From: Salinicola acroporae | GTDB lineage: Bacteria > Pseudomonadota > Gammaproteobacteria > Pseudomonadales > Halomonadaceae | Assembly (NCBI RefSeq): GCF_003206615.1 | Contig: NZ_PZJW01000012.1 | Location: 124,001 to 188,000 of the forward strand | Length of the DNA stretch: 64,000 bases | Direction: 5' to 3' | Shown here: one piece after another, positions 1 through 64,000 of the stretch | Numbering within the stretch: position 1 is the stretch's first letter | Layout of the letters: the number at the start of each line of letters is the position of its first letter | Position numbers and translations under genes: made by a program | The notes under the pieces: model-generated | Told to the model about the DNA's origin: nothing | What the model saw: the letters and a program-made list of their open reading frames with translations, nothing else | The model's database searches: none

Positions 1-28
1 CGGCCCCGATCCTCAGGGACCGGGGCCG
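1..28 (-). terminator. Probable terminator hairpin of the BCCT gene (cut by window edge)
   Basis: An 8-bp stem (CGGCCCCG / CGGGGCCG) with a 12-base loop lies directly after the stop of the BCCT transporter read on the minus strand. Any T-tract would lie outside the window, so the terminator call is partly inferred from position. Confidence 0.55.
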
Positions 29-47
29 GGATTCACCACGCCGGCGA

Positions 48-1682
48 TCAGCGCGGGTTGATGCGGCGGTTCTTGATATCGGGGGCACGCCGGTAGCGAT
101 CCTCTTCGCCCAGCTCCTCGGCCTCGAAGGCATCGGCCCCGACCGGGGTATCGCTATGGCGCCGGTAGAGTGCGGTCAGCATGGCCTTGCGATCGGCGCG
201 CAGCTCTTTCAACGTCACGAATATCATCCCGTAGAGGATGAAGGTGAAGGGCAACGCCGCCAACACCGAGGCCGACTGCAGCCCTTTCAGTCCGTTCTCG
301 CCCCCGGCGGAGAGCAGCGTCAGGCAGATCGCCGCGATCAATACCCCCCAGATGATACGTTTCATCAACGGCGGATTGAGCGAGCCGTTGTCCGTCATCT
401 GCGACACGATGTAGGTCGCCGAATCTGCCGACGTCACCAGGAAGATGAAGATCAGGCAGAGTGCGACGACCGACAGCACGTTCGAGAACGGCATCAGGTC
501 GAACATGCGGAACAGCGCCGACGTGATGTTGTCCGCCGTTGCCTGGGCAAGACCTGCGTCGCTGTTCATCTCCATCTGGATGGCGGCACCGCCGAAGATT
601 CCGATCCACAGGCAAGCCAGCAGCGGCGGTACCACGAGCACCCCGAAAACATACTGTTTGATGGTTCGCCCGCGCGAGATTCGCGCCACGAACGTTCCCA
701 CGAACGGTGACCAGGCAATCACCCAGGCCCAGTAGAAGATGGTCCAGTTCGAGGCCCACTGACTGTCATCGTAGGGCGACATCCGCAGACTCATGCCGAT
801 GAAGTTCTGCAGATAGTCGCCGATGCCCAGCGTGATGGTCTCGAGAATCGCGATGGTCGGCCCCGTGAACAGGATGTAGAACATCAGCGCGAAGCAGATG
901 ATCAGATTGAGGTTGGAGAGGTTCTTGATGCCCTTGTCGAGGCCCGATGTGGCCGAGACCATGTAGCAGATGAACATCGCGCCCATGATGATGAACTGCC
1001 ACATCATGTTTTCGGGCACGTCGAACACCGAGTGCAGGCCACCATTGATCTGCAGCACCGCCAAGCCGATGGAGGTCGCCACGCCCATCACCGTCGCGAC
1101 GACCGCGAAGATATCGAGGACCGGCCCGAGACGGCGCAATTTCGGGCGTTTCGCGGTGACCGACGACAGCACGTTGGAGACCATGCCCGCCTGCCCCTTG
1201 CGAAACTGGTAGTAGGCGATGATCAGACCGACGACCGAGAACGCCGCCCACTGGTGAATCCCCCAGTTGAAGAAGGCGTACTGAATCGCATAACGCGCCG
1301 ATTCGGCGGACTCCGGTTCCACGTCACCATAGGGTGGCGTCATGTAATGCGTCATGGGCTCCGCCATGCCGTAGAACACCAGGCCGACCCCGAAGCCCGC
1401 CGCCAGCAGCATGCTGACCCATGAGAAGAAACCGTAAGTCGGTTTGCTGTCCTGGGGCCCCAGGCGAATCTTGCCGTACTTGCTGAATGCCAGGCCGACC
1501 AGAAAAATGACGAACCCGAACACGGAAATCAGGTAGAACCACCCGAAGTAATGTGTGGTCGCCCCCAGTGCCGCATTGGCGATATTTCCGAACCCTGTCG
1601 GGAAAATCGCGCCTAAGGCCACGATCGCCGCGATCACCACCGCCGAGACGATGAATACGCCTTGCTTGCCGAGTTTGGGCAT
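48..1682 (-). CDS. BCCT family osmolyte transporter
   Basis: 544 aa sodium- or proton-coupled inner-membrane carrier of the betaine/choline/carnitine transporter family, with about 12 hydrophobic segments. The GMAEPMTHY stretch near residue 105 and the tryptophan-rich core segment near residues 312-345 (WTIFYWAWVIAWSPFVG) are BCCT hallmarks. Length is typical of transporters lacking a long regulatory C-tail; the C-terminus here is short and charged. An AAGGGG ribosome-binding site precedes the ATG. In halophiles such carriers import glycine betaine, choline or ectoine for osmoprotection, but the substrate cannot be read from the sequence. It stands alone, divergent from the next operon. Confidence 0.93.
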   Translation of the reverse strand: MPKLGKQGVFIVSAVVIAAIVALGAIFPTGFGNIANAALGATTHYFGWFYLISVFGFVIFLVGLAFSKYGKIRLGPQDSKPTYGFFSWVSMLLAAGFGVGLVFYGMAEPMTHYMTPPYGDVEPESAESARYAIQYAFFNWGIHQWAAFSVVGLIIAYYQFRKGQAGMVSNVLSSVTAKRPKLRRLGPVLDIFAVVATVMGVATSIGLAVLQINGGLHSVFDVPENMMWQFIIMGAMFICYMVSATSGLDKGIKNLSNLNLIICFALMFYILFTGPTIAILETITLGIGDYLQNFIGMSLRMSPYDDSQWASNWTIFYWAWVIAWSPFVGTFVARISRGRTIKQYVFGVLVVPPLLACLWIGIFGGAAIQMEMNSDAGLAQATADNITSALFRMFDLMPFSNVLSVVALCLIFIFLVTSADSATYIVSQMTDNGSLNPPLMKRIIWGVLIAAICLTLLSAGGENGLKGLQSASVLAALPFTFILYGMIFVTLKELRADRKAMLTALYRRHSDTPVGADAFEAEELGEEDRYRRAPDIKNRRINPR

Positions 1683-1874
1683 GTCGTCCCCTTTTGATTG
1701 TGCTGATTTCCTTCGACGTCAATAGTGTAGACGACCCCGCCGCGCTCTGCGGAAGCCCCATCGCCCGCCTGGTCCGAACGGGGGCGAGAGATTCCCCCAT
1801 CGGGTTCCGGCGTAAGACTTCGTTAAGCCCCTGCCCTTCAAGCTAGCCTCCATCATCTTGTCGGAGGGCTATCG

Positions 1875-2522
1875 ATGTCGGGTTTACCTGCTTCAGCGGC
1901 GGATACCGTCTGGCGTGAAAGTCGCGGCGATCGAGAGCGAGCCACGCTCGAGAAATTCATTGCCGACACTTACCGGCAGCAGCATGGTGCGTCGATCGGC
2001 CAGTTCGCACCGCGACTCTACGGGCTATGGGAGCGCGATGAATTACAGGCTGCCGTCGGCGTCCGTCGCGCCGATGCCTCCCCGCTCTTTCTCGAGTGCT
2101 ACCTGGAAACGCCCATCGAGCAGGCGCTCTCCGCGGTGCTGGATCAGCCGGTGGAGCGCACGGCACTGGCGGAGATCGGCAACCTGGCGGCACGCCGCCC
2201 GGGCATGACGGTCGCGCTGATTCGCGCCCTGATCGACTCGCTCGTCGCCGAGGAGTGCCGCTGGCTGGCATTCACCGCGACAGCAACGGTGCGCAACGGT
2301 TTTCGACGCCTCGGTCTCGACGTTCACCGTCTCGCGGACGCCGACCCGACCCGGCTGGGCGACACCCGAGGAGACTGGGGCAACTACTACCTGCATCGGC
2401 CCTGGGTCATGGGTGGCGACCTGATCGCCGCCTGGCATCGTCTCACCCCGAGTCACGGCCGCTCCGCCACCACTACCGTGCCAGCCGCGGCCCCGCATCT
2501 CAAGGACATCGATCATGCGTGA
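1875..2522 (+). CDS. Thermostable hemolysin family protein (acyltransferase-like fold)
   Basis: 215 aa protein of the thermostable-hemolysin family. The family name comes from a Vibrio protein; the fold is related to GNAT-type acyltransferases, so a hemolytic role here is doubtful. Recognisable parts are the FIADTYRQQHGA start region, the LECYLE...P(I/V)E core, the EIGNLAARRPG motif around residue 100 and FTATATVRNGFRRLG around residue 140. No signal peptide is seen. A GGAGGG ribosome-binding site precedes the ATG. It is the first gene of a five-gene operon and overlaps the downstream ligase by 8 bases, suggesting both act on the same acyl substrate (inference). Confidence 0.8.
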   Translation: MSGLPASAADTVWRESRGDRERATLEKFIADTYRQQHGASIGQFAPRLYGLWERDELQAAVGVRRADASPLFLECYLETPIEQALSAVLDQPVERTALAEIGNLAARRPGMTVALIRALIDSLVAEECRWLAFTATATVRNGFRRLGLDVHRLADADPTRLGDTRGDWGNYYLHRPWVMGGDLIAAWHRLTPSHGRSATTTVPAAAPHLKDIDHA

Positions 2523-3981
2523 GCGATTTCTGGATCATCTCCGAGCGCTGGGAAACGACGATGCGGACCGCATCGCCCTGGAGGACGAAACCCGGTCAAT
2601 CCGTTATGGCGACCTGATGGCGCTCGTCGACTCCCGGGCACGGCAGCTGCGTCGACTCGGCAGTCAACGTGTGGGTTTGGCGCTGGACAATGGCATCGAC
2701 TGGGCGCTGTGGGATCTGGCGATGATGCGGGAAGCCATCGTCAACGTGCCACTGCCGGGCTTCTTCACCCCGGCGCAGTTGACCCACCTGGTTGACCAGG
2801 TCGGTATCGATACCTTGATCGGGTCCGGACCACTGGCAGGCACGCTGGGTTTCGATGCCACCCCGGAAGCCGACGCCATGCTCTGGCAACGTCGCGGTAT
2901 CTCGCCACCGCCGGACTTGCCCGTGGGCACCCACAAGATCACCTTCACCTCGGGCACCAGTGGTACGCCAAAAGGGGTCTGTCTGAGCAGCGACAACCAG
3001 CTCACCGTCGCCGAGAGTCTCGCGGGTGTCGCCGCTAGCGTCGACGTGCGCCGGCATCTGGCGATACTCCCGCTGGCGACGCTGCTGGAGAACATCGGCG
3101 GCATCTATGCGCCGCTATGGCTCGGGGGCAGTATCAGCCTGCCATCGCTGGCCGCACTGGGCTGGCAGGGCGCCAGCGGCTTCGACAGTGCCAGTGGCTG
3201 GCGCGTCATCAGCCGCCAGGCGCCGGACAGCCTGATTCTGGTGCCGCAACTGCTGTCGGCGCTACTTACCCGGCAAGGCGATGCCCCCATCGGCTTTGGC
3301 CGCTTCTTCGCCGTCGGCGGGGCCACGGTTTCGCCAGCGCTGCTGGCGCGTGCGGAAGCCGCCGGTTGGCCGGTGTTCGAGGGTTACGGCCTCTCCGAAT
3401 GCGCGTCCGTGGTCACGCTCAATCGTCCCGGCGAACGGCATCCCGGCAGTGTCGGGCGCCCCCTGCCTCATGTCGAGGTCAGACTGGCCGACGACGGCGA
3501 AGTGCTGGTCCAGGGCAATGTGATGCTGGGCTATCTGGGTGACAGCGCGCCGGCGCCGACGGTCTGGCCCACCGGCGACCTGGGGCAATGGGATGGCGAT
3601 GGCCTGAGACTCCGGGGACGTCGTCGCCAGGTCTTCATCACCGCCTACGGACGCAATGTCGATCCAGCCTGGGTCGAAGCCGAACTGACCGCCGAACCCG
3701 CGATTGCCCAGGCCTGGGTGAGTGGTGAAGCGCAGTCTTTCAACCGTGCCCTGCTGGTACCGCGGGGCGACTGGGTCAACGATCGCCAGATCGAAGACGC
3801 GGTCGCCAGCGCCAATGCCCGATTACCCGATTACGCGCGTGTCTCGCTGTGGCAACGCAGCGCCCCCTTTACCGCACAAAACGGTCTGGCGACCGCCAAT
3901 GGCCGATTGCGCCGCGACGCCCTGACCGCTCATTACCACACCAGGCTAACCAGCCCGGTCCCTCTATCGACAGATGCATAG
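2515..3981 (+). CDS. AMP-dependent acyl ligase (fatty acyl-CoA synthetase-like)
   Basis: 488 aa ANL-superfamily adenylating enzyme, expected to activate a carboxylic (probably fatty) acid as acyl-AMP. The phosphate-binding loop ITFTSGTSGTPKG is at about residues 142-154, the A5 motif GYGLSECASV near 290, the A7 motif PTGDLGQW near 351 and the A8 hinge near 365. The C-terminal NGLATANGRLRR segment resembles long-chain acyl-CoA synthetases, but the usual catalytic A10 lysine appears to be Arg464. The protein is shorter than standard FadD (about 560 aa). It starts inside the hemolysin-family gene and is followed by a diiron-oxidase-like gene. Confidence 0.85.
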   Translation: MRERFLDHLRALGNDDADRIALEDETRSIRYGDLMALVDSRARQLRRLGSQRVGLALDNGIDWALWDLAMMREAIVNVPLPGFFTPAQLTHLVDQVGIDTLIGSGPLAGTLGFDATPEADAMLWQRRGISPPPDLPVGTHKITFTSGTSGTPKGVCLSSDNQLTVAESLAGVAASVDVRRHLAILPLATLLENIGGIYAPLWLGGSISLPSLAALGWQGASGFDSASGWRVISRQAPDSLILVPQLLSALLTRQGDAPIGFGRFFAVGGATVSPALLARAEAAGWPVFEGYGLSECASVVTLNRPGERHPGSVGRPLPHVEVRLADDGEVLVQGNVMLGYLGDSAPAPTVWPTGDLGQWDGDGLRLRGRRRQVFITAYGRNVDPAWVEAELTAEPAIAQAWVSGEAQSFNRALLVPRGDWVNDRQIEDAVASANARLPDYARVSLWQRSAPFTAQNGLATANGRLRRDALTAHYHTRLTSPVPLSTDA

Positions 3982-4012
3982 GACATCCGTCCACGTCCGA
4001 GGAGACGACACC

Positions 4013-4708
4013 ATGTCCCACTACGAAACCTTGCAACAAGCCACCGCTAGTCATCGCCAATGGCTGCTCGATACGCCGGTGATTCGCCAGGCGTTGGAAG
4101 GCAACATCACCAAGGAGATCTATCAGGCGTTTCTGGCGCAGGCTTACCATCACGTCAAACAGACGGTGCCATTGATGATGGCTTGCGGCGCGCGCCTGCC
4201 TCCGCGACTGGAGTGGCTGCGTGGCGCGCTGGTCGAGTACATCGAGGAAGAGTACGGCCACCAGGAGTGGATCCTGGACGACATTCGAGCCCTGGGCGGC
4301 GACGCCGAGGCGGTCGCCAGCGCGACTCCGGCGCCGGCGACCGAACTGATGGTGCGCTACGTCCGCGACGTGATCGCCTATGACAACCCGGTCGGCTTCT
4401 TCGGCATGGTGCACGTATTGGAAGGTACCAGCACCGCCATCGCCACCCAGGCCGCCGAGCAGATGCGAGACGGCGCGGGCCTTCCGGCCAACGCCTTCCG
4501 CTATCTCGAATCCCACGGCAGCCTCGATATCGGCCATCTGGCGTTCTTCGAAGAGCAGATCAACCGGCTCGACGACCCCGCCGACCTGCAAGCCATCATC
4601 GATGCCGCCAACATGGTCTACCGGCTCTACGGTGCCATGTTCCGCAACCTCCGCCAGGACGCCGACGATGCCGTCAGCCACGAGGGCCTGAGCCATGCGC
4701 TGGTCTGA
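4013..4708 (+). CDS. TenA/heme-oxygenase-like diiron oxidase family protein
   Basis: 231 aa all-helical protein of the TenA / heme-oxygenase-like superfamily. Visible candidate metal ligands are Glu80-x2-His83, Glu137 and the His168-x3-Asp172-x2-His175 motif, the pattern of heme-oxygenase-like diiron oxidases (HDO; for example UndA, which turns fatty acids into 1-alkenes, or SznF). The TenA thiaminase cysteine signature is not evident, so a thiamine role is unlikely. The ATG at 4013 is chosen because GAGGAGA precedes it; an upstream in-frame ATG at 3974 lies inside the ligase gene. It overlaps the following SDR gene. Product and substrate are unknown. Confidence 0.8.
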   Translation: MSHYETLQQATASHRQWLLDTPVIRQALEGNITKEIYQAFLAQAYHHVKQTVPLMMACGARLPPRLEWLRGALVEYIEEEYGHQEWILDDIRALGGDAEAVASATPAPATELMVRYVRDVIAYDNPVGFFGMVHVLEGTSTAIATQAAEQMRDGAGLPANAFRYLESHGSLDIGHLAFFEEQINRLDDPADLQAIIDAANMVYRLYGAMFRNLRQDADDAVSHEGLSHALV

Positions 4709-5492
4709 TCGTCGCATCCTGATCACCGGCGCCAGCGGCGGTATCGGACGCGAACTGGTGACCCTGCTGGCCCAGCGCGGTGCGCGGCTGCTGATCGTGG
4801 GGCGTAACGCCAGCGTGCTGAAAACGCTGGCAGCGTTGGCGCCAGACCGCATACACACGCTGTCCGCCGACCTGACGATGCCCGATGATCGCCACCGGGT
4901 GGTCGAGATCGCGGAAGAGACGCGTATCGATATGCTGATCAACGCCGCCGGCGTCAATCACTTCGGTCTGTTCGACGAGCAGTCCCCGGTGGCGATCTCG
5001 TCGATGGTGGACCTCAACGTGACCGCCACCCTGCTGCTCACGCAAGCGCTGCTACCGCGACTGCTGCACGAGAACAGCGCCTGGATCGTCAACCTCGGTT
5101 CCGCGTTCGGCGCCATCGGGCACCCTGGCTATACCGCCTATTGCACGACCAAGTTCGCCCTGCGCGGATTCAGCCAGGCGCTGCGCCGGGAACTGGCCGA
5201 CACGCCGGTTCAGGTACTCCACATCTCCCCCCGGGCCACCCGGACCAGCATGAACAGTGACCGCGCCGATGCCCTCAATACCGAGCTGGGCAACCACGTG
5301 GACGAACCCGTCCAGGTCGCGGCGAGCGTGATCCGCGGCATCGAGACACAGGCTCGTGATCGGCAGCTCGGTTGGCCGGAGTGCCTGCTGGTCAAGTTGA
5401 ACGGGATCCTACCCGGCATCGTCGACCGCGCGCTCAAGAAACGGCTGCCGACGATCCAGCAGCATGCACGCCGCCCGTCCCCCTCGCCATGA
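4695..5492 (+). CDS. SDR family NAD(P)-dependent oxidoreductase
   Basis: 265 aa classical short-chain dehydrogenase. The cofactor-binding TGASGGIG motif is at residues 11-18, NAAG near 85, and the catalytic Tyr149-x3-Lys153 pair follows the NLGSAFG serine segment. It resembles SDRs that reduce or oxidise fatty-acyl or beta-keto substrates, with the catalytic core followed by a 70-residue tail. It begins inside the diiron-oxidase gene, so the two are probably translationally coupled and act in sequence (inference). Confidence 0.88.
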   Translation: MRWSDRRILITGASGGIGRELVTLLAQRGARLLIVGRNASVLKTLAALAPDRIHTLSADLTMPDDRHRVVEIAEETRIDMLINAAGVNHFGLFDEQSPVAISSMVDLNVTATLLLTQALLPRLLHENSAWIVNLGSAFGAIGHPGYTAYCTTKFALRGFSQALRRELADTPVQVLHISPRATRTSMNSDRADALNTELGNHVDEPVQVAASVIRGIETQARDRQLGWPECLLVKLNGILPGIVDRALKKRLPTIQQHARRPSPSP

Positions 5493-5511
5493 TTCGTACA
5501 CGGAGATCACC

Positions 5512-6210
5512 ATGACAGCACATCGCCCCCTGAAGGTGCTGATTCTCGCCACCGCGCTTGCCACGATGTCGGGAATCGCGCTTGCCGGCAGCCCGCTCGC
5601 ACTGGCGGCCGAATCCCCGACGGCGTCGGGCGCGGCGTCGGCGACCACGGTCGCCGCGGGTCTGCACGAGCTCCAGAGCCGCTGGGCCAATATCCAGTAC
5701 AAGACGCCGGAAGCACGGCGTGCCGACGCTTTCGATCAGCTCTACCAGCGCGCTCAGGTCCTGCTCAAAGCGCAACCCGATAGCGCCGCGCTGCATACCT
5801 GGGCAGGCATCATCCGAGGCTCCCAGGCCGGTGCGGAGGGCGGCCTGGGCGCGCTCTCCCTGGTCAAGGAGACACGTTCCGAGTTCGAGCAGGCGATATC
5901 GATCGACCCGGCGACGCTGGACGGCTCGGCCTACACCAGCCTGGGCACCCTCTATCACCAGGTGCCCGGCTGGCCGCTGAGCTTCGGCGACGACGACAAG
6001 GCGCGCGAGCTGCTACGGAAAGGGTTGAGCCTCAATCCCGACGGGATCGACAGCAACTATTTCTGGGCCCAATACCTCCACGACGAGGGCGACGATGCGC
6101 AGGCTCGCCAGGCACTCGAGAAAGCGATGGTCGCTGCGCCGCGCCCCGGCCGGGAAACGGCCGACGCCGGACGTCGTCAAGACATTCAGGCGTTGCTGCG
6201 GGAGATCTAG
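5512..6210 (+). CDS. Exported TPR-like protein (TatT-like)
   Basis: 232 aa protein with a typical signal peptide (basic start, hydrophobic stretch, cleavage near the ALA sites at residues 20-30). The mature part holds helical repeats with TPR character, and AGIIRGSQAG, SAYTSLGTLYHQVPGWPLSFGDD and FWAQYLHDEGD segments resemble the TatT family of periplasmic proteins. The ATG at 5512 is preceded by GGAG and gives the signal peptide directly; the in-frame ATG at 5464 does not. As the last gene of the operon it may be a periplasmic binding or scaffolding partner of the pathway, which is unproven. Confidence 0.75.
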   Translation: MTAHRPLKVLILATALATMSGIALAGSPLALAAESPTASGAASATTVAAGLHELQSRWANIQYKTPEARRADAFDQLYQRAQVLLKAQPDSAALHTWAGIIRGSQAGAEGGLGALSLVKETRSEFEQAISIDPATLDGSAYTSLGTLYHQVPGWPLSFGDDDKARELLRKGLSLNPDGIDSNYFWAQYLHDEGDDAQARQALEKAMVAAPRPGRETADAGRRQDIQALLREI

Positions 6211-6295
6211 ACGCAGAATCCTCGTTCGAACCTCCGAGGAACCCGGTGGCAGCGTGGAGATCGACAGCGGGTATCGGTTGCATTCATCGCAACAG

Positions 6296-6319
6296 CCCTC
6301 ATGATGGAGATCATGAGGG
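6296..6319 (+). other. Perfect 10-bp inverted repeat between operon end and LLM gene
   Basis: CCCTCATGAT / ATCATGAGGG with a GGAG loop, 85 bases after the TPR gene and 40 bases before the next start. There is no T-tract, so it is either a weak terminator, an mRNA-stabilising hairpin or an operator. Confidence 0.5.
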
Positions 6320-6358
6320 CGCTAACGAGCGTCCATTCATTTCCTGAAGGGAACGCTC

Positions 6359-7357
6359 ATGTCACGACTTGCCGATATTCCTCTCTCGGTGCTGGATCTG
6401 GCGCCGATCACGCGCGACGGCACCGCAGCGGAGACGTTCCGCCGCAGCGTCGATCTGGCCCAGCAGACCGAGCGTCTGGGCTACAACCGCTACTGGCTGG
6501 CCGAGCACCACAACATCGATGGTATCGCCAGCGCGGCGACCAGCGTCCTGATCGGTCATATCGCCGGGGCGACCTCGACCATGCGCATCGGCAGCGGCGG
6601 GATCATGCTGCCCAACCATCCACCGCTGGCGATCGCCGAGCAGTTCGGCACGCTGGCGACGCTCTACCCGGAGCGTATCGATCTCGGCCTCGGCCGTGCC
6701 CCGGGCTCCGACGGCATCACCATGCAGGCCATGCGTCGCGACCCGCGCGCCGGGGTCAATGATTTCCCCGACCGCCTCGACGAACTCCGCCGCTACCTGG
6801 GCGATACCGTACCCGGCCAGCGGGTGCGGGCGATTCCCGGTGAAGGCACCCATGTGCCGATCTGGCTGCTCGGTTCCAGTGGCTACAGTGCCCAGCTCGC
6901 GGCCAGGCTCGGGCTGCCGTTCGCCTTCGCCGGTCAGTTCGCCCCCGGCTACATGATCGAGGCCCTGCATCTCTATCGCGAAGGCTTCCAGCCGGGGGTG
7001 CTCGACAAGCCCCACGCGATGCTCGGGATCCCGCTGATCGCCGCCGATACCGACGAGCGCGCCCGCTTTCTCGCCACCACCCAACAGCAGAAGTTCCTCA
7101 ACCTGATTCGCGGCAAGAGCACGCGGACCCAGCCACCGGTGGCGGATCTCGACTGGTCGCGCCAGGAGCAGGCCATGGTCGCCCAGAATCTCGGGGCCGC
7201 TGTCGTCGGTGGACCCGAGAGCGTGCGCCAGCAACTGGACGAGCTGCTGGCCCGTACCGGGGCCGACGAGATCATGGTCAACACCGACTGTTACGATCAC
7301 GCCGAGCGGGTGAAGTCCTACGAGATTCTGGCGGAGGTTCAGCGGGCGTCACGATAG
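6359..7357 (+). CDS. LLM class flavin-dependent oxidoreductase (YhbW-like)
   Basis: 332 aa bacterial-luciferase-like monooxygenase expected to use reduced FMN. Family features include the start [16 protein letters not shown] near residue 43, [15 protein letters not shown] near 80, DLGLGRAPG near 110 and the late [13 protein letters not shown] region. This arrangement is typical of the single-subunit group that includes E. coli YhbW, whose substrate is not known. An AAGGGA site precedes the ATG. It probably forms its own transcript, ended by the hairpin at 7445. Confidence 0.9.
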
Positions 7358-7444
7358 TCGTCGCCGCCCGCAACTCTCCAGACTTATTTTGTTTTGGGTT
7401 GCTCGGCACTGACGAGGATCCAGCCACCCTCACCTGACCTCTGA

Positions 7445-7487
7445 CGAGGGGACTTAACGCTCGTCCCCTCGCCGCTCCCCTTCTTTT
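7445..7487 (+). terminator. Intrinsic terminator of the LLM gene
   Basis: A 9-bp stem CGAGGGGAC / GTCCCCTCG with a 9-base loop, followed by a pyrimidine-rich stretch ending in CTTCTTTT. It lies 90 bases after the stop codon. Confidence 0.65.
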
Positions 7488-7548
7488 AGCGCCGCAGGAT
7501 CGCGAAACCCTGGCCCGTCGGAGACCTTCGCCGGGGTCGGCGCACAAA

Positions 7549-7594
7549 GGACATCCATGTCCTAATGCGCTTCTTGCGACATCCCTGTCGCAAG
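7549..7594. repeat. Pair of palindromes, REP-like intergenic element
   Basis: Two hairpins in a row, GGACAT-CC-ATGTCC (7549-7562) and CTTGCGACA-TCCC-TGTCGCAAG (7573-7594), sit in the 376-base gap between convergent genes (7358-7733). The two share a GACATCC-TGTC core. The surrounding sequence has no supportable gene. Whether the element is dispersed in the genome cannot be seen here. Confidence 0.45.
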
Positions 7595-7671
7595 ACCCCG
7601 CTACGGCACCTCAGGCCAGCGCGCTCCTGAAGGCGCCACGGTGGTCGGTTCCAATGAGTCCAATGGTGTCA

Positions 7672-7706
7672 TATCGATAAAAAACACCCGGCATATAGCC
7701 GGGTGT
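7672..7706 (-). terminator. Intrinsic terminator of transaldolase gene
   Basis: On the minus strand a 9-bp stem ACACCCGGC / GCCGGGTGT with a 5-base loop is followed by an uninterrupted T-run, 28 bases after the talB stop. Confidence 0.9.
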
Positions 7707-7733
7707 CTCTGCATCGAGCTTGAAAGAAAAGAC

Positions 7734-8690
7734 TTAGCCCAATCGCTTGGCCAGCAAACCTTCCAGCTTCTTCTGGTCGGCAGCGAAGGTGCGGATACCC
7801 TCGGCCAGCTTCTCGGTGGCCATGGCGTCCTCGTTGTGTTCCCAGCGGAACTGCGCTTCGCCGATCGGGTCGAGACGCTTGGCGCCGCTACCCTGATCGG
7901 TGATCTTGCGCGTCACTCCACCGTCCGTGGAGGCGAGTTCCTCAAGCAGCGCCGGCGAGATGGTGAGCCGATTGCAGCCGGCCAGCGCCCGGATCTGATC
8001 GGTGTTGCGGAAGCTGGCACCCATGACCACGGTGTCGTAGCCGTACTGGCTGGCGTAGTCGCACACGCCACGCACGAACTTGACGCCCGGATCCTCGTCC
8101 GGCGCGTAGGATTCGGTGCCGGTGGCCTTCTTGTACCAGTCGGTGACACGACCGACGAAGGGCGAGATCAGGTAGACGCCAGCCTCGAAGCAGGCCCGGG
8201 CCTGGGCATCGGAAAACAGCAGCGTCAGGTTACAGTTGATGCCCTCCTTCTCGAGCTTTTCGGCGGCGCGAATGCCTTCCCAGGTCGAGGCCAGCTTGAT
8301 CAGTACCCGATCCTTGGAGACCCCCTGCTTCTCGTAGAGATCGATCAGGTGATGCGCCTTGTCGATGCTCGCCTTCTCGTCGAACGAGAGCTTGGCCGCC
8401 ACCTCGGTAGAGACCCGGCCGGGCACCAGCTTGGTGATCTCGGTGCCGATAGCCACCGACAGGCGATCCACGGCTTCCTCGACGCGGGCGTCGACATTGC
8501 TGATGTCGGACTTGACCGCCGCCAGTGTCTCGTCGATCAGCGCCTGATAGCCCTCGAGTTCGAAGGCCTTGAGGATCAGGGAGGGATTGGTGGTCGCATC
8601 GTGCGGCTGATAGCGACGAATGGCATCCAGGTCGCCGGTATCGGCAACCACCATGGAAAGCTGTTTGAGAGAGTCGAGTTGCTGTGTCAT
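7734..8690 (-). CDS. talB: Transaldolase (TalB type)
   Basis: 318 aa cytosolic enzyme of the non-oxidative pentose phosphate pathway, moving a dihydroxyacetone unit between sugar phosphates. The DATTNPSLI motif near residue 33, the Schiff-base lysine in [13 protein letters not shown] near residue 130 and the NLTLLFS strand identify the E. coli TalA/B subfamily, and length matches. The start MTQQLDSL at 8690 is the conserved one; the frame stays open upstream but that extension is not conserved-looking. It follows the polyol genes and could handle the xylulose-5-phosphate they make. Confidence 0.96.
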
Positions 8691-8936
8691 GAATCGCTCC
8701 ATCGTTGTGGCGTGTGATTGCATCCCGTCGCAATCCTGATTCTGAAAGCATAACACCGATGCGTGGTCATCGCCGTGCCACATACCGGGTTTCCGGTGAT
8801 CGAAGATCAGGGGCAATTCTGGTCGGACAGGCGGCCTGCCACATTGGCATCCCAGCGGAAAATCACCCATCTGTTCTGTCTCATGAGGGGGAGAGGCGAT
8901 GATTTCAATGCCCTCACCCGCTGCCATGGGCGAGTC

Positions 8937-10424
8937 TCAGGCGATGCCATACTCCCGGCTCAGCGCTTCACGATAGCGCCGGTAGATGCCGTCGTAGCTG
9001 GCGACAACTTCCGGCCGTGGCCGGGTCAGGGTGTCTTCGTCCAGCCGTACCCAATCCCGGCACAGCTTGTCCAGTGCCACCTCGGAGTCGCGATCGTCAC
9101 ACCAGCGTGCCTGAATGGCGCCGCCGAAGGCGGCAGCTTCGGTGACTTCCGGACATACCACCTCGAGATCGAGCACGTCGGCGACGATCTGACGCCAGAC
9201 CGGACTCTTCGCACCGCCCCCGACGAGACGAATCTGGGTCGCCTCGCTCGCCAGCGAGCCGAGCAGCTCGAGCCCGTAGCGCAGCCCGAACGTGGCACTC
9301 TCTACCGCTGCGCGACACAGGTTTTCCGGCGTGGTATTGAAGCTGGTCATGCCGCTCATGCTGGCCTGTGCCTGCGGCAGCGCCGGCACCCGCTCGCCAC
9401 TGAAGAAAGGCAATAGGGTGATGCCGCCGGCACCCGGTTCTGCCTTGGCCACGGCGCGATTGAACCCGTCGATGTCGAGCCCGACCAGTTCCCGCAGCGT
9501 CGTCGTGGCCGAGGTCACGTTCATGGTGCAGATCAACGGCAGCCAGCCGCCATGACTGGCACAGAAGTTGGCCACCATGGCGTCTTCCGGCACCACCGGT
9601 TCACCGGCATGAACGGCGATGGTGCCGGAGGTGCCGAGACTGATCGTGACCCGGCCCGGCTCGATGTTGCCGGTACCGATGGCGCCCATCATGTTATCGC
9701 CACCGCCGCTGGAGACGATGACGTCGTCGCTGAGGCCCAGCTCACGGGCCAGGGCCGGCCGCACCTTGCCCACCGCCTCGCGGGAGTCGATCAGTCGGGG
9801 CAGCACGCTGTCGAAGTCGAGTTCCGGGGCGATGATTTCGAACGCATCGCGCCGCCAGGTACGCGCCCGGGTATCGAAGTAGCCGGTGCCGGAGGCGTCG
9901 CCCGGTTCGGCCACGCGCTCACCGGTCAGCCAGAAGTTGAGGTAGTCGTGGGGCAACAGCAGCGTGGCGATCCGGCGATACGCCTGCGGATGGGTCTCGC
10001 GCAGCCAGGCGATCTTCGAGGCGGTATAGCCGGTCTGCAGCACCAGGCCCAGCTTGTCGATGCAGCCCTGCTCGCCACCGAGCCGGTCGATCAGCCGCTC
10101 GTTCCACTCCGCGGTCTCGGTGTCGTTCCAGAGCTTGGCCGGGTGCACCGGAACGCCATCCTCGTCCAGTGCCACCATGCCGTGCTGCTGGCCGGAGACA
10201 CCGATCGCGCGAATGGCCTCCGCGCCGACGCCGGCATCCCTCAGCGCCTCGTCGAGCGCGCCACGAAATGCCTCGGTCCACTCCTCGACCCGCTGCTCCC
10301 GCCGCCCGTGGTCGCCCTGCTCCAGCTTGTGGGGTCGCGAGGCCTCGCCGACGATACGACCGTCGCTGCCATCGACCACCACCACCTTGGTGCTCTGGGT
10401 GCCACAATCCACGCCGATATACAT
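8937..10424 (-). CDS. xylB: Xylulokinase (FGGY carbohydrate kinase)
   Basis: 495 aa kinase that phosphorylates D-xylulose. The N-terminal phosphate loop YIGVDCGTQSTKVVVVD, GVSGQQHGMV near residue 80, LWND near 103 and the C-terminal VGGGAKSPVWRQIVADV match xylulokinases. The ATG at 10424 is chosen because AAGGG lies 9 bases upstream; an in-frame ATG at 10433 overlaps that site. It is the last gene of the polyol operon, after the polyol dehydrogenase. In pseudomonad mannitol/arabitol operons the same pair converts D-arabitol to xylulose-5-phosphate. Confidence 0.93.
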   Translation of the reverse strand: MYIGVDCGTQSTKVVVVDGSDGRIVGEASRPHKLEQGDHGRREQRVEEWTEAFRGALDEALRDAGVGAEAIRAIGVSGQQHGMVALDEDGVPVHPAKLWNDTETAEWNERLIDRLGGEQGCIDKLGLVLQTGYTASKIAWLRETHPQAYRRIATLLLPHDYLNFWLTGERVAEPGDASGTGYFDTRARTWRRDAFEIIAPELDFDSVLPRLIDSREAVGKVRPALARELGLSDDVIVSSGGGDNMMGAIGTGNIEPGRVTISLGTSGTIAVHAGEPVVPEDAMVANFCASHGGWLPLICTMNVTSATTTLRELVGLDIDGFNRAVAKAEPGAGGITLLPFFSGERVPALPQAQASMSGMTSFNTTPENLCRAAVESATFGLRYGLELLGSLASEATQIRLVGGGAKSPVWRQIVADVLDLEVVCPEVTEAAAFGGAIQARWCDDRDSEVALDKLCRDWVRLDEDTLTRPRPEVVASYDGIYRRYREALSREYGIA

Positions 10425-10494
10425 CACATCCATCCCTTGATCAGTTCCGTCGAGACCGGCGCCAGCGCCGACCTCACCCTGTCGACCACGGCGG

Positions 10495-11970
10495 TCAATT
10501 GGCGACGAGATGCTCGACGCAGGCCCTGGCGCCATCACGGTAGAGACGATCCAGCGCATCGAGATAGGCCGAACGGAACCGCTCGTCATCGGCCAGATCC
10601 CCGAACAGCTGACGGTTCTCGATGAACGCGGTCGGCTGGTCGCGGTTACGCTTGGCGATCGCCATCAGCTCGTCCTTGAGTCGGTCGACCACCGTGATCG
10701 GCTCGCCCTGCTCGTCGGCCCCCTCCGCATAGCGGGCCCAGCTTGCGACGACCGCCGCGCTGCGATGGATCTCCCCGCCCTGGGCCAGTTGCTCCCGGAT
10801 CACCGGCAGCAGCCACTTGGGAATGCGATCCGAGCTTTCGGCGCAGAGTCGCGCCAGGGTGTCCTTGATCTCCGGATTGGCGAAACGCGCGATCAGGGTC
10901 CGCTTGTAGTCGTCGAGATCGACCCCCGGCACCGGGCGCAGCGTCGGCGTGCCCTCGAGGTTCATGTAGTCGAGCAGAAAGTCGACGAACAGCGGATCCT
11001 GGCACACCTCGTGAGCGTAGCGGTAGCCGGCCAGGTAGCCGAAGTAGGTCAGCGCCTGATGGCTGGCGTTGAGCAGGCGCAGCTTCATCAGTTCGTAGGG
11101 CATGACGTCTTCGACCAGTTGCACGCCAACTTGGTCGTAGGCCGGGCGACCCGCGTTGAAATGGTCCTCCAGCACCCACTGGGTGAATGGCTCGCAGACT
11201 ACCGGCCAGCGATCCTCGATGCCGAAGCGGGTTCCGATCTCCTCGATGTCGGCGTCGGTGGTCACCGGCGTGATGCGATCGACCATCGAGTTGGGGAAGT
11301 GGACGTTGGCATCGATCCAGTCGCCCAGTTCCATGTCCCTCGCCCGGGCATAGGCCACGAACATCTTGTGGGCGACTTCGCCGTTGCCCTGGATGTTGTC
11401 GCAGGACATCACCGTGAACGGCTCGACGCCACGATCGCGGCGCCGGGAAAGCGCCTCGGCCACGATCCCGAAAGTGGTCCTGGGCGTCTTCGGCGAGGCC
11501 AGGTCGTGCTCGACATCGGCGTTACCGAGATCGAACTCGCCGGTGACGTGGTGAAAGTTGTAGCCGCCTTCGGTCACCGTCAGCGAGACGATGCGAATCT
11601 TCGGATCCGCCAGCAGCTCCAGGGTGCCTTCGATGTCGTCCGGCGCGTAGCGATAGTCGATGATCGAGCCGATCACCCGCGCCTGGTACTCGCCCTCGGG
11701 ATGCTTGATCACCAGGGTATAGAGATGATCCTGGGCGGAGAGCGCCGCCTGCATGCGGCGGTCGCCGGGCATCACCCCGACGCCGACGATCCCCCAATCC
11801 AGCGCCTCGCCCCGATTCATGAGGTCGTCGAGGTACATCGCCTGGTGGGCGCGATGGAAGCCGCCGACACCGAAGTGCACGATGCCGGGCGTGACCTGAG
11901 CCCGGTCGTAGGACGGCTTGGCGACGCTGCTGTCGAGCTGGTCGAGGGCCGCCGTGTTCAACGATGCCAT
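10495..11970 (-). CDS. mtlD: Mannitol/D-arabitol 2-dehydrogenase family (long-chain polyol dehydrogenase)
   Basis: 491 aa NAD-dependent polyol dehydrogenase of the PSLDR family, oxidising mannitol to fructose, arabitol to xylulose or sorbitol to fructose. The N-terminal HFGVGGFHRAHQAMYLD motif near residue 30 binds cofactor and the Lys-x4-Asn-x2-His catalytic signature is visible in MKLRLLNASHQAL near residue 295. The ATG at 11970 has an AGGAGA site 6 bases upstream. It lies 15-60 bases after the ABC ATPase gene and before xylB, so it is part of one operon. Which polyol is the main substrate is not decidable from sequence. Confidence 0.93.
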   Translation of the reverse strand: MASLNTAALDQLDSSVAKPSYDRAQVTPGIVHFGVGGFHRAHQAMYLDDLMNRGEALDWGIVGVGVMPGDRRMQAALSAQDHLYTLVIKHPEGEYQARVIGSIIDYRYAPDDIEGTLELLADPKIRIVSLTVTEGGYNFHHVTGEFDLGNADVEHDLASPKTPRTTFGIVAEALSRRRDRGVEPFTVMSCDNIQGNGEVAHKMFVAYARARDMELGDWIDANVHFPNSMVDRITPVTTDADIEEIGTRFGIEDRWPVVCEPFTQWVLEDHFNAGRPAYDQVGVQLVEDVMPYELMKLRLLNASHQALTYFGYLAGYRYAHEVCQDPLFVDFLLDYMNLEGTPTLRPVPGVDLDDYKRTLIARFANPEIKDTLARLCAESSDRIPKWLLPVIREQLAQGGEIHRSAAVVASWARYAEGADEQGEPITVVDRLKDELMAIAKRNRDQPTAFIENRQLFGDLADDERFRSAYLDALDRLYRDGARACVEHLVAN

Positions 11971-12030
11971 AACGTTTCTCCTGAAAAAGTCACTGCCGTG
12001 GGTGGTCCATCGCACAGGCCACGGTATCGG

Positions 12031-13164
12031 TCAGGCTTCCGCAGCCGAAGGCGCCGCCGTCGACTCGCGGGCAATGGCCAGTTCGCTTTCGCTGTCGAAA
12101 AGATGCAGCTTGTCGCTGTCGCAGGTCAGCGTCAGCGTGTCGCCGAGCTGCACCTTACGATGGCCCGGGAGCTGTGCCGAAACGGAGTGTTTGCCCACGC
12201 TCAATTGCACCATGGTCACTGCGCCCAGCGTCTCGACGACATCCACCGTTCCCTCGATGCGATTGGTGGCCGCCGCGTCGCTCAAGCGGAGATGTTCCGG
12301 GCGGATGCCGGCCCAGACGTCCGCCCCGCCCCGCGTTGCCATGCTGGCACGGTGGGCAGCGTCGAGGGACAGCCGATAGCCATCTCCACTCACGACACCA
12401 TCGACATGCTTGGCAGGCAGGAAGTTCATCGAGGGGTTGCCGATGAATCCGGCCACGAAGCGGTTGGCCGGGAACTCGTAGAGATTGATCGGCGTGTCGA
12501 TCTGCTGGATCTTGCCATCCTTCATCACCACGATGCGTTCGCCCATGGTCATGGCCTCGACCTGATCGTGGGTGACGTAGAAGGTAGTGACCTTGAGACG
12601 CTTGTGCAGCTTGACGATCTCGGCACGCATGTCGACGCGCAGCTTGGCATCCAGGTTGGAGAGCGGCTCGTCCATCAGGAAGACCTGCGGATCGCGCACG
12701 ATCGCCCTGCCCAGCGCGACACGCTGACGTTGCCCGCCGGAGAGTTCGCGCGGCTTGCGTTCGAGCAGATGCTGGATGCCCAGCGTCTGGGCCGCCTCGT
12801 CGATCTTCTGCTTGATCTCCTCGGCGGGACGTTTCTTCAACCGCAGGCTGAATGCCATGTTCTCGGCCACGCTCATGTGCGGGTAGAGCGCGTAGCTCTG
12901 GAACACCATCGCGATGTCGCGCTCCTTGGGCGGCACCTGGCTGACGTCCCGGCCGCCGATCAGGATTTCGCCTTCGGTATTGCGCTCGAGCCCGGCGATC
13001 ATGCGCATGGTGGTCGACTTGCCGCAACCCGAAGGCCCCACCAGGACCACGAACTCGCCGTCACGCGTGACCAGATTGAAGTCGTCGACGGCATTGCTGC
13101 TGCTGGCGCCCTTGATTTGCGAACCATAATTCTTGGCGACGTTCTTGAGTTCGACGATAGCCAT
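12031..13164 (-). CDS. ABC transporter ATP-binding protein, UgpC/MalK type (polyol uptake)
   Basis: 377 aa ATPase. Walker A GPSGCGKST lies near residue 43, the signature LSGGQRQRVALGRA near 140, Walker B VFLMDEPL near 160 and the His-loop THD near 200; the C-terminal 130 residues form the TOBE/OB regulatory domain of MalK-like subunits. It energises the two permeases encoded just upstream. Orthologues in mannitol/sorbitol operons are MtlK/SmoK. Confidence 0.94.
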   Translation of the reverse strand: MAIVELKNVAKNYGSQIKGASSSNAVDDFNLVTRDGEFVVLVGPSGCGKSTTMRMIAGLERNTEGEILIGGRDVSQVPPKERDIAMVFQSYALYPHMSVAENMAFSLRLKKRPAEEIKQKIDEAAQTLGIQHLLERKPRELSGGQRQRVALGRAIVRDPQVFLMDEPLSNLDAKLRVDMRAEIVKLHKRLKVTTFYVTHDQVEAMTMGERIVVMKDGKIQQIDTPINLYEFPANRFVAGFIGNPSMNFLPAKHVDGVVSGDGYRLSLDAAHRASMATRGGADVWAGIRPEHLRLSDAAATNRIEGTVDVVETLGAVTMVQLSVGKHSVSAQLPGHRKVQLGDTLTLTCDSDKLHLFDSESELAIARESTAAPSAAEA

Positions 13165-13209
13165 GTCGTTAACCCTCTATAGGAAATCCGTTACCAGCAC
13201 GATCGCCGG

Positions 13210-14034
13210 TCATTTGACGGCGCCGAAAGTCAGGCCTCTGACCATCTGGCGTTGCGTGAACCAGCCGAGCACGATGATCGGCGCGATCGCCAGCACGGAG
13301 GCGGCGGACATCTTGGCCCAGAAGAGCCCCTCGGCACTCTTGAACGAGGCGATGTAGACCGCTAGCGTCGCCGCGCTATGGTCGGTCATGGTGATGCTCC
13401 AGAACGACTCGTTCCAGGCCAGGATCAGCGCCAGCAGCCCCGTCGAGGCCAGGCCGGGCAACGCCAGCGGCAGCACCACCTTGAACAGCGTCTGCATGAT
13501 GCTGGCGCCGTCGATGTCGGCGGCTTCGACGATGTCCTTGGGAATGTCGCGGAAGTAGGAGTAGACCATCCAGACGATGATCGGCAGGTTCATGGCGGTG
13601 AACAGCAGCGTCAGTCCCAACGCGTTGTCCAGCAGCCCGACCGCGCTGTAGACCAGGTAGATCGGAATCAGCACGCCCACCGCCGGAATGAACTTGGTCG
13701 AGACCATCCACACCAGCAGGAAATCGGTGCGCTTGTTGGGGTAGAACGCCATCGCGTAGGCGGCCGGCACCGCCAGCGCCAGCCCGATGACAGTCGAGGC
13801 AACGGCGGTCAGCGCGGAGTTCCAGGCGTAGTGCCAGTAACCGCTGCCCTGCGCCAGGGCCATCTTGAAACTCTCCAGCGTCGGCGAGAAGAAGAAGTTC
13901 GGCACCACCGTGAATGCCTGCTGCTCGGTCTTGAACGAGGTCAGCAGCAGCCACAGGATCGGGAAGAAGATCAGCAGTGCCACGCCCCACGCGAGTACGC
14001 CCAGGGCGCCATTGGTAAACCGGTTCGAATTCAT
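13210..14034 (-). CDS. Carbohydrate ABC transporter permease, MalG type (polyol uptake)
   Basis: 274 aa inner-membrane subunit with six hydrophobic segments and the binding-protein-dependent EAA loop (ADIDGASIMQTLFKVVLPLALPG) near residue 185. The start at 14034 overlaps the stop of the partner permease as ATGA, and GGGAG precedes it; the open frame further upstream overlaps that gene and is not used. Confidence 0.94.
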   Translation of the reverse strand: MNSNRFTNGALGVLAWGVALLIFFPILWLLLTSFKTEQQAFTVVPNFFFSPTLESFKMALAQGSGYWHYAWNSALTAVASTVIGLALAVPAAYAMAFYPNKRTDFLLVWMVSTKFIPAVGVLIPIYLVYSAVGLLDNALGLTLLFTAMNLPIIVWMVYSYFRDIPKDIVEAADIDGASIMQTLFKVVLPLALPGLASTGLLALILAWNESFWSITMTDHSAATLAVYIASFKSAEGLFWAKMSAASVLAIAPIIVLGWFTQRQMVRGLTFGAVK

Positions 14035-14966
14035 CGTGCGGCTCCCGCGTTGAGGTTCCCGGCAATGAAGCGAATCAGCATGATGGCGAAGATGTTCGCC
14101 AGGATCACGGCGCCGATAGCGGCGGCCGAGGCGATGCCGATGTCGTTCTGCTGGAACACGGTCTGGAAGATGTAGTACGGCAAGTTGGTCGTGGCAGTGC
14201 CGGGGCCGCCGCCAGTGGTGGTATAGATTTCCGCGAACGAGGTCAGGAAGAAGATGCTTTCCAGCATCACCACGACGTACAGCACCTGCCCCAGGTGCGG
14301 AATCACGATATGGCGAAACTCCTGCCAGGCACTGGCGCCATCGAGCTTGGCCGCCTCGATCTGGTCTTCCGGCAGCGATTGCAAGCCGGTCAGGAGCACC
14401 AGCAACGCGAACGGGGTCCATTCCCAGGTGATCATGATGATCACCGACAGCATCGGATAGTGGGCGAGCCAGTCGATCGGCTCCAGCCCCAGTTGTCTAG
14501 CCACCCAGGCGAACAGGCCATACACCGGGTGGAACAACATGTTCTTCCAGATCAGACCGGTCACGACCGGCATCACGAAGAACGGCGCGACCGCCAGCGT
14601 GCGTGCCACGCCACGGCCGACGAAGGTCCGGTTGAAAAGCAGTGCCAGCGCCAGGCCCAGGCAGACCGTGATGACCAGGCTGGCCGCGACGATGATCAGG
14701 GTGTTGGCCAGCGATTTCCAGAAAGTGGGATCGCTCAACAGGATGGTGAAATTGGTCAACCCGGCGAAGCCGTTGTACATCGGCATGATCAGGTTGTACT
14801 GCTGAAACGAGTAGTAGATGGTCATTGCCAGCGGCACGAGCATCCAGATCAGCAGGAAGATGACCGCCGGCGCCATCAGCAGTCGCGTCGTGCGAGCGAA
14901 CGAGCGCGCACCGGCCTCTTCGGCGGATGGCGCGGTGGTCGAGGCGGTTCGAGAAATGGCTTTCAT
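14031..14966 (-). CDS. Carbohydrate ABC transporter permease, MalF type (polyol uptake)
   Basis: 311 aa inner-membrane subunit with six hydrophobic segments after a 30-residue cytosolic start. The EAA loop is visible as EAAKLDGASAWQEFRHIVIPHLG near residue 225. It pairs with the MalG-type permease, with which it overlaps by four bases, and follows the binding-protein gene. Confidence 0.94.
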   Translation of the reverse strand: MKAISRTASTTAPSAEEAGARSFARTTRLLMAPAVIFLLIWMLVPLAMTIYYSFQQYNLIMPMYNGFAGLTNFTILLSDPTFWKSLANTLIIVAASLVITVCLGLALALLFNRTFVGRGVARTLAVAPFFVMPVVTGLIWKNMLFHPVYGLFAWVARQLGLEPIDWLAHYPMLSVIIMITWEWTPFALLVLLTGLQSLPEDQIEAAKLDGASAWQEFRHIVIPHLGQVLYVVVMLESIFFLTSFAEIYTTTGGGPGTATTNLPYYIFQTVFQQNDIGIASAAAIGAVILANIFAIMLIRFIAGNLNAGAAR

Positions 14967-15071
14967 GCGTGATTCCCGTGGCTTTGGATTGCGTCATGCA
15001 ACCACTGGTCCGACTTACGCAGCGACACCGCCGATCGCCATGGCGGCTCGGCGGTGTCCGTGGCGAATCGC

Positions 15072-16391
15072 TTACTGCGGTTTGCCGGTCTGCTGCATGA
15101 TGCGGTCGGTGAAGGTCTGCCCCTGCTGCAGCGCTTCATCGACGCTGCTCTGACCGGACAGCATCGCCGCCATCAGCTGGCCGACCCGTGTCCCGATCGC
15201 CTGGAACTGAGGAATGGTGACGAACTGAACGCCGGTATAGGGCACTTCCTGCGCGCTGGGGTCGTTCGGGCTGGCGCTCTTGATCGCCGTCTCGACCAGC
15301 GGCGCGAACGGTGCTGCCTCGACGTACGCTTCGCTGGCATAGGTCGATTGGCGCGTTCCCGGCGGGACGGCCAGCCAGCCCTTGTCGTCAGCCACGGCCT
15401 GGATGTAGTCCTTGGAAGTCGCCCAATCGACGAAGGTCTTCGCCGCGTCCTGATGCTTGGAGGACTGCGGCACCGCCAGCGCCCAGGTGAACAACCAGTT
15501 GGAGCCTTTCTCAGTCGTCTCGTACGGCGCCTGAGCGAAGCCTACCTTGTCGGCGACCTGCGAGGTTTCCGGGTCGCTCACATAGCTCGCCGCGACGGTG
15601 GAATCCACCCACATCCCGCACTGACCGTTGGCGAACAGCGTCTCGGATTCGGTGAAGCCGTTGGAGGTCACGCCCGGCGGGCCATAGTTGTTGAGCAGGT
15701 CGACATAGGCGTGGGCCGCGTTCTTCCACTCTTCACTGGTCAGTTGCGGCTTCCAGTCCATGTCGAACCAGCGACCGCCGAAACTGTTGACCATGGTGCC
15801 GAACAGCGCCATGTTCTGGCCCCACCCGGGCAGTCCGCGCAGGCAGATGCCATAGACGCCATCCGAGGGCGAGTGGATCTTGGACGCGAACTCCTCGATC
15901 TGGCTCCAGGTCGGCTTGTCCGGCATCTCGATACCGGCCTTCTCGAACAGATCCTTGCGGTAGTAGGTCACCGAGGATTCCGCATAGAACGGCAAGGCGT
16001 AGAGCGTGCCGTCCACCGACAGACCATCCTTGACCGGCTTGAGCAGGTCATCGACGTCATAGCTCTCCGGCAGGTTCTCCATCGGCGCCAGCCAATCGTT
16101 CTGCGCCCAGATCGGGGTCTCGTAGTTGCTCACGGTCACCACGTCGTACTGGCCCGCCCCGCTGGCGATATCGGTCGTGACCTTCTGCCGCAACTCGTTT
16201 TCCGGTAGCGTCACCCAGTTGACCTTGATATCCGGATGCGCATCGTTGAATGCCGACATCATGCTCTGCATGGTCACCATATCGGGGTTGTTCACCGTGG
16301 CGACGGTGATTTCCGTGCTCTGTGCCATGGCGGCGGAGCAGGCACTCAAGCCTGCGATCCCGACACCTGAAATGAACAAGGCAAGTCTCAT
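15072..16391 (-). CDS. ABC transporter sugar/polyol-binding protein
   Basis: 439 aa periplasmic solute-binding protein of the maltose-binding (family 1) class. The first 23 residues form a signal peptide ending in AMAQ. The mature part shows the DIKVNWVTLPENELRQKV segment and a VVTVSNYETPIW stretch found in mannitol/sorbitol-binding proteins (MtlE/SmoE type). GAGGAATT lies before the ATG. It is the first gene of the polyol operon and so the most exposed to regulation by the divergent LacI-type protein. Confidence 0.93.
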   Translation of the reverse strand: MRLALFISGVGIAGLSACSAAMAQSTEITVATVNNPDMVTMQSMMSAFNDAHPDIKVNWVTLPENELRQKVTTDIASGAGQYDVVTVSNYETPIWAQNDWLAPMENLPESYDVDDLLKPVKDGLSVDGTLYALPFYAESSVTYYRKDLFEKAGIEMPDKPTWSQIEEFASKIHSPSDGVYGICLRGLPGWGQNMALFGTMVNSFGGRWFDMDWKPQLTSEEWKNAAHAYVDLLNNYGPPGVTSNGFTESETLFANGQCGMWVDSTVAASYVSDPETSQVADKVGFAQAPYETTEKGSNWLFTWALAVPQSSKHQDAAKTFVDWATSKDYIQAVADDKGWLAVPPGTRQSTYASEAYVEAAPFAPLVETAIKSASPNDPSAQEVPYTGVQFVTIPQFQAIGTRVGQLMAAMLSGQSSVDEALQQGQTFTDRIMQQTGKPQ

Positions 16392-16857
16392 CTGGAATTC
16401 CTCTCGTAGCGCTCGTTATTGCTATGTTGTCGACGGCGGTCATATTCGACGGCTATCGCGCCGAGCATCGAACAATCCCACGGATCCGATCCGACCCGAT
16501 CTACCCAGGCTGGCGTTGCGATGAAGAGGATCGACCGTGCATTCATGGATGCCTGCCCTGACGCACATGACATCAAGAAGAAATCATAGCGTTAACACTG
16601 AAGGAATCAAGCCGACATTATTTTAAATTATCCTTTAAAATCAATAATATAAAAAACATTAGACCAATGTTTAATGCCCTGAATAGACCTAAGTAGTAGA
16701 GAAAAACCAGTCTCTCACGGACAATATCGATGTTAGAAAATGACACAAAATGATATTAGATGCTCATGATGGTCACTGCGCCGGGACAGGTCGTCGGCTT
16801 GCCGGTCATGTTCTCGACAGGTCGAAAATCATGAGTGTCACCAGGGAGATGAGGTCG
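16392..16857. promoter_or_regulatory. AT-rich divergent promoter region between polyol operon and LacI-type regulator
   Basis: 466 bases without a supportable gene. Bases 16575-16760 are strikingly AT-rich against the GC-rich surroundings. Candidate operators are the near-palindrome AGCGTTAACACT (16588-16599), TTTTAAA-N6-TTTAAAA (16621-16640) and AAACATT-N5-AATGTTT (16654-16672). Which, if any, binds the regulator is not known; LacI-family sites usually have a short even-centred palindrome, which the first fits best. Confidence 0.5.
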
Positions 16858-17847
16858 ATGCCTCGAACCACGCTCGAAGATATTGCCCGACAGGCCGGGG
16901 TCAGCAAGATTACCGTCTCGCGGACCTTCTCTTCGCCGGAGAAGGTACACGCCGAGACCCGTAGTCAGATATTACGAATCGCCCGTGAACTCAATTACGT
17001 GCCCCAGTCGCAGACAGCCAATCGCGATCCCGCGATCACGCGAACGCTGGGCGTGGTCAACCCCAACATGAGCAACCCGTTCTTCGGCCGGATGACTCGG
17101 GAGATCACGCTGGCCGCCAGAGCCCGTGGCTATACGGTGCTGGTGTTCGACTCCTACGAGTCGGAAACGCTGGAAGACGAGGCGATCGGCAAGTTGATCG
17201 AGTTTTCCGTCGATGCCGTCATCCTGTCGGTCATCTCCTCGGACATCGACTATCACCCGGCCTATCTGGATCGCCTGGAGGCGGCGAGGATTCCCGTGGT
17301 ACTGGTCGACCGCGAGCTCAAGGCCGCGCATTACGGCGGCGTCTACATCGACAATCTCGACTGCGGTTATCAGGCCGGGCGCTATTGCCTGGAGAAGGGA
17401 CTGACGCAACTGCTCGCCGTGTCGGGTCCGGTCGACTCGATGGTCTCGATCGGGCGAATGTCCGGGCTGCGTGAAGCGATCGGCAGCCGACCGGTGTCGC
17501 TCGAGGTGATCTACAGCGATTTCAGCTTCGAGCCCGCCTATCTGGCGCTACGCGACTATCTGCGCGACCACTCCTGGCCAGAAGCGATCATCGGGGCCAA
17601 CAACCAGATCACCATGGCGGTGCTGAAGCTTTGCCACGAACAGGGCGTCGTGCCGCAACGGGACGTCCAATTGTTCAGCATCGACGACATCGAGCACAGC
17701 GACGTATTCGGGGTGCACATCCCCTGCATTCACCACAACCTGCCGGAAATTGCCCAGCAGGCGCTGCAGCTGGCATTGGCGGCGATCCAGTCACCGGACC
17801 AGCGCGGATTCCGAACCGTGGTGCGAGGCCAGCTGCGTACCTGGTGA
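16858..17847 (+). CDS. LacI family transcriptional regulator (polyol operon)
   Basis: 329 aa regulator. The N-terminal helix-turn-helix TTLEDIARQAGVSKITVSRTFS is at residues 3-24 and the hinge near 45-60; the remainder is a periplasmic-binding-protein-like effector domain starting LGVVNPNMSNPFFG. The ATG at 16858 gives the conserved length and has AGGGAG upstream; an in-frame ATG at 16831 is possible. It is divergent from the polyol operon, its likely target, with a polyol or its keto product as inducer (inference). Confidence 0.92.
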   Translation: MPRTTLEDIARQAGVSKITVSRTFSSPEKVHAETRSQILRIARELNYVPQSQTANRDPAITRTLGVVNPNMSNPFFGRMTREITLAARARGYTVLVFDSYESETLEDEAIGKLIEFSVDAVILSVISSDIDYHPAYLDRLEAARIPVVLVDRELKAAHYGGVYIDNLDCGYQAGRYCLEKGLTQLLAVSGPVDSMVSIGRMSGLREAIGSRPVSLEVIYSDFSFEPAYLALRDYLRDHSWPEAIIGANNQITMAVLKLCHEQGVVPQRDVQLFSIDDIEHSDVFGVHIPCIHHNLPEIAQQALQLALAAIQSPDQRGFRTVVRGQLRTW

Positions 17848-17897
17848 CAGGTCGGGGCGACCGGGCACGGCTACCGCGGGCGTCGAGCGGAAGACGA

Positions 17898-19322
17898 TCA
17901 ATCGGGTGGCGATGTCGGGCCGGCAGCATTGCCCACCTGGGCAGAAACCGGTGACGCAGGCAGCCAGACATCGGCCGCCAGCCCGCCCAGCGCCGCTCGC
18001 TCGAGGCGCAGGGTGCCGCCGTAAAGCATCATCAGATCCTCGACGATCGACAGCCCCAACCCCGAGCCCGAACCCCGGGCATCCAGGCGCACCCCCCGCG
18101 CCAGCGCCGACTCACCCTGGGCACGCGTCATTCCTGGACCGTCGTCCTCGATACGCAGGCGAACCCCCTGGGGTACCTGGGAGACCGTGAACGAGACCCT
18201 GGTGCTTGCCCAGCGCAGCGCGTTCTCCAGCAGGTTGCCGGTGAGTTCCTGGATATCCTGCGGGTCGATACGCGCCGCCGCCCTGGGGTCGATATCGGCA
18301 TCGAACCGCACGCCGCGACGCTCCGCGAGTCTGGCCAGCCCCTGCACCACCGGGGCGATCGCATCGCCGATCGCCACACGCCCGGAGAATGCCACGCCGC
18401 CAGCCGCCGAGGCTCGCGCCAGGTGATGGCGCACCGCGTCGTCGATGCGCGTCAACTCGGTGTTGATGGGCCTGCGCTGCTCTTCGGGAAAGCGCTCCGA
18501 CAGGGTCTTGAGCACGCTGACCGGCGTCTTCAGCGCGTGCGCCAGGTTGCCGGCCGCCGCACGACCTCGCTCGATCAAGCGCCGGTCGCGCTCGAGCACG
18601 CCGTTCATGGCCAGCGCCAGCTCCTTGAGTTCCACCGGCAACTGCGTGTCCAGCCGCTCGATCTCACCCTCCTCCACTGCCCGCAGGTTGGCGGACATTC
18701 GTCTCAGTGGCGCCAGCCCCCAGCGCATCTGAAGCGCCAACCCCGCGAGCAGCAACACACCGAAGGCGGCCAGCGACAGGATCAACAATCGCTCGAAGCG
18801 CCCGACCTCGTGATCCAGCTCGGCGGTCGAACCCGCCAGTGCCACGTGGATGACGTCACTGTAGCCAGGCAACCGGAGGTCGCGCTCGATCATGCGAAGC
18901 GCGTCGTCACGCGGGCCGTTGACTTCATAGATATTGATCCCGTTGTGGTGGCCCGGAATGGGCAGCCGCTGGTCCCACAGCGAGCGCGACGTCATGGTGA
19001 GATCGCCTCCGTCGCTCACCTGCCAGTACCAGCCGGAGTAGACGCGGTCGAAGCGAGCGTCGCCCAGCGAGCGATTGAGCTGAAGGCGCTGGCCGACACT
19101 GTCGACCTGAATCCCGGCCAGCAGGGCATTGAGCTGGGATTCGAGCCGGCTATCGAAAGAGGCGGTGGCGGATTGGCGAAAATTGTAACTCAGCCCGACA
19201 CCGGCCAGCGGAAGCAGCACGATGACCAGAAGCAGTGATGCCACCAGCAGACGCGCGCCCAGTGGCGCCAGGCGCAGACGCTCGCCCAGGTGGAGAATCC
19301 AGCGGGGTTGCCAACGCTTCAA
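17898..19322 (-). CDS. Sensor histidine kinase, PhoQ/QseC-like
   Basis: 474 aa membrane sensor. A first transmembrane segment at about residues 22-45 and a second near 165-190 bracket a periplasmic sensor region; HAMP follows, then the dimerisation helix with the phospho-accepting histidine in NLAHALKTPVSVL (near 262), and the ATPase motifs DDGPGM and GSGLGLSIVEDLMMLYGG. The NLAHALKTP box is the PhoQ variant. The start codon is TTG, overlapping the stop of the response regulator as TTGA. The signal is unknown; PepSY neighbours point to the cell envelope. Confidence 0.92.
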   Translation of the reverse strand: MKRWQPRWILHLGERLRLAPLGARLLVASLLLVIVLLPLAGVGLSYNFRQSATASFDSRLESQLNALLAGIQVDSVGQRLQLNRSLGDARFDRVYSGWYWQVSDGGDLTMTSRSLWDQRLPIPGHHNGINIYEVNGPRDDALRMIERDLRLPGYSDVIHVALAGSTAELDHEVGRFERLLILSLAAFGVLLLAGLALQMRWGLAPLRRMSANLRAVEEGEIERLDTQLPVELKELALAMNGVLERDRRLIERGRAAAGNLAHALKTPVSVLKTLSERFPEEQRRPINTELTRIDDAVRHHLARASAAGGVAFSGRVAIGDAIAPVVQGLARLAERRGVRFDADIDPRAAARIDPQDIQELTGNLLENALRWASTRVSFTVSQVPQGVRLRIEDDGPGMTRAQGESALARGVRLDARGSGSGLGLSIVEDLMMLYGGTLRLERAALGGLAADVWLPASPVSAQVGNAAGPTSPPD

Positions 19323-19990
19323 GTATCGGCCTCGAGATCGACCAGACGGTAACCCTGGCCTCGGAGCGTCTCGATCCGGGCACGACCGAACTTGCGTCGC
19401 AGGCGGCTGATCTGCACATCGATGACATTGGAGTCGGGCTCATGATCCCGGTTGTAGACGTGCTCGACCAGCTCGGCCCGGCTGACGATGCGTGGAGAGG
19501 CGTGCATCAGGTAGGAGAGCAGCCGGGACTCCTGAGCGGTCAACGTGATGGGGCGGCCCGCCAGCGAGACGCTGCCGGAGTGGGTGTCCAGGGTCAGCTC
19601 TCCCACCCGAATCACGGGGTGGGCATGGCCGTGGCTGCGCCGGACCAGCGCGCGCAGGCGGAACAGCACTTCGGCGGTCTCGAACGGCTTGACCACGTAG
19701 TCATCGGCGCCGGCGGAAAAGCCCGCGGCCTTGTCCGACCAGCGCTCCCGCGCCGTCAGGACCAGCACCGGCAGATCGATGTCGTCCTCCCGCCACTGGG
19801 AGAGCCAGCGGGTGCCGTCGCCATCGGGCAATCCCAAGTCCAGGATGATCGCATCGTAACGCTCGGTGCGGACCAGGAAGTCGGCTTCCTGCCCGGTGGT
19901 CGTCGACTCGATCAGCAACCCGGCCTCGGCCAGGGCATCGGCCAGCGCCTCGGCCAGCGCCGCATCGTCCTCGACCAACAGTACCTTCAT
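19319..19990 (-). CDS. Response regulator, OmpR/PhoP type
   Basis: 223 aa two-component regulator. The receiver domain has the acidic pair VEDD at residues 7-9, the phospho-accepting Asp in DAIILDLGLPDGDG near 51, and Lys in VVKPF near 101. The C-terminal winged helix ends with SRLRRKFG and RGQGYRL. The ATG at 19990 starts the canonical MKVLLVEDD; the much longer open frame upstream is not coding. It is co-transcribed with the histidine kinase and probably with the upstream PepSY gene. Confidence 0.95.
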   Translation of the reverse strand: MKVLLVEDDAALAEALADALAEAGLLIESTTTGQEADFLVRTERYDAIILDLGLPDGDGTRWLSQWREDDIDLPVLVLTARERWSDKAAGFSAGADDYVVKPFETAEVLFRLRALVRRSHGHAHPVIRVGELTLDTHSGSVSLAGRPITLTAQESRLLSYLMHASPRIVSRAELVEHVYNRDHEPDSNVIDVQISRLRRKFGRARIETLRGQGYRLVDLEADT

Positions 19991-20046
19991 TACCGACTCC
20001 CCGGTTCCAGGCTCGCCCGCCGTCGCTGCTCGGCGGCGACAATCGT

Positions 20047-20391
20047 TCACGGCGATTTCTTCATCGCCTCGATATTGACTCCCTCGACGCTCAGCAGCTC
20101 GCCACTGGTTGCATCGAACTCGAACTCCACTACCTGCCCCTGAGGCCCGATCATCTCCACCTCGTATTCGATCCGGCCATCCTCCTGCTCCAGTTCGACT
20201 TCGAGAATCTGCCCTTCGTAGCGAGCTTCCAGCCAGTCCATGATCTCGTCGATACCGACCAGATGGCCTTCCTTGACCTCCTTGTGGAGATCCCGCCAAT
20301 TGTCGCCATCGGCGCTCACGGGCACGAGTGCCCCGCTCATCATCAATGGCAGGGTCACGATCAGCAGCATGAGGAGGTTGCGAAGTTTCAT
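20047..20391 (-). CDS. PepSY domain protein, exported
   Basis: 114 aa protein with a signal peptide (MKLRNLLMLLIVTLPLMMSGA) followed by one PepSY domain (KEGHLVGIDEIMDWLEARYEGQ ... DATSGELLSV). PepSY proteins are small periplasmic modulators found next to PhoPQ-like systems. It is 56 bases upstream of the response regulator in the same direction, and divergent from a second PepSY gene. The ATG at 20391 is preferred because it begins the signal peptide. Confidence 0.85.
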   Translation of the reverse strand: MKLRNLLMLLIVTLPLMMSGALVPVSADGDNWRDLHKEVKEGHLVGIDEIMDWLEARYEGQILEVELEQEDGRIEYEVEMIGPQGQVVEFEFDATSGELLSVEGVNIEAMKKSP

Positions 20392-20433
20392 GTCGCCAGT
20401 GTGCCGCAATCGCCATGAATCCGACATGAACAT

Positions 20434-20602
20434 TCGGCCGGACGAGCACCATCCCTATCGGCCATCGAGGGGCGATTAACGCAATATGAATGTCGCCGTC
20501 AGTTCGACGCAAGGTCTGCGCGCGTATAACGGGTGACAGTGTCGACCCCGTTCGACTGACGCGATCCGCGTCTACCGGAAACGGTCCTTCAGGAGGTACG
20601 TG
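20434..20602. promoter_or_regulatory. Divergent promoter region of the two PepSY units
   Basis: 169 bases separating the PepSY/two-component operon from the PepSY/membrane-protein pair. Both transcripts must start here. I cannot assign -10/-35 elements or a regulator box with confidence; an AGGAGG ribosome-binding site lies at 20591-20596. Confidence 0.5.
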
Positions 20603-21091
20603 ATGAAACATCGCCTATGGATACTCCCTGCCGTCGCCCTTGGCGGAGGTTTTGGTGCCAACGCCCTGGCCGACGACACCTCGCTCTCCTACGGCCAGTT
20701 GGAGAGGCTGCTCAACAGCGCGGAAGATTACGGTTTCAATCGCTACGAGAAACTGGATGCCGATCACGATGACAACCGTTTCGAGATCGAAGGCTGGCGC
20801 GCCGACGGCTGGGAACTCGACGTGTCGATGACGCTGAACGATGGGGCGCTGACGCGCGAGAGTCAGCGGAAGTCGATCGCTCCGGACTGGGGACTGACCA
20901 GAGAAGAATTGGACGCTGCACTCTCCCAGGCTCGGGCCGGGGGAATGCAACATTTCGCGGAACTCGAGGTCGATAGTAACGGGCACGTCGAGATCGAGGG
21001 CTACAATGCGCAGCGAGCGCAGTTCGAACTCGACCTGCACCGCGAGGCGCTGAATTCCGAACATCTCGACAACGGGAGTGACAACGGATGA
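20603..21091 (+). CDS. PepSY domain protein, exported (two repeats)
   Basis: 162 aa protein with a signal peptide (MKHRLWILPAVALGGGFGANALA). Two PepSY-like units follow, each with the pattern of a helix then (F/H)xxxE(L/I)E(V/G)... such as YEKLDADHDDNRFEIEGW and FAELEVDSNGHVEIEGY. An excellent AGGAGG site sits 6 bases before the ATG. It is divergent from the PhoPQ-like operon and may report envelope or metal state to it (inference). Its stop overlaps the next start as ATGA. Confidence 0.86.
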   Translation: MKHRLWILPAVALGGGFGANALADDTSLSYGQLERLLNSAEDYGFNRYEKLDADHDDNRFEIEGWRADGWELDVSMTLNDGALTRESQRKSIAPDWGLTREELDAALSQARAGGMQHFAELEVDSNGHVEIEGYNAQRAQFELDLHREALNSEHLDNGSDNG

Positions 21092-21441
21092 CCGACAACC
21101 GCCAGAACGACAACGCCGCCTGGCGCGCCGCCCAGCAGTGGCGCGAGCGGGTTCAGCAGACTCGCCCCGGCAAGGGAGCCAGTGGGATTCGACTGTTGCT
21201 GACCTGGCTACTGTTCGGCGCCATGCTGATCATCGGTACCCTGCTGGGGCTGTTCTTCCTCGTCATCGGCTGGGCCATGCTACCGTTTCTTCGCCACCGG
21301 ATGAAAAAACGCGCCGAACAAGTGCGCGCCTCCCGGGCGCAATATGCCGGCGGCAGCGCCGACCATGGCGATGGAGCCCCTGCCGGGCGTTCTCAGCGTG
21401 TGCTCGACGGAGAATACGAAGTCCGTTCGAAGGAAAGCTGA
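21088..21441 (+). CDS. Small membrane protein of unknown function
   Basis: 117 aa. A charged 34-residue start is followed by one long hydrophobic stretch (residues 35-68, probably one or two membrane passes with GTLLG turn), then a basic RHRMKKRAEQVRASRAQY segment and an acidic tail ending DGEYEVRSKES. Tails of this kind occur in proteins that accompany PepSY/two-component loci. Not recognised beyond that. Translationally coupled to the PepSY gene. Confidence 0.75.
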   Translation: MTDNRQNDNAAWRAAQQWRERVQQTRPGKGASGIRLLLTWLLFGAMLIIGTLLGLFFLVIGWAMLPFLRHRMKKRAEQVRASRAQYAGGSADHGDGAPAGRSQRVLDGEYEVRSKES

Positions 21442-21591
21442 TTGCGCCCGCTCTCCTGCCATTGATCGCGTCGCTCGCGGTGTCGCATCGGCCATGATCG
21501 ATCCGGTTTGCCGCTTCCTGTCATCTCAACGCGCTGACCGCGTGCGCCTCCACGGCGTACGCGGTAGAGTCATTTACGACCTTGGTAGAGC

Positions 21592-21634
21592 ACGCCATCA
21601 CGACTGCGCCGGCAGCGCCTTGCCGTGATGGCGT
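21592..21634 (+). other. 11-bp inverted repeat upstream of nasR
   Basis: ACGCCATCACG / CGTGATGGCGT with a 21-base loop, 37 bases before the nasR start. There is no T-run on either strand. It could be an operator, a leader hairpin of nasR or the end of the preceding transcript. Confidence 0.4.
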
Positions 21635-21670
21635 CGATAACAATAATCCGATATTGAGGCTCCGTGACCC

Positions 21671-22966
21671 ATGAACGCGATCGACCGACTGTTGCGCGCG
21701 GCCAAGATTTCCGAGATCGAGCAGCTAACTGGCCTGGCGGAAACCGCTGCCGTCGTCGGCGATATCACTCGTTTCGTCCATGCACTGCAACGTGAGCGAG
21801 GCGCCTCCAGCATCTATCTCGGCTCAGGTGGCCTGCGCTTCACCAGGCAGCGGCATCAGCGAATCGCCGACAGCCTTCAGGCCGAGACCACGCTGCGCCA
21901 GCGCCTGGAGGAGTGGGCGACACCGAACGAGGCAGACCGAATCTCGCACCGCCTCGCCGGTGCCCGTCTGCTGACGCGGGTCGCGGCGGTCTGGCACGGA
22001 CTCGACGCCCTCCCCGGCATCCGTCTCGATATCGACGCGCAACGCCTGACCGCGGACGACGCCGTGAGGTTGTTCAATCGGCTGATCAGCAATCTGCTGT
22101 CGGTCATCTTCGAAGCTGCGGACACGGCCAGTGACGCCGAAATCACCCGCGTGCTGGTCTGCCTGTTTCACTTCATCCAGGGCAAGGAACTGGCCGGGCA
22201 GGAGCGCGCTTGCGGCGCCTTCGGCTTCACCTCGGGCGCCTTCGATGAAGCTCACTGCCACACGATGCGGCAACTGATCGATGCCCAGCACCGCTGCTTC
22301 GAGACCTTCGCCGAGTTTGCCAGCGCCGACCTGATCTCTTGCTGGCGCCATGAGCTGGACCAGCCGATCCATGCCGCCATCGTTCGGCTGCGTGAACTGG
22401 CGACACTGGATGCGCCACTCCCCGACGATCTCGACGCCCCGGGCGAGCAGTGGTATGCCATCGCCACCCAGCGTATCGACGCCATGAAGGGGATCGAGGA
22501 TCGTCTGGTGGAAGAGCTTCAGCATAACTGCCGCGAGCGCATCGCCCAGACCGAGCGCGACATCGAGGATGCCTCGGATCGCCAGGGTGCGCTGAACGGT
22601 GAGCAGTGGGTAACCCCGGTGAACCTGCTGATGTCGGCGCCGGAAGCGGATCAGGCGTCAAACCTCGGCGCACTGACCGCCAATGCGATGGATTCACGCT
22701 TCAGCCGCTCGCTGATCGAGCTGGTACAGCTGCAGAACGCCAGACTCCAGCAGATCAGCGACGAGCTCGAAAGCACCCGCAGGACCCTGCGCGACCGCAA
22801 GCGGATCGATCGCGCCAAGGGGTTGCTGATGACGCACCGGCAGCTGTCCGAAGACGAGGCCTATCGGCTTCTCCGCAAGACCGCCATGGACCAGAGCAAG
22901 CCACTGATCGAGGTCGCCCAGAACGTGATCGACCTGGTAGAGATGCTCTCCTCGAAGCACCTCTGA
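21671..22966 (+). CDS. nasR: Nitrate/nitrite-responsive ANTAR antiterminator NasR
   Basis: 431 aa RNA-binding antiterminator. The first 300 residues form the all-helical NIT nitrate/nitrite-sensing domain (FVHALQRERGASSIYLGSGG near 37 and the HFIQGKELAGQERACGAFGFTSG segment near 165 are typical). The C-terminal 60 residues form the ANTAR domain (RKRIDRAKGLLMTHRQLSEDEAYRLLRKTAM). In Klebsiella, nitrate-bound NasR binds a leader hairpin and prevents termination of the nitrate-assimilation operon. Three leaders with ANTAR-type paired hexaloops occur in the next 9 kb. Start ATG follows a GAGGC stretch. Confidence 0.94.
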   Translation: MNAIDRLLRAAKISEIEQLTGLAETAAVVGDITRFVHALQRERGASSIYLGSGGLRFTRQRHQRIADSLQAETTLRQRLEEWATPNEADRISHRLAGARLLTRVAAVWHGLDALPGIRLDIDAQRLTADDAVRLFNRLISNLLSVIFEAADTASDAEITRVLVCLFHFIQGKELAGQERACGAFGFTSGAFDEAHCHTMRQLIDAQHRCFETFAEFASADLISCWRHELDQPIHAAIVRLRELATLDAPLPDDLDAPGEQWYAIATQRIDAMKGIEDRLVEELQHNCRERIAQTERDIEDASDRQGALNGEQWVTPVNLLMSAPEADQASNLGALTANAMDSRFSRSLIELVQLQNARLQQISDELESTRRTLRDRKRIDRAKGLLMTHRQLSEDEAYRLLRKTAMDQSKPLIEVAQNVIDLVEMLSSKHL

Positions 22967-23013
22967 ACCCCGGCGAGCCTGAACCAGGACTTCGAACCGC
23001 CCGCCAGACGTTG

Positions 23014-23041
23014 TTGGTGCAGTGGGCGGGGACGTTGCACC
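23014..23041 (+). promoter_or_regulatory. Candidate NtrC-type upstream activating site of nasA
   Basis: TTGGTGCA (23014-23021), 14 bases, then TGCACC (23036-23041). Both are NtrC half-site sequences. The element is 115-142 bases before the predicted nasA start point and has the same spacing as the copy at 29811. Binding by NtrC is inferred. Confidence 0.5.
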
Positions 23042-23129
23042 GGCCTGAGGCTCCATCCGCCCGCGCTCCCATCGTCGCGCATCACCGGATCGGGCTTATG
23101 TTGTTGAATCTCGTCGCTAACGGCGATTC

Positions 23130-23145
23130 TGGTATGCCTTCTGCT
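23130..23145 (+). promoter_or_regulatory. Sigma-54 (-24/-12) promoter of nasA
   Basis: TGGTATGCCTTCTGCT has the invariant GG and GC separated by exactly 10 bases. Transcription would start near 23156, giving a 180-base leader before the nasA start codon. Confidence 0.65.
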
Positions 23146-23221
23146 TGACTCGATGAGTTCGGACCAAAGGCGGCCCGACCGGGACGTCGTCAGACGACTC
23201 CCGACCCATCATCGCGGCGCC

Positions 23222-23262
23222 CGGCCAACGACGGCCGAGGCCCGCAACGGACAACGGCGTCC
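23222..23262 (+). promoter_or_regulatory. ANTAR dual-hexaloop element in nasA leader
   Basis: Stem P1 CGGCC-AACGAC-GGCCG (23222-23237) and stem P2 GGAC-AACGGC-GTCC (23249-23262). Both loops have A at position 1 and G at position 4, the signature bound by ANTAR proteins. P2 covers the left arm of the terminator starting at 23253, so the two structures exclude each other. Confidence 0.8.
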
Positions 23263-23307
23263 ATCGCTTCTCATGCCCGGCATGACGAGCGGTGGACGCC
23301 GTTTTTT
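23253..23307 (+). terminator. Leader terminator (attenuator) of nasA
   Basis: A long hairpin: outer stem AACGGCGTCCA / TGGACGCCGTT, then CGCT/AGCG, then TCATGC-CCG-GCATGA, followed by six T. It ends 30 bases before the nasA start codon, so it must be read through for expression. Confidence 0.88.
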
Positions 23308-23337
23308 CATGCCCGTCACCATCGGAGAGAGATCTTC

Positions 23338-24720
23338 ATGGACATCCGCCACAAAGCCAACAAGATCCGCCTGTTCAGTTTCTCCACGCCGCAGATGCGC
23401 GCCTTCCATCTATCCTGGTTCGCCTTCCATGTCTGCTTCTTCGGCTGGTTCGGCATCGCCCCGCTGATGGCCGTCGTCCGCGACGACCTGGGTCTGACCA
23501 AGAGCCAGATCGGCAACACGATCATCGCCTCGGTCGCCATCACTATCGTCGTCCGGCTGGCGATCGGGCTGCTCTGCGACCGGCTCGGTCCGCGCAAGAC
23601 CTACACCTGGCTGCTCTGCCTGGGATCGCTACCGGTCATGTCGATCGGCCTGGCCGACAGCTTCGAAAGCTTCCTGCTGGCTCGACTGGCGATCAGCGCG
23701 ATCGGCGCGTCCTTCGTCATCACCCAGTACCACTCCACCGTGATGTTCGCGCCCAACGTGGTCGGCACGGCGAATGCCACCACCGCCGGCTGGGGCAACC
23801 TCGGTGGCGGCACCACACAGATCCTGATGCCGCTGGTGTTTTCCGGCGTGCTGATGCTGGGTGTCAGCGAGACCCTGGGCTGGCGGCTGGCGATGGTGGT
23901 GCCCGGCATCGTGCTGTTGCTGACCGGCCTGGCCTATTACCGTTTCACCCAGGACGCGCCGGACGGAAACTTCAGCGACTTGCGGGCGCGTGGCGAACTG
24001 CCGCCGGCCACCCGGGAACACGGCGCCCTGCAGAGCTTTACCGCCGCGGCCCGGGACATCCGCGTCTGGGCGCTGTTCGTGGTGTATGCCGCCTGCTTCG
24101 GCGTGGAACTCACGATCAACAACATCGCCGCGATCTACTTCTTCGACACCTTCTCGCTGGACCTGGCCACGGCGGGGCTGATCGCCGGGCTGTTCGGATT
24201 GATGAATCTGTTCGCGCGCACTCTCGGCGGCGTGTTCTCGGACCTGTTCGCGCGCAACGGCGGGCTCAAGGGGCGCGTGCGCTGGCTGTTCATCGCGCTG
24301 CTATGCGAGGGCGTGGCGCTGCTGGGCTTCGCCCAGATGCAGACCCTGGCCGTGGCGATCGGCATCATGCTGATGTTCAGCCTGTTCGTGCAGATGGCCG
24401 AGGGCGCCACCTTCGGGGTCGTGCCGTTCATCAACAAGCAGGCGCTGGGCGCGGTGGCGGGGATCGTCGGCGCCGGCGGCAATGCCGGAGCCGTGGCCGC
24501 CGGCTTCCTGTTTCGCTCGGAGTCGCTCTCCTACCAACAGGGCCTTTTCTATCTGGGCCTGGCAGTCATCGCCGCCTCGCTATTCGCGCTCGCGGTCAGG
24601 TTCTCCACGGAGACAGAAGCGACCGAAGATGCGGCCTATCGCCAGGCCGACGGCGAGCGCCATGTCGCTCAGAATGCCGAGCGGGAGGCTGCTCCCGGCT
24701 GGGCGCGCCCCTTGCGATGA
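23338..24720 (+). CDS. nasA: Nitrate/nitrite MFS transporter NasA/NarK
   Basis: 460 aa major-facilitator carrier with 12 hydrophobic segments. The nitrate-porter signatures GWGNLGGG (near residue 142) and GAGGNAGAV (near 380) are both present, together with the conserved arginine segments RLAIG and FARTLGG. The C-terminal 40 residues are a hydrophilic cytosolic tail. It brings nitrate into the cell for assimilation. A GGAGAGAG site precedes the ATG. Expression is controlled by a sigma-54 promoter and a leader terminator. Confidence 0.93.
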   Translation: MDIRHKANKIRLFSFSTPQMRAFHLSWFAFHVCFFGWFGIAPLMAVVRDDLGLTKSQIGNTIIASVAITIVVRLAIGLLCDRLGPRKTYTWLLCLGSLPVMSIGLADSFESFLLARLAISAIGASFVITQYHSTVMFAPNVVGTANATTAGWGNLGGGTTQILMPLVFSGVLMLGVSETLGWRLAMVVPGIVLLLTGLAYYRFTQDAPDGNFSDLRARGELPPATREHGALQSFTAAARDIRVWALFVVYAACFGVELTINNIAAIYFFDTFSLDLATAGLIAGLFGLMNLFARTLGGVFSDLFARNGGLKGRVRWLFIALLCEGVALLGFAQMQTLAVAIGIMLMFSLFVQMAEGATFGVVPFINKQALGAVAGIVGAGGNAGAVAAGFLFRSESLSYQQGLFYLGLAVIAASLFALAVRFSTETEATEDAAYRQADGERHVAQNAEREAAPGWARPLR

Positions 24721-24728
24721 CGCCTTGT

Positions 24729-24758
24729 CATCACGCCCCTCTCCATCACGCCCCTCTT
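24729..24758. repeat. 15-bp direct repeat downstream of nasA
   Basis: CATCACGCCCCTCTC and a second copy differing at its last base, period 15, followed by a degenerate CATCGC. It lies between the nasA stop and its terminator. Confidence 0.6.
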
Positions 24759-24782
24759 CCATCGCGAGTCCATGCGATCTTC

Positions 24783-24810
24783 GCCGCTGCCCTAGGGTAG
24801 CGGCTTTTTT
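24783..24810 (+). terminator. Intrinsic terminator of nasA
   Basis: GCCGCTGCCC / GGGTAGCGGC stem followed by six T, 62 bases after the nasA stop and abutting the stop of the convergent GNAT gene. Confidence 0.9.
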
Positions 24811-25280
24811 CAGAGGTCCCGGTGCATCAACGTGACGCGCTCGCCACGATAGATCACGGATTCGAAGGGCACCCAGCCCAGCCGCGCGTAGAGCGCCACC
24901 TGGTCGGGTGTGTAGAGATAAAGTCGCCGACAACCCGCTTCCCGGGCCTCGGTCTCCACCGCCGCCGCCAATGCCGAGGCGATACCGCGGCCGCGCCAAG
25001 CCGGCAGGACGAAAACGGAGGCGAGCCAGGGCCCCATGGCGGCCCGAGTGCTCATGTCGCTGAGTGTCAGGCTCGCAGTAGCTATCGGCTCGCCATCGTT
25101 CATGGCCACGAATACCGAAGGCACGCCTCTGGCACCGCAATCCTCGCGGGTGTCGTCCCGCCATTCGTCGAAGGTCGTGTGCGGGTGAAGCCCGCCCCAG
25201 GCGTCGAAGGTCCAACGCGATACCGTTTCGATGCCGAGCGTGTCAGCGCGGTCCAACCGAGAGTTCTTCCAGTCCATCAT
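24810..25280 (-). CDS. GNAT family N-acetyltransferase
   Basis: 156 aa acetyl-CoA-dependent acyltransferase. The coenzyme A loop is VFVLPAWRGRGIASALAAAV near residues 90-110, followed by LYLYTPDQVALYARLGW, the usual motif B. Either the GTG at 25286 or the ATG at 25280 may start it; the ATG is used. Substrate unknown. It is a single gene between nasA and the PhnA-like gene. Confidence 0.85.
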   Translation of the reverse strand: MMDWKNSRLDRADTLGIETVSRWTFDAWGGLHPHTTFDEWRDDTREDCGARGVPSVFVAMNDGEPIATASLTLSDMSTRAAMGPWLASVFVLPAWRGRGIASALAAAVETEAREAGCRRLYLYTPDQVALYARLGWVPFESVIYRGERVTLMHRDL

Positions 25281-25358
25281 GGCCACTCGTGATGCTGAAT
25301 CCCAAGCCGATCGACGGCTAGAGGAGCCCGATGGACCCCTCGCCGGAGCCGGCGTCGA

Positions 25359-25406
25359 TTCAATGTCAGAGCTTCTTGATGTCAGACCTTGTCGATGTCA
25401 GACCTT
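25359..25406. repeat. 16-bp tandem repeat, three copies, over the 3' end of the PhnA-like gene
   Basis: Three adjacent 16-bp units sharing the core (A/G)ATGTCAGA(C/G)CTT at 25359, 25375 and 25391. The third unit includes the stop codon of the PhnA-like gene (25398-25400), so the other copies are non-coding. Confidence 0.7.
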
Positions 25407-25739
25407 CTTGACGAACTCGGACTTGAGTTTCATCGCTCCGATACCGTCGATCCTGCAGTCGATATCGTGATCGCCATCGACCAGACGAATGTTCTTGACC
25501 TTGGTGCCCACTTTCACCACCTGTGAAGAGCCCTTGATCTTGAGGTCCTTGATCACGGTGATGCTGTCGCCATCGACCAGCGGTGTGCCATGGGCATCGG
25601 TAACGCGCCGGGAGTCGGCATCACTGCTCGTGGCCTCGGAGAGGGTCCACTCGTGGGCGCATTCGGGGCAGACGAGAACGCTGGCGTCTTCGTAGCTGAA
25701 TTCGGAACCGCACTGCGGGCAGGGAGGCAACTGGCTCAT
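25398..25739 (-). CDS. PhnA-like zinc ribbon protein (YjdM family)
   Basis: 113 aa. A four-cysteine zinc ribbon [21 protein letters not shown] fills residues 6-26, and the C-terminal PhnA/SH3-like domain reads [44 protein letters not shown]. Named PhnA in older work, but not needed for phosphonate breakdown; function unknown. The ATG at 25739 begins the conserved part; a second ATG 24 bases upstream results from a local duplication. Confidence 0.9.
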
Positions 25740-25770
25740 GGTCGTTCCTGATGGCTGGCTCATGGTCGTT
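25731..25770. repeat. 16-bp direct repeat duplicating the PhnA-like start region
   Basis: CTGGCTCATGGTCGTT occurs at 25731-25746 and 25755-25770 (period 24). Each copy contains an ATG with the same downstream MSQ codons on the minus strand, so the start site is duplicated in frame. Confidence 0.7.
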
Positions 25771-25828
25771 TCCGATCGAGAGGAAGGCGCGGAGTTTACG
25801 CGCCGGCGGCCACCCTGCCCAGTGCCAT

Positions 25829-26713
25829 TCAGCGATCTGTGGCCATCGCGTCGCGTCCGACCCAGGCGCTGGCCATTGTCACCACGCTACCCACCACGAT
25901 CAGGCACGGCGACGGCAAGGGGCTGGCGGCGAGTCGCGCCGGCATGTCCGCCAGCGTACCGACCAGGGCTTGCTGCTGCGACAGCGAGGCGTTGGCGGTC
26001 AGCATGATCGGCCAGTCGGAGGGCAGCCCGGCGCCGATCAATTCTTCGCAGATGGTTTCGACATGACTCAGGCCCATGTAGAACACCAGCGTCTCGTCGC
26101 GCCGTGTCAGGCCACGCCAGTCAAGGGCCTGATCCTCACGGCAGGCCTGGGCGGTAATGAAGCGAACCTGCTGGGCGTGGGCGCGATCCGTCAGCGGCAG
26201 CCCCATGGCCGCTACCGCACCGGACGCGGCGGTGATCCCGGGGACGATCTCTGCCGGGATCCCGGCTTCGGCGAGCGCGGCAAGCTCTTCGCCCATGCGG
26301 CCGAAGATGCCCGGATCGCCGCCCTTCAGCCTCACCACGCGTTTGCCGGCCTGGGCCAGGCGCACCATCAGGCGGCCGATCTCCGCCTGGGGCACGCTGT
26401 GGTGGCCGCGCGCCTTGCCGACGTAGTAGCGCTCGCAACCCCGTGGGAGCAGCGCCAGGATATCCTCACCCACCAGCCGATCGTAGACGATCGCCTCGGC
26501 GCTCTCGATCAGACCCGCGGCACGCAGCGTCAGCAGATCCGCCGCCCCCGGGCCGGCCCCGACCAGATAGACTTGGCCGCGCTCGGCCGACGACGTGCCT
26601 ATCGTCGAACGCCGGCCTTCGTTCGCCAGGCGCTCCCGGCCGATCTGCCAGACGCGAGCCATCCATTGACCCACCTTGATCGATACCGGGCGTGACGGGT
26701 TATACGCTGACAT
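25829..26713 (-). CDS. cobA: Uroporphyrinogen-III C-methyltransferase
   Basis: 294 aa SAM-dependent methyltransferase making precorrin-2, the precursor of siroheme. The glycine-rich start [20 protein letters not shown] is near residue 46, [18 protein letters not shown] near 125 and [21 protein letters not shown] near 155; these are SUMT hallmarks. It lacks the CysG dehydrogenase/chelatase part, and a 40-residue extension precedes the core. It overlaps the end of nasC by 14 bases and is cotranscribed with it, supplying siroheme for NirB. Confidence 0.95.
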
Positions 26714-29495
26714 GGACGCTCTCCTCATCGAGCAGGGATTTCAATTCCGGTAGGCAGGAGCCGCATTGGGTACCGCAGGCGAGCCTGGCCCCCAGGGCTT
26801 CGACACTGGCATCGCCGGCACGGATCGCCTCGACGATCGAGCGCTGGCCGACCTGGTGGCAGCTACAGACGATCGCCCCCTGATCGCGGGCACCGCTGGC
26901 AAAACCGGCCAGGATGCGTCGGCGCGTGGCCGGGTCCAGCGACGCATTCGGCCCAGGGGCGAAACACGCATCCAGCCAGTGCAGGGCTGGCAATGCCGCC
27001 GGCGGCCCCACCATCAGCCACCAGCGCAGTCGACCCGCCTCGAGACCGCTGGCGCGCAGCCGCCCCCGGGCGCTGTCACGGCTCCACTGCGTCGCCGGCA
27101 GGGGCAGCCGGCTCTCGACCCAGGCCAGCCAGTCGTGATTTTCCAAGGTCGGCTCGCCGGCAAGCTGCCAGCGCAGGCTGTGAGCCATCGGAATGCGCGT
27201 CCAGTACGCGCAGTCGTCGCGTGGGTCCACCGTCCCGGCGAGATCGCCGGCGACGATCAATGTCGCCTCCCAGGCCGTCTCGAGCGCGTTCAGACTCACC
27301 GCGCCCTGTTTCGATTCGGGCTGACCGGAGATCGGATCGGTGATCGGCGCGATCAGTCCGCCGATCTTGGCTTGGCCGCTGAAGGCGTCGTTCCAGTGCA
27401 TTGGCGCGAACAGCTCGCCACGTCGCTGGCCCTTGGCCAGCCGTGCTCGTGCCCGATACCGCCCCTCGACACCAACGAGCTCGACCAGTTGCTGGTCGGC
27501 GATCCCATGGCTTTCGGCATCGACGGGATGCATCTCGACGAACGGCTCCTGGCGATGATTCATCAGACGAGACGCGCGCCCGGTACGGGTCATGGTGTGC
27601 CACTGGTCGCGGATTCGTCCGGTGTTGAGTCGCAACGGCCGCCGAACGCTGATCTCCTGCTGCGGCCCCCGCGGGCGCACCGGCAGCAGTCTCGCCAGGC
27701 CATCCGGCGTGGCGAATCGGCCATCCTCGAACAGCCGTGCGGTACCCCGAGGGGCGCCACCGTTGACTGGCCACTGGATCGGCGCCAGCGCCTCGTAGCC
27801 GGTGCGGTCGAGCCCGGCCAGGCCGGATATGTCGAAAATTCGCCCGCCCTCGGCCTGCTCGTCGGGCGAGTTCTCGAATCCGGAAAGCCGTGCATGCTCC
27901 GTGAAGATATCGGCGGGATGCGCATAATCGAAGGCTTCGCCAAAGCCCAGCCCGGCCGCGACCCGACTCATGATCCACCAGTCGTGGCGCGCTTCACCGG
28001 GCGGCGGAAGCAACCCCCGCTGGCGCGAGATCCGGCGCTCCGAGTTGGTCACGGTGCCGTCCTTCTCCGCCCAGCTGCTGGCCGGCAGCACGATATCCGC
28101 CACCTCCAGCACTTCGGCGTTGGCCATGCAGTCGGAGACGATGACCAGCGGGCAGGCCGCCAGGATGCGCTTGATGCGGTTGGCGTCGGGCATGCTGACC
28201 ACCGGATTGGTCGCCATGATCCAGATCGCGCGAATTTCGTCACGCTCGATGGCGTCGAACAGCTCCACGGCCTTGTGCCCCGGTTCGTTCGGCAACGTCG
28301 GCACGAGCGAGGCCGTCTGCCAGAAACGGGTGACCCGATCGATGGCACCCGGGGTGTGATAGTCCATGTGCGCGGCCAACTGGTTGGCCAACCCGCCGAC
28401 TTCACGACCGCCCATTGCATTGGGCTGGCCGGTGATCGAGAACGGCCCGGCCCCCGGCAGCCCGATCTTGCCCCCGGCCAGGTGGCAGTTGATGATCGCC
28501 TGGCACTTGTCGGTGCCACTGCTCGACTGGTTGATGCCCTGGGAGTAGAGCGTCACCACGTGCAGATGGGTCGCGAACCAGTAGAAGAAGGTCTCCAACC
28601 GTTCGACGTCGATATCGCAGTCGCGGGCGATGCCCGCGAGGCGGGTGTCGTCCTCGCGGGCGGCGTTCAGTGCCGCCTCGAAGCCTTGGGTGTGGCGCTC
28701 CAGATAACGGCGATCGACCCGACCTTTCTCCTCCATCCACGCCAGCAGGCCATTGAACAGCCGCGCATCGCTACCCGGCTCGAGCCCCAGGTAGAGATCG
28801 GCAATCTCGCAGCTGTCGGTCACGCGCGGATCGATCACCACCACCCGCATCAATGGATTACGCGCCTTGGCCGCCTTCAGGCGCTGGTAGAGCACCGGAT
28901 GGTTCCAGGCCAGGTTGGAACCTACCAATACCACCAGCTCGGCGCACTCAAGGTCCTCGTAGCAGCACGGCACGGCATCGGCTCCGAAGGCGCGCTTGTA
29001 GGCCGCCACTGCCGAGGCCATGCAGAGTCGTGAATTGGTATCCACGTGGGGCGTGCCGAGAAAGCCCTTGAAAAGCTTGTTGGCGACGTAATAGTCCTCG
29101 GTCAGCAGCTGGCCGGAGAGATACGCCGCTACCGCGTCCCGGCCGTGCTCGCGCTGCGTCGACGCCAACCGGGTGACCACGGCGTCCAGCGCCGTCGTCC
29201 AGTCCACCGGTTTGCCGTCGACACGGGGGTGTCGCAAGCGCCCTTCCTCGCCCAGGGTCTCGTGCAAGGCGCTGCCCTTGACGCAGAGCCGGCCGAAATT
29301 GGCCGGATGCGCTCCATCGCCCTCGACGCCGCTCACCCGCTCGCCGTCGTGCTCGACGATGACCCCACACCCGACGCCGCAATAAGGACAGGTGGTGGTG
29401 TCCTTGAAAGGCGGACAGGTGGTGGTGTCCGTAATCGCCGGACCGGTAGCGGTGTCTTCGGTAATCGAACGGCCCTTGGCCTGCCGATCTGACAT
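26700..29495 (-). CDS. nasC: Assimilatory nitrate reductase catalytic subunit
   Basis: 931 aa cytosolic molybdenum enzyme reducing nitrate to nitrite. A [4Fe-4S] cluster is bound by Cys36-x2-Cys39-x3-Cys43-x27-Cys71. The molybdopterin oxidoreductase core follows (NSRLCMASAVAAYKRAFGAD and GQPNAMGGREVGGLANQLAAH are typical), then the dinucleotide-binding domain near residues 640-780. The C-terminus carries a BFD-like [2Fe-2S] domain (CSCHQVG ... CGTQCGSCLPEL). The ATG at 29495 has GGAGG 6 bases upstream. The first 30 residues contain a short repeat with a duplicated DTTTCP. Expression depends on a sigma-54 promoter and an attenuated leader. Confidence 0.96.
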   Translation of the reverse strand: MSDRQAKGRSITEDTATGPAITDTTTCPPFKDTTTCPYCGVGCGVIVEHDGERVSGVEGDGAHPANFGRLCVKGSALHETLGEEGRLRHPRVDGKPVDWTTALDAVVTRLASTQREHGRDAVAAYLSGQLLTEDYYVANKLFKGFLGTPHVDTNSRLCMASAVAAYKRAFGADAVPCCYEDLECAELVVLVGSNLAWNHPVLYQRLKAAKARNPLMRVVVIDPRVTDSCEIADLYLGLEPGSDARLFNGLLAWMEEKGRVDRRYLERHTQGFEAALNAAREDDTRLAGIARDCDIDVERLETFFYWFATHLHVVTLYSQGINQSSSGTDKCQAIINCHLAGGKIGLPGAGPFSITGQPNAMGGREVGGLANQLAAHMDYHTPGAIDRVTRFWQTASLVPTLPNEPGHKAVELFDAIERDEIRAIWIMATNPVVSMPDANRIKRILAACPLVIVSDCMANAEVLEVADIVLPASSWAEKDGTVTNSERRISRQRGLLPPPGEARHDWWIMSRVAAGLGFGEAFDYAHPADIFTEHARLSGFENSPDEQAEGGRIFDISGLAGLDRTGYEALAPIQWPVNGGAPRGTARLFEDGRFATPDGLARLLPVRPRGPQQEISVRRPLRLNTGRIRDQWHTMTRTGRASRLMNHRQEPFVEMHPVDAESHGIADQQLVELVGVEGRYRARARLAKGQRRGELFAPMHWNDAFSGQAKIGGLIAPITDPISGQPESKQGAVSLNALETAWEATLIVAGDLAGTVDPRDDCAYWTRIPMAHSLRWQLAGEPTLENHDWLAWVESRLPLPATQWSRDSARGRLRASGLEAGRLRWWLMVGPPAALPALHWLDACFAPGPNASLDPATRRRILAGFASGARDQGAIVCSCHQVGQRSIVEAIRAGDASVEALGARLACGTQCGSCLPELKSLLDEESVHVSV
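29386..29458. repeat. 27-bp in-frame tandem repeat in nasC amino terminus
   Basis: An 18-base sequence GGACAGGTGGTGGTGTCC is perfect at 29386-29403 and 29413-29430, with a degenerate copy from 29440, all with period 27 (nine codons). On the protein it duplicates DTTTCP just before the first iron-sulfur cysteine. Confidence 0.75.
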
Positions 29496-29504
29496 TGCGA
29501 GCCT

Positions 29505-29550
29505 CCAAAAACGCAAAAGGCCTGACATCACTCAAGGTGACGTCAGGCCT
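29505..29550 (-). terminator. Leader terminator (attenuator) of nasC
   Basis: On the minus strand a 14-bp stem (AGGCCTGAC / GTCAGGCCT outer part, TCAC/GTGA inner part, loop CTTGA) is followed by TTTTGCGTTTTT, ending 10 bases before the nasC start codon and overlapping the approach to its ribosome-binding site. Confidence 0.85.
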
Positions 29551-29642
29551 CGTTGCCTGCTGGCGGCGAAACAGATGACTGTCCGCCCGCGCGTTATCGA
29601 TCGTCTCATCGCCCTGGCTGGATCGATGCCGCCGTTGGCATC
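29544..29642 (-). promoter_or_regulatory. ANTAR dual-hexaloop element in nasC leader
   Basis: On the minus strand stem P1 GATGCC-AACGGC-GGCATC (29642-29625) and stem P2 CAGGC-AACGAG-GCCTG (29559-29544). Both hexaloops have A1 and G4. P2 contains part of the terminator's left arm, so P2 and terminator are alternatives. The linker is 65 bases. Confidence 0.78.
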
Positions 29643-29699
29643 GACCGTGTCCATCGGGACGAGGACTCTCTGATCAACTTCGTTTGATGACCTGAAACA

Positions 29700-29715
29700 G
29701 GCAAGAACGGGTCCA
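29700..29715 (-). promoter_or_regulatory. Sigma-54 (-24/-12) promoter of nasC-cobA
   Basis: On the minus strand TGGACCCGTTCTTGCC has GG and GC exactly 10 bases apart and a consensus TTGC at -12. The start point would be near 29689, giving a leader of about 195 bases. Confidence 0.72.
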
Positions 29716-29810
29716 ACATTGCCAGAAAAGCCGAAGAACAAGGATTTGCCGCATTCGACCCATGGCGTTACCGGCCTCGCCCCACGCCTCGACGGGCGCT
29801 ACGGCCCGCA

Positions 29811-29849
29811 TTGGTGCAGCCATCGCCGCCTGCGCACCGATGTTGCGCA
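29811..29849. promoter_or_regulatory. Shared NtrC-type upstream activating region
   Basis: TTGGTGCA (29811-29818), 14 bases, CGCACCG, and an overlapping dyad TGCGCA-N7-TGCGCA (29831-29849). It lies midway between the divergent sigma-54 promoters, about 122-160 bases from each start point. The surrounding non-coding stretch 29496-30164 holds only leaders, promoters and this site. Confidence 0.55.
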
Positions 29850-29936
29850 AACCCGACTTCTCCGGCGCCCGACCTCGATCTTTCCGGCGCCCGAATAGTT
29901 CCCCATCTCGCTGAAATGGCGATATCGGGATCGTGC

Positions 29937-29952
29937 TGGCACGCTTTTCGCT
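29937..29952 (+). promoter_or_regulatory. Sigma-54 (-24/-12) promoter of the nasB-like/nirBD operon
   Basis: TGGCACGCTTTTCGCT: perfect -24 half TGGCACG, GG and GC separated by 10 bases, with one deviation in the -12 half (TCGC for TTGC). Start point near 29963, leader about 200 bases. Confidence 0.7.
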
Positions 29953-29968
29953 TCCTACGACATGACGA

Positions 29969-30075
29969 CGACCAACGACGGTCGCGTCGACGCTAAACGA
30001 TGCCCGCAATGCCGCCGGCATCCATCGCATGACAGCAAGACAGACACTGTTCGAATTTCAGGCAAAGGCGCCTGA
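29969..30075 (+). promoter_or_regulatory. ANTAR dual-hexaloop element in nasB-like/nirBD leader
   Basis: Stem P1 CGACC-AACGAC-GGTCG (29969-29984) and stem P2 TCAGGC-AAAGGC-GCCTGA (30058-30075). Both loops have A1 and G4. P2 overlaps the left arm of the terminator that begins at 30064. The linker is 73 bases. Confidence 0.8.
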
Positions 30076-30114
30076 TGCCGCGAAGCCCCGCTTCGTGTCA
30101 TCAGGCGCCTTTTT
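30064..30114 (+). terminator. Leader terminator (attenuator) of the nasB-like/nirBD operon
   Basis: A 14-bp stem AAAGGCGCCTGATG / CATCAGGCGCCTTT with an inner CGAAG-CTTCG helix, followed by a T-run to 30114. It ends 50 bases before the first start codon. Confidence 0.9.
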
Positions 30115-30164
30115 CGTTGCTGGCCACTATCCGAAGAGATGACCATGACGTCGGGAGATATCTC

Positions 30165-31484
30165 ATGTCCCAGAACGATTCCTACAACGGCTTTCCGAAC
30201 GCTTCCCGGAACCCGCCCTCGGATAACCGCGGCGCACCGGCGCACCTGGTGATCGTCGGCAACGGCATGGCCGGCCATCGCCTGCTGAGCGCACTGCTGA
30301 AACGACCGGACCGCCCCGACCGCATCACGGTCATTGGCGAGGAAGCCTCGCCGGCCTATAACCGCATCCTGCTGTCACCCTGGCTGGCCGGCGAGATCGA
30401 GCGCAACGCGCTCGATCTTCCCCTCGAGCACGTCGCGACAGCGGGTGTGACATGGCGGCTGGGCGAACGTGTGGTCACCATCGACCGGCGACGACGCCGG
30501 ATCCACACCGACCGGGGCGAACCGGTGGCTTACGACCGCCTGGTACTGGCGACCGGCTCGCGTCCTGCCCTGCCGGACGTTCCCGGCATTCGGCTGGGCA
30601 ATGTCGGCGGATTCCGCGATCTCGTCGATACCGCCTGGCTCACGTCGCGACCTGTGGGTAGCCGTGCGGTGGTCATCGGCGGCGGGCTGCTGGGACTGGA
30701 GGCGGCGGAAGGCCTGCGCAAGCGAGGGCTGGCCGTCACCGTGCTCCAGCGCAGCGAGCGCTTGATGAACCGGCAACTGGATGAGACGGCGGCGAGCTGG
30801 CTGCGTACCGAACTGGAGAGCCGCGGCTTGACCGTCGAGACCCACGCCCGGCTGGCCGCCTGCGAGGGCGATACCGATGGCAACGTGGCCGCGGTGCGGT
30901 TGGAGGATGGCCGCCGGCTGCCTGCCGACTGTGTGGTGGTGGCCGCCGGCATCACGCCCCGTACGGCACTGGCCCGACAGTCCGGACTGAGCACCGCCTG
31001 CGGCATCGTCGTCGACGCGACGCTGACGACCAGCGACCCCGCCATTCACGCCCTCGGCGAGTGCTGCGAGTTCGAGGGACGCACCTACGGCCTGGTCGAC
31101 CCCATCTGGCAACAGGTGGATGTGCTCGCCGCTCGGCTCTGCGGCCAGCGCAGCGCCCCCTATCGCGAGATCCCGTGTGCAACCCGGCTCAAGATCGCGG
31201 ATATCTCGATCTTTGCCTTCGGCCCGGTCGAGATTCCGCCGGGGCACGAGACGCTGACCTACGCCGATGCCGAGAACGGCGACTACCGTCGGCTGTTGCT
31301 GCACGACGATCGTCTCGTCGGCGCGGTGCTCTACGGCGATACCGCCGCCGGCCCCGGCTATTTCCATCACGCCCGTGAAGCCCACGACCTGAGCGCCTGC
31401 CGTGACGTACTACTGTTCGGCGCCGATGACGCCACACGACTTCTGGCCGATAACGCCACCCGGAAACTGGAGGAAGCGGCATGA
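30165..31484 (+). CDS. nasB: FAD-dependent NAD(P)H oxidoreductase (NasB-like nitrate reductase electron-transfer subunit)
   Basis: 439 aa pyridine nucleotide-disulfide oxidoreductase fold. The FAD motif HLVIVGNGMAGHRLL is at residues 27-41, the ATGSRP segment near 125 and the second Rossmann motif VVIGGGLLGLEAAEGL near 168. It resembles the first third of NirB but has no iron-sulfur domain, unlike Klebsiella NasB. It likely passes electrons from NAD(P)H to the nitrate reductase NasC, which carries its own [2Fe-2S] domain (inference). The ATG at 30165 has GGGAG upstream; it overlaps nirB by 4 bases. Confidence 0.82.
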   Translation: MSQNDSYNGFPNASRNPPSDNRGAPAHLVIVGNGMAGHRLLSALLKRPDRPDRITVIGEEASPAYNRILLSPWLAGEIERNALDLPLEHVATAGVTWRLGERVVTIDRRRRRIHTDRGEPVAYDRLVLATGSRPALPDVPGIRLGNVGGFRDLVDTAWLTSRPVGSRAVVIGGGLLGLEAAEGLRKRGLAVTVLQRSERLMNRQLDETAASWLRTELESRGLTVETHARLAACEGDTDGNVAAVRLEDGRRLPADCVVVAAGITPRTALARQSGLSTACGIVVDATLTTSDPAIHALGECCEFEGRTYGLVDPIWQQVDVLAARLCGQRSAPYREIPCATRLKIADISIFAFGPVEIPPGHETLTYADAENGDYRRLLLHDDRLVGAVLYGDTAAGPGYFHHAREAHDLSACRDVLLFGADDATRLLADNATRKLEEAA

Positions 31485-34093
31485 CACACGCCCCTGGTAC
31501 GACACCCATGACGACACAAGCCCCGGTTGCCACGACCGACAAGCCCCGCCTGCTGGTGATCGGCAACGGTATGGTCGGCCACTACTGCCTGGAGCAACTG
31601 GTGGAGCGCGGAGCCCACCATCGCTATGCGATCAGCGTCTTCGGCGAGGAGCGTCATCGCGCCTACGACCGCGTGCACCTTTCCGACTACTTCAGCGGCA
31701 GCGACGCCGGTGCGCTGGCGCTGGGCGAGGCGGATTTCTGTGCCCGACACGGTATCGACCTGCGCCTGGGCGAAGCGGTCATCTCGATCGACCGCAGCGC
31801 CCGCAACGTCGTGACCGAGCGCGGCCGCTACGCTTTCGATCAGTTGATCCTGGCAACCGGCTCCTACCCCTTCGTGCCGCCGATCCCCGCGTCCGAGGCC
31901 GACGACAGCGGCCATGCCCGTCTGGTCTACCGAACGTTGGACGATCTCGACCGCATCCGCGAGGCGGCGTTGTCACTGGAAGATCGGGAAATCCGCCGCG
32001 GCGTCGTGGTCGGTGGGGGCCTGCTGGGCCTCGAGGCCGCCAACGCGCTCAAGTCGCTGGGGCTCGAGGCCCACGTGGTCGAGTTCGCCCCCCGCCTGAT
32101 GCCGGTGCAGCTGGACGCCGAGGGCGGTGAGGCCCTCAAGCGTCAGATCGAAGCGCTGGGCGTGCAGGTGCATCTTGATCGTGCGACGAGCGAGATTGTC
32201 GCTGGCGACACCCACCGTTACCGCATGAACTTCGCCGACGGCGAGTGGCTGGAGACCGACATGATCGTGTTCTCGGCCGGCATTCGACCGCAGGATCGGC
32301 TGGCCCGCGACTGTGACCTGGAGATCGGCGAGCGTGGCGGCATCGTGATCGACGACACCTGCCACACCTCCGACCCGGACATCTTCGCCATCGGCGAATG
32401 CGCGCTGTGGAACGGCCAGGTCTTCGGCCTCGTCGCCCCCGGCTACACCATGGCGCGCACGGCAGCCGGCTGCCTGGTCGATAGCGGCGAGCCGTTCAGC
32501 GGCGCCGACATGTCGACCAAGCTCAAGCTGCTTGGCGTCGACGTGGGCTCCATTGGCGATGCACATGGGGCGACCGAAGGCGCCGTGAGCTACCGCTTCA
32601 TCGACGAAGCCGGCCACGGCTATCGCCGGCTGGTGGTCTCCGGCGACGGCAAGCGCGCCCTGGGCGCCGTGCTGGTGGGGGACAACAGCGACTACGACAC
32701 GCTCCTGCAATACGTGCAGAACAGCATCGCGCTGCCCGCCGATCCGGCCAGCCTGATCCTGCCCCAGGGCGAGGGCGCGCCACTGCTGGGTGCGGATGCC
32801 CTGCCGGAAAGCGCCACGATCTGCTCGTGTCACAACGTCTCCAAGGGGACAGTCTGTCAGTCCGTGGAGAACGGCTGCACAGACCTTGGCGCACTCAAGG
32901 CCGACACCAAGGCCAGCACCGGTTGCGGCGGCTGCACGGCACTGCTCAAGCAGGTCTTCGAGCATGAGCTGGAAAGTCGCGGGGTCGAAGTCGACCGCAG
33001 CCTTTGCGAGCATTTCGCCTATACCCGCCAGGAGCTCTACGACCTCATCCGTGTCGAGGGCATTCAAAGTTTCGAGGCGCTCCATGCCCGTCACGGTAAG
33101 GGGCGGCTGGGCTGCGATATCTGCAAGCCCGCAGTGGCGTCGATCCTGGCCTCGTGCTGGAACGCACCGATTACCAGCCCCTCGCTGGTGCCGCTGCAGG
33201 ACACCAACGATACCTTCATGGCTAATATGCAGAAAAACGGCACTTACTCGGTGGTGCCGCGCATTCCCGGCGGCGAGATCACCCCGGACAAGCTGATCGC
33301 CATCGGCACCGTGGCCAAGAAGTACGATCTTTACACCAAGATCACAGGCGGCCAGCGCATCGATCTGTTCGGCGCGCAGCTTCACGAACTGCCGGAGATC
33401 TGGAGCGAGCTGATCGAAGCCGGCTTCGAGACCGGCCACGCCTACGGCAAATCCACGCGCACGGTGAAATCCTGTGTCGGCAACACTTGGTGTCGCTACG
33501 GCGTGCAGGACAGCGTGGCGATGGCACTCACCATCGAGAATCGCTACAAGGGCCTGCGCTCGCCGCACAAGCTCAAGTTCGCCGTTTCCGGCTGCACGCG
33601 GGAGTGCGCCGAGGCGCAGAGCAAGGATGTCGGCGTGATCGCCACCGAACACGGCTGGAACCTTTACGTCTGCGGCAATGGCGGCATGCGCCCACGCCAC
33701 GCGGAGCTCTTTGCCACCGATCTCGATGACGAGACGCTTTTGAAGACCATCGACCGCTTTTTGATGTTCTACATCCGCACCGCCGACCGCCTGCAGCGCA
33801 CCTCGGTATGGCGAGAAAACCTCGACGGCGGCCTCGACTACCTCAAGCAGGTGGTCTTGGAAGACAGCCTGGGTCTTGGCGCAGAGCTCGAAGCACAGAT
33901 GCAGCACGTGGTCGATCAATACGAGTGCGAGTGGGCCGGTGCGCTCAAGGACCCGGAGAAGCTCAAGCGCTTCCGCACCTTCGTCAACGACCAGCGCAGC
34001 GATCCAGACATCATTGCGGTCAGCGAGCGTGATCAACCGCGCCCGGCCAGGCCCGAAGAGATCGCCGCCCTGGCTACGGAGATTACCTCATGA
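31481..34093 (+). CDS. nirB: Nitrite reductase [NAD(P)H] large subunit
   Basis: 870 aa siroheme enzyme reducing nitrite to ammonium. Order of domains: FAD/NAD-binding reductase (LLVIGNGMVGHYCL near residue 25), BFD-like [2Fe-2S] region (CSCHNVSKGTVCQ ... CGGCTALL near 450-490), nitrite/sulfite-reductase ferredoxin-like half domain, and the siroheme/[4Fe-4S] site with Cys665, Cys671, Cys705 and Cys709, the same spacing as in E. coli NirB. GGAGGAAG precedes the ATG at 31481, which overlaps the previous stop. Siroheme comes from the CobA product of the divergent operon. Confidence 0.97.
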   Translation: MTHAPGTTPMTTQAPVATTDKPRLLVIGNGMVGHYCLEQLVERGAHHRYAISVFGEERHRAYDRVHLSDYFSGSDAGALALGEADFCARHGIDLRLGEAVISIDRSARNVVTERGRYAFDQLILATGSYPFVPPIPASEADDSGHARLVYRTLDDLDRIREAALSLEDREIRRGVVVGGGLLGLEAANALKSLGLEAHVVEFAPRLMPVQLDAEGGEALKRQIEALGVQVHLDRATSEIVAGDTHRYRMNFADGEWLETDMIVFSAGIRPQDRLARDCDLEIGERGGIVIDDTCHTSDPDIFAIGECALWNGQVFGLVAPGYTMARTAAGCLVDSGEPFSGADMSTKLKLLGVDVGSIGDAHGATEGAVSYRFIDEAGHGYRRLVVSGDGKRALGAVLVGDNSDYDTLLQYVQNSIALPADPASLILPQGEGAPLLGADALPESATICSCHNVSKGTVCQSVENGCTDLGALKADTKASTGCGGCTALLKQVFEHELESRGVEVDRSLCEHFAYTRQELYDLIRVEGIQSFEALHARHGKGRLGCDICKPAVASILASCWNAPITSPSLVPLQDTNDTFMANMQKNGTYSVVPRIPGGEITPDKLIAIGTVAKKYDLYTKITGGQRIDLFGAQLHELPEIWSELIEAGFETGHAYGKSTRTVKSCVGNTWCRYGVQDSVAMALTIENRYKGLRSPHKLKFAVSGCTRECAEAQSKDVGVIATEHGWNLYVCGNGGMRPRHAELFATDLDDETLLKTIDRFLMFYIRTADRLQRTSVWRENLDGGLDYLKQVVLEDSLGLGAELEAQMQHVVDQYECEWAGALKDPEKLKRFRTFVNDQRSDPDIIAVSERDQPRPARPEEIAALATEITS

Positions 34094-34581
34094 GCACTGC
34101 CATTCTCGAAGCCTCTGAACTCGCCGTGGCGGGGAGAAAGCGTGTCCGCCTCTGCTCGCGGGAGGATCTGGTCGCTGACTCTGGCGTCGTCGCCTGGCAC
34201 CAGGGCCATCAGATCGCGATTTTCTATCTACCCGGTCGACCCGAAGCGACCGACGAGCCGTCTAATCGACCCGAAGCCGTCGGTGAGCTGTCTACCCGAC
34301 CCGAAGCCGTCGGTGAGCTTTCTACCCGACCCGAAGCCGTCGGTGAGCTTTACGCCGTGGACAACCACGATCCGTTTTCCGGCGCCAACGTGATCGGCCG
34401 CGGCATCGTCGGCGATTTGAACGGCGAGCTGGTGGTCGCCTCCCCGATCTACAAGCAGCATTTTCGACTGCGAGATGGTTTGTGCCTGGAAGATCCCGAC
34501 CAGCGCCTGCGCTGCTGGCCGGTTGCCTTCGAGGGCGACGACGTGGTGCTGCTGCCAGAGGAGACCGTCGGCCGGACCTGA
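34090..34581 (+). CDS. nirD: Nitrite reductase small subunit with internal repeat insertion
   Basis: 163 aa NirD-type Rieske-like partner of NirB; typical length is about 105-120. The family parts are the N-terminal half to AIFYLPG (residue 49) and then LYAVDNHDPFSGANVIGRGIVGD from residue 87 and KQHFRLRDGLCLED. Between them sits an extra 37-residue stretch made of a ten-residue unit, RPEAVGELST, repeated nearly four times. The insertion falls where NirD proteins have a short surface turn, so the protein may still fold. Overlaps nirB by 4 bases. Confidence 0.92.
   Translation: MSTAILEASELAVAGRKRVRLCSREDLVADSGVVAWHQGHQIAIFYLPGRPEATDEPSNRPEAVGELSTRPEAVGELSTRPEAVGELYAVDNHDPFSGANVIGRGIVGDLNGELVVASPIYKQHFRLRDGLCLEDPDQRLRCWPVAFEGDDVVLLPEETVGRT
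34237..34356. repeat. 30-bp in-frame tandem repeat inside nirD
   Basis: Four adjacent 30-bp units start at 34237, 34267, 34297 and 34327, each beginning CGACCCGAAG. Units 2-4 are nearly identical; unit 1 is diverged and unit 4 grades into the normal NirD sequence. Length is a multiple of three, so copy-number change would keep the frame. Confidence 0.9.
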
Positions 34582-34687
34582 CCCGGTCTGGTCGGAGAGG
34601 CCGCCGATCCACGACAACCCCGATCGATTCCTGTCCTGACAGACGAGCAATAACGCTTCATACACAATCACAATCGAGGAAAGCGTC

Positions 34688-35500
34688 ATGTCCTATCTAC
34701 TCCCTGCCGAATTCACCACCAAGATGGTCGATGCCGGTGAATCCAAGATATTCATGTCCACCCGTGACACGATAATTCGCGCCTACATGGCCGGGGCGAT
34801 CCTGGCGCTGGCGGCGGCGTTTGCCATCACCATCACCGTGCAGACCGGCCAGCCACTGGTGGGCGCGATCCTGTTCCCGGTTGGGTTCGTGATGCTCTAT
34901 CTGATGGGCTTCGACCTGCTGACCGGAGTGTTCATGCTGACGCCACTGGCCCTGCTGGACCGACGTCAAGGCGTGACGCTCAATCGCGTGCTGCGCAACT
35001 GGGGCTGGGTGTTTCTTGGCAATCTGGGCGGGGCGCTGACCGTTGCCTTGATGATGGCGTTCATCTTCACCTACGGCTTCTCCATTGGCCCGGGCGTCGT
35101 GGGGGATAAGATCGCCGGGATCGGCGAATCGCGCACGCTGGGCTACGCCGAGTACGGCGTCGCCGGCTGGGCGACCATCTTCATCCGCGGCATGCTCTGC
35201 AACTGGATGGTCTCGATGGGCGTGGTCGGAGCGATGGTCTCGACCTCCGTCAGCGGCAAGGTGATCGCGATGTGGATGCCGATCATGCTGTTCTTCTACA
35301 TGGGCTTCGAGCACTCGATCGTCAACATGTTCCTGTTCCCCTCCGCGATGATCATGGGCGGCGGCTTCTCGGTCATGGACTACCTATGGTGGAACGAGAT
35401 ACCGACCGTGCTAGGCAACCTGGCCGGTGGGCTCGCCTTCACCGGACTCACGCTTTACGCCACCCACGTCAAGACCGGACCCAAGCGAGACCTGGCCTGA
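34688..35500 (+). CDS. nirC: Formate/nitrite channel family protein (NirC-like)
   Basis: 270 aa FNT-family pentameric channel with six membrane segments. The conserved first-loop segment LVGAILFPVGFVMLYLMGFDLLTGVF, the N-terminal half GNLGGAL motif and the MGFEHSIVNMFLFP segment after helix 5 are family hallmarks. In a nirBD setting it most likely moves nitrite, either importing it or venting excess. GAGGAAAGC precedes the ATG, 106 bases after nirD. Confidence 0.92.
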   Translation: MSYLLPAEFTTKMVDAGESKIFMSTRDTIIRAYMAGAILALAAAFAITITVQTGQPLVGAILFPVGFVMLYLMGFDLLTGVFMLTPLALLDRRQGVTLNRVLRNWGWVFLGNLGGALTVALMMAFIFTYGFSIGPGVVGDKIAGIGESRTLGYAEYGVAGWATIFIRGMLCNWMVSMGVVGAMVSTSVSGKVIAMWMPIMLFFYMGFEHSIVNMFLFPSAMIMGGGFSVMDYLWWNEIPTVLGNLAGGLAFTGLTLYATHVKTGPKRDLA

Positions 35501-35551
35501 ACAAGGCTTGACGTCAGCCGCGACACGAAAGGGATCCGATCAATACATGCC

Positions 35552-35572
35552 AGGGCATCCGCGGGATGCCCT
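35552..35572 (+). other. 9-bp hairpin between nirC and cynS
   Basis: Perfect stem AGGGCATCC-GCG-GGATGCCCT in the 100-base gap, without T-run. Probably an mRNA processing or stabilising hairpin. Confidence 0.45.
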
Positions 35573-35600
35573 ATCGACACCAAGATGGAGAGACTGACCC

Positions 35601-36041
35601 ATGGACAAGCTGGAAATGCACCACACGCTGATGGCCGCCAAGGCGCGCAAGGGATTGAGCTGGGAGTCGCTGGGCGAGATGACCGGTCACTCGCCGGTCT
35701 GGATCGCGTCGGCCTGCCACGGCATGAATAGTGCCTCGCCCGAAACCGCGCGCAAGATCGCCGATGCGCTGGAACTCGGCGACGACGTGGCGAGAGCCCT
35801 GGAGGCCTTCCCCACCAAGACGTGGGACGGGGCAATCCCCCAGGACCCGCTGATCTACCGGCTCTACGAAATCGTGGGCGTCTATGGTCCCACGCTCAAG
35901 GATGTCATTCAGGAGAAGTTCGGCGACGGCATCATGAGTGCCATCGACTTCGAGATGGAAGTCGAACGGGAAGAGAACCCCAAGGGAGACCGCGTCGTGG
36001 TTACCATGAGCGGCAAGTTCCTGCCCTACAAGAGCTGGTAG
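35601..36041 (+). CDS. cynS: Cyanase (cyanate hydratase)
   Basis: 146 aa decameric enzyme that turns cyanate plus bicarbonate into ammonia and CO2. The catalytic triad is visible as Arg87, Glu90 and Ser113, with the same spacing as Arg96/Glu99/Ser122 of E. coli CynS, and the N-terminal helical domain is complete. GGAGAGA precedes the ATG. It follows nirC in the nitrogen island, which suggests a role in nitrogen supply. The usual partner carbonic anhydrase (cynT) is not adjacent. Confidence 0.97.
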   Translation: MDKLEMHHTLMAAKARKGLSWESLGEMTGHSPVWIASACHGMNSASPETARKIADALELGDDVARALEAFPTKTWDGAIPQDPLIYRLYEIVGVYGPTLKDVIQEKFGDGIMSAIDFEMEVEREENPKGDRVVVTMSGKFLPYKSW

Positions 36042-36067
36042 TCGCGGGCTTTCGGCAATGCCGGAAC

Positions 36068-36102
36068 AAAAAAAGCCCGCGCAAGAGGGGGGATGCGCGG
36101 GC
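36068..36102 (-). terminator. Intrinsic terminator, minus strand (channel gene)
   Basis: GCCCGCGC / GCGCGGGC stem with a 12-base loop; on the minus strand it runs into seven T. It would end the transcript of the potassium channel gene and may also slow transcription leaving cynS. Confidence 0.85.
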
Positions 36103-36217
36103 GAGGCGGGGTGTTACTAGGAGACGCGACTCGAACGACTGCTGCAAAGCATCTGCATTCGATGAAAAGATATTAGCACCCTTATATTTTTCTGGCAATG
36201 GACTCTCCCAATCGAGC

Positions 36218-37027
36218 TCATCGATCCGCACTATCGCCACGCCCATGGCGCTCGGCCAGTTCCTGGCGATGGTCGTGCAGCTCCTGTCGCAACGAATCGA
36301 TCTCCTCCCGAAGCTCGCTCACCTGCTCGATCATATGGCGCATCATCCGCCGGTTGGCCTGATGCTGGCGTGACTCGGATTCACCCTGATCCTCGACGAA
36401 CAACGAGCTGACGTAGGCGGCGAAACTGCCGAACAGGCCGACGCCGCAGACCATCAGCATCACGGCAACCACACGTCCCATCGTCGTGACCGGATAGTAA
36501 TCGCCGTAGCCCACCGTGGTGACGGTCACCACCGCCCACCACAGCGCCTCCTCGGCGGTATTGATCGGACTGTGGGGATCCGGGGCTTCCACCATCAGCA
36601 CCGTCATCGCACCGAAAATCACCAGCAGCACGGTGGCGGTCGCGGCCGAAGCCAGCACGCCTTGGGCGCGATTGCGAAATAGCAGTTGCCAGATCAGCTC
36701 CAGCGATCGCAGCGCACGCAGCACGCGGATGACTTGAACGACTCGCACCAAGCGCGCCGCCTGTAGCCAGCCCGCGGGGATGCATGCCAGCAGATCCAGC
36801 CACCCCCACCGCATGTAGCGCCATTTGCTGGGCGCCCGGTAGAACCGCAGGCAGAAGTCGATGAAGAAGAAGAAGCAGACAAGGTAATCCAAGTAGCCGA
36901 AGAGCCGGCTGATCTCAGGAGGCACATCGAGGAATATATCGGCAAGCATGGCGCCAAGGACGTAGAAAGAGAGCGCCAGGATAAAAAACTGAAACGGCGT
37001 AACGTGTTCTTTCACGACGAGTCCCAT
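36218..37027 (-). CDS. Voltage-gated-type potassium channel
   Basis: 269 aa six-segment channel subunit. An S4-like helix with regularly spaced arginines spans residues 92-107 (RLVRVVQVIRVLRALR), and the pore loop holds the selectivity filter TVGYGD at 171-176 before the last membrane helix. The C-terminal 60 residues form a predicted coiled coil (HMIEQVSELREEIDSLRQELHDHRQEL) for tetramer assembly. No RCK domain is present. It stands alone. Function in osmotic or voltage homeostasis is inferred. Confidence 0.92.
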   Translation of the reverse strand: MGLVVKEHVTPFQFFILALSFYVLGAMLADIFLDVPPEISRLFGYLDYLVCFFFFIDFCLRFYRAPSKWRYMRWGWLDLLACIPAGWLQAARLVRVVQVIRVLRALRSLELIWQLLFRNRAQGVLASAATATVLLVIFGAMTVLMVEAPDPHSPINTAEEALWWAVVTVTTVGYGDYYPVTTMGRVVAVMLMVCGVGLFGSFAAYVSSLFVEDQGESESRQHQANRRMMRHMIEQVSELREEIDSLRQELHDHRQELAERHGRGDSADR

Positions 37028-37178
37028 TCACGTGAACAGCCCTCGCCGACAGCCATCGGGCCGCGGCGGGATCAGGGTGAATGACATTATCGGCGGTTCG
37101 GACGGTAAAACGCGAATCGTCTGGTTCGATGTGACATCAATCGCCACCTGGAGGCGGCGCTGGCGCGGCCTCCGGGTA

Positions 37179-37892
37179 TCACGCCGAGCAGGGGTTGGCG
37201 GCTTTCAATTGGGCGAAGTTGGTCACGAAGGTGTCCATCTTTTCCGCGTCGTAATCCTGCAGGCCGCTGATCACGAGCTTCTTGGAGCCGATCCCCACGT
37301 CGTGGCCGTTGCAGCTCATGCGAAACTCGAGATGCGCTTCCCCGCGCTTGCCTTTCACAGCCAGATTGGCACCGGCGAAGTCGAGATCCAGATCGCAGGG
37401 ATCGTGATCCTCGAGCGAGAACCCCATGCTGTCGTAGATCACCAGCGGACGCCGGGGGTTGAACATCACGCCCTTCTCCTCGAGCAGCGGCTTGAGGTAG
37501 TGCGGGAAATTGCGACCCGAGAAGGCGACGTAGCGACGGGTAAACGTCTCCACCGTGGAGGGGTCGCGGATCGTCCAGCCGCTGCGCTTGACGCTCAGAT
37601 ACCGCTTGCCGTTCTCGTCCACGACACTGACGGTGCCTGATTCATCCTCGAGGAAGCTCAGCGCCACGCGATCCCCCACCATGCCGCAAAAATGGAAGGT
37701 CATGTGCTGGGACAATCCATAGCGAGACAGGACCAGCGCAAACAGCAGGTCACCGGGGACACAGAAACGGCGCGCACAGGGGTCGTGAATCGGGTTGTAA
37801 TCACCCGCGATCTGTCGCGCGAACCGACTGGCCTGCTCCGCCGTGATACAGATGCGGTTCGCGTCGGTAGAATGGAACTCGTCGAGAAACAT
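37179..37892 (-). CDS. DUF3581 family protein
   Basis: 237 aa. Residues 14-33 (ITAEQASRFARQIAGDYNPIHD) carry the MaoC-like hot-dog hydratase signature, and the rest (FHFCGMVGD, LSVKRSGWTIRD, AFSGRNFPHYLKPLLEEKGVMFNPRRPLVIYDSMGF) matches the DUF3581 family of gammaproteobacteria, whose role is unknown. The ATG at 37892 begins the conserved region; the longer frame upstream is unlikely. Single gene, divergent from ychJ. Confidence 0.85.
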   Translation of the reverse strand: MFLDEFHSTDANRICITAEQASRFARQIAGDYNPIHDPCARRFCVPGDLLFALVLSRYGLSQHMTFHFCGMVGDRVALSFLEDESGTVSVVDENGKRYLSVKRSGWTIRDPSTVETFTRRYVAFSGRNFPHYLKPLLEEKGVMFNPRRPLVIYDSMGFSLEDHDPCDLDLDFAGANLAVKGKRGEAHLEFRMSCNGHDVGIGSKKLVISGLQDYDAEKMDTFVTNFAQLKAANPCSA

Positions 37893-38040
37893 AGGTGGTC
37901 GACCCACATGTCGAGTGACTTGGCGTTGGTTCTGGCTTGACGATGGTTCTGACAATCGGCGCCGCTCTTGTACCACAACTTCGCCTAAAGCGCAGTGCAC
38001 CATTAACATTCAGAGACAAATGATAGCGTAGTTTACCCAA

Positions 38041-38556
38041 ATGAATGTTCCAACCACAGTTACCGAAGCGCCAGGCGCCCTTCCCTGTCCCTGCGGCAGT
38101 GGCTGGTCGTACGATCGCTGCTGCGGGATCTACCATCGCCTGGAGAAATCCGCCCCGACGCCGGAGGCGCTCATGCGCTCCCGCTATACGGCTTTTGCGC
38201 TGGGCGGGCTGGGCAGCTATCTGATCAGCACCTGGGACCCCAGCGCGCTCGATCCGACCCTGACCAGTGCCTCGCTCGATCGGCGGGACCATCAATGGCT
38301 GGGACTCGAGATCGTCGACGCCCGCACCGCCGGCGCGAGGGCCACGGTCGAATTCAAGGCGCGCTCCCGTCCCCGGCATGCCGGCTCCGCCGGACCGGAC
38401 CAGATCCTTCACGAGCGCTCCCGCTTCCGCCGTCACCGCGGCGATTGGCGCTATGTCGATGGCATCATCGATCCACCGCCCGTCGATAGCCCGTCGCGCA
38501 ATGCCCCCTGTCCATGTGGAAGCGGCAAGAAAGCCAAACGCTGCTGCCTGCGGTGA
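38041..38556 (+). CDS. ychJ: YchJ family SEC-C motif protein
   Basis: 171 aa. Two SEC-C type zinc motifs lie at the ends: CPCGSGWSYDRCC near residues 16-28 and CPCGSGKKAKRCC at 157-169. The middle has the NTF2-like YchJ fold (LMRSRYTAFALG near 44, HERSRFRRHRGDWRYVDG near 123). The molecular role is not established in the family. Confidence 0.93.
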   Translation: MNVPTTVTEAPGALPCPCGSGWSYDRCCGIYHRLEKSAPTPEALMRSRYTAFALGGLGSYLISTWDPSALDPTLTSASLDRRDHQWLGLEIVDARTAGARATVEFKARSRPRHAGSAGPDQILHERSRFRRHRGDWRYVDGIIDPPPVDSPSRNAPCPCGSGKKAKRCCLR

Positions 38557-38713
38557 CACCGGCCCCGAGGTCAACCCGGTAAGCGAGTGGACCACACCCT
38601 GGCACCCCGCTACGCTTTTCTCCATCCGACGCACCGTCCGGGAGTTACCGGTGTGCCCACCCATTCATTCGCAGCGCCATGCCGCCGCGAGTTGCGAACA
38701 AGAAAGCAGGTGA

Positions 38714-39979
38714 ATGGAAATTTCCGATAGCGTCACCCATCTCTTCAGCCAGTCGCAGGAAGCGCTCGGCCAGTGGCTCCACATCCCTGGCTGGATCGTG
38801 CTGCCGGCGCTGATCCTCCTTGCCGCTGTCATCATCGATCTCGTGCTGTACTTCACGCTCAACCGGATGGAGCGTCGTCTTCGCGACTCGCCCCGCCGCT
38901 GGGACGATCCCATTCTCCATGGCCTGCGCCTGCCACTGCGCTGGTGGGTCTGGATCACGGCCTTGATGGTCGGCCTGGGCATCATCGGCGCGCACTTCGA
39001 GATCGAGCGACTGACGACCGTGTTCTCGCGTCTCGGCGCACTGATCACGCTCTTGCTCGTCGGCTGGGGCGGCATTCGCCTGTTCCGGCGGCTGGAGCAG
39101 CGGCTGGTGTTCCCGCCGGTCAATTGCCACGCCAAGCCCGTCGACCCGACCTCGGCATCGGCGCTGACCAAGATCGTCGGTGCCGTACTGATCGTCACGC
39201 TGCTGCTGATCGGGCTGCAGATTCTGGGCGTGTCGATGTCGAGCATCCTCGCGATGGGCGGGTTCGGCGGCCTGGTCATCGGCTTCGCCGCACGGGATGT
39301 CATCGCCAACTTCTTCGGTGGCATGGTGGTCCATCTGGACAAACCATTCGTGGTTGGCGACTGGATCCGCTCGCCCGAGCGCCAGATCGAGGGCATCGTC
39401 GAGGACATCGGCTGGCGCCTGACCACCGTACGGACCTTCGCCGGGCCGCCCCTTTATGTCCCCAATGCCTGGTTCAGCCAGATTTCGGTCGAGACCCCGA
39501 CACGGATGGTCAGCCGCCGCCTGTGGGAGACCATCGGCATCCGCTATCAGGATATCGGCAAGATCGAGAACATCACCCATGATATTCGCGAGCTGCTGCA
39601 GCAACACGAGGAGATCAATCAGGACGAGTTGATCACGGTCAATTTCGTCACCTACGGTCAGTACTCGCTGGACATCATGATCTACGCCTTCACCCTCGAA
39701 ACGGATTGGCAGCGATTCCACGAGATCAAGCAGGGCATCCTGCTGAAGATTCGTGACATCATCGACCAGCATGGCGCCTGTTTGGCCCTTCCGGCATCTC
39801 GGCTCTATCTTCCCGAAGGCCTGGATCGCGAGGATGGCAAGCGAGACGGGACCCAAGGGGATCGTGAGCGAAAACCGGATGACAGCGACGACGGCGCCTC
39901 GCGATCCTCCAGCGGTAGACGTCACCCCTCCAGGGCCCCGGGGCCCAGCGACGACTCCGAGGGAGAGGGCGACGCTTGA
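38714..39979 (+). CDS. Mechanosensitive ion channel family protein (MscS)
   Basis: 421 aa with about four membrane segments. The pore-lining helix and beta domain are recognisable at residues 180-220 (GFGGLVIGFAARDVIANFFGGMVVHLDKPF), followed by the EGIVEDIGWRLTTVRTF region. The last 45 residues are charged, low-complexity (DREDGKRDGTQGDRERKPDDSDDG) and probably disordered. The start follows an AGGTGA site. Likely releases solutes on hypo-osmotic shock. Confidence 0.93.
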   Translation: MEISDSVTHLFSQSQEALGQWLHIPGWIVLPALILLAAVIIDLVLYFTLNRMERRLRDSPRRWDDPILHGLRLPLRWWVWITALMVGLGIIGAHFEIERLTTVFSRLGALITLLLVGWGGIRLFRRLEQRLVFPPVNCHAKPVDPTSASALTKIVGAVLIVTLLLIGLQILGVSMSSILAMGGFGGLVIGFAARDVIANFFGGMVVHLDKPFVVGDWIRSPERQIEGIVEDIGWRLTTVRTFAGPPLYVPNAWFSQISVETPTRMVSRRLWETIGIRYQDIGKIENITHDIRELLQQHEEINQDELITVNFVTYGQYSLDIMIYAFTLETDWQRFHEIKQGILLKIRDIIDQHGACLALPASRLYLPEGLDREDGKRDGTQGDRERKPDDSDDGASRSSSGRRHPSRAPGPSDDSEGEGDA

Positions 39980-40006
39980 TCCAGGTCCCCGCAAGGATTA
40001 CGCGGG

Positions 40007-41506
40007 CTAGGGCCCGCCACGATAAGCTAGCGCGCACCAGGCATCGCTCAGCCAGCGGCCAGCCGCGGCGATCTCGATGTCGGTCGCACCGGCATAGCCC
40101 AGTACCAGGCCTGGCCGTGCGGGGGCGCGCAGGAAATAGCGTGACAGCGGCGACAGCAGAATCCCCGCCTGCTCCGCCCGAGCGACCAGTTCGGCTTCCA
40201 GCGCCGGGCTCTCCAGCTCGGCGACCAGGTGCATGCCGGCCGTTCCCGCAGACAGTCTGAGACCGCTCGCCACGGCCGGCGCCAACGCTTGACGCAGTGC
40301 AGTCTGGCGTTGCCGATAGAGCTCCCGCATCCGTGAGACGTGGCGCGCGAAATGCCCTTCGGTAATGAACGTCGCCAACGCGGCCTGGGCCACGTACTGG
40401 CCTTCACGGTGGAGCCGAGCATTGGCCCGCCGAAACGGTTCGACCAGCAGGTCCGGCAGCACCAGATAACCCAGTCTCAATCCGGGATACATCACCTTGC
40501 TGAAGGTGCCCACGTAGATGACCGGCGCGTCGTCGACGAGCCCCTGAAGCGAGGCGATCGGCGCGCTGGCATAGCGGAACTCACTATCGTAGTCGTCCTC
40601 GATGATCCAGGCGCCGTGACGCTGGGCCGCCTCGATCAGCGACGTGCGTCGCTTGAGACTCATCGTCACGCCGCTCGGATACTGGTGCGAGGGCGTCACG
40701 TAGATCAGGCGAGGCGTCGCCACCGAGGACGCCAGGGCCGCGATCGCCATGCCCTCGTCATCCACCGGGACCGGCACGATGTCGAGCCCGGCGGCGAGGA
40801 AGCTGGCGTGCGCACCGCCGTAGCCCGGCTCCTCCATCCAGACCGCCTCCCCCGTATCGGCAAGCAACCGGGCGATCAGTTCGAAGCCCTGCTGGGCACC
40901 CTGGGTGACCAGGACCTGATCGGGCCGACAGCGTACCGATCGCGACAGCCGCAGATAGTCGCAGAGCGCCTCGCGAAGTGCCGGCACGCCTCCCCGGTGC
41001 TGATAGTCGTGCCACGCCAGCGGTGCCTGCTGTTGATGACGACGCAGCAGTCGCTGCCAGCGCTCACGCGGGAACCGGTCGAGTGCCGGCACCCCAGGTG
41101 CGAAGGCGGTGTGACGATCGCTCAGCAGGCCGCTGATATCGAGTATGCGCTGGCCCCGGGCGGAGAGTGTCGCCGATACCGCCAACCGCTCCGGCATTGG
41201 AGGTCTTCCCGCCGTGACCGCCGCGCCCCACTCGGCGACGAAGACACCCGCGCCGGGCCGAGTCTCGAGGAAGCCCTCGGCGGTCAATCGCTCGACCGCC
41301 CCCAGCACGGTATTGCGGCCCAGGCCGAGCTCGCGCGCCAGTTGCCGCGACGAGGGCAGTGCGCTACCCGGCCTGAGCTTTCCCTGCTGGATCCAATCCC
41401 GCAGCGACTGGTACAGGCGCTGGGTCAGGGTCAACGAAGAAGGCACGGCGAGACCCATCGTCAACGCTTCGACGATCCAAGGACGATGCACATTGGGTTG
41501 TGTCAC
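40007..41506 (-). CDS. MocR-type regulator (GntR winged helix fused to PLP aminotransferase fold)
   Basis: 499 aa. A GntR helix-turn-helix (LYQSLRDWIQQGKLRPGSALPSSRQLARELGLGRNTV) fills residues 30-70, and a fold-type I aminotransferase domain fills 130-495, with the PLP lysine in YVGTFSKVMYPGLRLGY near 330. Such regulators sense PLP or amino compounds rather than catalyse. The GTG at 41506 is chosen for the AGGGGA site 5 bases upstream. It is divergent from a six-gene cluster, the presumed target. Confidence 0.92.
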   Translation of the reverse strand: MTQPNVHRPWIVEALTMGLAVPSSLTLTQRLYQSLRDWIQQGKLRPGSALPSSRQLARELGLGRNTVLGAVERLTAEGFLETRPGAGVFVAEWGAAVTAGRPPMPERLAVSATLSARGQRILDISGLLSDRHTAFAPGVPALDRFPRERWQRLLRRHQQQAPLAWHDYQHRGGVPALREALCDYLRLSRSVRCRPDQVLVTQGAQQGFELIARLLADTGEAVWMEEPGYGGAHASFLAAGLDIVPVPVDDEGMAIAALASSVATPRLIYVTPSHQYPSGVTMSLKRRTSLIEAAQRHGAWIIEDDYDSEFRYASAPIASLQGLVDDAPVIYVGTFSKVMYPGLRLGYLVLPDLLVEPFRRANARLHREGQYVAQAALATFITEGHFARHVSRMRELYRQRQTALRQALAPAVASGLRLSAGTAGMHLVAELESPALEAELVARAEQAGILLSPLSRYFLRAPARPGLVLGYAGATDIEIAAAGRWLSDAWCALAYRGGP

Positions 41507-41551
41507 TGGTCCCCTCGCTATTGCAACAACTGGCTCTTATCGAGGGACCAG
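41505..41551. promoter_or_regulatory. Candidate MocR operator in the divergent promoter
   Basis: ACTGGTCCC (41505-41513) and ACTGGCTCT (41529-41537) form direct repeats 24 bases apart, and CTGGTCCCCTCG is mirrored by CGAGGGACCAG (41541-41551). Direct TGGTCC-like repeats are common in MocR operators. Assignment is by position and pattern only. Confidence 0.45.
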
Positions 41552-41601
41552 CATGACGCCAGACTACTGCCAAGTCACGTCAATCCTGCTGGAAGCCCCC
41601 C

Positions 41602-42048
41602 ATGACCGACATCCGCATCGCCACCCACGAAGAGATCGACGCCATCGCGCCGCTGGTCGACGGCTACCGCCAGTTCTACCGACAACCAAGCGACCTCGAG
41701 GGTGCCCGGGCCTTTCTTGGCGAACGCAACCGGCGCGGAGACGCTCACCTGCTGGTGGCTTACGACACTGGCGATACGGCCGTCGGCTTCGCCCAGTTGT
41801 TCCCGATACCTTCGACGACCACCCTCGGCTCGCGCTGGATTCTCAACGACCTCTTCGTCGTCCCCGAGGCTCGTTGCCGCGGCATCGGCAGCGCCCTGCT
41901 GCAGGCCGCCAGGGAGCTGGCGTCAGAGCACGGCATTGCCCAATTGATGCTGCGCACCCAGGTCGAGAACGCCGCCGCCCAGTCCCGCTACCGCGCGCTC
42001 GGCTGGCAACGCGACGACGCCTTCCACACCTTTCTCTTGACTGTCTGA
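41602..42048 (+). CDS. GNAT family N-acetyltransferase
   Basis: 148 aa acetyltransferase. The CoA-binding loop is LFVVPEARCRGIGSALLQAA near residues 84-103, and the tail QSRYRALGWQRDDAFHTFLLTV closes the fold. First gene of the cluster facing the MocR regulator; substrate unknown. Confidence 0.88.
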   Translation: MTDIRIATHEEIDAIAPLVDGYRQFYRQPSDLEGARAFLGERNRRGDAHLLVAYDTGDTAVGFAQLFPIPSTTTLGSRWILNDLFVVPEARCRGIGSALLQAARELASEHGIAQLMLRTQVENAAAQSRYRALGWQRDDAFHTFLLTV

Positions 42049-42065
42049 ACCCCCGGGAGCTCTCA

Positions 42066-42515
42066 ATGACCGCGACCTCACTCGTACTCGATGTTCCGCC
42101 GGCTCGCCCCGAGCAGAGCGCTTCCGCCATGCGCGACAAGCTCAGGCTTCACACCGATGCCTGGGACCTGGCGATGGATCTCGCCAACGGCATCGAGGAG
42201 ATCATCGTCATCGATACCCGGCGTCACGATCACTACCTTGCCGGTCACATCCCTGGCGCGATCAGCCTCCCCCATGTCGAGATGACGGCAGAGCGATTGG
42301 CATCGCTGGACCGTTCGCGCGTCTACATCAGCTATTGCGACGGCATCGGTTGCAACGGCTCCACCTGGGGCGCCTTCAAACTCGCCAGCGCGGGGCTGAG
42401 GGTCAAGGAGCTACTCGGCGGACTGGACTTCTGGAAACGCGACGGTCATCCGGTTGCCACCGGCCCCAGTGCCGGCAATCTGCGAGACCATACACTCACC
42501 TCCTGTGGCTGCTGA
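42066..42515 (+). CDS. Rhodanese-like domain protein
   Basis: 149 aa single-domain rhodanese. VIDTRRHDHYLAGHIPGAISLPH at residues 48-70 and the active-site loop starting at Cys91 (YCDGIGCNGS) are visible; Cys96 and the C-terminal CGC provide further thiols. GGGAGC precedes the ATG. It probably carries a persulfide or has a redox role within the MocR-linked cluster. Confidence 0.88.
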   Translation: MTATSLVLDVPPARPEQSASAMRDKLRLHTDAWDLAMDLANGIEEIIVIDTRRHDHYLAGHIPGAISLPHVEMTAERLASLDRSRVYISYCDGIGCNGSTWGAFKLASAGLRVKELLGGLDFWKRDGHPVATGPSAGNLRDHTLTSCGC

Positions 42516-42523
42516 GACAGATC

Positions 42524-43273
42524 ATGAAACCGATCACCAATGCGTACGGCCAGCCCGTGGGCAGCGATATCCCGGACTGGCGCGAGCCACCTTTTCCGGA
42601 CCCGACCGTCCTGGAAGGACGCTTCTGTCGTCTGGAGCCGCTCGATCCAGGTCGGCATGCGCCATCGCTATGGCAGGCGTGGCAGATGCCCGACCCCGAC
42701 ATCGCCAACGATCGCGAGGCCAAGGCACGCTGGACCTACCTGGGCGGCCGTGCCTTCGACGATCGGGCGGGATGCGAGCGCTGGCTGGCGATGATGAGTC
42801 GCGACAGCGATCCGGTCTGCTACGCCATCATCGATCCGGCCGAGGATCGCGCCGTGGGCATGGCCACCTACCTGCGTATCGTTCCGGCCGACGGCGCGCT
42901 GGAGATCGGTCATCTCAACTTCTCGCCGCGCATGGCACGGACGCCGATCTCCAGCGAAGCGTTGATGTTGCTGATTCGACACGCGTTCGAGCTCGGCTAC
43001 CGTCGCGTGGAGTGGAAATGCGACGCCCTCAATGCGCCATCCCGACGCGCGGCCGAGCGGCTGGGTTTTCGTCTCGAGGGCGTCTTCCGCCAGCACCGGG
43101 TGGTCAATGGACGCAACCGCGACACGGCCTGGTTCTCGATCGTCGATGACGAGTGGCCGGCCATCCGCGAGCGCCATCGCCGCTGGCTCTCGCCGGGCAA
43201 TTTCGATGACGAGGGCCGCCAGCGCCAGTCGCTGGCCCAAGTGACGGCGGCCCTCTCTTCCGACGGAGGCTGA
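42524..43273 (+). CDS. GNAT family acetyltransferase, RimJ/RimL type
   Basis: 249 aa. The RimL-like start LEGRFCRLEPLDPGRHAPSLWQAW and the C-terminal NAPSRRAAERLGFRLEGVFRQH motif mark the acetyltransferase-3 group that modifies protein N-termini or small amines. It begins 8 bases after the rhodanese stop; the open frame extends upstream but overlaps that gene. Confidence 0.88.
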   Translation: MKPITNAYGQPVGSDIPDWREPPFPDPTVLEGRFCRLEPLDPGRHAPSLWQAWQMPDPDIANDREAKARWTYLGGRAFDDRAGCERWLAMMSRDSDPVCYAIIDPAEDRAVGMATYLRIVPADGALEIGHLNFSPRMARTPISSEALMLLIRHAFELGYRRVEWKCDALNAPSRRAAERLGFRLEGVFRQHRVVNGRNRDTAWFSIVDDEWPAIRERHRRWLSPGNFDDEGRQRQSLAQVTAALSSDGG

Positions 43274-43276
43274 ATC

Positions 43277-43924
43277 GTGTACCAACCGAATCCGTTTCGC
43301 CTCGACGATGCCGCAGCGGTGGAGAGAGCCATCGATCAGGCCCCGTTTGCGACCCTGATCACACCGGGACGCGACGGCGGCTTCGAGGCCGATCACTTGC
43401 CACTGCTGCTCGAGACCGCCGGCGGCGAGTCGACGCCTCGGCGGCTGCGCGGCCACATTTCCCGCGCCAATCCGCTGGCCGACACATCGGATGCCAAGGC
43501 ATCCACCATCCCGGCCTTGGCTATCTTCCATGGCCCGCAGGCCTATGTCTCCCCGAGCTGGTATCCGGCCAAGCGCGAGCACGGCAGGGTCGTCCCGACC
43601 TGGAACTATCAGGTCGTGCACGTCCACGGTCGCCTGCGCCTGGTCGACGATCCATCCTGGCTGCGCGAACTGACGGGCGCGCTGACCCGCCGCTTCGAAC
43701 GTGGTCGACCCGTTCCCTGGTCGATCGACGATGCGCCGGATGACTACATTGCGGGGATGTGTCGTGCCATCATCGGTGTCGAGCTGACCGTCGAGCGCAT
43801 GGAGGGCAAGCGCAAGGCGAGCCAGCACAAACCGAGAGAGGAGCGCGAGGCGATCTTCCAGGGCCTTCGCGGCGAGCACGGGCGTACTCTCGCCGACGCA
43901 ACGATTCTCAGCGGGATCGACTAG
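43277..43924 (+). CDS. FMN-binding negative transcriptional regulator family protein (PaiB)
   Basis: 215 aa flavin-split-barrel protein of the PaiB family. Visible: ATLITPGRDGGFEADHLPLLLE near 30, the HISRANPLA segment near 70 and PSWYPAKREHGRVVPTWNYQVVHVHG near 95-120. The start is GTG with GGAGG upstream, 3 bases after the preceding gene. In Bacillus PaiB represses sporulation and protease genes; a flavin-binding rather than DNA-binding role is equally possible here. Confidence 0.9.
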   Translation: MYQPNPFRLDDAAAVERAIDQAPFATLITPGRDGGFEADHLPLLLETAGGESTPRRLRGHISRANPLADTSDAKASTIPALAIFHGPQAYVSPSWYPAKREHGRVVPTWNYQVVHVHGRLRLVDDPSWLRELTGALTRRFERGRPVPWSIDDAPDDYIAGMCRAIIGVELTVERMEGKRKASQHKPREEREAIFQGLRGEHGRTLADATILSGID

Positions 43925-43937
43925 GAAGGAGGGTGCC

Positions 43938-44420
43938 ATGTCCCACTACACGGCCACCATACGCTGGCGGCGCCAGCCGACGGAGAGGTTCACCGACGGT
44001 TGCTACAGCCGGGGGCACGAGTGGCGTTTCGACGGTGGCGTTACCATTGCCGCCTCTGCTTCCCCCCACATCGTCCCGCTCCCCTACTCGGTCGAGGCCA
44101 ACGTCGACCCCGAGGAAGCGTTCGTCGCGGCGCTCTCCAGCTGCCATATGCTGGTGTTTCTCGGTATCGTTGCCAAACGACGCTTCGTCGTCGAGCACTA
44201 CGAGGACAATGCCGTCGGCGTGCTGGAAGAGAACGATGCCGGCCGGTTGGCGATGACGCGAGTCACGCTTCGCCCGGCGGTGACGTTTTCCGGCAATCGC
44301 CGACCGACCCCTGAACAGCTCGACGCGATGCACCATCAGGCCCACCAAGGCTGTTTCATCGCCAACTCGGTCAAGACCGCCGTCGTCACCGAGATCGTCG
44401 CCCCCCGAGGAACCCCATGA
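43938..44420 (+). CDS. OsmC family peroxiredoxin-like protein
   Basis: 160 aa OsmC/Ohr-fold protein. The active cysteine lies in FVAALSSCHMLVFLGIVAKR near residue 72, and the second cysteine in HQGCFIANSVK near 140. It probably reduces hydroperoxides or acts as a thiol protein. It is preceded by AGGAGG and overlaps the next gene by 4 bases. Confidence 0.9.
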   Translation: MSHYTATIRWRRQPTERFTDGCYSRGHEWRFDGGVTIAASASPHIVPLPYSVEANVDPEEAFVAALSSCHMLVFLGIVAKRRFVVEHYEDNAVGVLEENDAGRLAMTRVTLRPAVTFSGNRRPTPEQLDAMHHQAHQGCFIANSVKTAVVTEIVAPRGTP

Positions 44421-45343
44421 CCCGACTGATCACCTATACCGAAGCGCGCGACAAGCTCTCCTGGGCCGGCGCCGTGGAGGCTCTGCGCCAGGGCCATCTC
44501 GCAGCCCGGGCGGAGATCGACGACACCTTCCTTGGGCCTGCCGACAAGACCCTGCTCAATCGCTCCTGTTTCATCCCCGGTATCGGCTATGGCGCCAAGG
44601 CGGTCACCGTCTTCGACGACAATGCCGCCCGGGGACTGGATACCGTCCAGGGCGCCATGCTCTATTTCGCCCCCGACGATGGCCGGTTGCAGGCGATCAT
44701 CGAGAGCCGGCTGGTCACCGAGATCAAGACGGCCGGGGACTCCGTGCTGGGTGCGCGACTGCTGGCCCGCCGGGAGAGCCGCCATCTGCTCGTCTGCGGT
44801 GCCGGCAACGTCGCGGCCAGCCTGATCGACGCGTATACCGCCCTGTTTCCCGGCCTCGAGCGCATCAGCCTGTGGAACCGAACTCACGACAAGGCAAGGG
44901 CACTCGCCGGCGCCTGTGAAGCTCGCGGCCTGAACGTGGTCGCGGTGAGCGACCTGGAAGCGACGGCGAGATCGGCGGATATCATCGCCAGCGCCACCAT
45001 GGCCCGGGAGCCATTGCTATGGGGAGAGTGGATCGCGCCGGGCACGCACGTCGACCTGATCGGCGCGTTCAAGGCTGACATGCGTGAAGCGGACGACACG
45101 CTGCTGCAGAAAGCCCGGCTTTTCGTTGACAGCCGCGAGACCACGCTCGGCCATATCGGCGAACTCAAGATCCCCATCGCCAGTGGCGCCATCGCCGAGC
45201 ACGACATCCTTGGCGACTTCTACGATCTGCTCAGCGGATGTGGGGGCCGACAGAACGATACCGACATCACCCTGTTCAAGAACGGTGGCGGCGCCCACCT
45301 CGACCTGATGACCGCCCGCTATATCGCCGACACCATCCGGTAG
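44417..45343 (+). CDS. Ornithine cyclodeaminase / mu-crystallin family protein
   Basis: 308 aa NAD(P)-binding protein. The Rossmann segment [34 protein letters not shown] is near residue 122 and [24 protein letters not shown] near 57; [35 protein letters not shown] near 178 is family-typical. Members include ornithine cyclodeaminase, pyrroline-2-carboxylate and ketimine reductases. With a MocR regulator, handling of an amino acid or cyclic imine is plausible. Last gene of its cluster. Confidence 0.9.
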
Positions 45344-45480
45344 TCGCGCCGTCCGCTGCGACGGACGGTCGCTGGACGCCAACGCTCAGCGGCGTAAAAT
45401 GCGCGGCGATCATCGGCGCCACCGTGGCGCCATCCCAACCCGGTCCGCCCTTTGCGAGGGCGACTACCAGGAGTCGAAGC

Positions 45481-46428
45481 ATGTCATCAAGCGATCCCGC
45501 GATCGTAGTCGCGGCGTTGTATCAGTTCGTCACTCTCGACGACTTCGAAGCCCTGCGCGAGCCGCTGCTCGCCGAAATGCAGCGTCTCGATGTCAAGGGC
45601 ACGCTGCTGCTCGCCAACGAGGGCATCAACGGTACCGTTTCCGGTTCCCGCGAGGGTATCGACGCGCTGCTCGACTGGCTCAAGCGCGATCCCCGCTTTG
45701 CCGAGCTGGGCCACAAGGAATCCTACTGCGACGCCCACCCGTTCTATCGCACCAAGGTCAAGCTCAAGCGCGAGATCGTGACCATGGGCTTACCCGACGT
45801 CGACCCGAACCGTCGGGTCGGCACCTATGTCGAGCCAGAGCAGTGGAACGAGCTGATCGACGATCCCGGGGTGCTTGTCATCGATACGCGCAACGACTAT
45901 GAAGTGGCCATCGGCAGCTTCGAGGGCGCGGTCGACCCCAGGACCAAGTCGTTCCGCGAGTTCCCCGAATACGTCAGGCAACATTACGATCCCAGCCGCC
46001 ACAAGAAGGTGGCGATGTTCTGCACCGGCGGTATCCGCTGCGAGAAGGCGTCGAGCTTCATGCTCAACGAGGGATTCGAGGAAGTCTTTCACCTCAAGGG
46101 AGGCATCCTGAGCTATCTGGAGCGGGTGCCGGAGGCGCAGAGTCGCTGGCGCGGCGACTGTTTCGTGTTCGATAATCGGGTCACCGTTCGCCACGACCTG
46201 AGCGAGGGCGAGTTCGAGCAGTGTCATGCCTGTCGCATGCCGATCTCCACCGCGGACCAGTCGTCGGACAAGTACACGCCGGGGATCAGTTGCCCCCACT
46301 GCTGGGATTCGCTGCCGGAAAAGACGCGTGCCAGTGCCCGCGAACGGCAGAAGCAGATCGAACTGGCCCGAGCCCGCAACCAGCCACATCCGATCGGCCG
46401 AAACCCGCGCGAATCGTCGAACGCCTGA
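45481..46428 (+). CDS. trhO: tRNA uridine-34 hydroxylase TrhO (YceA, rhodanese-like)
   Basis: 315 aa. The N-terminal acylphosphatase-like domain ([16 protein letters not shown] near 40) is followed by a rhodanese domain with the catalytic cysteine in [16 protein letters not shown] near 180, and a cysteine-rich C-terminus (CHACRMPIS ... CPHCWDSL). TrhO makes 5-hydroxyuridine at the wobble position of certain tRNAs. The ATG at 45481 follows GGAG; the longer open frame upstream is not used. Confidence 0.95.
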
Positions 46429-46441
46429 CGCCGGATGCAAA

Positions 46442-46470
46442 ACGGCCTCCCGATCGCTTCGGGAGGCCGT
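46442..46470. terminator. Hairpin terminator between trhO and yrbL
   Basis: A perfect 12-bp stem ACGGCCTCCCGA / TCGGGAGGCCGT with a TCGCT loop, 13 bases after the trhO stop and 35 before the convergent yrbL stop. T-runs are weak on both sides; it may work in both directions. Confidence 0.65.
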
Positions 46471-46504
46471 CGTTCGAACTCCGCTGGTGTGGCACGGGGC
46501 CGGC

Positions 46505-47122
46505 TCAGTGCGCGCTGCGCACCAGTTCCCTTCTGTCCGGTTCGGGTAGCAGCCCGTAGCCACTCAACTTGGCAAAGAAACGTCGCATGCGGCGATCGAC
46601 TTTCTGACGCGCGAACCAGGGCCAGACATTGGCCAGCGGCATGAAGTCCGGGTTGGAGACGCCGTCGATCAGCCATAGCCGGCGGGAGCCGTCGGCCAGG
46701 CATTGACAGACGATGTTGCGGTCGTTGATGTCGGACGGCACGATCCAGTTGTCGCGGAGATAGTGATACAGCCCCTGCAGTTCATCGGCGAACGCACGGG
46801 TAGCGAACCAGGCCGTCTCGCCCCGATCACGGTACTGTCGAATGGTGGAGGATATCTGGCCATCGGCATCCGTCACCAACCCGAACACCAGCCCGGGACC
46901 ACGATCGGTCTCCACCGATCCAAAATATTCCGGGACATGGCGCCAATCGGCGAGGCCACGCGCCTTCAGAACGTCGAAGTAGACCTGTTCTCGCTCGTTC
47001 TGGTGGCTACCGCGCTCAGGAAAGCGGGGCACCTTGATGCAGCGCTCGGGCCGATCCGGATGCCGGTAGATCGCCCGGTCGTTGCCGTGGGCAATTTCGT
47101 TGAGAGGGGAAAGTCGATACAC
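46505..47122 (-). CDS. yrbL: YrbL family protein (kinase-like fold)
   Basis: 205 aa. YrbL was found as a PhoP-network gene in enterics; the fold is protein-kinase-like, and IKVPRFPERGSHQNEREQVYFDVLKARG and a catalytic-loop-like NWIVPSDINDRNIVCQ segment near residue 125 are visible, followed by LWLIDGVSNPDFMP. The biochemical activity is unknown. It lies just downstream of glnE's end, convergent with trhO. Confidence 0.88.
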   Translation of the reverse strand: MYRLSPLNEIAHGNDRAIYRHPDRPERCIKVPRFPERGSHQNEREQVYFDVLKARGLADWRHVPEYFGSVETDRGPGLVFGLVTDADGQISSTIRQYRDRGETAWFATRAFADELQGLYHYLRDNWIVPSDINDRNIVCQCLADGSRRLWLIDGVSNPDFMPLANVWPWFARQKVDRRMRRFFAKLSGYGLLPEPDRRELVRSAH

Positions 47123-47190
47123 GGTGGGCCACTCCGAACCGTAACACAGGCGTCATGACCCGTTAATGTTATCTTAATCAAACGGTGTTT

Positions 47191-50151
47191 TCAGTGATCT
47201 TTCGTCTCATCGCCGGACTCCGGGCGCATCCAGCGATCCCACAGACGGGAAACCGTAGCGCGATGATCGGCGAAGGCCTCCCCCGCCACCAGGCTTCGCC
47301 CCTTGGCCAGTGCCGCCCGGTGACTGGCGTCGCGGTAGGCCAGGTAGGCCGCCTGCAGATCACGGGCATCCTGCTCGGGTAAGCTGCCGCTTTCCGCCAG
47401 CGCATCCAGCAGCCGCATGTTGTCGGTGACCTCGAGTAGCGCCGGCGTCGTTGCCGACAGGGCGAGCACGGCGTACTGGTTCATGAACTCGATGTCCACC
47501 AGGCCACCGGCATCCTGCTTGAGGTGGAACTGCCCCGCCTCTCTCGCCTCGGCACCGCTACCCAGATGCTCCCGCATCTTGTGCCGCATCCCGACCACTT
47601 CCCGCCGCAACTCGTCGCAGTCACGCTCTCGTCCCAGCACTTCCCGCCGGACGACCTCGAAACGCTCGCCCAGGGCATCGTCGCCGGCCACCGCCCGCGC
47701 TCGAACCAGCGCCTGATGTTCCCAGCTCCACGCCTCCTTGCGCTGATACTCGGCGAACGCGTCCAGCGACGAGACGAGCAACCCGGCATTGCCCGAGGGA
47801 CGCAGGCGCATGTCGACCTCGTAGAGCGTGCCACTGGGCGTGGTGGCGGTGAGCAGATGGATGATCCGCTGACCCAGGCGGGTGAAGAAGACCAGGTTGT
47901 CGATCGACTTGGCACCGTCGGTGACACCCTGAGGCGCGGCGTCGTAAAGGAACACCAGATCGAGGTCGGAGCCATATCCCAGTTCGATGCCGCCCAGCTT
48001 GCCGTAGCCGACGATCAGGAAGCTCGCCTGACGCGACGGCTCCCGCGCGCTGGGCTGGCCGTATCGTGCCGTCAGCGAGCGCCACGCCATCCGCAATACG
48101 CTATCCAGCACCACCTCGGCGATCGCGGTCAGGTAATCGCTGACCTTCATCAACACGCGCCCCCCGGCGATATCGGAGGCGGCGACGCGCAGCACCTGGG
48201 TCTGCTTGAAGACTCGCATCGCCTCCAGCCAGCTCTCCTCGTCGTCTTCGGGAATCCTTGCCAGCGTCTGGCGCAGCTCATCCGACAACCGCTGCTTGTC
48301 GGCCGGCGAATAGAGCGTCGCGGGGGTCAGCAGCTCGTCGAGCAGAATGGGATGCCGAGCCAGCTGTTCGGCGATCCAGGGGCTGGCCGAGCACAGCCGG
48401 ACCAGCGACGGCAGCACCTGTGGATTCTCGCGCAGCAGCGACAGATAGGCGGTACGCCGAAGCACCGCCTCGATCAGCGGCAGCACGCGCTCGAGGGCCA
48501 CGCTCGGCGTGTCGCTCTCCGCCGCCGCTTCCAGCAGCAGCGGCATGACGGCGTCGAGCCGCTCGTGGCCGATACGCTGCATCGACTTCACGCCGCGGGA
48601 GTCTCGAAAGGCGCCCAGTCGCCGCAGCGACCCGGGCAGCTCGAAGCCTGCCGCCGCCAGCGTTCGCTCCGCTTCGGCGTCGTCCATCTCGCCCTGCCAC
48701 AGCTGTCGCCAGGCGACGTCATGCCGGCCTGTCTCGTCCGCCTGGGGCGGCGATTCGTCATCGGGATCGGCGATCACCGCGTCGAAATGACGTCGTACCC
48801 GCTCCCGGCAGGCCGCAAGCGCCTCGCTCAACGCCTCCCAGTCCGGCATCCGCATGGCCATTGCCAACCTCGCCTGGTTCTCCGGGTCACCCGGCAGCGT
48901 CTGCGTCTGGCGATCCTGCTGCGCCTGCAGCGCATGTTCCAGATCCCGCAGGAAGACATAGTCCTCGCGCAACTCGTCGACCACCGCCTGCGGCAGCAGC
49001 TCCAGCGTGACTAGCTGCGACATGGCGTCTCGCAGCGAAGTCACCTGGAGTTCGGTATCCCGACCGCCACGGATCAGTTGGAACGCCTGGACCACGAACT
49101 CGACTTCCCGGATCCCCCCTCGCCCCAGCTTGATGTTGTCGTCCCGCCCCAGCCGCTTGACCTCGCGATGGATCATCGCCTTCATGTCGCGCAGCGACTC
49201 GATCGCGCCGAAGTCGAGATACTTGCGGTAGATGAAGGGCTTGAGCTCGCCGAGCAACCGGTAACCGGCATCGATGTCGCCGGCGACGGGCCGCGCCTTG
49301 AGCATGGCATAGCGCTCCCACTCACGCCCCTGATCCTGGTAGTAGCTGGTGAAGGTATTGAAGCTGCCGACCAGCGGCCCGCCATCGCCCAGCGGACGCA
49401 GTCGCATGTCGACCCGGAACACGAAGCCATCGGCGCTGATCGCGTCCAGCGCGGCGATCAGCTTCTGCCCCAGCTTGGTGAAGTACTGCTGATGCTCGTA
49501 CTCGCGCGCCCCCCCTTGGGTGGTGCCCTTTTCGGGAAACGCGAAGATCAGATCGATATCCGAGGAGAGATTGAGCTCGCCGGCGCCGAGCTTGCCCATG
49601 CCCAGCACGATCAGGCGCTGGGGCGCGCCGTCGGCGCGTGGGGCGGGCGTCCCCCAGCGGGCCGCTAGATTCTCCTCGAGCCACTCCAGCGCCCCCTCGA
49701 GGCAGATTTCCGCCAGTTCGGAGACGGCGCGGGCGGTCTGCCACATGTCGGCACCGTTGAGGTCGCGCCAGACGATGCCCAGCATGCGCGCCTGACGGAA
49801 CCGGCGCAGGGCGCGGTGGAGCGCCTCCTCGCTCTCCGCCTTCGCCAGCGCTTCGCGCAGTATCCCCTCGAGCCGCGTCCGGTCCGGAGCGGCTTCCAGC
49901 TCGCCCATCTCCAGCGCGGCGGGCAGCAGCGCCGGGCGTGTGGCCAGGGCATCCAGCGCGAAATCCGACAGCAGCACCAGGCGGGCGAGCTCGGCCCCCC
50001 GTGTCTCGTCCAGCGACTGCCACGCCTCGACGACCTCCGAATCCATCTCGGCGCCTAGCGACTCCTCCAGCCGCTGCCTGGCATCGCGGCCGGCGTTCTC
50101 CAGCGCCGCGGGGACATCGATGTCGGCAAACCAGCACTCGGGTAACGGCAT
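47191..50151 (-). CDS. glnE: Bifunctional glutamine synthetase adenylyltransferase/adenylyl-removing enzyme
   Basis: 986 aa regulator of nitrogen assimilation that adds or removes AMP on glutamine synthetase in response to PII and glutamine. Two nucleotidyltransferase domains are visible: GMGKLGAGELNLSSDIDLIFAF in the N-terminal (removing) half near residue 180 and GYGKLGGIELGYGSDLDLVFLY in the C-terminal (adding) half near 710. Each is followed by a helical PII-uridylyltransferase-like domain. Slightly longer than the E. coli enzyme (946 aa). Not linked by operon to the nitrate cluster. Confidence 0.97.
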   Translation of the reverse strand: MPLPECWFADIDVPAALENAGRDARQRLEESLGAEMDSEVVEAWQSLDETRGAELARLVLLSDFALDALATRPALLPAALEMGELEAAPDRTRLEGILREALAKAESEEALHRALRRFRQARMLGIVWRDLNGADMWQTARAVSELAEICLEGALEWLEENLAARWGTPAPRADGAPQRLIVLGMGKLGAGELNLSSDIDLIFAFPEKGTTQGGAREYEHQQYFTKLGQKLIAALDAISADGFVFRVDMRLRPLGDGGPLVGSFNTFTSYYQDQGREWERYAMLKARPVAGDIDAGYRLLGELKPFIYRKYLDFGAIESLRDMKAMIHREVKRLGRDDNIKLGRGGIREVEFVVQAFQLIRGGRDTELQVTSLRDAMSQLVTLELLPQAVVDELREDYVFLRDLEHALQAQQDRQTQTLPGDPENQARLAMAMRMPDWEALSEALAACRERVRRHFDAVIADPDDESPPQADETGRHDVAWRQLWQGEMDDAEAERTLAAAGFELPGSLRRLGAFRDSRGVKSMQRIGHERLDAVMPLLLEAAAESDTPSVALERVLPLIEAVLRRTAYLSLLRENPQVLPSLVRLCSASPWIAEQLARHPILLDELLTPATLYSPADKQRLSDELRQTLARIPEDDEESWLEAMRVFKQTQVLRVAASDIAGGRVLMKVSDYLTAIAEVVLDSVLRMAWRSLTARYGQPSAREPSRQASFLIVGYGKLGGIELGYGSDLDLVFLYDAAPQGVTDGAKSIDNLVFFTRLGQRIIHLLTATTPSGTLYEVDMRLRPSGNAGLLVSSLDAFAEYQRKEAWSWEHQALVRARAVAGDDALGERFEVVRREVLGRERDCDELRREVVGMRHKMREHLGSGAEAREAGQFHLKQDAGGLVDIEFMNQYAVLALSATTPALLEVTDNMRLLDALAESGSLPEQDARDLQAAYLAYRDASHRAALAKGRSLVAGEAFADHRATVSRLWDRWMRPESGDETKDH

Positions 50152-50244
50152 TACGGGCTCCAGCGGGAAATCCAGGCCCGGTCAGCATAGCCAAAGGCCG
50201 GCAGGCGCCCAACCGGTAAATGGCATCGCATCGCGCGCAGACTT

Positions 50245-50261
50245 TGTCATACAACATTGGT
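50245..50261 (-). promoter_or_regulatory. 17-bp operator-like motif upstream of the ThDP enzyme gene
   Basis: On the minus strand ACCAATGTTGTATGACA, matching the plus-strand site at 52070-52086 at 15 of 17 positions. It is 96 bases before the start codon. Confidence 0.5.
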
Positions 50262-50356
50262 CTAAGCGGGGCTTACCCGGGGCAGGAATAGGCGGTATGC
50301 ATGAAGGGAGCCGGGCGACAGGCGCCCGGACGACGCTCGAATCACTCGGAGACACC

Positions 50357-52057
50357 ATGACAGAGAATGCCCGACAGACCTCGCCCCGACCGCGCACCGG
50401 GGGTGAGGTGCTGGTGGACCAATTACTGATCCACGGCACCGATCACGCCTACTGCGTTCCGGGGGAGAGCTACCTGGCCGTGCTGGATGCCTTGTACGCC
50501 GTCCGCGATCGTTTCCAGCTCTACAATGCCCGCCATGAAGCCGGTGCCGCTAACATGGCGGAAGCCAGCGGCAAACTGACCGGAGAGCCCGGCGTCGCCT
50601 TCGTCACCCGCGGGCCCGGAGCCTGTCACGCGGCGATCGGTGTCCATATCGCGATGCAGGACTCGACGCCAATGATCCTGTTCATCGGCCAGGTTGCCCG
50701 GGAGGCGCTGGATCGGGAAGCGTTCCAGGAGATCGACTACACCGCCATGTTCGGCGGCGTGGCCAAATGGGTCGCTCAGATCGAAGATGCCAGGCGCATC
50801 CCGGAATACCTGTCGCGAGCCTACCGCACCGCCACCAGCGGTCGGCCCGGGCCGGTGGTCATCGCCCTGCCGGAGGACATGCTGACCGACACGGTCACGG
50901 TGGCGGATGCGCCGCGCTATCGCGCTACCGCACCACAGCTCTCCAGCGCCGATGTCGAGCAGGTGATGACTGCACTGGAAAGCGCCGCGAGGCCCCTGGT
51001 GCTGCTCGGCGGCAGCGGCTGGGACGACGAGGCCTGCCACCGGATCGCCCGCTTCGCCGAGGCCAACTACCTGCCGGTCGCCTGCGCCTTCCGTCGCCAG
51101 GATCTGATCGACAATCGCTCTCCGGCCTACGTTGGCGACTTCGGTACCGCGGTGTCGCCGACATTGACGGTCCGCCTGGCCGAGGCGGACCTGCTGCTGG
51201 TGATCAATAGCCGACTCGGCGAATTGACCACCCGCGGCTACACCACCGTCGCCATTCCCAATCCCGCTCAGCGCCTGATCCATCTGCATCTCGACGCCGA
51301 CGAGATCGGCCGCGTCTACGCCCCGGAAATCGGCCTGGCGGCGTCGCCCAAAGCCTTCGCCAGTGCCGTGGCGACGCGGCAACTGAGCCACCGCGACCGC
51401 TGGCGGGCGTGGCAGCAGACCCTGCGTGGCGAGCATCTCGCCGACAGACAGCCACTGCCCGGCGATCAGGCGATGGTGCTCTCCCGCGCCCTGGTCGCCG
51501 CGGCGGAGATCCTGCCGGATAAAACGATCGTCACCCTGGATGCGGGCAACCACGCCGGTTGGGTGCAGCGATTCCTGTGTTACGCCCGTCCCGGCCGCCA
51601 GCTCGGCTCCACCTGCGGCGCCATGGGCTACGCCGTTCCAGCGGCCGTGGCCGCTTCGCTGGCCGCGCCCGATCAACGGGTCATCGCCTGTGTCGGTGAC
51701 GGCGGCTTCATGATGAGCGGCCAGGAGCTCGCCACCGCGATCCAGCACGGCGGTCACGTGATCGTGCTGCTGTTCAACAATGCCAGCTACGCCACCATTC
51801 GCATGCATCAGGAACGCGAATATCCGACGCGGGTGGTGGGGACGGATCTGCATAACCCCGATTTCGTGGCACTGGCGAAGGCGATGGGTGCCAGCAGCGA
51901 GCGCATCAGCGACACCGACGCCTTCGTGCCCGCGCTGCAGCGCGCCTTGGCGCATGCCGGCTGCAGCGTGATCGAGATCACAACCGACATCGAGGCGATC
52001 TCATCGCGAACCACTTTGTCCGAACTGCGCCGGAGCGCCGATGGGAATGCCTCCTGA
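50357..52057 (+). CDS. Thiamine diphosphate-dependent enzyme (acetolactate synthase-like)
   Basis: 566 aa ThDP enzyme with the three standard domains. The catalytic glutamate is in YNARHEAGAANMAE near residue 60 and the ThDP/Mg motif GDGGFMMSGQELATAIQHGG...NNASY is near 450-480. It resembles acetolactate-synthase-like decarboxylases/carboligases without being clearly IlvB: no small subunit gene is near. GGAG precedes the ATG. It is followed by NIPSNAP and tripartite transporter genes, so it may act on an imported carboxylate (inference). Confidence 0.88.
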   Translation: MTENARQTSPRPRTGGEVLVDQLLIHGTDHAYCVPGESYLAVLDALYAVRDRFQLYNARHEAGAANMAEASGKLTGEPGVAFVTRGPGACHAAIGVHIAMQDSTPMILFIGQVAREALDREAFQEIDYTAMFGGVAKWVAQIEDARRIPEYLSRAYRTATSGRPGPVVIALPEDMLTDTVTVADAPRYRATAPQLSSADVEQVMTALESAARPLVLLGGSGWDDEACHRIARFAEANYLPVACAFRRQDLIDNRSPAYVGDFGTAVSPTLTVRLAEADLLLVINSRLGELTTRGYTTVAIPNPAQRLIHLHLDADEIGRVYAPEIGLAASPKAFASAVATRQLSHRDRWRAWQQTLRGEHLADRQPLPGDQAMVLSRALVAAAEILPDKTIVTLDAGNHAGWVQRFLCYARPGRQLGSTCGAMGYAVPAAVAASLAAPDQRVIACVGDGGFMMSGQELATAIQHGGHVIVLLFNNASYATIRMHQEREYPTRVVGTDLHNPDFVALAKAMGASSERISDTDAFVPALQRALAHAGCSVIEITTDIEAISSRTTLSELRRSADGNAS

Positions 52058-52069
52058 CGCGTTGCTGCC

Positions 52070-52086
52070 ACCAAGGTTGTATTACA
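52070..52086 (+). promoter_or_regulatory. 17-bp operator-like motif upstream of the NIPSNAP-tct unit
   Basis: ACCAAGGTTGTATTACA, second copy of the motif at 50245 (opposite orientation), 53 bases before the NIPSNAP start. The pair suggests one regulator, possibly GntR/FCD or similar, for both promoters. Confidence 0.5.
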
Positions 52087-52138
52087 TCGTACGAATAAAA
52101 ACGGTACATCTGTCGAACACCGAACAAGGACACCACCC

Positions 52139-52456
52139 ATGATTGTGGATCTACGCACTTACACGATGGTTCCCGGCCGACTAAAGGCCTTTCTCGAGCT
52201 CTACGAGAGCGAGGGGCTGCCGATCCAGCGCCAACATCTCGGTGAGCCGATCGGCTACTTCACCGTCGAGACTGGCCCCCAGAATCAGGTCGTTCATCTG
52301 TGGGGCTACGAGAGCGCCGCCGACCGGGAGCGCCGCCGCTCGGCAATGGAGAGCGATCCGGCATGGATTGCCTACCGCCGCAAGAGTGCCGAGGCAGGAA
52401 ACGTGCAGCATCAGGAGAACAAGCTGCTGCGTTCGGTGCCCTTTTCCCCGCTATGA
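52139..52456 (+). CDS. NIPSNAP family protein
   Basis: 105 aa dimeric alpha-beta barrel protein. MIVDLRTYTMVPGRLKAFLELYESEGLPIQRQHLGEPIGYF at the start and HLWGYESAADRERRR near 63 are typical of the family. Bacterial members sit in catabolic operons; function is unknown. Located between the ThDP enzyme and the tripartite transporter. Confidence 0.93.
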   Translation: MIVDLRTYTMVPGRLKAFLELYESEGLPIQRQHLGEPIGYFTVETGPQNQVVHLWGYESAADRERRRSAMESDPAWIAYRRKSAEAGNVQHQENKLLRSVPFSPL

Positions 52457-52569
52457 GATCGTCGCATGCCCATGGATGTCGCCGGACGGCGTCCTGACAA
52501 ACGGGCTTCCGATCCTCTCCTGGCGACCATGACGCCAAAGACAACCTGACCCATCGAGGACACGCCACC

Positions 52570-53553
52570 ATGCCGATTCGCCAAATCACCCTGAGTATTG
52601 CCTGCGCCACCCTGATGGCGACCGCCGTCAGCGCCCAGGCCGACTATCCCGACCGGGACATCCGCGTGATAGTGCCCTGGGCCGCCGGCGGCGGTACCGA
52701 TGCCATCGTACGCAAGCTGTCCAGTATTGCCGAGGAATCCCTCCCCGTCTCGATGTATGTCGAGAACATCGAAGGCGGCATGAGCGCGACCGGCCTGCTG
52801 CAGCTGACCAAGGCGCGGCCGGATGGCTACACCATTGGCGCGCTCACCTACGACAGCGTGATCACGGTACCCTGGCAGGGCACGATTCCCGGCTTCGGCA
52901 CCGATCAGATGAAGCTGATCGCCCGCGTCACCAGTGAACCGGACGCCATCATTACTTCGGACGGCGCTCCCTGGAAATCCTTCGACGACCTCATTGCCGC
53001 CGCCAAGGAAAAGCCCAACACCATCCGTGTCGGCATCCAGAACATGGGCGCCCGTACCCACCTGACGCTGCTACAGCTGCAGGACCTGACCGGCGCGCAG
53101 TTCAAGATCGTCTCCTATCCCGGCGGCGCGGCACCCCAGAAGGAAGCCCTGCTCAACGGCGAGGTCGATTTCGTCATCACCAGCCTGGGCGACTTCGCGC
53201 CCCTGATCGAATCCGGCAAGGCTCGCGGACTGGTGGAGTTCTCCGACAAGCAGAACGAAGCCTTTCCGGACGTGCCGCCGGTCAGCGAAACCGATACCGA
53301 CATCGACCTGCAGATGGGCAGCTTCATCATCCTGGCCGCCCCCGCGCGCACGCCGGACGCCACCATCGAAACCCTGGAAACCGCCTATCACGACGCGTTC
53401 GAGAGCGACGAGTTCCAGCAGTGGCTACCCAAGATCGGCGTCGCGCCGGACTGGCTGGGCAGCGGTGATGTCGACGCCTGGGTGAAGCAGACCCAGGAGA
53501 CGCTGTTCGGCACCATGGACGAGCTCGCCGAGCAGGGCATCCTGAGCAAGTAA
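52570..53553 (+). CDS. Tripartite tricarboxylate transporter substrate-binding protein (TctC/Bug)
   Basis: 327 aa periplasmic binding protein with a signal peptide of about 24 residues ending in SAQA. The mature start DYPDRDIRVIVPWAAGGGTDAIVRKLS is the Bug-family signature, whose aspartate and glycine-rich loop bind a carboxylate. Feeds the TctBA permease encoded next. Ligand unknown. Confidence 0.95.
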   Translation: MPIRQITLSIACATLMATAVSAQADYPDRDIRVIVPWAAGGGTDAIVRKLSSIAEESLPVSMYVENIEGGMSATGLLQLTKARPDGYTIGALTYDSVITVPWQGTIPGFGTDQMKLIARVTSEPDAIITSDGAPWKSFDDLIAAAKEKPNTIRVGIQNMGARTHLTLLQLQDLTGAQFKIVSYPGGAAPQKEALLNGEVDFVITSLGDFAPLIESGKARGLVEFSDKQNEAFPDVPPVSETDTDIDLQMGSFIILAAPARTPDATIETLETAYHDAFESDEFQQWLPKIGVAPDWLGSGDVDAWVKQTQETLFGTMDELAEQGILSK

Positions 53554-53566
53554 TTCCTTCAACCGC

Positions 53567-53591
53567 GCCGGCCCGCGCTCGGCGGGCCGGC
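53567..53591 (+). other. Intercistronic hairpin between tctC and tctB
   Basis: GCCGGCCCGC / GCGGGCCGGC, a 10-bp GC-only stem with a 5-base loop, 13 bases after the binding-protein stop. Without a T-run it probably protects the upstream message and raises binding-protein over permease expression. Confidence 0.6.
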
Positions 53592-53614
53592 TGCTTCCGA
53601 ACACGGAAACCGCC

Positions 53615-54094
53615 ATGTCCCTCAAACGGTTCGCCACGGATGGTCGCCTCGTCGTGCCATGCGCACTGGCGATCATCACCCTGATCTATCTCGTCGATGC
53701 GCTGCAGCTGGGGCCGCCGATGAGAAACGGCAACATGACGCCGTCGTTCTTCCCCATCGTCATTTCGGTCGTGACACTGGCAGCGCTCGCCGTCGCCATC
53801 GCGCAGGCGTATCGATCCCTGTGCCGGCCATCCGAGTCCGAGGAGGCCGAGCCCCAGGGCGTCTCCTCCAAGGCAATCGTCGTGGCGCTGATCACGGCGG
53901 CTTACCTGTTCGCCTTCGATCTCATCGGCTACGTGATCAGCACGCTGGCCTACGTCTTCCTGATGACCCTCGTCTTCGGCGGTCGCCAGGGGCTGATCGC
54001 GAAGCTCGTCGGCACCGTCATCATCACGGCATTGGGATTCGCGCTGTTCGAGCTGGTCTTCAACGTCCGTCTACCCACGTTGTGGAGTCAATAA
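53615..54094 (+). CDS. Tripartite tricarboxylate transporter small membrane subunit (TctB)
   Basis: 159 aa with four membrane segments. The NMTPSFFPIVISVVTLAALAVAI segment near residue 38 is the usual TctB landmark. It partners with TctA, whose start lies 3 bases downstream. Confidence 0.92.
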   Translation: MSLKRFATDGRLVVPCALAIITLIYLVDALQLGPPMRNGNMTPSFFPIVISVVTLAALAVAIAQAYRSLCRPSESEEAEPQGVSSKAIVVALITAAYLFAFDLIGYVISTLAYVFLMTLVFGGRQGLIAKLVGTVIITALGFALFELVFNVRLPTLWSQ

Positions 54095-54097
54095 CGT

Positions 54098-55627
54098 ATG
54101 GATGTCCTCGGATCGATGTTGCATGGCTTCGCCATGCTGGCCCAGCCGGAAGTCCTGCTCTACATGGTCGGCGGATTTCTGATCGGCACCTTCTTCGGTG
54201 CCGTCCCCGGCCTCACCTCGCTGCTCGCCATCGCCCTGCTGCTGCCGCTGACCTATAGCCTCGATGTCACCGTCGCCCTGGTCGCCTGCGCCAGCATCTT
54301 CATGGCCGGCATGTGCAGCGGCAGCATCACCGCCACCACCATCAACATCCCCGGCGCGCCCTCTTCGATGATGACGGCCATCGAAGGGTATCCCATGCAG
54401 CAGCGCGGCGAGGGCGCCAAGGCCCTGGGCCACGCCGCCCTGGGGTCGATGATCGGCGGTTCGATCGGCGCCCTGCTGCTCATGGTGGTCGCACCGGTGG
54501 CGGCCGAGTTCGCGCTGCTGATTCGAACGCCGGGCAAGTTCGCGCTGATCGCCTTCGCGCTGATCGTTATCATCATTTCCCAGCGGGGTTCGATCACCAA
54601 GGGCATGATCGCCACCCTGTTCGGGGTGATGATCGCGACCATCGGCATCGATGTGATGCAGCCGGTGGCCCGATTCACCTTCGGCTCGGCGACCCTGGTT
54701 CAGGGTATCGACATCATGCCGCTGGTCATCGGCGCTTTCGCCATCAGCGAACTGCTGGTACAGGCGGACTCCCGCGGCAAGCACACCGTCGATCTCGACC
54801 AGGTGAAAGCGACCAAGGTGCGCCGACGCGACTTCATCCCGCCACTCTCGGAAGTGCGCGAGATCGGCTTGTTCCGCTACCTCAAGAGTGCCGCGATCGG
54901 TTATGCCGTGGGCACCTTGCCCGGCGCGGGCGGATCGATGGCGGCGTTCGTCTCCTACGCCGAAGCCATGCGCTCCTCCAAGCACCCCGAGCGCTACGGC
55001 AAGGGCAATCCCGAGGGTATCGCCGCGGCGGAGTGCGCCAACAACTCGATGTGCGGCGGCGCTTTCGTGCCCATGCTGACGTTCGGTATCCCCGGCGACC
55101 CCACTACCGCCATCGTGCTCGGCGTACTGGTGATCAACGGGCTCCAGCCGGGACCGGAGTTCATCGCCAACCAACTGGACCTGGTGGCACCGATGTTCGC
55201 CGCCCTGTTCGTCAGTGCGCTGATCCTGATCCCGCTGACCCTCTATCTGCTCGGCCCCTACTTCCTCAAGATCGTCTCGATTCGCCGCGATTTCCTCTAC
55301 TCCAGCATCGCGGTCGTGGCGCTGGTGGGCAGCTACGTCGCCACCTACTCGACCTTCCAGATGGGCCTCTCCCTGGTGTTCGGCGTACTGGCGTATTTCA
55401 TGCGCAAGCAGAAATACCCCACCGTCTGCCTGCTGCTCGGCTTCGTGCTCGGCCCGAGCCTGGAGGAGTACTGCCGTCGGGCGATGTCCATCAGCGACGG
55501 CAATCCAGCGATCTTCTTCACCAGCCCGGACAGCCTCTTTTTCCTGGTGCTGACCGCGGTGTTCTTCTATTTCATGGTGATCCGCAAACCCAAGGACCGC
55601 GGACTGGGAACGCCACCGGCGGGGTAA
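54098..55627 (+). CDS. Tripartite tricarboxylate transporter large permease (TctA)
   Basis: 509 aa with about 12 membrane segments. The signatures GTFFGAVPGLTSLLAIALLLPLTY near residue 30 and YAVGTLPGAGGSMAAFVSYAEA near 268 form the paired TctA loops, and GDPTTAIVLGVLVINGLQPGP near 332 follows. It translocates a carboxylate using the ion gradient. Last gene of the unit; convergent with the GH63-like gene, only 2 bases apart. Confidence 0.96.
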   Translation: MDVLGSMLHGFAMLAQPEVLLYMVGGFLIGTFFGAVPGLTSLLAIALLLPLTYSLDVTVALVACASIFMAGMCSGSITATTINIPGAPSSMMTAIEGYPMQQRGEGAKALGHAALGSMIGGSIGALLLMVVAPVAAEFALLIRTPGKFALIAFALIVIIISQRGSITKGMIATLFGVMIATIGIDVMQPVARFTFGSATLVQGIDIMPLVIGAFAISELLVQADSRGKHTVDLDQVKATKVRRRDFIPPLSEVREIGLFRYLKSAAIGYAVGTLPGAGGSMAAFVSYAEAMRSSKHPERYGKGNPEGIAAAECANNSMCGGAFVPMLTFGIPGDPTTAIVLGVLVINGLQPGPEFIANQLDLVAPMFAALFVSALILIPLTLYLLGPYFLKIVSIRRDFLYSSIAVVALVGSYVATYSTFQMGLSLVFGVLAYFMRKQKYPTVCLLLGFVLGPSLEEYCRRAMSISDGNPAIFFTSPDSLFFLVLTAVFFYFMVIRKPKDRGLGTPPAG

Positions 55628-55629
55628 GG

Positions 55630-57531
55630 CTATCTCGAGAGCGGGCCGGAGAGTGGCACCAGGCCATGATCCGGCCTCGCCACGCCAGAGCTCCAGGGTG
55701 TCACATCGACCGTCTGCGCGACCGCCAGCGCCGCCATCAATGCCCCCCAGGAATAGAAGGAATCGGTATCGGGCTGATCGGTGATGGCGCCGGTTTCGGG
55801 GTGAAAGTTCTCGCCACAGTTCCGCTCCCGCCAGCCATCCTGGAACAGTCGCCAGCTCTTGTCGGCGAGTTCGCGGGCCTGCGCGTGAAATCCGGCACGC
55901 AGCAAGCCACGCTGGGTCCAGAAGTTGAGTGTCGGCCAGACACGCCCGCGCCAGTAGACATTGTCCTGATAACTGGGGTCGTCTCGAGCCACCGAGGGCA
56001 GCCCCACGTCACCCCCGAACTTCTCCCACGGGAGCAGGTAGTTGTTGACCAGCGCGGTTGCCTGCTCCGAAGTGGCCGCCCCGGCGACGAGCGGATAGAA
56101 CGAAGTGGGCGCCAACTGGCGCACGAAGCTGCCATCCCGCAATCGATTGGCGAATACGCCACGCTCGGCATCCCACAGCTGGTCGCGGATGCGGGCCACG
56201 TGATCGGCATGACGTGCCCGCAGCCGGTTCGCCGTCGCCACCTCGCCGAGTCGATCCGCCATCGACACCAGCATCTCGTTATCCAGCGCCAGCAGACTGT
56301 TGGCACCGACATCGAATGCCTGCAGCAGGCCGGTGGCGGGATCGAACGGGGCATCGTCGTGGACCGGACTGTTGTCCATCGCCGACTCGTTCTTGGCGCC
56401 CAGCTTGGTACCCCGATAGAGCCCCCGCCCGACCCCCGGGGTGGTGCCATAAGCCACCAGCCCGGCACCCGCCAGTTCACGGTGACGCCACCACCAGTCG
56501 AAGTTGGCCAGCAGCCTGGGAAACGCCCAGCGGATCAAGGCTTCATCCCCACTGCGTTGATAGAGATTCCAGACGACGTAGCCAAGAATCGGGAGCTGGC
56601 TGCGGTCGACCCAGGCGTCGTTGCCGGTCACCAGGCAGGGAAAATTACCCGCCTCGGTCTGGAACGAGAAGATCGCGGCCAGATTGTCCTTGGCACCTTG
56701 AAGATCAATGTGTCCCCACAGCCAGGCGTTGAAGGCGACGTCATCGAGCCAGACGCCGAAGCCGCCGAACTTCCGTGCGCTCCAGAAACGGGTCAAGCCG
56801 GTGTAGGGCCGCCGATTGACGGCATCGTAGACATGGTTCCAGCGGATCACGTCATTGATCGCCTGCAGCGCCTGCAGCGCGCTGCCGGGCGGGTGCGTAT
56901 CGGCCAGCGCCCAGTCGTCCCGGGGCAGCTCGGGCGGTGCGATCTCGCCCTGTCGACAGACAATCCGCTGCCGGGGCGCCTCTTCCAGGTTGAACCGCAG
57001 TGCCGCGGTCGTGCCACTCTCGGCTCGGGAGCCGAGATAGAAATAACCTCTGTCGAGGAACTCCTGGCGCAGCGCGTCCAGGTCGTCGTGAAAGGTCGCG
57101 AGCAGAGGCGCGTGGGCTGCCCTGACCCGCAGCGAGCGATCACGCGGCGCGTCGGCCACGCCATTCCGGAGCTCGCCACTCGCCTCGTCGAAATGCCAGC
57201 AACCGCCGCCATGGACGACCAGCGCGACCCAGAAGCGCAGTCCCCACTCACCGGTCTCGCGAGTCTGCCACTCGATCTCGATACCATCGACATCGAAGCC
57301 AAATCGCCAGTCGAGTACCGTACCGTGGAACTCACTCCGCAGGCGCGCTTCCCGGCCATCCAGCGAGCGCATGCCGAGTCGCGTCTGCGAGGGATCGAGC
57401 AGCGAAACCGCGTTCGCGCTGGCGGCGTAGAGCATCGGTGTCAAGCGAACGTCCAGTTCCGGATGGACGATTTCCGCCGGACGATCCGGGTTCCAGGTCC
57501 CCCAGCCGAGATGTCGCCGCCTCTCGCTCAT
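55630..57531 (-). CDS. GH63-like glycoside hydrolase (mannosyl-/glucosylglycerate hydrolase type)
   Basis: 633 aa cytosolic (alpha/alpha)6-barrel enzyme. No signal peptide is seen. Motifs typical of the MGH1/GH63 group are WLDDVAFNAWLWGHIDL near residue 265, ESAMDNSPVHDD near 380 with a probable catalytic acid, YWRGRVWPTLNFW near 530 and the ENFHPETG general-base motif near 572. Relatives split glucosylglycerate or mannosylglycerate, compatible solutes. It starts inside the ABC ATPase gene (ATGA overlap), so the importer probably supplies its substrate. Confidence 0.85.
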   Translation of the reverse strand: MSERRRHLGWGTWNPDRPAEIVHPELDVRLTPMLYAASANAVSLLDPSQTRLGMRSLDGREARLRSEFHGTVLDWRFGFDVDGIEIEWQTRETGEWGLRFWVALVVHGGGCWHFDEASGELRNGVADAPRDRSLRVRAAHAPLLATFHDDLDALRQEFLDRGYFYLGSRAESGTTAALRFNLEEAPRQRIVCRQGEIAPPELPRDDWALADTHPPGSALQALQAINDVIRWNHVYDAVNRRPYTGLTRFWSARKFGGFGVWLDDVAFNAWLWGHIDLQGAKDNLAAIFSFQTEAGNFPCLVTGNDAWVDRSQLPILGYVVWNLYQRSGDEALIRWAFPRLLANFDWWWRHRELAGAGLVAYGTTPGVGRGLYRGTKLGAKNESAMDNSPVHDDAPFDPATGLLQAFDVGANSLLALDNEMLVSMADRLGEVATANRLRARHADHVARIRDQLWDAERGVFANRLRDGSFVRQLAPTSFYPLVAGAATSEQATALVNNYLLPWEKFGGDVGLPSVARDDPSYQDNVYWRGRVWPTLNFWTQRGLLRAGFHAQARELADKSWRLFQDGWRERNCGENFHPETGAITDQPDTDSFYSWGALMAALAVAQTVDVTPWSSGVARPDHGLVPLSGPLSR

Positions 57532-58583
57532 GCTTCGACCGGAATGGTATCCGCCACGCGCCATGTCAGCCGCACTCGCTGACCTGGTTGTAGCTCGGCC
57601 GTGGCGCGATTCTGGGCAAAGACACGCAGATGAATGTCACCCCGGCGCAGCAGATAACTCAGGCTGTTACCGGCGAAGATGATCTCCTGAAGCTCCGCCT
57701 CGAGGTGGTTGTGGTCGGCACGAAGGGGCTCCCCCTTCTCGGCGATCGCCATTTTCTCCGGGCGTACCGCACAAGTGGCTTTCCCGACGCCGGCCAAGGG
57801 TGCGGTAGCGCGCAGCCTCGTGCCGTCGGAGAGCGCCAGTTCGCCCTCCTCGACATGACCTTCGAACAGGTTGGCATCGCCCAGGAAAGTCGCGGCGAAG
57901 GCTGTCGCCGGACGCTCGTAGAGTTCTCGCGGCGGCCCTTCCTGAAGCAGTTTGCCATCCTTGAGCACCCCGACCTTGTCGCTCAGCGTCAAGGCCTCCT
58001 CCTGATCGTGAGTCACGAAGATCGTGGTGATGCCCACTTCGCGCTGAATACGCTTCAGCTCAACCTGCATGCCGAGGCGCAGTGCCTTGTCGAGCGCACT
58101 GAGCGGTTCATCGAGCAGCAACACCCGAGGACGGAAGACGATGGCGCGCGCCAGGGCCACACGCTGGCGCTGGCCGCCGGAGAGCTGGTGTGGTTTTCGC
58201 TCGTCGTAGCCGGAAAGCCTGACCAGTTCCAGCGCCTCGCCGACTCGCGCCTTGATCTCGTGCCTCGGCGTGCTGCGCACCATCAGCCCGAAGGCAACGT
58301 TGTCGAACACGCTCATGTTGGGGAACAGCGCGTAGTTCTGGAACATCATGCCGATATTGCGCTTCTCCACCGGCAGCGACTCGACCGCTTCACCACCGAT
58401 CAGAATTTCGCCACTGTCCGGAAAGCTGAAGCCAGCGATCTGGCGTAGCAGGGTCGTCTTGCCGCTGCCGGAGGGCCCGAGCAGGGCATAGAAGCCGCCG
58501 TCGGCGAATTCGATCGAGACGTCGTCCAGTGCCCGGAACTCGCCGAAGGACTTGTTGACATGGGATACGGTGACGGATGCCAT
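57528..58583 (-). CDS. ABC transporter ATP-binding protein, PotA type
   Basis: 351 aa ATPase. Walker A GPSGSGKTT is near residue 36, the signature LSGGQRQRVALARA near 134, Walker B VLLLDEPLSALD near 155, and a TOBE domain ends the protein. Closest in type to spermidine/putrescine and iron(III) importers rather than MalK. It overlaps both neighbours as ATGA. Confidence 0.94.
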   Translation of the reverse strand: MASVTVSHVNKSFGEFRALDDVSIEFADGGFYALLGPSGSGKTTLLRQIAGFSFPDSGEILIGGEAVESLPVEKRNIGMMFQNYALFPNMSVFDNVAFGLMVRSTPRHEIKARVGEALELVRLSGYDERKPHQLSGGQRQRVALARAIVFRPRVLLLDEPLSALDKALRLGMQVELKRIQREVGITTIFVTHDQEEALTLSDKVGVLKDGKLLQEGPPRELYERPATAFAATFLGDANLFEGHVEEGELALSDGTRLRATAPLAGVGKATCAVRPEKMAIAEKGEPLRADHNHLEAELQEIIFAGNSLSYLLRRGDIHLRVFAQNRATAELQPGQRVRLTWRVADTIPVEA

Positions 58584-59368
58584 CAGCGATCGCCTCCAAA
58601 ACGGTAAAAGCGGGACACGATCACCAGCAGGGTGATGGAGAAGGCGATCACGAGCGTGGAGATCGCGTTGATCTCCGGCGTGAACCCTTTCTTGATCGCG
58701 GTATAGATCTCTACCGGTAGCGTGCTGACACCCGGCACCGACAGAAAGTAGGAGATCACGAACTGATCGAACGACACCGCAAACGCGAACAGGGCTCCCG
58801 CGATGAATCCCGGTGCCAGATACGGCAACGTGACGTGGCGGATGACCTGCCACGGACTCGCCCCCAGTGAGCGAGCGGCCGCCTCCAGGTCGGGGTCGAA
58901 CCCCTTGATGCGTGCCGAGACGACGATGATCACGTAAGGCAACGCCAACGCCACATGCCCCAGGATCATGGCGTGCAGGCCTCGACCAATGCCGCTCCAG
59001 AAAAAGAACAGCAACATCGCGGTACCGGTGATCAACCACGGAATCGCGATCGGCGGAAACAGCGCAGCCTGCAGCACCTTCTTGAAGCGAAACTCATAGC
59101 GGAAGAAGGCGATCGACGCCGCCGTTCCCAGCACGCTGGCGATCACCGTGGTCACCATCGCCACCAGGATGCTGTTGCGCGTGGACTCCAGCAGTCGAGT
59201 GTTGTGGGCCAGCTTGACATACCAGTCGAAGGTCCAATCGATGGGGAGCATGTAGAACTGCGACGAATTGAAGGACATCGCGGCCATCACCAGGATCGGC
59301 AGGTAGAGAAACGCCAGCACCAGGCCGAGATAGATCCGCGCCAGCATATTGGTCGGCCGGGCTTTCAT
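58583..59368 (-). CDS. ABC transporter permease, PotC type
   Basis: 261 aa inner-membrane subunit with six hydrophobic segments and the EAA loop EAAARSLGASPWQVIRHVTLPYLAPG near residue 165. GAGGAGG precedes the ATG. Overlaps the partner permease by 4 bases. Confidence 0.94.
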   Translation of the reverse strand: MKARPTNMLARIYLGLVLAFLYLPILVMAAMSFNSSQFYMLPIDWTFDWYVKLAHNTRLLESTRNSILVAMVTTVIASVLGTAASIAFFRYEFRFKKVLQAALFPPIAIPWLITGTAMLLFFFWSGIGRGLHAMILGHVALALPYVIIVVSARIKGFDPDLEAAARSLGASPWQVIRHVTLPYLAPGFIAGALFAFAVSFDQFVISYFLSVPGVSTLPVEIYTAIKKGFTPEINAISTLVIAFSITLLVIVSRFYRFGGDR

Positions 59369-60252
59369 GATGCCCTCCTCAGGATCGGCTGAAAGATGGC
59401 AAAGATGATCAGCACGCAGGCCAGCAGGATGAACGACAGCGCCGCCCCCAACGGCCAGTTGAAGACCGAGGTGAACTGATCCTCGATCACCGTGCCCAGA
59501 AAGGTACCCTCGCGACCTCCGAGGATCCGTGGCTCCATGAAGGAACCGATCACCGGTACGAAAATCAGCACGGCGCCGGCGACGATTCCAGGCATGGAGA
59601 GCGGCAGGATGATGCGTCGTAGCACGGTCAGACGACCCGCGCCCATCGAGCGTGCGGCATCGATCAGATCGTCATCGATGGTCGACAGCGAGATGTAGCA
59701 GGTAAGAATCATGTAGGGCAGATAGGAGTGGACCAACCCGATCACCACCGCCTCGTAGGTGAACATCAGATTGAGCGAGCCGAAACCCGGAATCAGCCAG
59801 TCCAGCAGGCGTTCCAGCATACCGTTGCCGCGCAGCACCATGGTCCACGAGAAGACGCGGATCAGCGCGTTGCTCCAGAACGGGATGATCACCATCAGGA
59901 ACAGGGCCTCGCGCCAGCGCCCCTTGATGGTCTTGGCCAGTACATAGGCGCAGGGAAAACCGATCAGAAAACACCACAACGCCACCTCGAAGCCGAGCCT
60001 CAGCGAGCGCAGCATCAGCGTGCGATAGAAATCTTCCTGGAAGAACGCCGCATAATTGGACAGCGTGACCTGCCAGTCGCGCCCCGGTAGCGGCACGTCG
60101 CTCAGGAAGCTGAAGTAGAGCATCGCTGCCAGCGGCAGGAGGATGGTGACGATCAGCCACAGATAGGCCGGCCCCGTCAGCCCCACAATGCTCTTGGCAT
60201 TGGAGGGCTGTCGGCGGCGTGTCGGCGAACGCTCGGTGTCGGAAACAGCCAT
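59365..60252 (-). CDS. ABC transporter permease, PotB type
   Basis: 295 aa inner-membrane subunit with a 30-residue hydrophilic start and six hydrophobic segments. The EAA loop is DAARSMGAGRLTVLRRIILPLSMPG near 195. It follows the binding-protein gene by 9 bases. Confidence 0.94.
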   Translation of the reverse strand: MAVSDTERSPTRRRQPSNAKSIVGLTGPAYLWLIVTILLPLAAMLYFSFLSDVPLPGRDWQVTLSNYAAFFQEDFYRTLMLRSLRLGFEVALWCFLIGFPCAYVLAKTIKGRWREALFLMVIIPFWSNALIRVFSWTMVLRGNGMLERLLDWLIPGFGSLNLMFTYEAVVIGLVHSYLPYMILTCYISLSTIDDDLIDAARSMGAGRLTVLRRIILPLSMPGIVAGAVLIFVPVIGSFMEPRILGGREGTFLGTVIEDQFTSVFNWPLGAALSFILLACVLIIFAIFQPILRRAS

Positions 60253-60261
60253 CGCCCCGAA

Positions 60262-61323
60262 TTACTCCTGGTAAAAGGTCTTGGTTTCCTGCCACACCTC
60301 GAGCATCTTCTCGCGCGTCGCGTCGCTCATCGGTCCCATGAAGGGAAGATTGTTGACCGTCTTGAGCTCCTCGATCAGCGTCTTGTTGAAGGCGCCGTCG
60401 GGTAGCTGGGCGACGGCCTGCTCATTGGCGGAGATGGGTGCCCCTACCTCGGTGTCCCACTGCACGTAGAATTCGGGATCGATCATCCAGTCGATGAACT
60501 GCTTGGCAGCCTCGGGATGAGGCGCATCCGTCGGCAGCGAGAGCCCGTCGAGCCAGGCGATGGCGCCCTCGCGGGGCACGATGAACTCGATGGGAAGACC
60601 GAAATTGTTCTTCGAGCGCGCCGCCGATCCACTCCAGTAGGTAGCCAGATCGAATTCACCGGAAGCCATGTACTGATTCCACTCGTTCTCGGAGTTCCAG
60701 AAAGTCCGAATCTGCGGTTTGAGCGCGTGGAGACGCTCACGAATGAGGTCGTAGTCGCTGGGATCATTGATGTCCTGACCGGTCGCCAGCGCGGCGAACT
60801 GGCAGGATTCGACTGCGTCGTCACGCCAGCCCAGGCGTCCTGCATGCGCCGGGTTCCACAACTCCATGATGGAATTCGGCTTGGCGTCGAAAGCGCCGGT
60901 ATTGATGGCAAACGACGTCACGCCCCAAAGCCAGGCGACGCCGAACAGCTTGCCGTCGTACAGGAGGTTGGAGTTCCGGGCGAGCCGTGGCTGCAGACCG
61001 TCGCTGTGCGGGTAGTCGGCCAGATCGAGGGGCTGGATCAACCCCTCCTTCGCCGCCTGCTGGGTGTAGGCGGAATTGACCAGAACCACGTCGTAGGTGC
61101 CGGGATTGGTGCGCAGCTTGGTCAGCATCTCCTGCTCGGAGTTGAAGTACTCGTGCTCGACGGTGTTGCCGGTGGCCTTCTCGAACTGTTCGAGCGACCA
61201 ATCCTCGTCGGTGCCATACCCCTGCCAGTTGAGCACGCGGATCGTATCCGCTTGGGCCAGGCCCGTGGCCGTGGCGAGACCCGCGACGAGCGCGATGGAA
61301 CGAATGCAGCCATACCCTTTCAT
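60262..61323 (-). CDS. ABC transporter substrate-binding protein, PotD/PotF type
   Basis: 353 aa periplasmic protein with a signal peptide ending near LAQA (residue 25). The mature start DTIRVLNWQGYGTDEDWSLEQFEKATGNTVEHEYFNSEQEMLTKL is typical of the polyamine-binding group, but polyamine ligand residues are not obviously conserved and the operon context points to a glycoside or other solute. First gene of the operon, divergent from the GntR regulator. Confidence 0.92.
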   Translation of the reverse strand: MKGYGCIRSIALVAGLATATGLAQADTIRVLNWQGYGTDEDWSLEQFEKATGNTVEHEYFNSEQEMLTKLRTNPGTYDVVLVNSAYTQQAAKEGLIQPLDLADYPHSDGLQPRLARNSNLLYDGKLFGVAWLWGVTSFAINTGAFDAKPNSIMELWNPAHAGRLGWRDDAVESCQFAALATGQDINDPSDYDLIRERLHALKPQIRTFWNSENEWNQYMASGEFDLATYWSGSAARSKNNFGLPIEFIVPREGAIAWLDGLSLPTDAPHPEAAKQFIDWMIDPEFYVQWDTEVGAPISANEQAVAQLPDGAFNKTLIEELKTVNNLPFMGPMSDATREKMLEVWQETKTFYQE

Positions 61324-61555
61324 GGTGTTGCCCCTTGTTTATCGGATTGTTATTTCGGCTACCGCCAACGTCGTTGCACCCGTTTCCCCCGCTCACCGAG
61401 CGCCGTCTCCAGGCGCCTTCTGAAGGCGCCTTGACGTGATTTCCCACACCATCGCGGCCGGCTGAAAGCGTGCTTCATTGCACTCGCTGCGGCGCATTGT
61501 CGTCGCTGACGCAAAGTGCTTGATCGACGTTCCGCTTCACTGTACAAGACTAAAC
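61324..61555. promoter_or_regulatory. Divergent promoter region, with palindrome
   Basis: 232 bases without a gene between the importer operon and its regulator. A palindrome AGGCGCCTT-N3-AAGGCGCCT lies at 61411-61431 and a TGTACAAGAC stretch lies about 15 bases before the regulator start. Either may be a binding site; no assignment is firm. Confidence 0.4.
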
Positions 61556-62263
61556 ATGCACAAACCTGTTCGATTTGACAAGAAGCAACGCGTCATCGAC
61601 GAGTTGACTCGAAGGATTCACAGCGGCCGATTGCGCCGCGGCAAGCGTCTGCCCGGCGAACATCAGTTGGCCGAGGAACTCGAGGTCAGCCGCGGCACCT
61701 TGCGCGAGGCCTTGCTGGAGCTCAAGCGGCAGTCCTACATCGCAACGCAGACCGGGGTGGGCTCCATCGTGACCTACGACGGCGTCGAGATAGACCCGCA
61801 ACGCGGCTGGGCACGGGCGCTGGCCGAAACCGGGGCCGACCTCCAGGTCGAGATGCTGAGATTGGCGACGATCGAAGAGGCCGACTTGCAGACCCGCTTT
61901 GGGGTCGAGCGCTTCATCGCCGTCGATCGCCGCCGCTTCACTCGCGGCGGGCTTTTCGTTTCGCTGGAACGCTCACGGATCCCTGCCCTGCCCGCGCTCG
62001 CAGACCTGCCCGCACGCGGCCTGGTCGATGATTCACTGACCGCGACGCTCAGGGCCGCCGGACTCGAGGTGGCGCGCGGCGAACAGAGCGTCGATATCGC
62101 CTATCTGGATGAAGAAAGCGCCAACCTGCTCACCCGAGACGTCGGCACGCCTGTGCTGCGGTCGACGCGAACGACGTTCAATCAGCAGGGTTCACTGGTC
62201 GAGCACGTGGTGAGCTTGCTCGATCCCGACCATTTTCGATTACATCTGCATTTTGGAACCTGA
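61556..62263 (+). CDS. GntR family (HutC/UTRA) transcriptional regulator
   Basis: 235 aa. The winged helix-turn-helix is at residues 10-72 (LPGEHQLAEELEVSRGTLREALLELKRQSYI), and the UTRA ligand-binding domain fills the rest, ending DEESANLLTRDVGTPVLRSTRTTFNQQGSLVEHVVSLLDPDHFRLHLHF. The ATG at 61556 begins the conserved part. Comparable in position to E. coli YegW next to YegU/YegV. Likely controls both divergent units. Confidence 0.92.
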   Translation: MHKPVRFDKKQRVIDELTRRIHSGRLRRGKRLPGEHQLAEELEVSRGTLREALLELKRQSYIATQTGVGSIVTYDGVEIDPQRGWARALAETGADLQVEMLRLATIEEADLQTRFGVERFIAVDRRRFTRGGLFVSLERSRIPALPALADLPARGLVDDSLTATLRAAGLEVARGEQSVDIAYLDEESANLLTRDVGTPVLRSTRTTFNQQGSLVEHVVSLLDPDHFRLHLHFGT

Positions 62264-62265
62264 TC

Positions 62266-63294
62266 ATGTTCGATGCCGCCGATCACGAGTCTCCGCTGCG
62301 TCAACGGGCACTCGGTGCCTTCTACGGGCTCGCACTGGGAGACGCCTTGGGCATGCCGACTCAGTCACTGAGCCGACAGCAGATCGTGGCGACCTTCGGC
62401 GAGATCACCACGTTGGTCGATGCTCGCGCGGACCAACCGATCGCGCCCGGCATGCCGGCGGGCAGCATCACGGACGACACCGAACAGGCCATGCTGGTCG
62501 CGGACCTGCTCATCGACGGTCGCGGCTCGATAGATCCCCTGACCTTCGCCGAGCGGCTGATCGCCTGGGAAGATGACATGCGCGCCCGCGGTTCGCGGGA
62601 CCTGCTGGGACCGTCGACCCAACGGGCGGTGGCGCGCATCACCCAAGGCATTCCGCCCGAGGAGGCCGGCCGCCTGGGCGCCACCAATGGTGCGGCGATG
62701 CGCGTCACACCGGTCGGCATCGCGTTCGATGTGGCGCACGCGGAACGCTTCATGGAGGCCGTCTACGCTGCCAGCAGCGTGACCCACAATACCGGCCTGG
62801 GCATGGCTGGGGCCGCCTCGGTGGCGGCGACCATCTCCGCGGGTCTCAATGGCGCGGCGCTGACGCAGGCGCTCGATATCGGCGTCGAATTCGCCGAGCG
62901 CGGCGAGAGGCTCGGTTACTGGTTCGCTGGTGCACGCCTCGCGCCGCGCATCCGTTGGGCACGCTCACAAATGGTCGGCATCAGCGACGCCAACGCCATC
63001 ACCCTCCTCAACGACCTGGTCGGCACTTCGGTGCTGGCGCAGGAATCGATCGTGGCCGCCTTTGCCCTGGCCGAGCTGGCGGGCGACGCGCCGCAGCGCG
63101 CGCTTTGCCTGGCAGCCAGCCTGGGCGGCGACACGGATACCATTGCCGCCATCCTCGGCGCGATGCTGGGCGCATGCGCGGGATTGGACGCCTTGCCGAG
63201 TGAATTGATCGACCGGGTCAAACGTTGCAACCGCCTGGATCTCGAGCCTCGGGTCGAGGCGCTGCTGGCGCTACGCGGAAGCACCTCCTCGTGA
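62266..63294 (+). CDS. ADP-ribosylglycohydrolase family protein (YegU-like)
   Basis: 342 aa all-helical, metal-dependent hydrolase of the DraG/ARH family. The magnesium-binding motifs are complete: GLALGDALGMP near residue 22, TDDTEQAML near 68, GATNGAAMRVTP near 142 and GGDTDTIAAILGAMLGA near 287. Family members remove ADP-ribose from proteins or nucleosides or act on other N-/O-glycosides. Here it is placed in a sugar-uptake setting with a PfkB kinase. Begins 2 bases after the regulator stop. Confidence 0.92.
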   Translation: MFDAADHESPLRQRALGAFYGLALGDALGMPTQSLSRQQIVATFGEITTLVDARADQPIAPGMPAGSITDDTEQAMLVADLLIDGRGSIDPLTFAERLIAWEDDMRARGSRDLLGPSTQRAVARITQGIPPEEAGRLGATNGAAMRVTPVGIAFDVAHAERFMEAVYAASSVTHNTGLGMAGAASVAATISAGLNGAALTQALDIGVEFAERGERLGYWFAGARLAPRIRWARSQMVGISDANAITLLNDLVGTSVLAQESIVAAFALAELAGDAPQRALCLAASLGGDTDTIAAILGAMLGACAGLDALPSELIDRVKRCNRLDLEPRVEALLALRGSTSS

Positions 63295-64000
63295 CTGACC
63301 AGCCCCACTCACCGGCTCCCGCCAGGCTCTGGCACACAGGCCAGGCGATCGTCGATATCGTGATGTCGATCGAGGCGCTACCGCCGCCGGGCGGCGATGT
63401 CATCGCGCAGTCGGCGAATCACGAGGTCGGCGGGGGATTCAATGTCATGGCGGCCGCCCGCCGCTATGGGATGCCAGTCATCTATGCCGGAGAACATGGA
63501 ACCGGGCCCATGGGGTCCCGCGTGCGAGAGGCGCTCGTCAAAGACGGCATCGTGTTGGCGAAAGCGCCAAACCCCGCTGGCGACAGCGGCTTCTGCATCG
63601 CCCTGACCGATGCGGCTGGCGAGCGCACGTTCGTGTCTCATATCGGCGTGGAGGGACAAGTCGGCGCCGAGAGTCTCGAAGCCCTGCCGGTGGCCGACAA
63701 TGACTGGATCTATGTCAGCGGCTACAGCCTGGCGTATCCCGGCAAGGCCTCCGCCCTGCTCGACTGGCTGGACACGCTGCCCGCAACCTGCGCCGTCGTC
63801 TTCGACCCGGGCCCGCTGCTGGCGCGTATCGATCACCGCCAGCTCGCGCGACTGCTGCCACGGATAGCGATATGGAGCAGCAACGCCAGTGAAACGCGAA
63901 CGTTCGCCGGCCGTGACGATCTGGAAGCGGGTATCGCTGTGATCGCCTCGCGCTTGAGCGGGTCGGCCGCGGTCGTCGTGCGAGACGGACCGCGGGGGTG
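63291..64000 (+). CDS. PfkB family carbohydrate kinase, 3'-truncated by window (YegV-like)
   Basis: 236 codons are in the window and the frame runs off its end. PfkB features: the N-terminal GQAIVDIVMSIEALPPPGGDV segment near residue 17 and the VGGGFNVMAAARRYGMPVIYAG sugar-binding motif near 46, later SNASETRTFAG near 196. The C-terminal GAGD catalytic motif lies beyond the window. The start is GTG overlapping the previous stop (GTGA). Probably phosphorylates a sugar or nucleoside released by the upstream hydrolases (inference). Confidence 0.88.
   Translation, partial: MTDQPHSPAPARLWHTGQAIVDIVMSIEALPPPGGDVIAQSANHEVGGGFNVMAAARRYGMPVIYAGEHGTGPMGSRVREALVKDGIVLAKAPNPAGDSGFCIALTDAAGERTFVSHIGVEGQVGAESLEALPVADNDWIYVSGYSLAYPGKASALLDWLDTLPATCAVVFDPGPLLARIDHRQLARLLPRIAIWSSNASETRTFAGRDDLEAGIAVIASRLSGSAAVVVRDGPRG

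Follow-up and report, generated by a model that had tools for sequence, protein, structure and literature searches.

The published rule for an ANTAR target is two tightly spaced hairpins, and the pairs tested so far are closely spaced. Can such a target also work when its two loops lie far apart? This question is raised by a 64-kb stretch of Salinicola acroporae DNA (the window, meaning the whole stretch analysed), in which three sigma-54 leaders front narK, nasC-cobA and nasB-nirBD, with nasR adjoining (Table 1). An earlier note on this DNA had described, for each unit, a -24/-12 element, a first (P1) and a second (P2) hairpin with six-base loops carrying A1 and G4, and a terminator overlapping P2; we read these features directly and found them again by script. 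We consider it probable that the locus is a two-gate nitrate-assimilation regulon with a split NasR target. Motifs, conservation, compensatory changes, spacing statistics and gene co-occurrence form the basis of this reading, and from them we infer NasR binding, bridging, read-through and the transcription start sites.

Table 1. Genes, promoter elements, hairpins and terminators of the nitrate-assimilation locus, in window coordinates.
Feature	Position	Strand	Details
nasR	21671..22966	+	NIT nitrate/nitrite-sensing and ANTAR RNA-binding domains, 431 aa
narK/nasA-type nitrate/nitrite MFS transporter	23338..24720	+	TIGR00886, 309 bits, slightly below cut-off 311.7
cobA/cysG-type uroporphyrinogen-III C-methyltransferase (siroheme)	25829..26728	-	TIGR01469 above cut-off; downstream of nasC
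Assimilatory nitrate reductase (nasC/nasA type)	26700..29531	-	C-terminal BFD [2Fe-2S] domain
nasB-like electron transfer subunit	30165..31484	+	FAD/NAD(P)H oxidoreductase resembling NirB N-terminal part
nirB, nitrite reductase large subunit	31481..34093	+	NF011565, TIGR02374 above cut-off
nirD-like Rieske subunit	34090..34581	+	TIGR02378 above cut-off
Formate/nitrite (FNT) transporter	34688..35500	+	Pfam PF01226
Leader 1 (narK) enhancer	23016..23041	+	GGTGC-N16-GCACC; interpreted as a pair of NtrC-type sites with centres 31 bp apart
Leader 1 sigma-54 -24/-12 element	23130..23146	+	TGGTATGCCTTCTGCTT
Leader 1 P1	23159..23178	+	TCGGACC[AAAGGC]GGCCCGA; near predicted transcript 5' end; 14 further narK leaders have a counterpart
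Leader 1 middle hexaloop (Pm)	23222..23237	+	CGGCC[AACGAC]GGCCG; loop 23227
Leader 1 P2	23249..23262	+	GGAC[AACGGC]GTCC; loop 23253
Leader 1 intrinsic terminator	23253..23307	+	T-tract; left arm within P2
Leader 2 (nasC-cobA) sigma-54 -24/-12 element	29699..29715	-	TGGACCCGTTCTTGCCT
Leader 2 P1	29621..29646	-	GGTCGATGCC[AACGGC]GGCATCGATC; loop 29636
Leader 2 P2	29544..29559	-	CAGGC[AACGAG]GCCTG; loop 29554
Leader 2 terminator	29504..29551	-	left arm within P2
Palindromic enhancer	29813..29838	.	GGTGC-N16-GCACC; one copy, common to divergent leaders 2 and 3
Leader 3 (nasB-nirBD) sigma-54 -24/-12 element	29937..29953	+	TGGCACGCTTTTCGCTT
Leader 3 P1	29969..29984	+	CGACC[AACGAC]GGTCG; loop 29974
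Leader 3 middle hexaloop	29999..30022	+	GATGCCCGC[AATGCC]GCCGGCATC; one mismatch
Leader 3 P2	30058..30075	+	TCAGGC[AAAGGC]GCCTGA; loop 30064
Leader 3 terminator	30065..30114	+	left arm within P2

The note's placement of nasR beside ANTAR-type leaders holds good: the product carries a NIT domain followed by an ANTAR domain, the arrangement that defines the NasR family, with both Pfam matches above cut-off (2.4e-49 and 2e-20), it aligns over both domains with PDB 4akk ('nitrate regulatory protein', 5e-45), and its gene is the sole ANTAR match found across the genome. Among 18 Salinicola genomes, nasR and nirB co-occur in an identical set of 12, 11 of which also have narK. As listed, the nasC reading frame begins at a GTG within the terminator (its 29531 end, minus strand); translation more probably starts from an ATG at 29495.

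Sigma-54 and NtrC sites were scored against their consensus sequences, and transcription starts were placed by the rule of about 12 nt downstream of the -12 GC. Each window leader has a GG-N10-GC element with NtrC-type dyads upstream, the nasC promoter being the weakest (four of eight scored positions, against 5 and 7 in the other two); among the 45 tabulated leaders described below, the site search scored none in two (L101_L2 and L096_L3). The enhancer GGTGC-N16-GCACC is perfect in 41 of the 45, and its outer half-sites are enriched at the exact NtrC offset (2.93 and 3.07 of 6, vs 1.68, sd 0.34, over 69 offsets). It thus reads as a pair of NtrC sites, with NtrC the presumed activator. At the first gate, these paired sites and sigma-54 would initiate all three units under nitrogen limitation.

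All three window leaders have two A1/G4 hexaloop hairpins with a C-G closing pair, and the terminator's left arm begins 1-3 nt into the P2 loop, such that P2 and the terminator are mutually exclusive, an arrangement conserved in relatives. Given this anatomy and the known NasR/EutV mechanism, a second gate can be proposed: every transcript would stop at its leader terminator when nitrate is absent, while in its presence a NasR dimer would bind the hexaloop hairpins and keep P2 folded, preventing the terminator. For the narK leader, the hairpin that the note took for P1 is the middle one, Pm; the conserved P1 listed in Table 1, whose stem (loop at 23166) has one A.C mismatch, had been overlooked.

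Could such hairpins simply arise by chance in GC-rich DNA beside ordinary terminators? High G+C does favour hairpins, and 25 dinucleotide-shuffled versions of the window gave five places where an A1/G4 hexaloop overlaps a terminator; the real window has four on its two strands (a stricter initial terminator rule overlooked the nasC leader). However, an upstream A1/G4 hexaloop within 160 nt accompanies three of these four, namely the leaders (the fourth, at 3900 on the minus strand, is without one), and only one place in all 25 shuffled windows. Folding z-scores of the three leaders against shuffles are -7.5, -5.6 and -5.5. With P1 covariation in addition, and with conservation already refuting it, we give an origin by chance next to no credence.

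The leaders recur in 11 other Salinicola genomes and in five genomes from two other genera. Hexaloop stems and terminators are retained together in these relatives, as the note's ANTAR reading demands, and P2 with its terminator is strongly conserved. We examined 49 leaders in 17 genomes, of which 48 were readable and 45 tabulated; left out were L020_L1 (unreadable), L023_L2 and L154_L2 (no P1) and L096_L2 (loop AGCGCC, an untabulated candidate), and L155 was omitted as the same genome as L017. The L020 stretch, a run of N, was considered as a narK leader without hexaloops and dropped, and is not counted as a loss. The A1/G4, C-G closing rule guided the search for P1, so selection explains in part why every one of the 45 tabulated leaders has one; under this rule it was found in 46 of the 48 readable leaders, the search giving none in two nasC leaders (L023 and L154). 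Such counts are not independent, because the leaders are related by descent.

P1 shows compensatory changes across relatives. In 30 of the 32 tabulated narK and nasB leaders (29 distinct rows; L020_L3 and L096_L3 left out), 94.3% of pair cells are formed, with 36 double-change cells and a covariation of 0.548, each reached by none of 500 shuffles, although kinship among rows can make such statistics beat shuffles without structure; when the pairing is slid, covariation is at most 0.140. Two of the five measures are unexceptional: pairs with a double change (188/500) and further pair types (23/500). The nasC P1 alignment was mis-registered and is excluded from these results.

From the start of the -24 element to the P1 loop there are 35-38 nt in 15 narK leaders (sd 0.8) and 34-38 nt in 15 of 16 nasB leaders, the other having 44 and a seventeenth being without a scored site, so that 30 of 31 fall within 34-38 nt; in nasC leaders this distance is inconstant (45-79 nt). 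The P1-to-P2 loop distance spans 66-136 nt for narK and 40-230 nt for nasB. In narK and nasB leaders, then, P1 follows the promoter and P2 belongs to the terminator.

This is where the known mechanism is strained. An ANTAR target has been defined as two stems of at least 3 bp with A1 and G4 hexaloops and a variable linker (PMC3369931), and an actinobacterial survey accepted linkers of 2-25 nt (PMC8164766). Linkers in eut leaders are 5-12 nt; one of 14 nt drastically reduced induction (PMC3369931), and 20 nt more abolished EutV antitermination in vitro (PMC8934654). Between P1 and P2 the window leaders have 70, 61 and 73 nt, well outside such short spacing. The note's statement that the pattern follows the known ANTAR mechanism is therefore only partly right, as stretched linkers abolish EutV antitermination: the form of the target and the regulator agree with it, but the linkers exceed the EutV limits.

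How, then, might two distant hairpins cooperate? P1, near the transcript 5' end, could catch NasR first, P2 lying within the terminator, and the intervening RNA could vary freely in length as long as local hairpins kept the two at bridging distance. In favour of two hairpins, NasR binds two-hairpin RNA at ~1 uM but P2 alone at ~12 uM, with nitrate or nitrite required (PMC7496416). In 25 folded leaders the predicted P1-P2 backbone path is 11-24 steps despite linkers of 23 to 207 nt (two at 23). In 20 of the 25 the path exceeded the mean for shuffled linkers, by over 3 sd in two; since these linkers compact to an equal or greater degree, this proximity is generic and points to no selected bridge, and we rejected specially evolved compaction for these 25 of the 45 leaders. 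Some leaders carry a third, middle hexaloop, found in 13 of 45 against 1.0 expected from shuffled linkers. Pm occupies an equal position, 26 nt upstream of the P2 loop, in six of 15 narK leaders, and its 11-nt linker to P2 in leader 1 makes this the sole window pair with short spacing; given the mismatched P1 there, Pm and P2 may be the working pair in that leader. That the target is spacing-independent, NasR loaded at the 5' end reaching P2 via the linker fold and sometimes a middle-hexaloop relay, is in our view an evenly balanced possibility.

An alternative arrangement would have NasR act on P2 and the terminator, with the middle hexaloop where there is one, leaving P1 another job such as 5'-end stability. 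The linkers do lie beyond the range tolerated by EutV, NasR does bind a single hairpin, at ~12 uM (PMC7496416), and the window narK leader combines a mismatched P1 with a middle hexaloop at canonical distance. Yet a 5' stabiliser needs no C-G-closed A1/G4 hexaloop, which the rule-guided search found in nearly all readable leaders, and 32 of 45 leaders are without a middle hexaloop. Moreover, the promoter-P1 module also stands beside nasT-like genes: a covariance model of the leaders (R1) matches L124, L125 and L126, outside its training set, with P1-P2 loop distances of 22, 41 and 41 nt. We regard this arrangement as unlikely. Somewhat better placed, if still a minority possibility, is that P1 merely loads NasR, the same or a second dimer then binding P2 with no simultaneous hold and distance irrelevant. 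By the start rule P1 is predicted to begin at about +2 to +4, emerging from the polymerase first, its distance to P2 varies widely, and a recruitment hairpin features in the model of the EutV paper (PMC8934654), although a longer linker abolished EutV activity there; sequence cannot tell such recruitment from bridging. Leader peptides in the long linkers, acting in ribosome-mediated attenuation, are very improbable. Leader 3 has a frame of 37 codons that opens with an ATG close to the predicted start and ends in a stop codon at P2's 3' edge, kept in L021 and L153 (GTG), but the 17 nasB leaders do not share it: L023, L025 and L103 have no frame of at least 12 codons, and in others it starts or stops elsewhere; we rejected the idea because the frames are not conserved.

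R1 was built from the present leaders, which makes their recovery with it circular. A whole-genome R1 search for further NasR targets returned only leaders 1 and 3, both training members, and a fragment at the leader 1 middle hexaloop; since R1 fails to find leader 2, targets of that shape could be missed. Among 38 non-Salinicola NIT-type loci (L102, a Salinicola, and L104, ANTAR part only, being excluded), five have long-linker leaders and 28 a different narK leader; L072, L081, L107 and L108 have P2-terminator matches without promoter and P1, and L099 has none. In 20 further loci, 19 of them nasT-like (L127 has a weak match to the NIT part), a strict scan found P2 with terminator in six and P1 within 29 nt in four.

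These results bear on how ANTAR regulons are recognised. Across 17 genomes both hairpins are kept while the distance between them changes more than five-fold, P1 tracking the promoter and P2 the terminator. Should P1 prove functional, the rule would be too narrow, and surveys that rely on it would count too few ANTAR regulons; if the target is spacing-independent, short-linker searches, the Rfam narK model included, would have missed a class of them. How one dimer reads two distant loops would then also be open to direct test, since among the relatives the leader exists in short form (L023, L101) and in long form (L019).

The Rfam narK RNA, RF03032, resembles the window leaders in its -24/-12 promoter, P1 hairpin and P2 hexaloop, and can be read as an ANTAR pair of hairpins preceded by a sigma-54 promoter, a link that would give this catalogued RNA a function and mean that promoter DNA was modelled as RNA. 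An ANTAR gene is present in 13 of 15 class genomes carrying a match. Its P1-P2 loop distances are 22-33 nt, except in the weak matches L039 (41) and L044 (63), the latter probably false. With a gathering threshold of 43.2 bits, Rfam misses leader 3 (21.3 bits) and leader 1 (19.3 bits), and leader 2 is not listed at E up to 5. Our rule-based feature scan mis-assigned or overlooked a few RF03032 loci that do show the features (L032, L038, L043). A 25-bit match on C29 was dropped, being inside a long reading frame that we take to be ribose-phosphate pyrophosphokinase; the count at E up to 1 (158/201 genomes) contains such noise and is unused.

Among known systems, Klebsiella oxytoca nasF/NasR shares with Salinicola the NIT-ANTAR regulator and a pair of A1/G4 hairpins, the second overlapping a terminator (PMC7496416, PMC3369931), but it has one locus (PMC3369931), whereas Salinicola has three leaders with long, variable linkers and, unlike Klebsiella, divergent units with a single enhancer. 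The three copies in one island, which the note had singled out as notable, are not new: multi-leader ANTAR regulons have been published, with ef0120 among the targets besides four eut leaders (PMC3369931). Enterococcus faecalis EutV likewise serves several A1/G4 dual-hairpin leaders with one ANTAR protein (PMC3369931), but over linkers of 5-12 nt, compared with loop distances of 40-230 nt here. The NasS-NasT leaders of Paracoccus and Bradyrhizobium also place nitrate genes under ANTAR antitermination, and do so with a two-protein sensor, where Salinicola has the one-component NasR.

The three leaders that the earlier note had placed before narK, nasC-cobA and nasB-nirBD (leaders 1, 2 and 3) were all found at their claimed coordinates, both by direct reading and by a mechanical scan. 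Across both strands of the window, the scan returned four places where an A1/G4 hexaloop overlaps an intrinsic terminator, and the three with another A1/G4 hexaloop no more than 160 nt upstream are these leaders; 25 shuffled windows gave five such places in total, one of them with an upstream hexaloop. The folding z-scores of the leaders are -7.5, -5.6 and -5.5. They are real and conserved in relatives. The stem of the promoter-side hairpin (P1) covaries, and the terminator-side hairpin (P2) and terminator are strongly conserved among leaders. The surrounding genes and other features are listed in the table; the ANTAR domain has one match in the whole genome (4.37 Mb, 32 contigs), and the closest named NasR found is that of S. 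lusitanus CR50 (94% identity).

Features of the nas region and other elements (window positions, except for the last row, which refers to loci fetched from related genomes)
Feature	Position	Strand	Remark
Leader 1 P1	23159-23178		TCGGACC[AAAGGC]GGCCCGA, one A.C mismatch
nasR	nas region		NIT+ANTAR protein
NarK-type transporter	nas region
Nitrate reductase with BFD domain, then siroheme methyltransferase		minus
27-bp tandem repeat	29386-29456		in 5' part of nitrate reductase gene
Enhancer copy common to leaders 2 and 3	29813-29838		single GGTGC-N16-GCACC
FAD oxidoreductase, nirB, nirD-like protein, FNT transporter			divergent from minus-strand reductase unit
30-bp tandem repeats	34236-34351		within nirD-like gene, encoding repeated RPEAVGELST
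GGTGC-N16-GCACC, third element	1986-2011		outside nas locus
TwoAYGGAY RNA (RF01731)	7482-7643	minus	43.4, barely above gathering score of 43
Distinct halomonad narK-nasR leader, examples	L069 ~7237-7340; L075; L026

One assignment had to be revised: the hexaloop AACGAC at 23227, previously taken as P1 of leader 1, is a middle hexaloop, and P1 is instead the hairpin just 3' of the predicted start, conserved in every narK leader that could be read here (15; in the 16th, L020, this region is unreadable). L016 and L021 share its A.C mismatch with the window, and stems of other relatives include TCGAGCC/GGCTCGA and GCGGGCC/GGCTCGC. Of the 15 narK leaders, six (those of the window, L016, L017, L018, L019 and L021) have a middle hexaloop 26 nt ahead of the P2 loop, and such hairpins occur in 13 of the 45 tabulated leaders vs. 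1.0 expected from shuffled linkers; because several carriers are close relatives, we judge the independent cases to be perhaps four or five.

Since the search for P1 was guided by a rule (A1, G4, C-G closing pair), the form it takes in the 45 tabulated leaders owes something to that selection, and the fair figure is a conforming hairpin in 46/48 readable leaders; by this rule P1 was not found in 2/16 nasC leaders. Covariation of the stem is independent of the rule. The test covered all tabulated narK and nasB leaders except L020_L3 and L096_L3 (30 of 32). Base pairs form in 94.3% of cells, double changes are seen in 36, and covariation scores 0.548, against no more than 0.140 when slid; none of 500 shuffles attained any of these three values. 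Two coarser measures were matched by 188/500 and 23/500. From the start of the -24 element to the P1 loop there are 35-38 nt in narK leaders (n=15, sd 0.8) and 34-38 nt in 15/16 nasB leaders (44 in the other; no -24/-12 element was scored in a 17th), while the P1 and P2 loops lie 66-136 nt apart in the narK set (n=15) and 40-230 nt apart in the nasB set (n=17). Both ends are thus fixed, P1 to the promoter and P2 to the terminator, and the length of the middle is free. The nasC leaders are looser, with 45-79 nt from promoter to P1 (n=12) and 63-134 nt from P1 to P2 (n=13).

Upstream of 41/45 leaders we found a perfect GGTGC-N16-GCACC, 101-166 nt ahead of a reference point set 37 nt upstream of the P1 loop; of 2000 random 240-nt pieces of the window's sequence, 17 reach a perfect score, some of them through the window's own sites, which were counted in. 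It is flanked by weak outer half-sites at the exact offset of TGCACC-N5-GGTGCA, which we take to be the NtrC consensus, with 2.93 and 3.07 of 6 matches (background mean 1.68, sd 0.34 over 69 offsets). We read the element as two putative NtrC-type sites 31 bp apart.

The regulator and its presumed targets travel together: nasR and nirB are present in the same 12/18 Salinicola genomes and narK in 11 of these, and none of the three was found in the other six at the thresholds used (two of which, G001 and G007, have a weaker ANTAR match in another protein). The sole narK exception, S. lusitanus (L015), has a locus without narK, nasC and nasB and keeps nasR and leader 3, now immediately before nirB. 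In S. tamaricis (L025, 10001-21234), nasR, narK, nasC, nasB and nirB are each matched in several pieces, reflecting either decay or sequencing errors, with hexaloops still present.

Against the Rfam narK RNA (RF03032), leader 1 scores 19.3 bits and leader 3 scores 21.3 bits, weak matches next to the gathering score of 43.2. The consensus of RF03032 can be read as a -24/-12 promoter, the hairpin CC[AACGGC]GG and the stretch CGAC[AAAGAC]GUCG, and the model matches 15/369 sampled class genomes, 13 of which have an ANTAR protein; the two loci from ANTAR-less genomes have no hexaloop (L040) or one without a promoter (L044). In all nine matches above the gathering score (L030, L031, L046-L052), 22-27 nt separate the P1 and P2 hexaloops. 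Position 1 of the P2 loop is G rather than A in two of them, L049 and L052; this GAAGAC loop was also seen in the short-linker leaders L053, L054, L057, L062 and L063. By script rules, which mis-assign a few, 36 RF03032 loci yielded P1 in 33 and P2 in 30, and 18/36 passed the strict promoter rule. RF03032, we conclude, represents an ANTAR leader, and part of what its model describes is promoter DNA; nothing on narK RNA, the narK motif or RF03032 was found in the literature searched, though the ANTAR link may already be published. For six of the seven above-threshold family matches the neighbourhood was examined, and all six ANTAR proteins there are NasT-like, as their NasR similarity is confined to the ANTAR part. 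A covariance model of promoter and P1 built from our leaders also matches L124, L125 and L126, three nasT-like loci on which it was not trained; their P1-P2 loop distances of 22, 41 and 41 nt show that intermediate spacings occur there too.

Other halomonad NasR genomes carry a distinct, strikingly conserved sigma-54 leader before narK-nasR (30 leaders at 29 loci). It reads GGCGUGGACCAG-(GCCC hairpin)-UACGAGUGCGUCGAACC, followed by CCUUC[AAYGRN]GAAGG with an A1/G4 loop in 29/30; a scan saw no overlapping terminator, and RNAalifold on 25 distinct rows predicted a hairpin whose internal loop is conserved. The exact core occurs in 1/369 class genomes, and the one member compared with Rfam (L075) matched nothing there at E values of 10 or below. 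It is possibly an undescribed RNA element.

How P1 and P2 might act over such distances has two possible answers: either P1 is dispensable, or NasR gets to P2 through a folded linker. Conservation of P1 despite long linkers argues that it does something, which need not imply joint action with P2. When both hairpins are constrained to form, 11-24 backbone steps are predicted to separate them across linkers of 23 to 207 nt (25/45 leaders), so that effective distance hardly grows with linker length. Mean paths for shuffled linkers, however, are 10.5-18.3 steps, and in 20/25 leaders the real path is the longer one. Compaction is therefore generic, with no sign of selection for a bridge, although the linkers of the nine narK leaders folded exceed shuffles in stability to a varying degree (z -0.5 to -6.9). 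Long linkers are not inherent to NasR, given that an Azoarcus NasR locus (L024) has a hairpin pair with loops 20 nt apart and 28 NasR loci of other halomonads have the other kind of narK leader.

The stem-to-stem linkers of the window leaders (70, 61 and 73 nt) are far longer than those of the eut system (5-12 nt), where changing one linker to 3 or 14 nt drastically reduced induction (PMC3369931) and an extension by 20 nt left no EutV antitermination in vitro (PMC8934654); an actinobacterial survey of ANTAR targets accepted 2-25 nt (PMC8164766). No earlier report of long-linker ANTAR leaders was found in the literature searched. All function assigned here, NasR action and antitermination included, is inferred from sequence. 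For the most part the leaders belong to a type already described, namely NasR antitermination with several leaders. Their one unexpected property is that hairpin spacing is uncoupled, contrary to the published spacing tests considered here.
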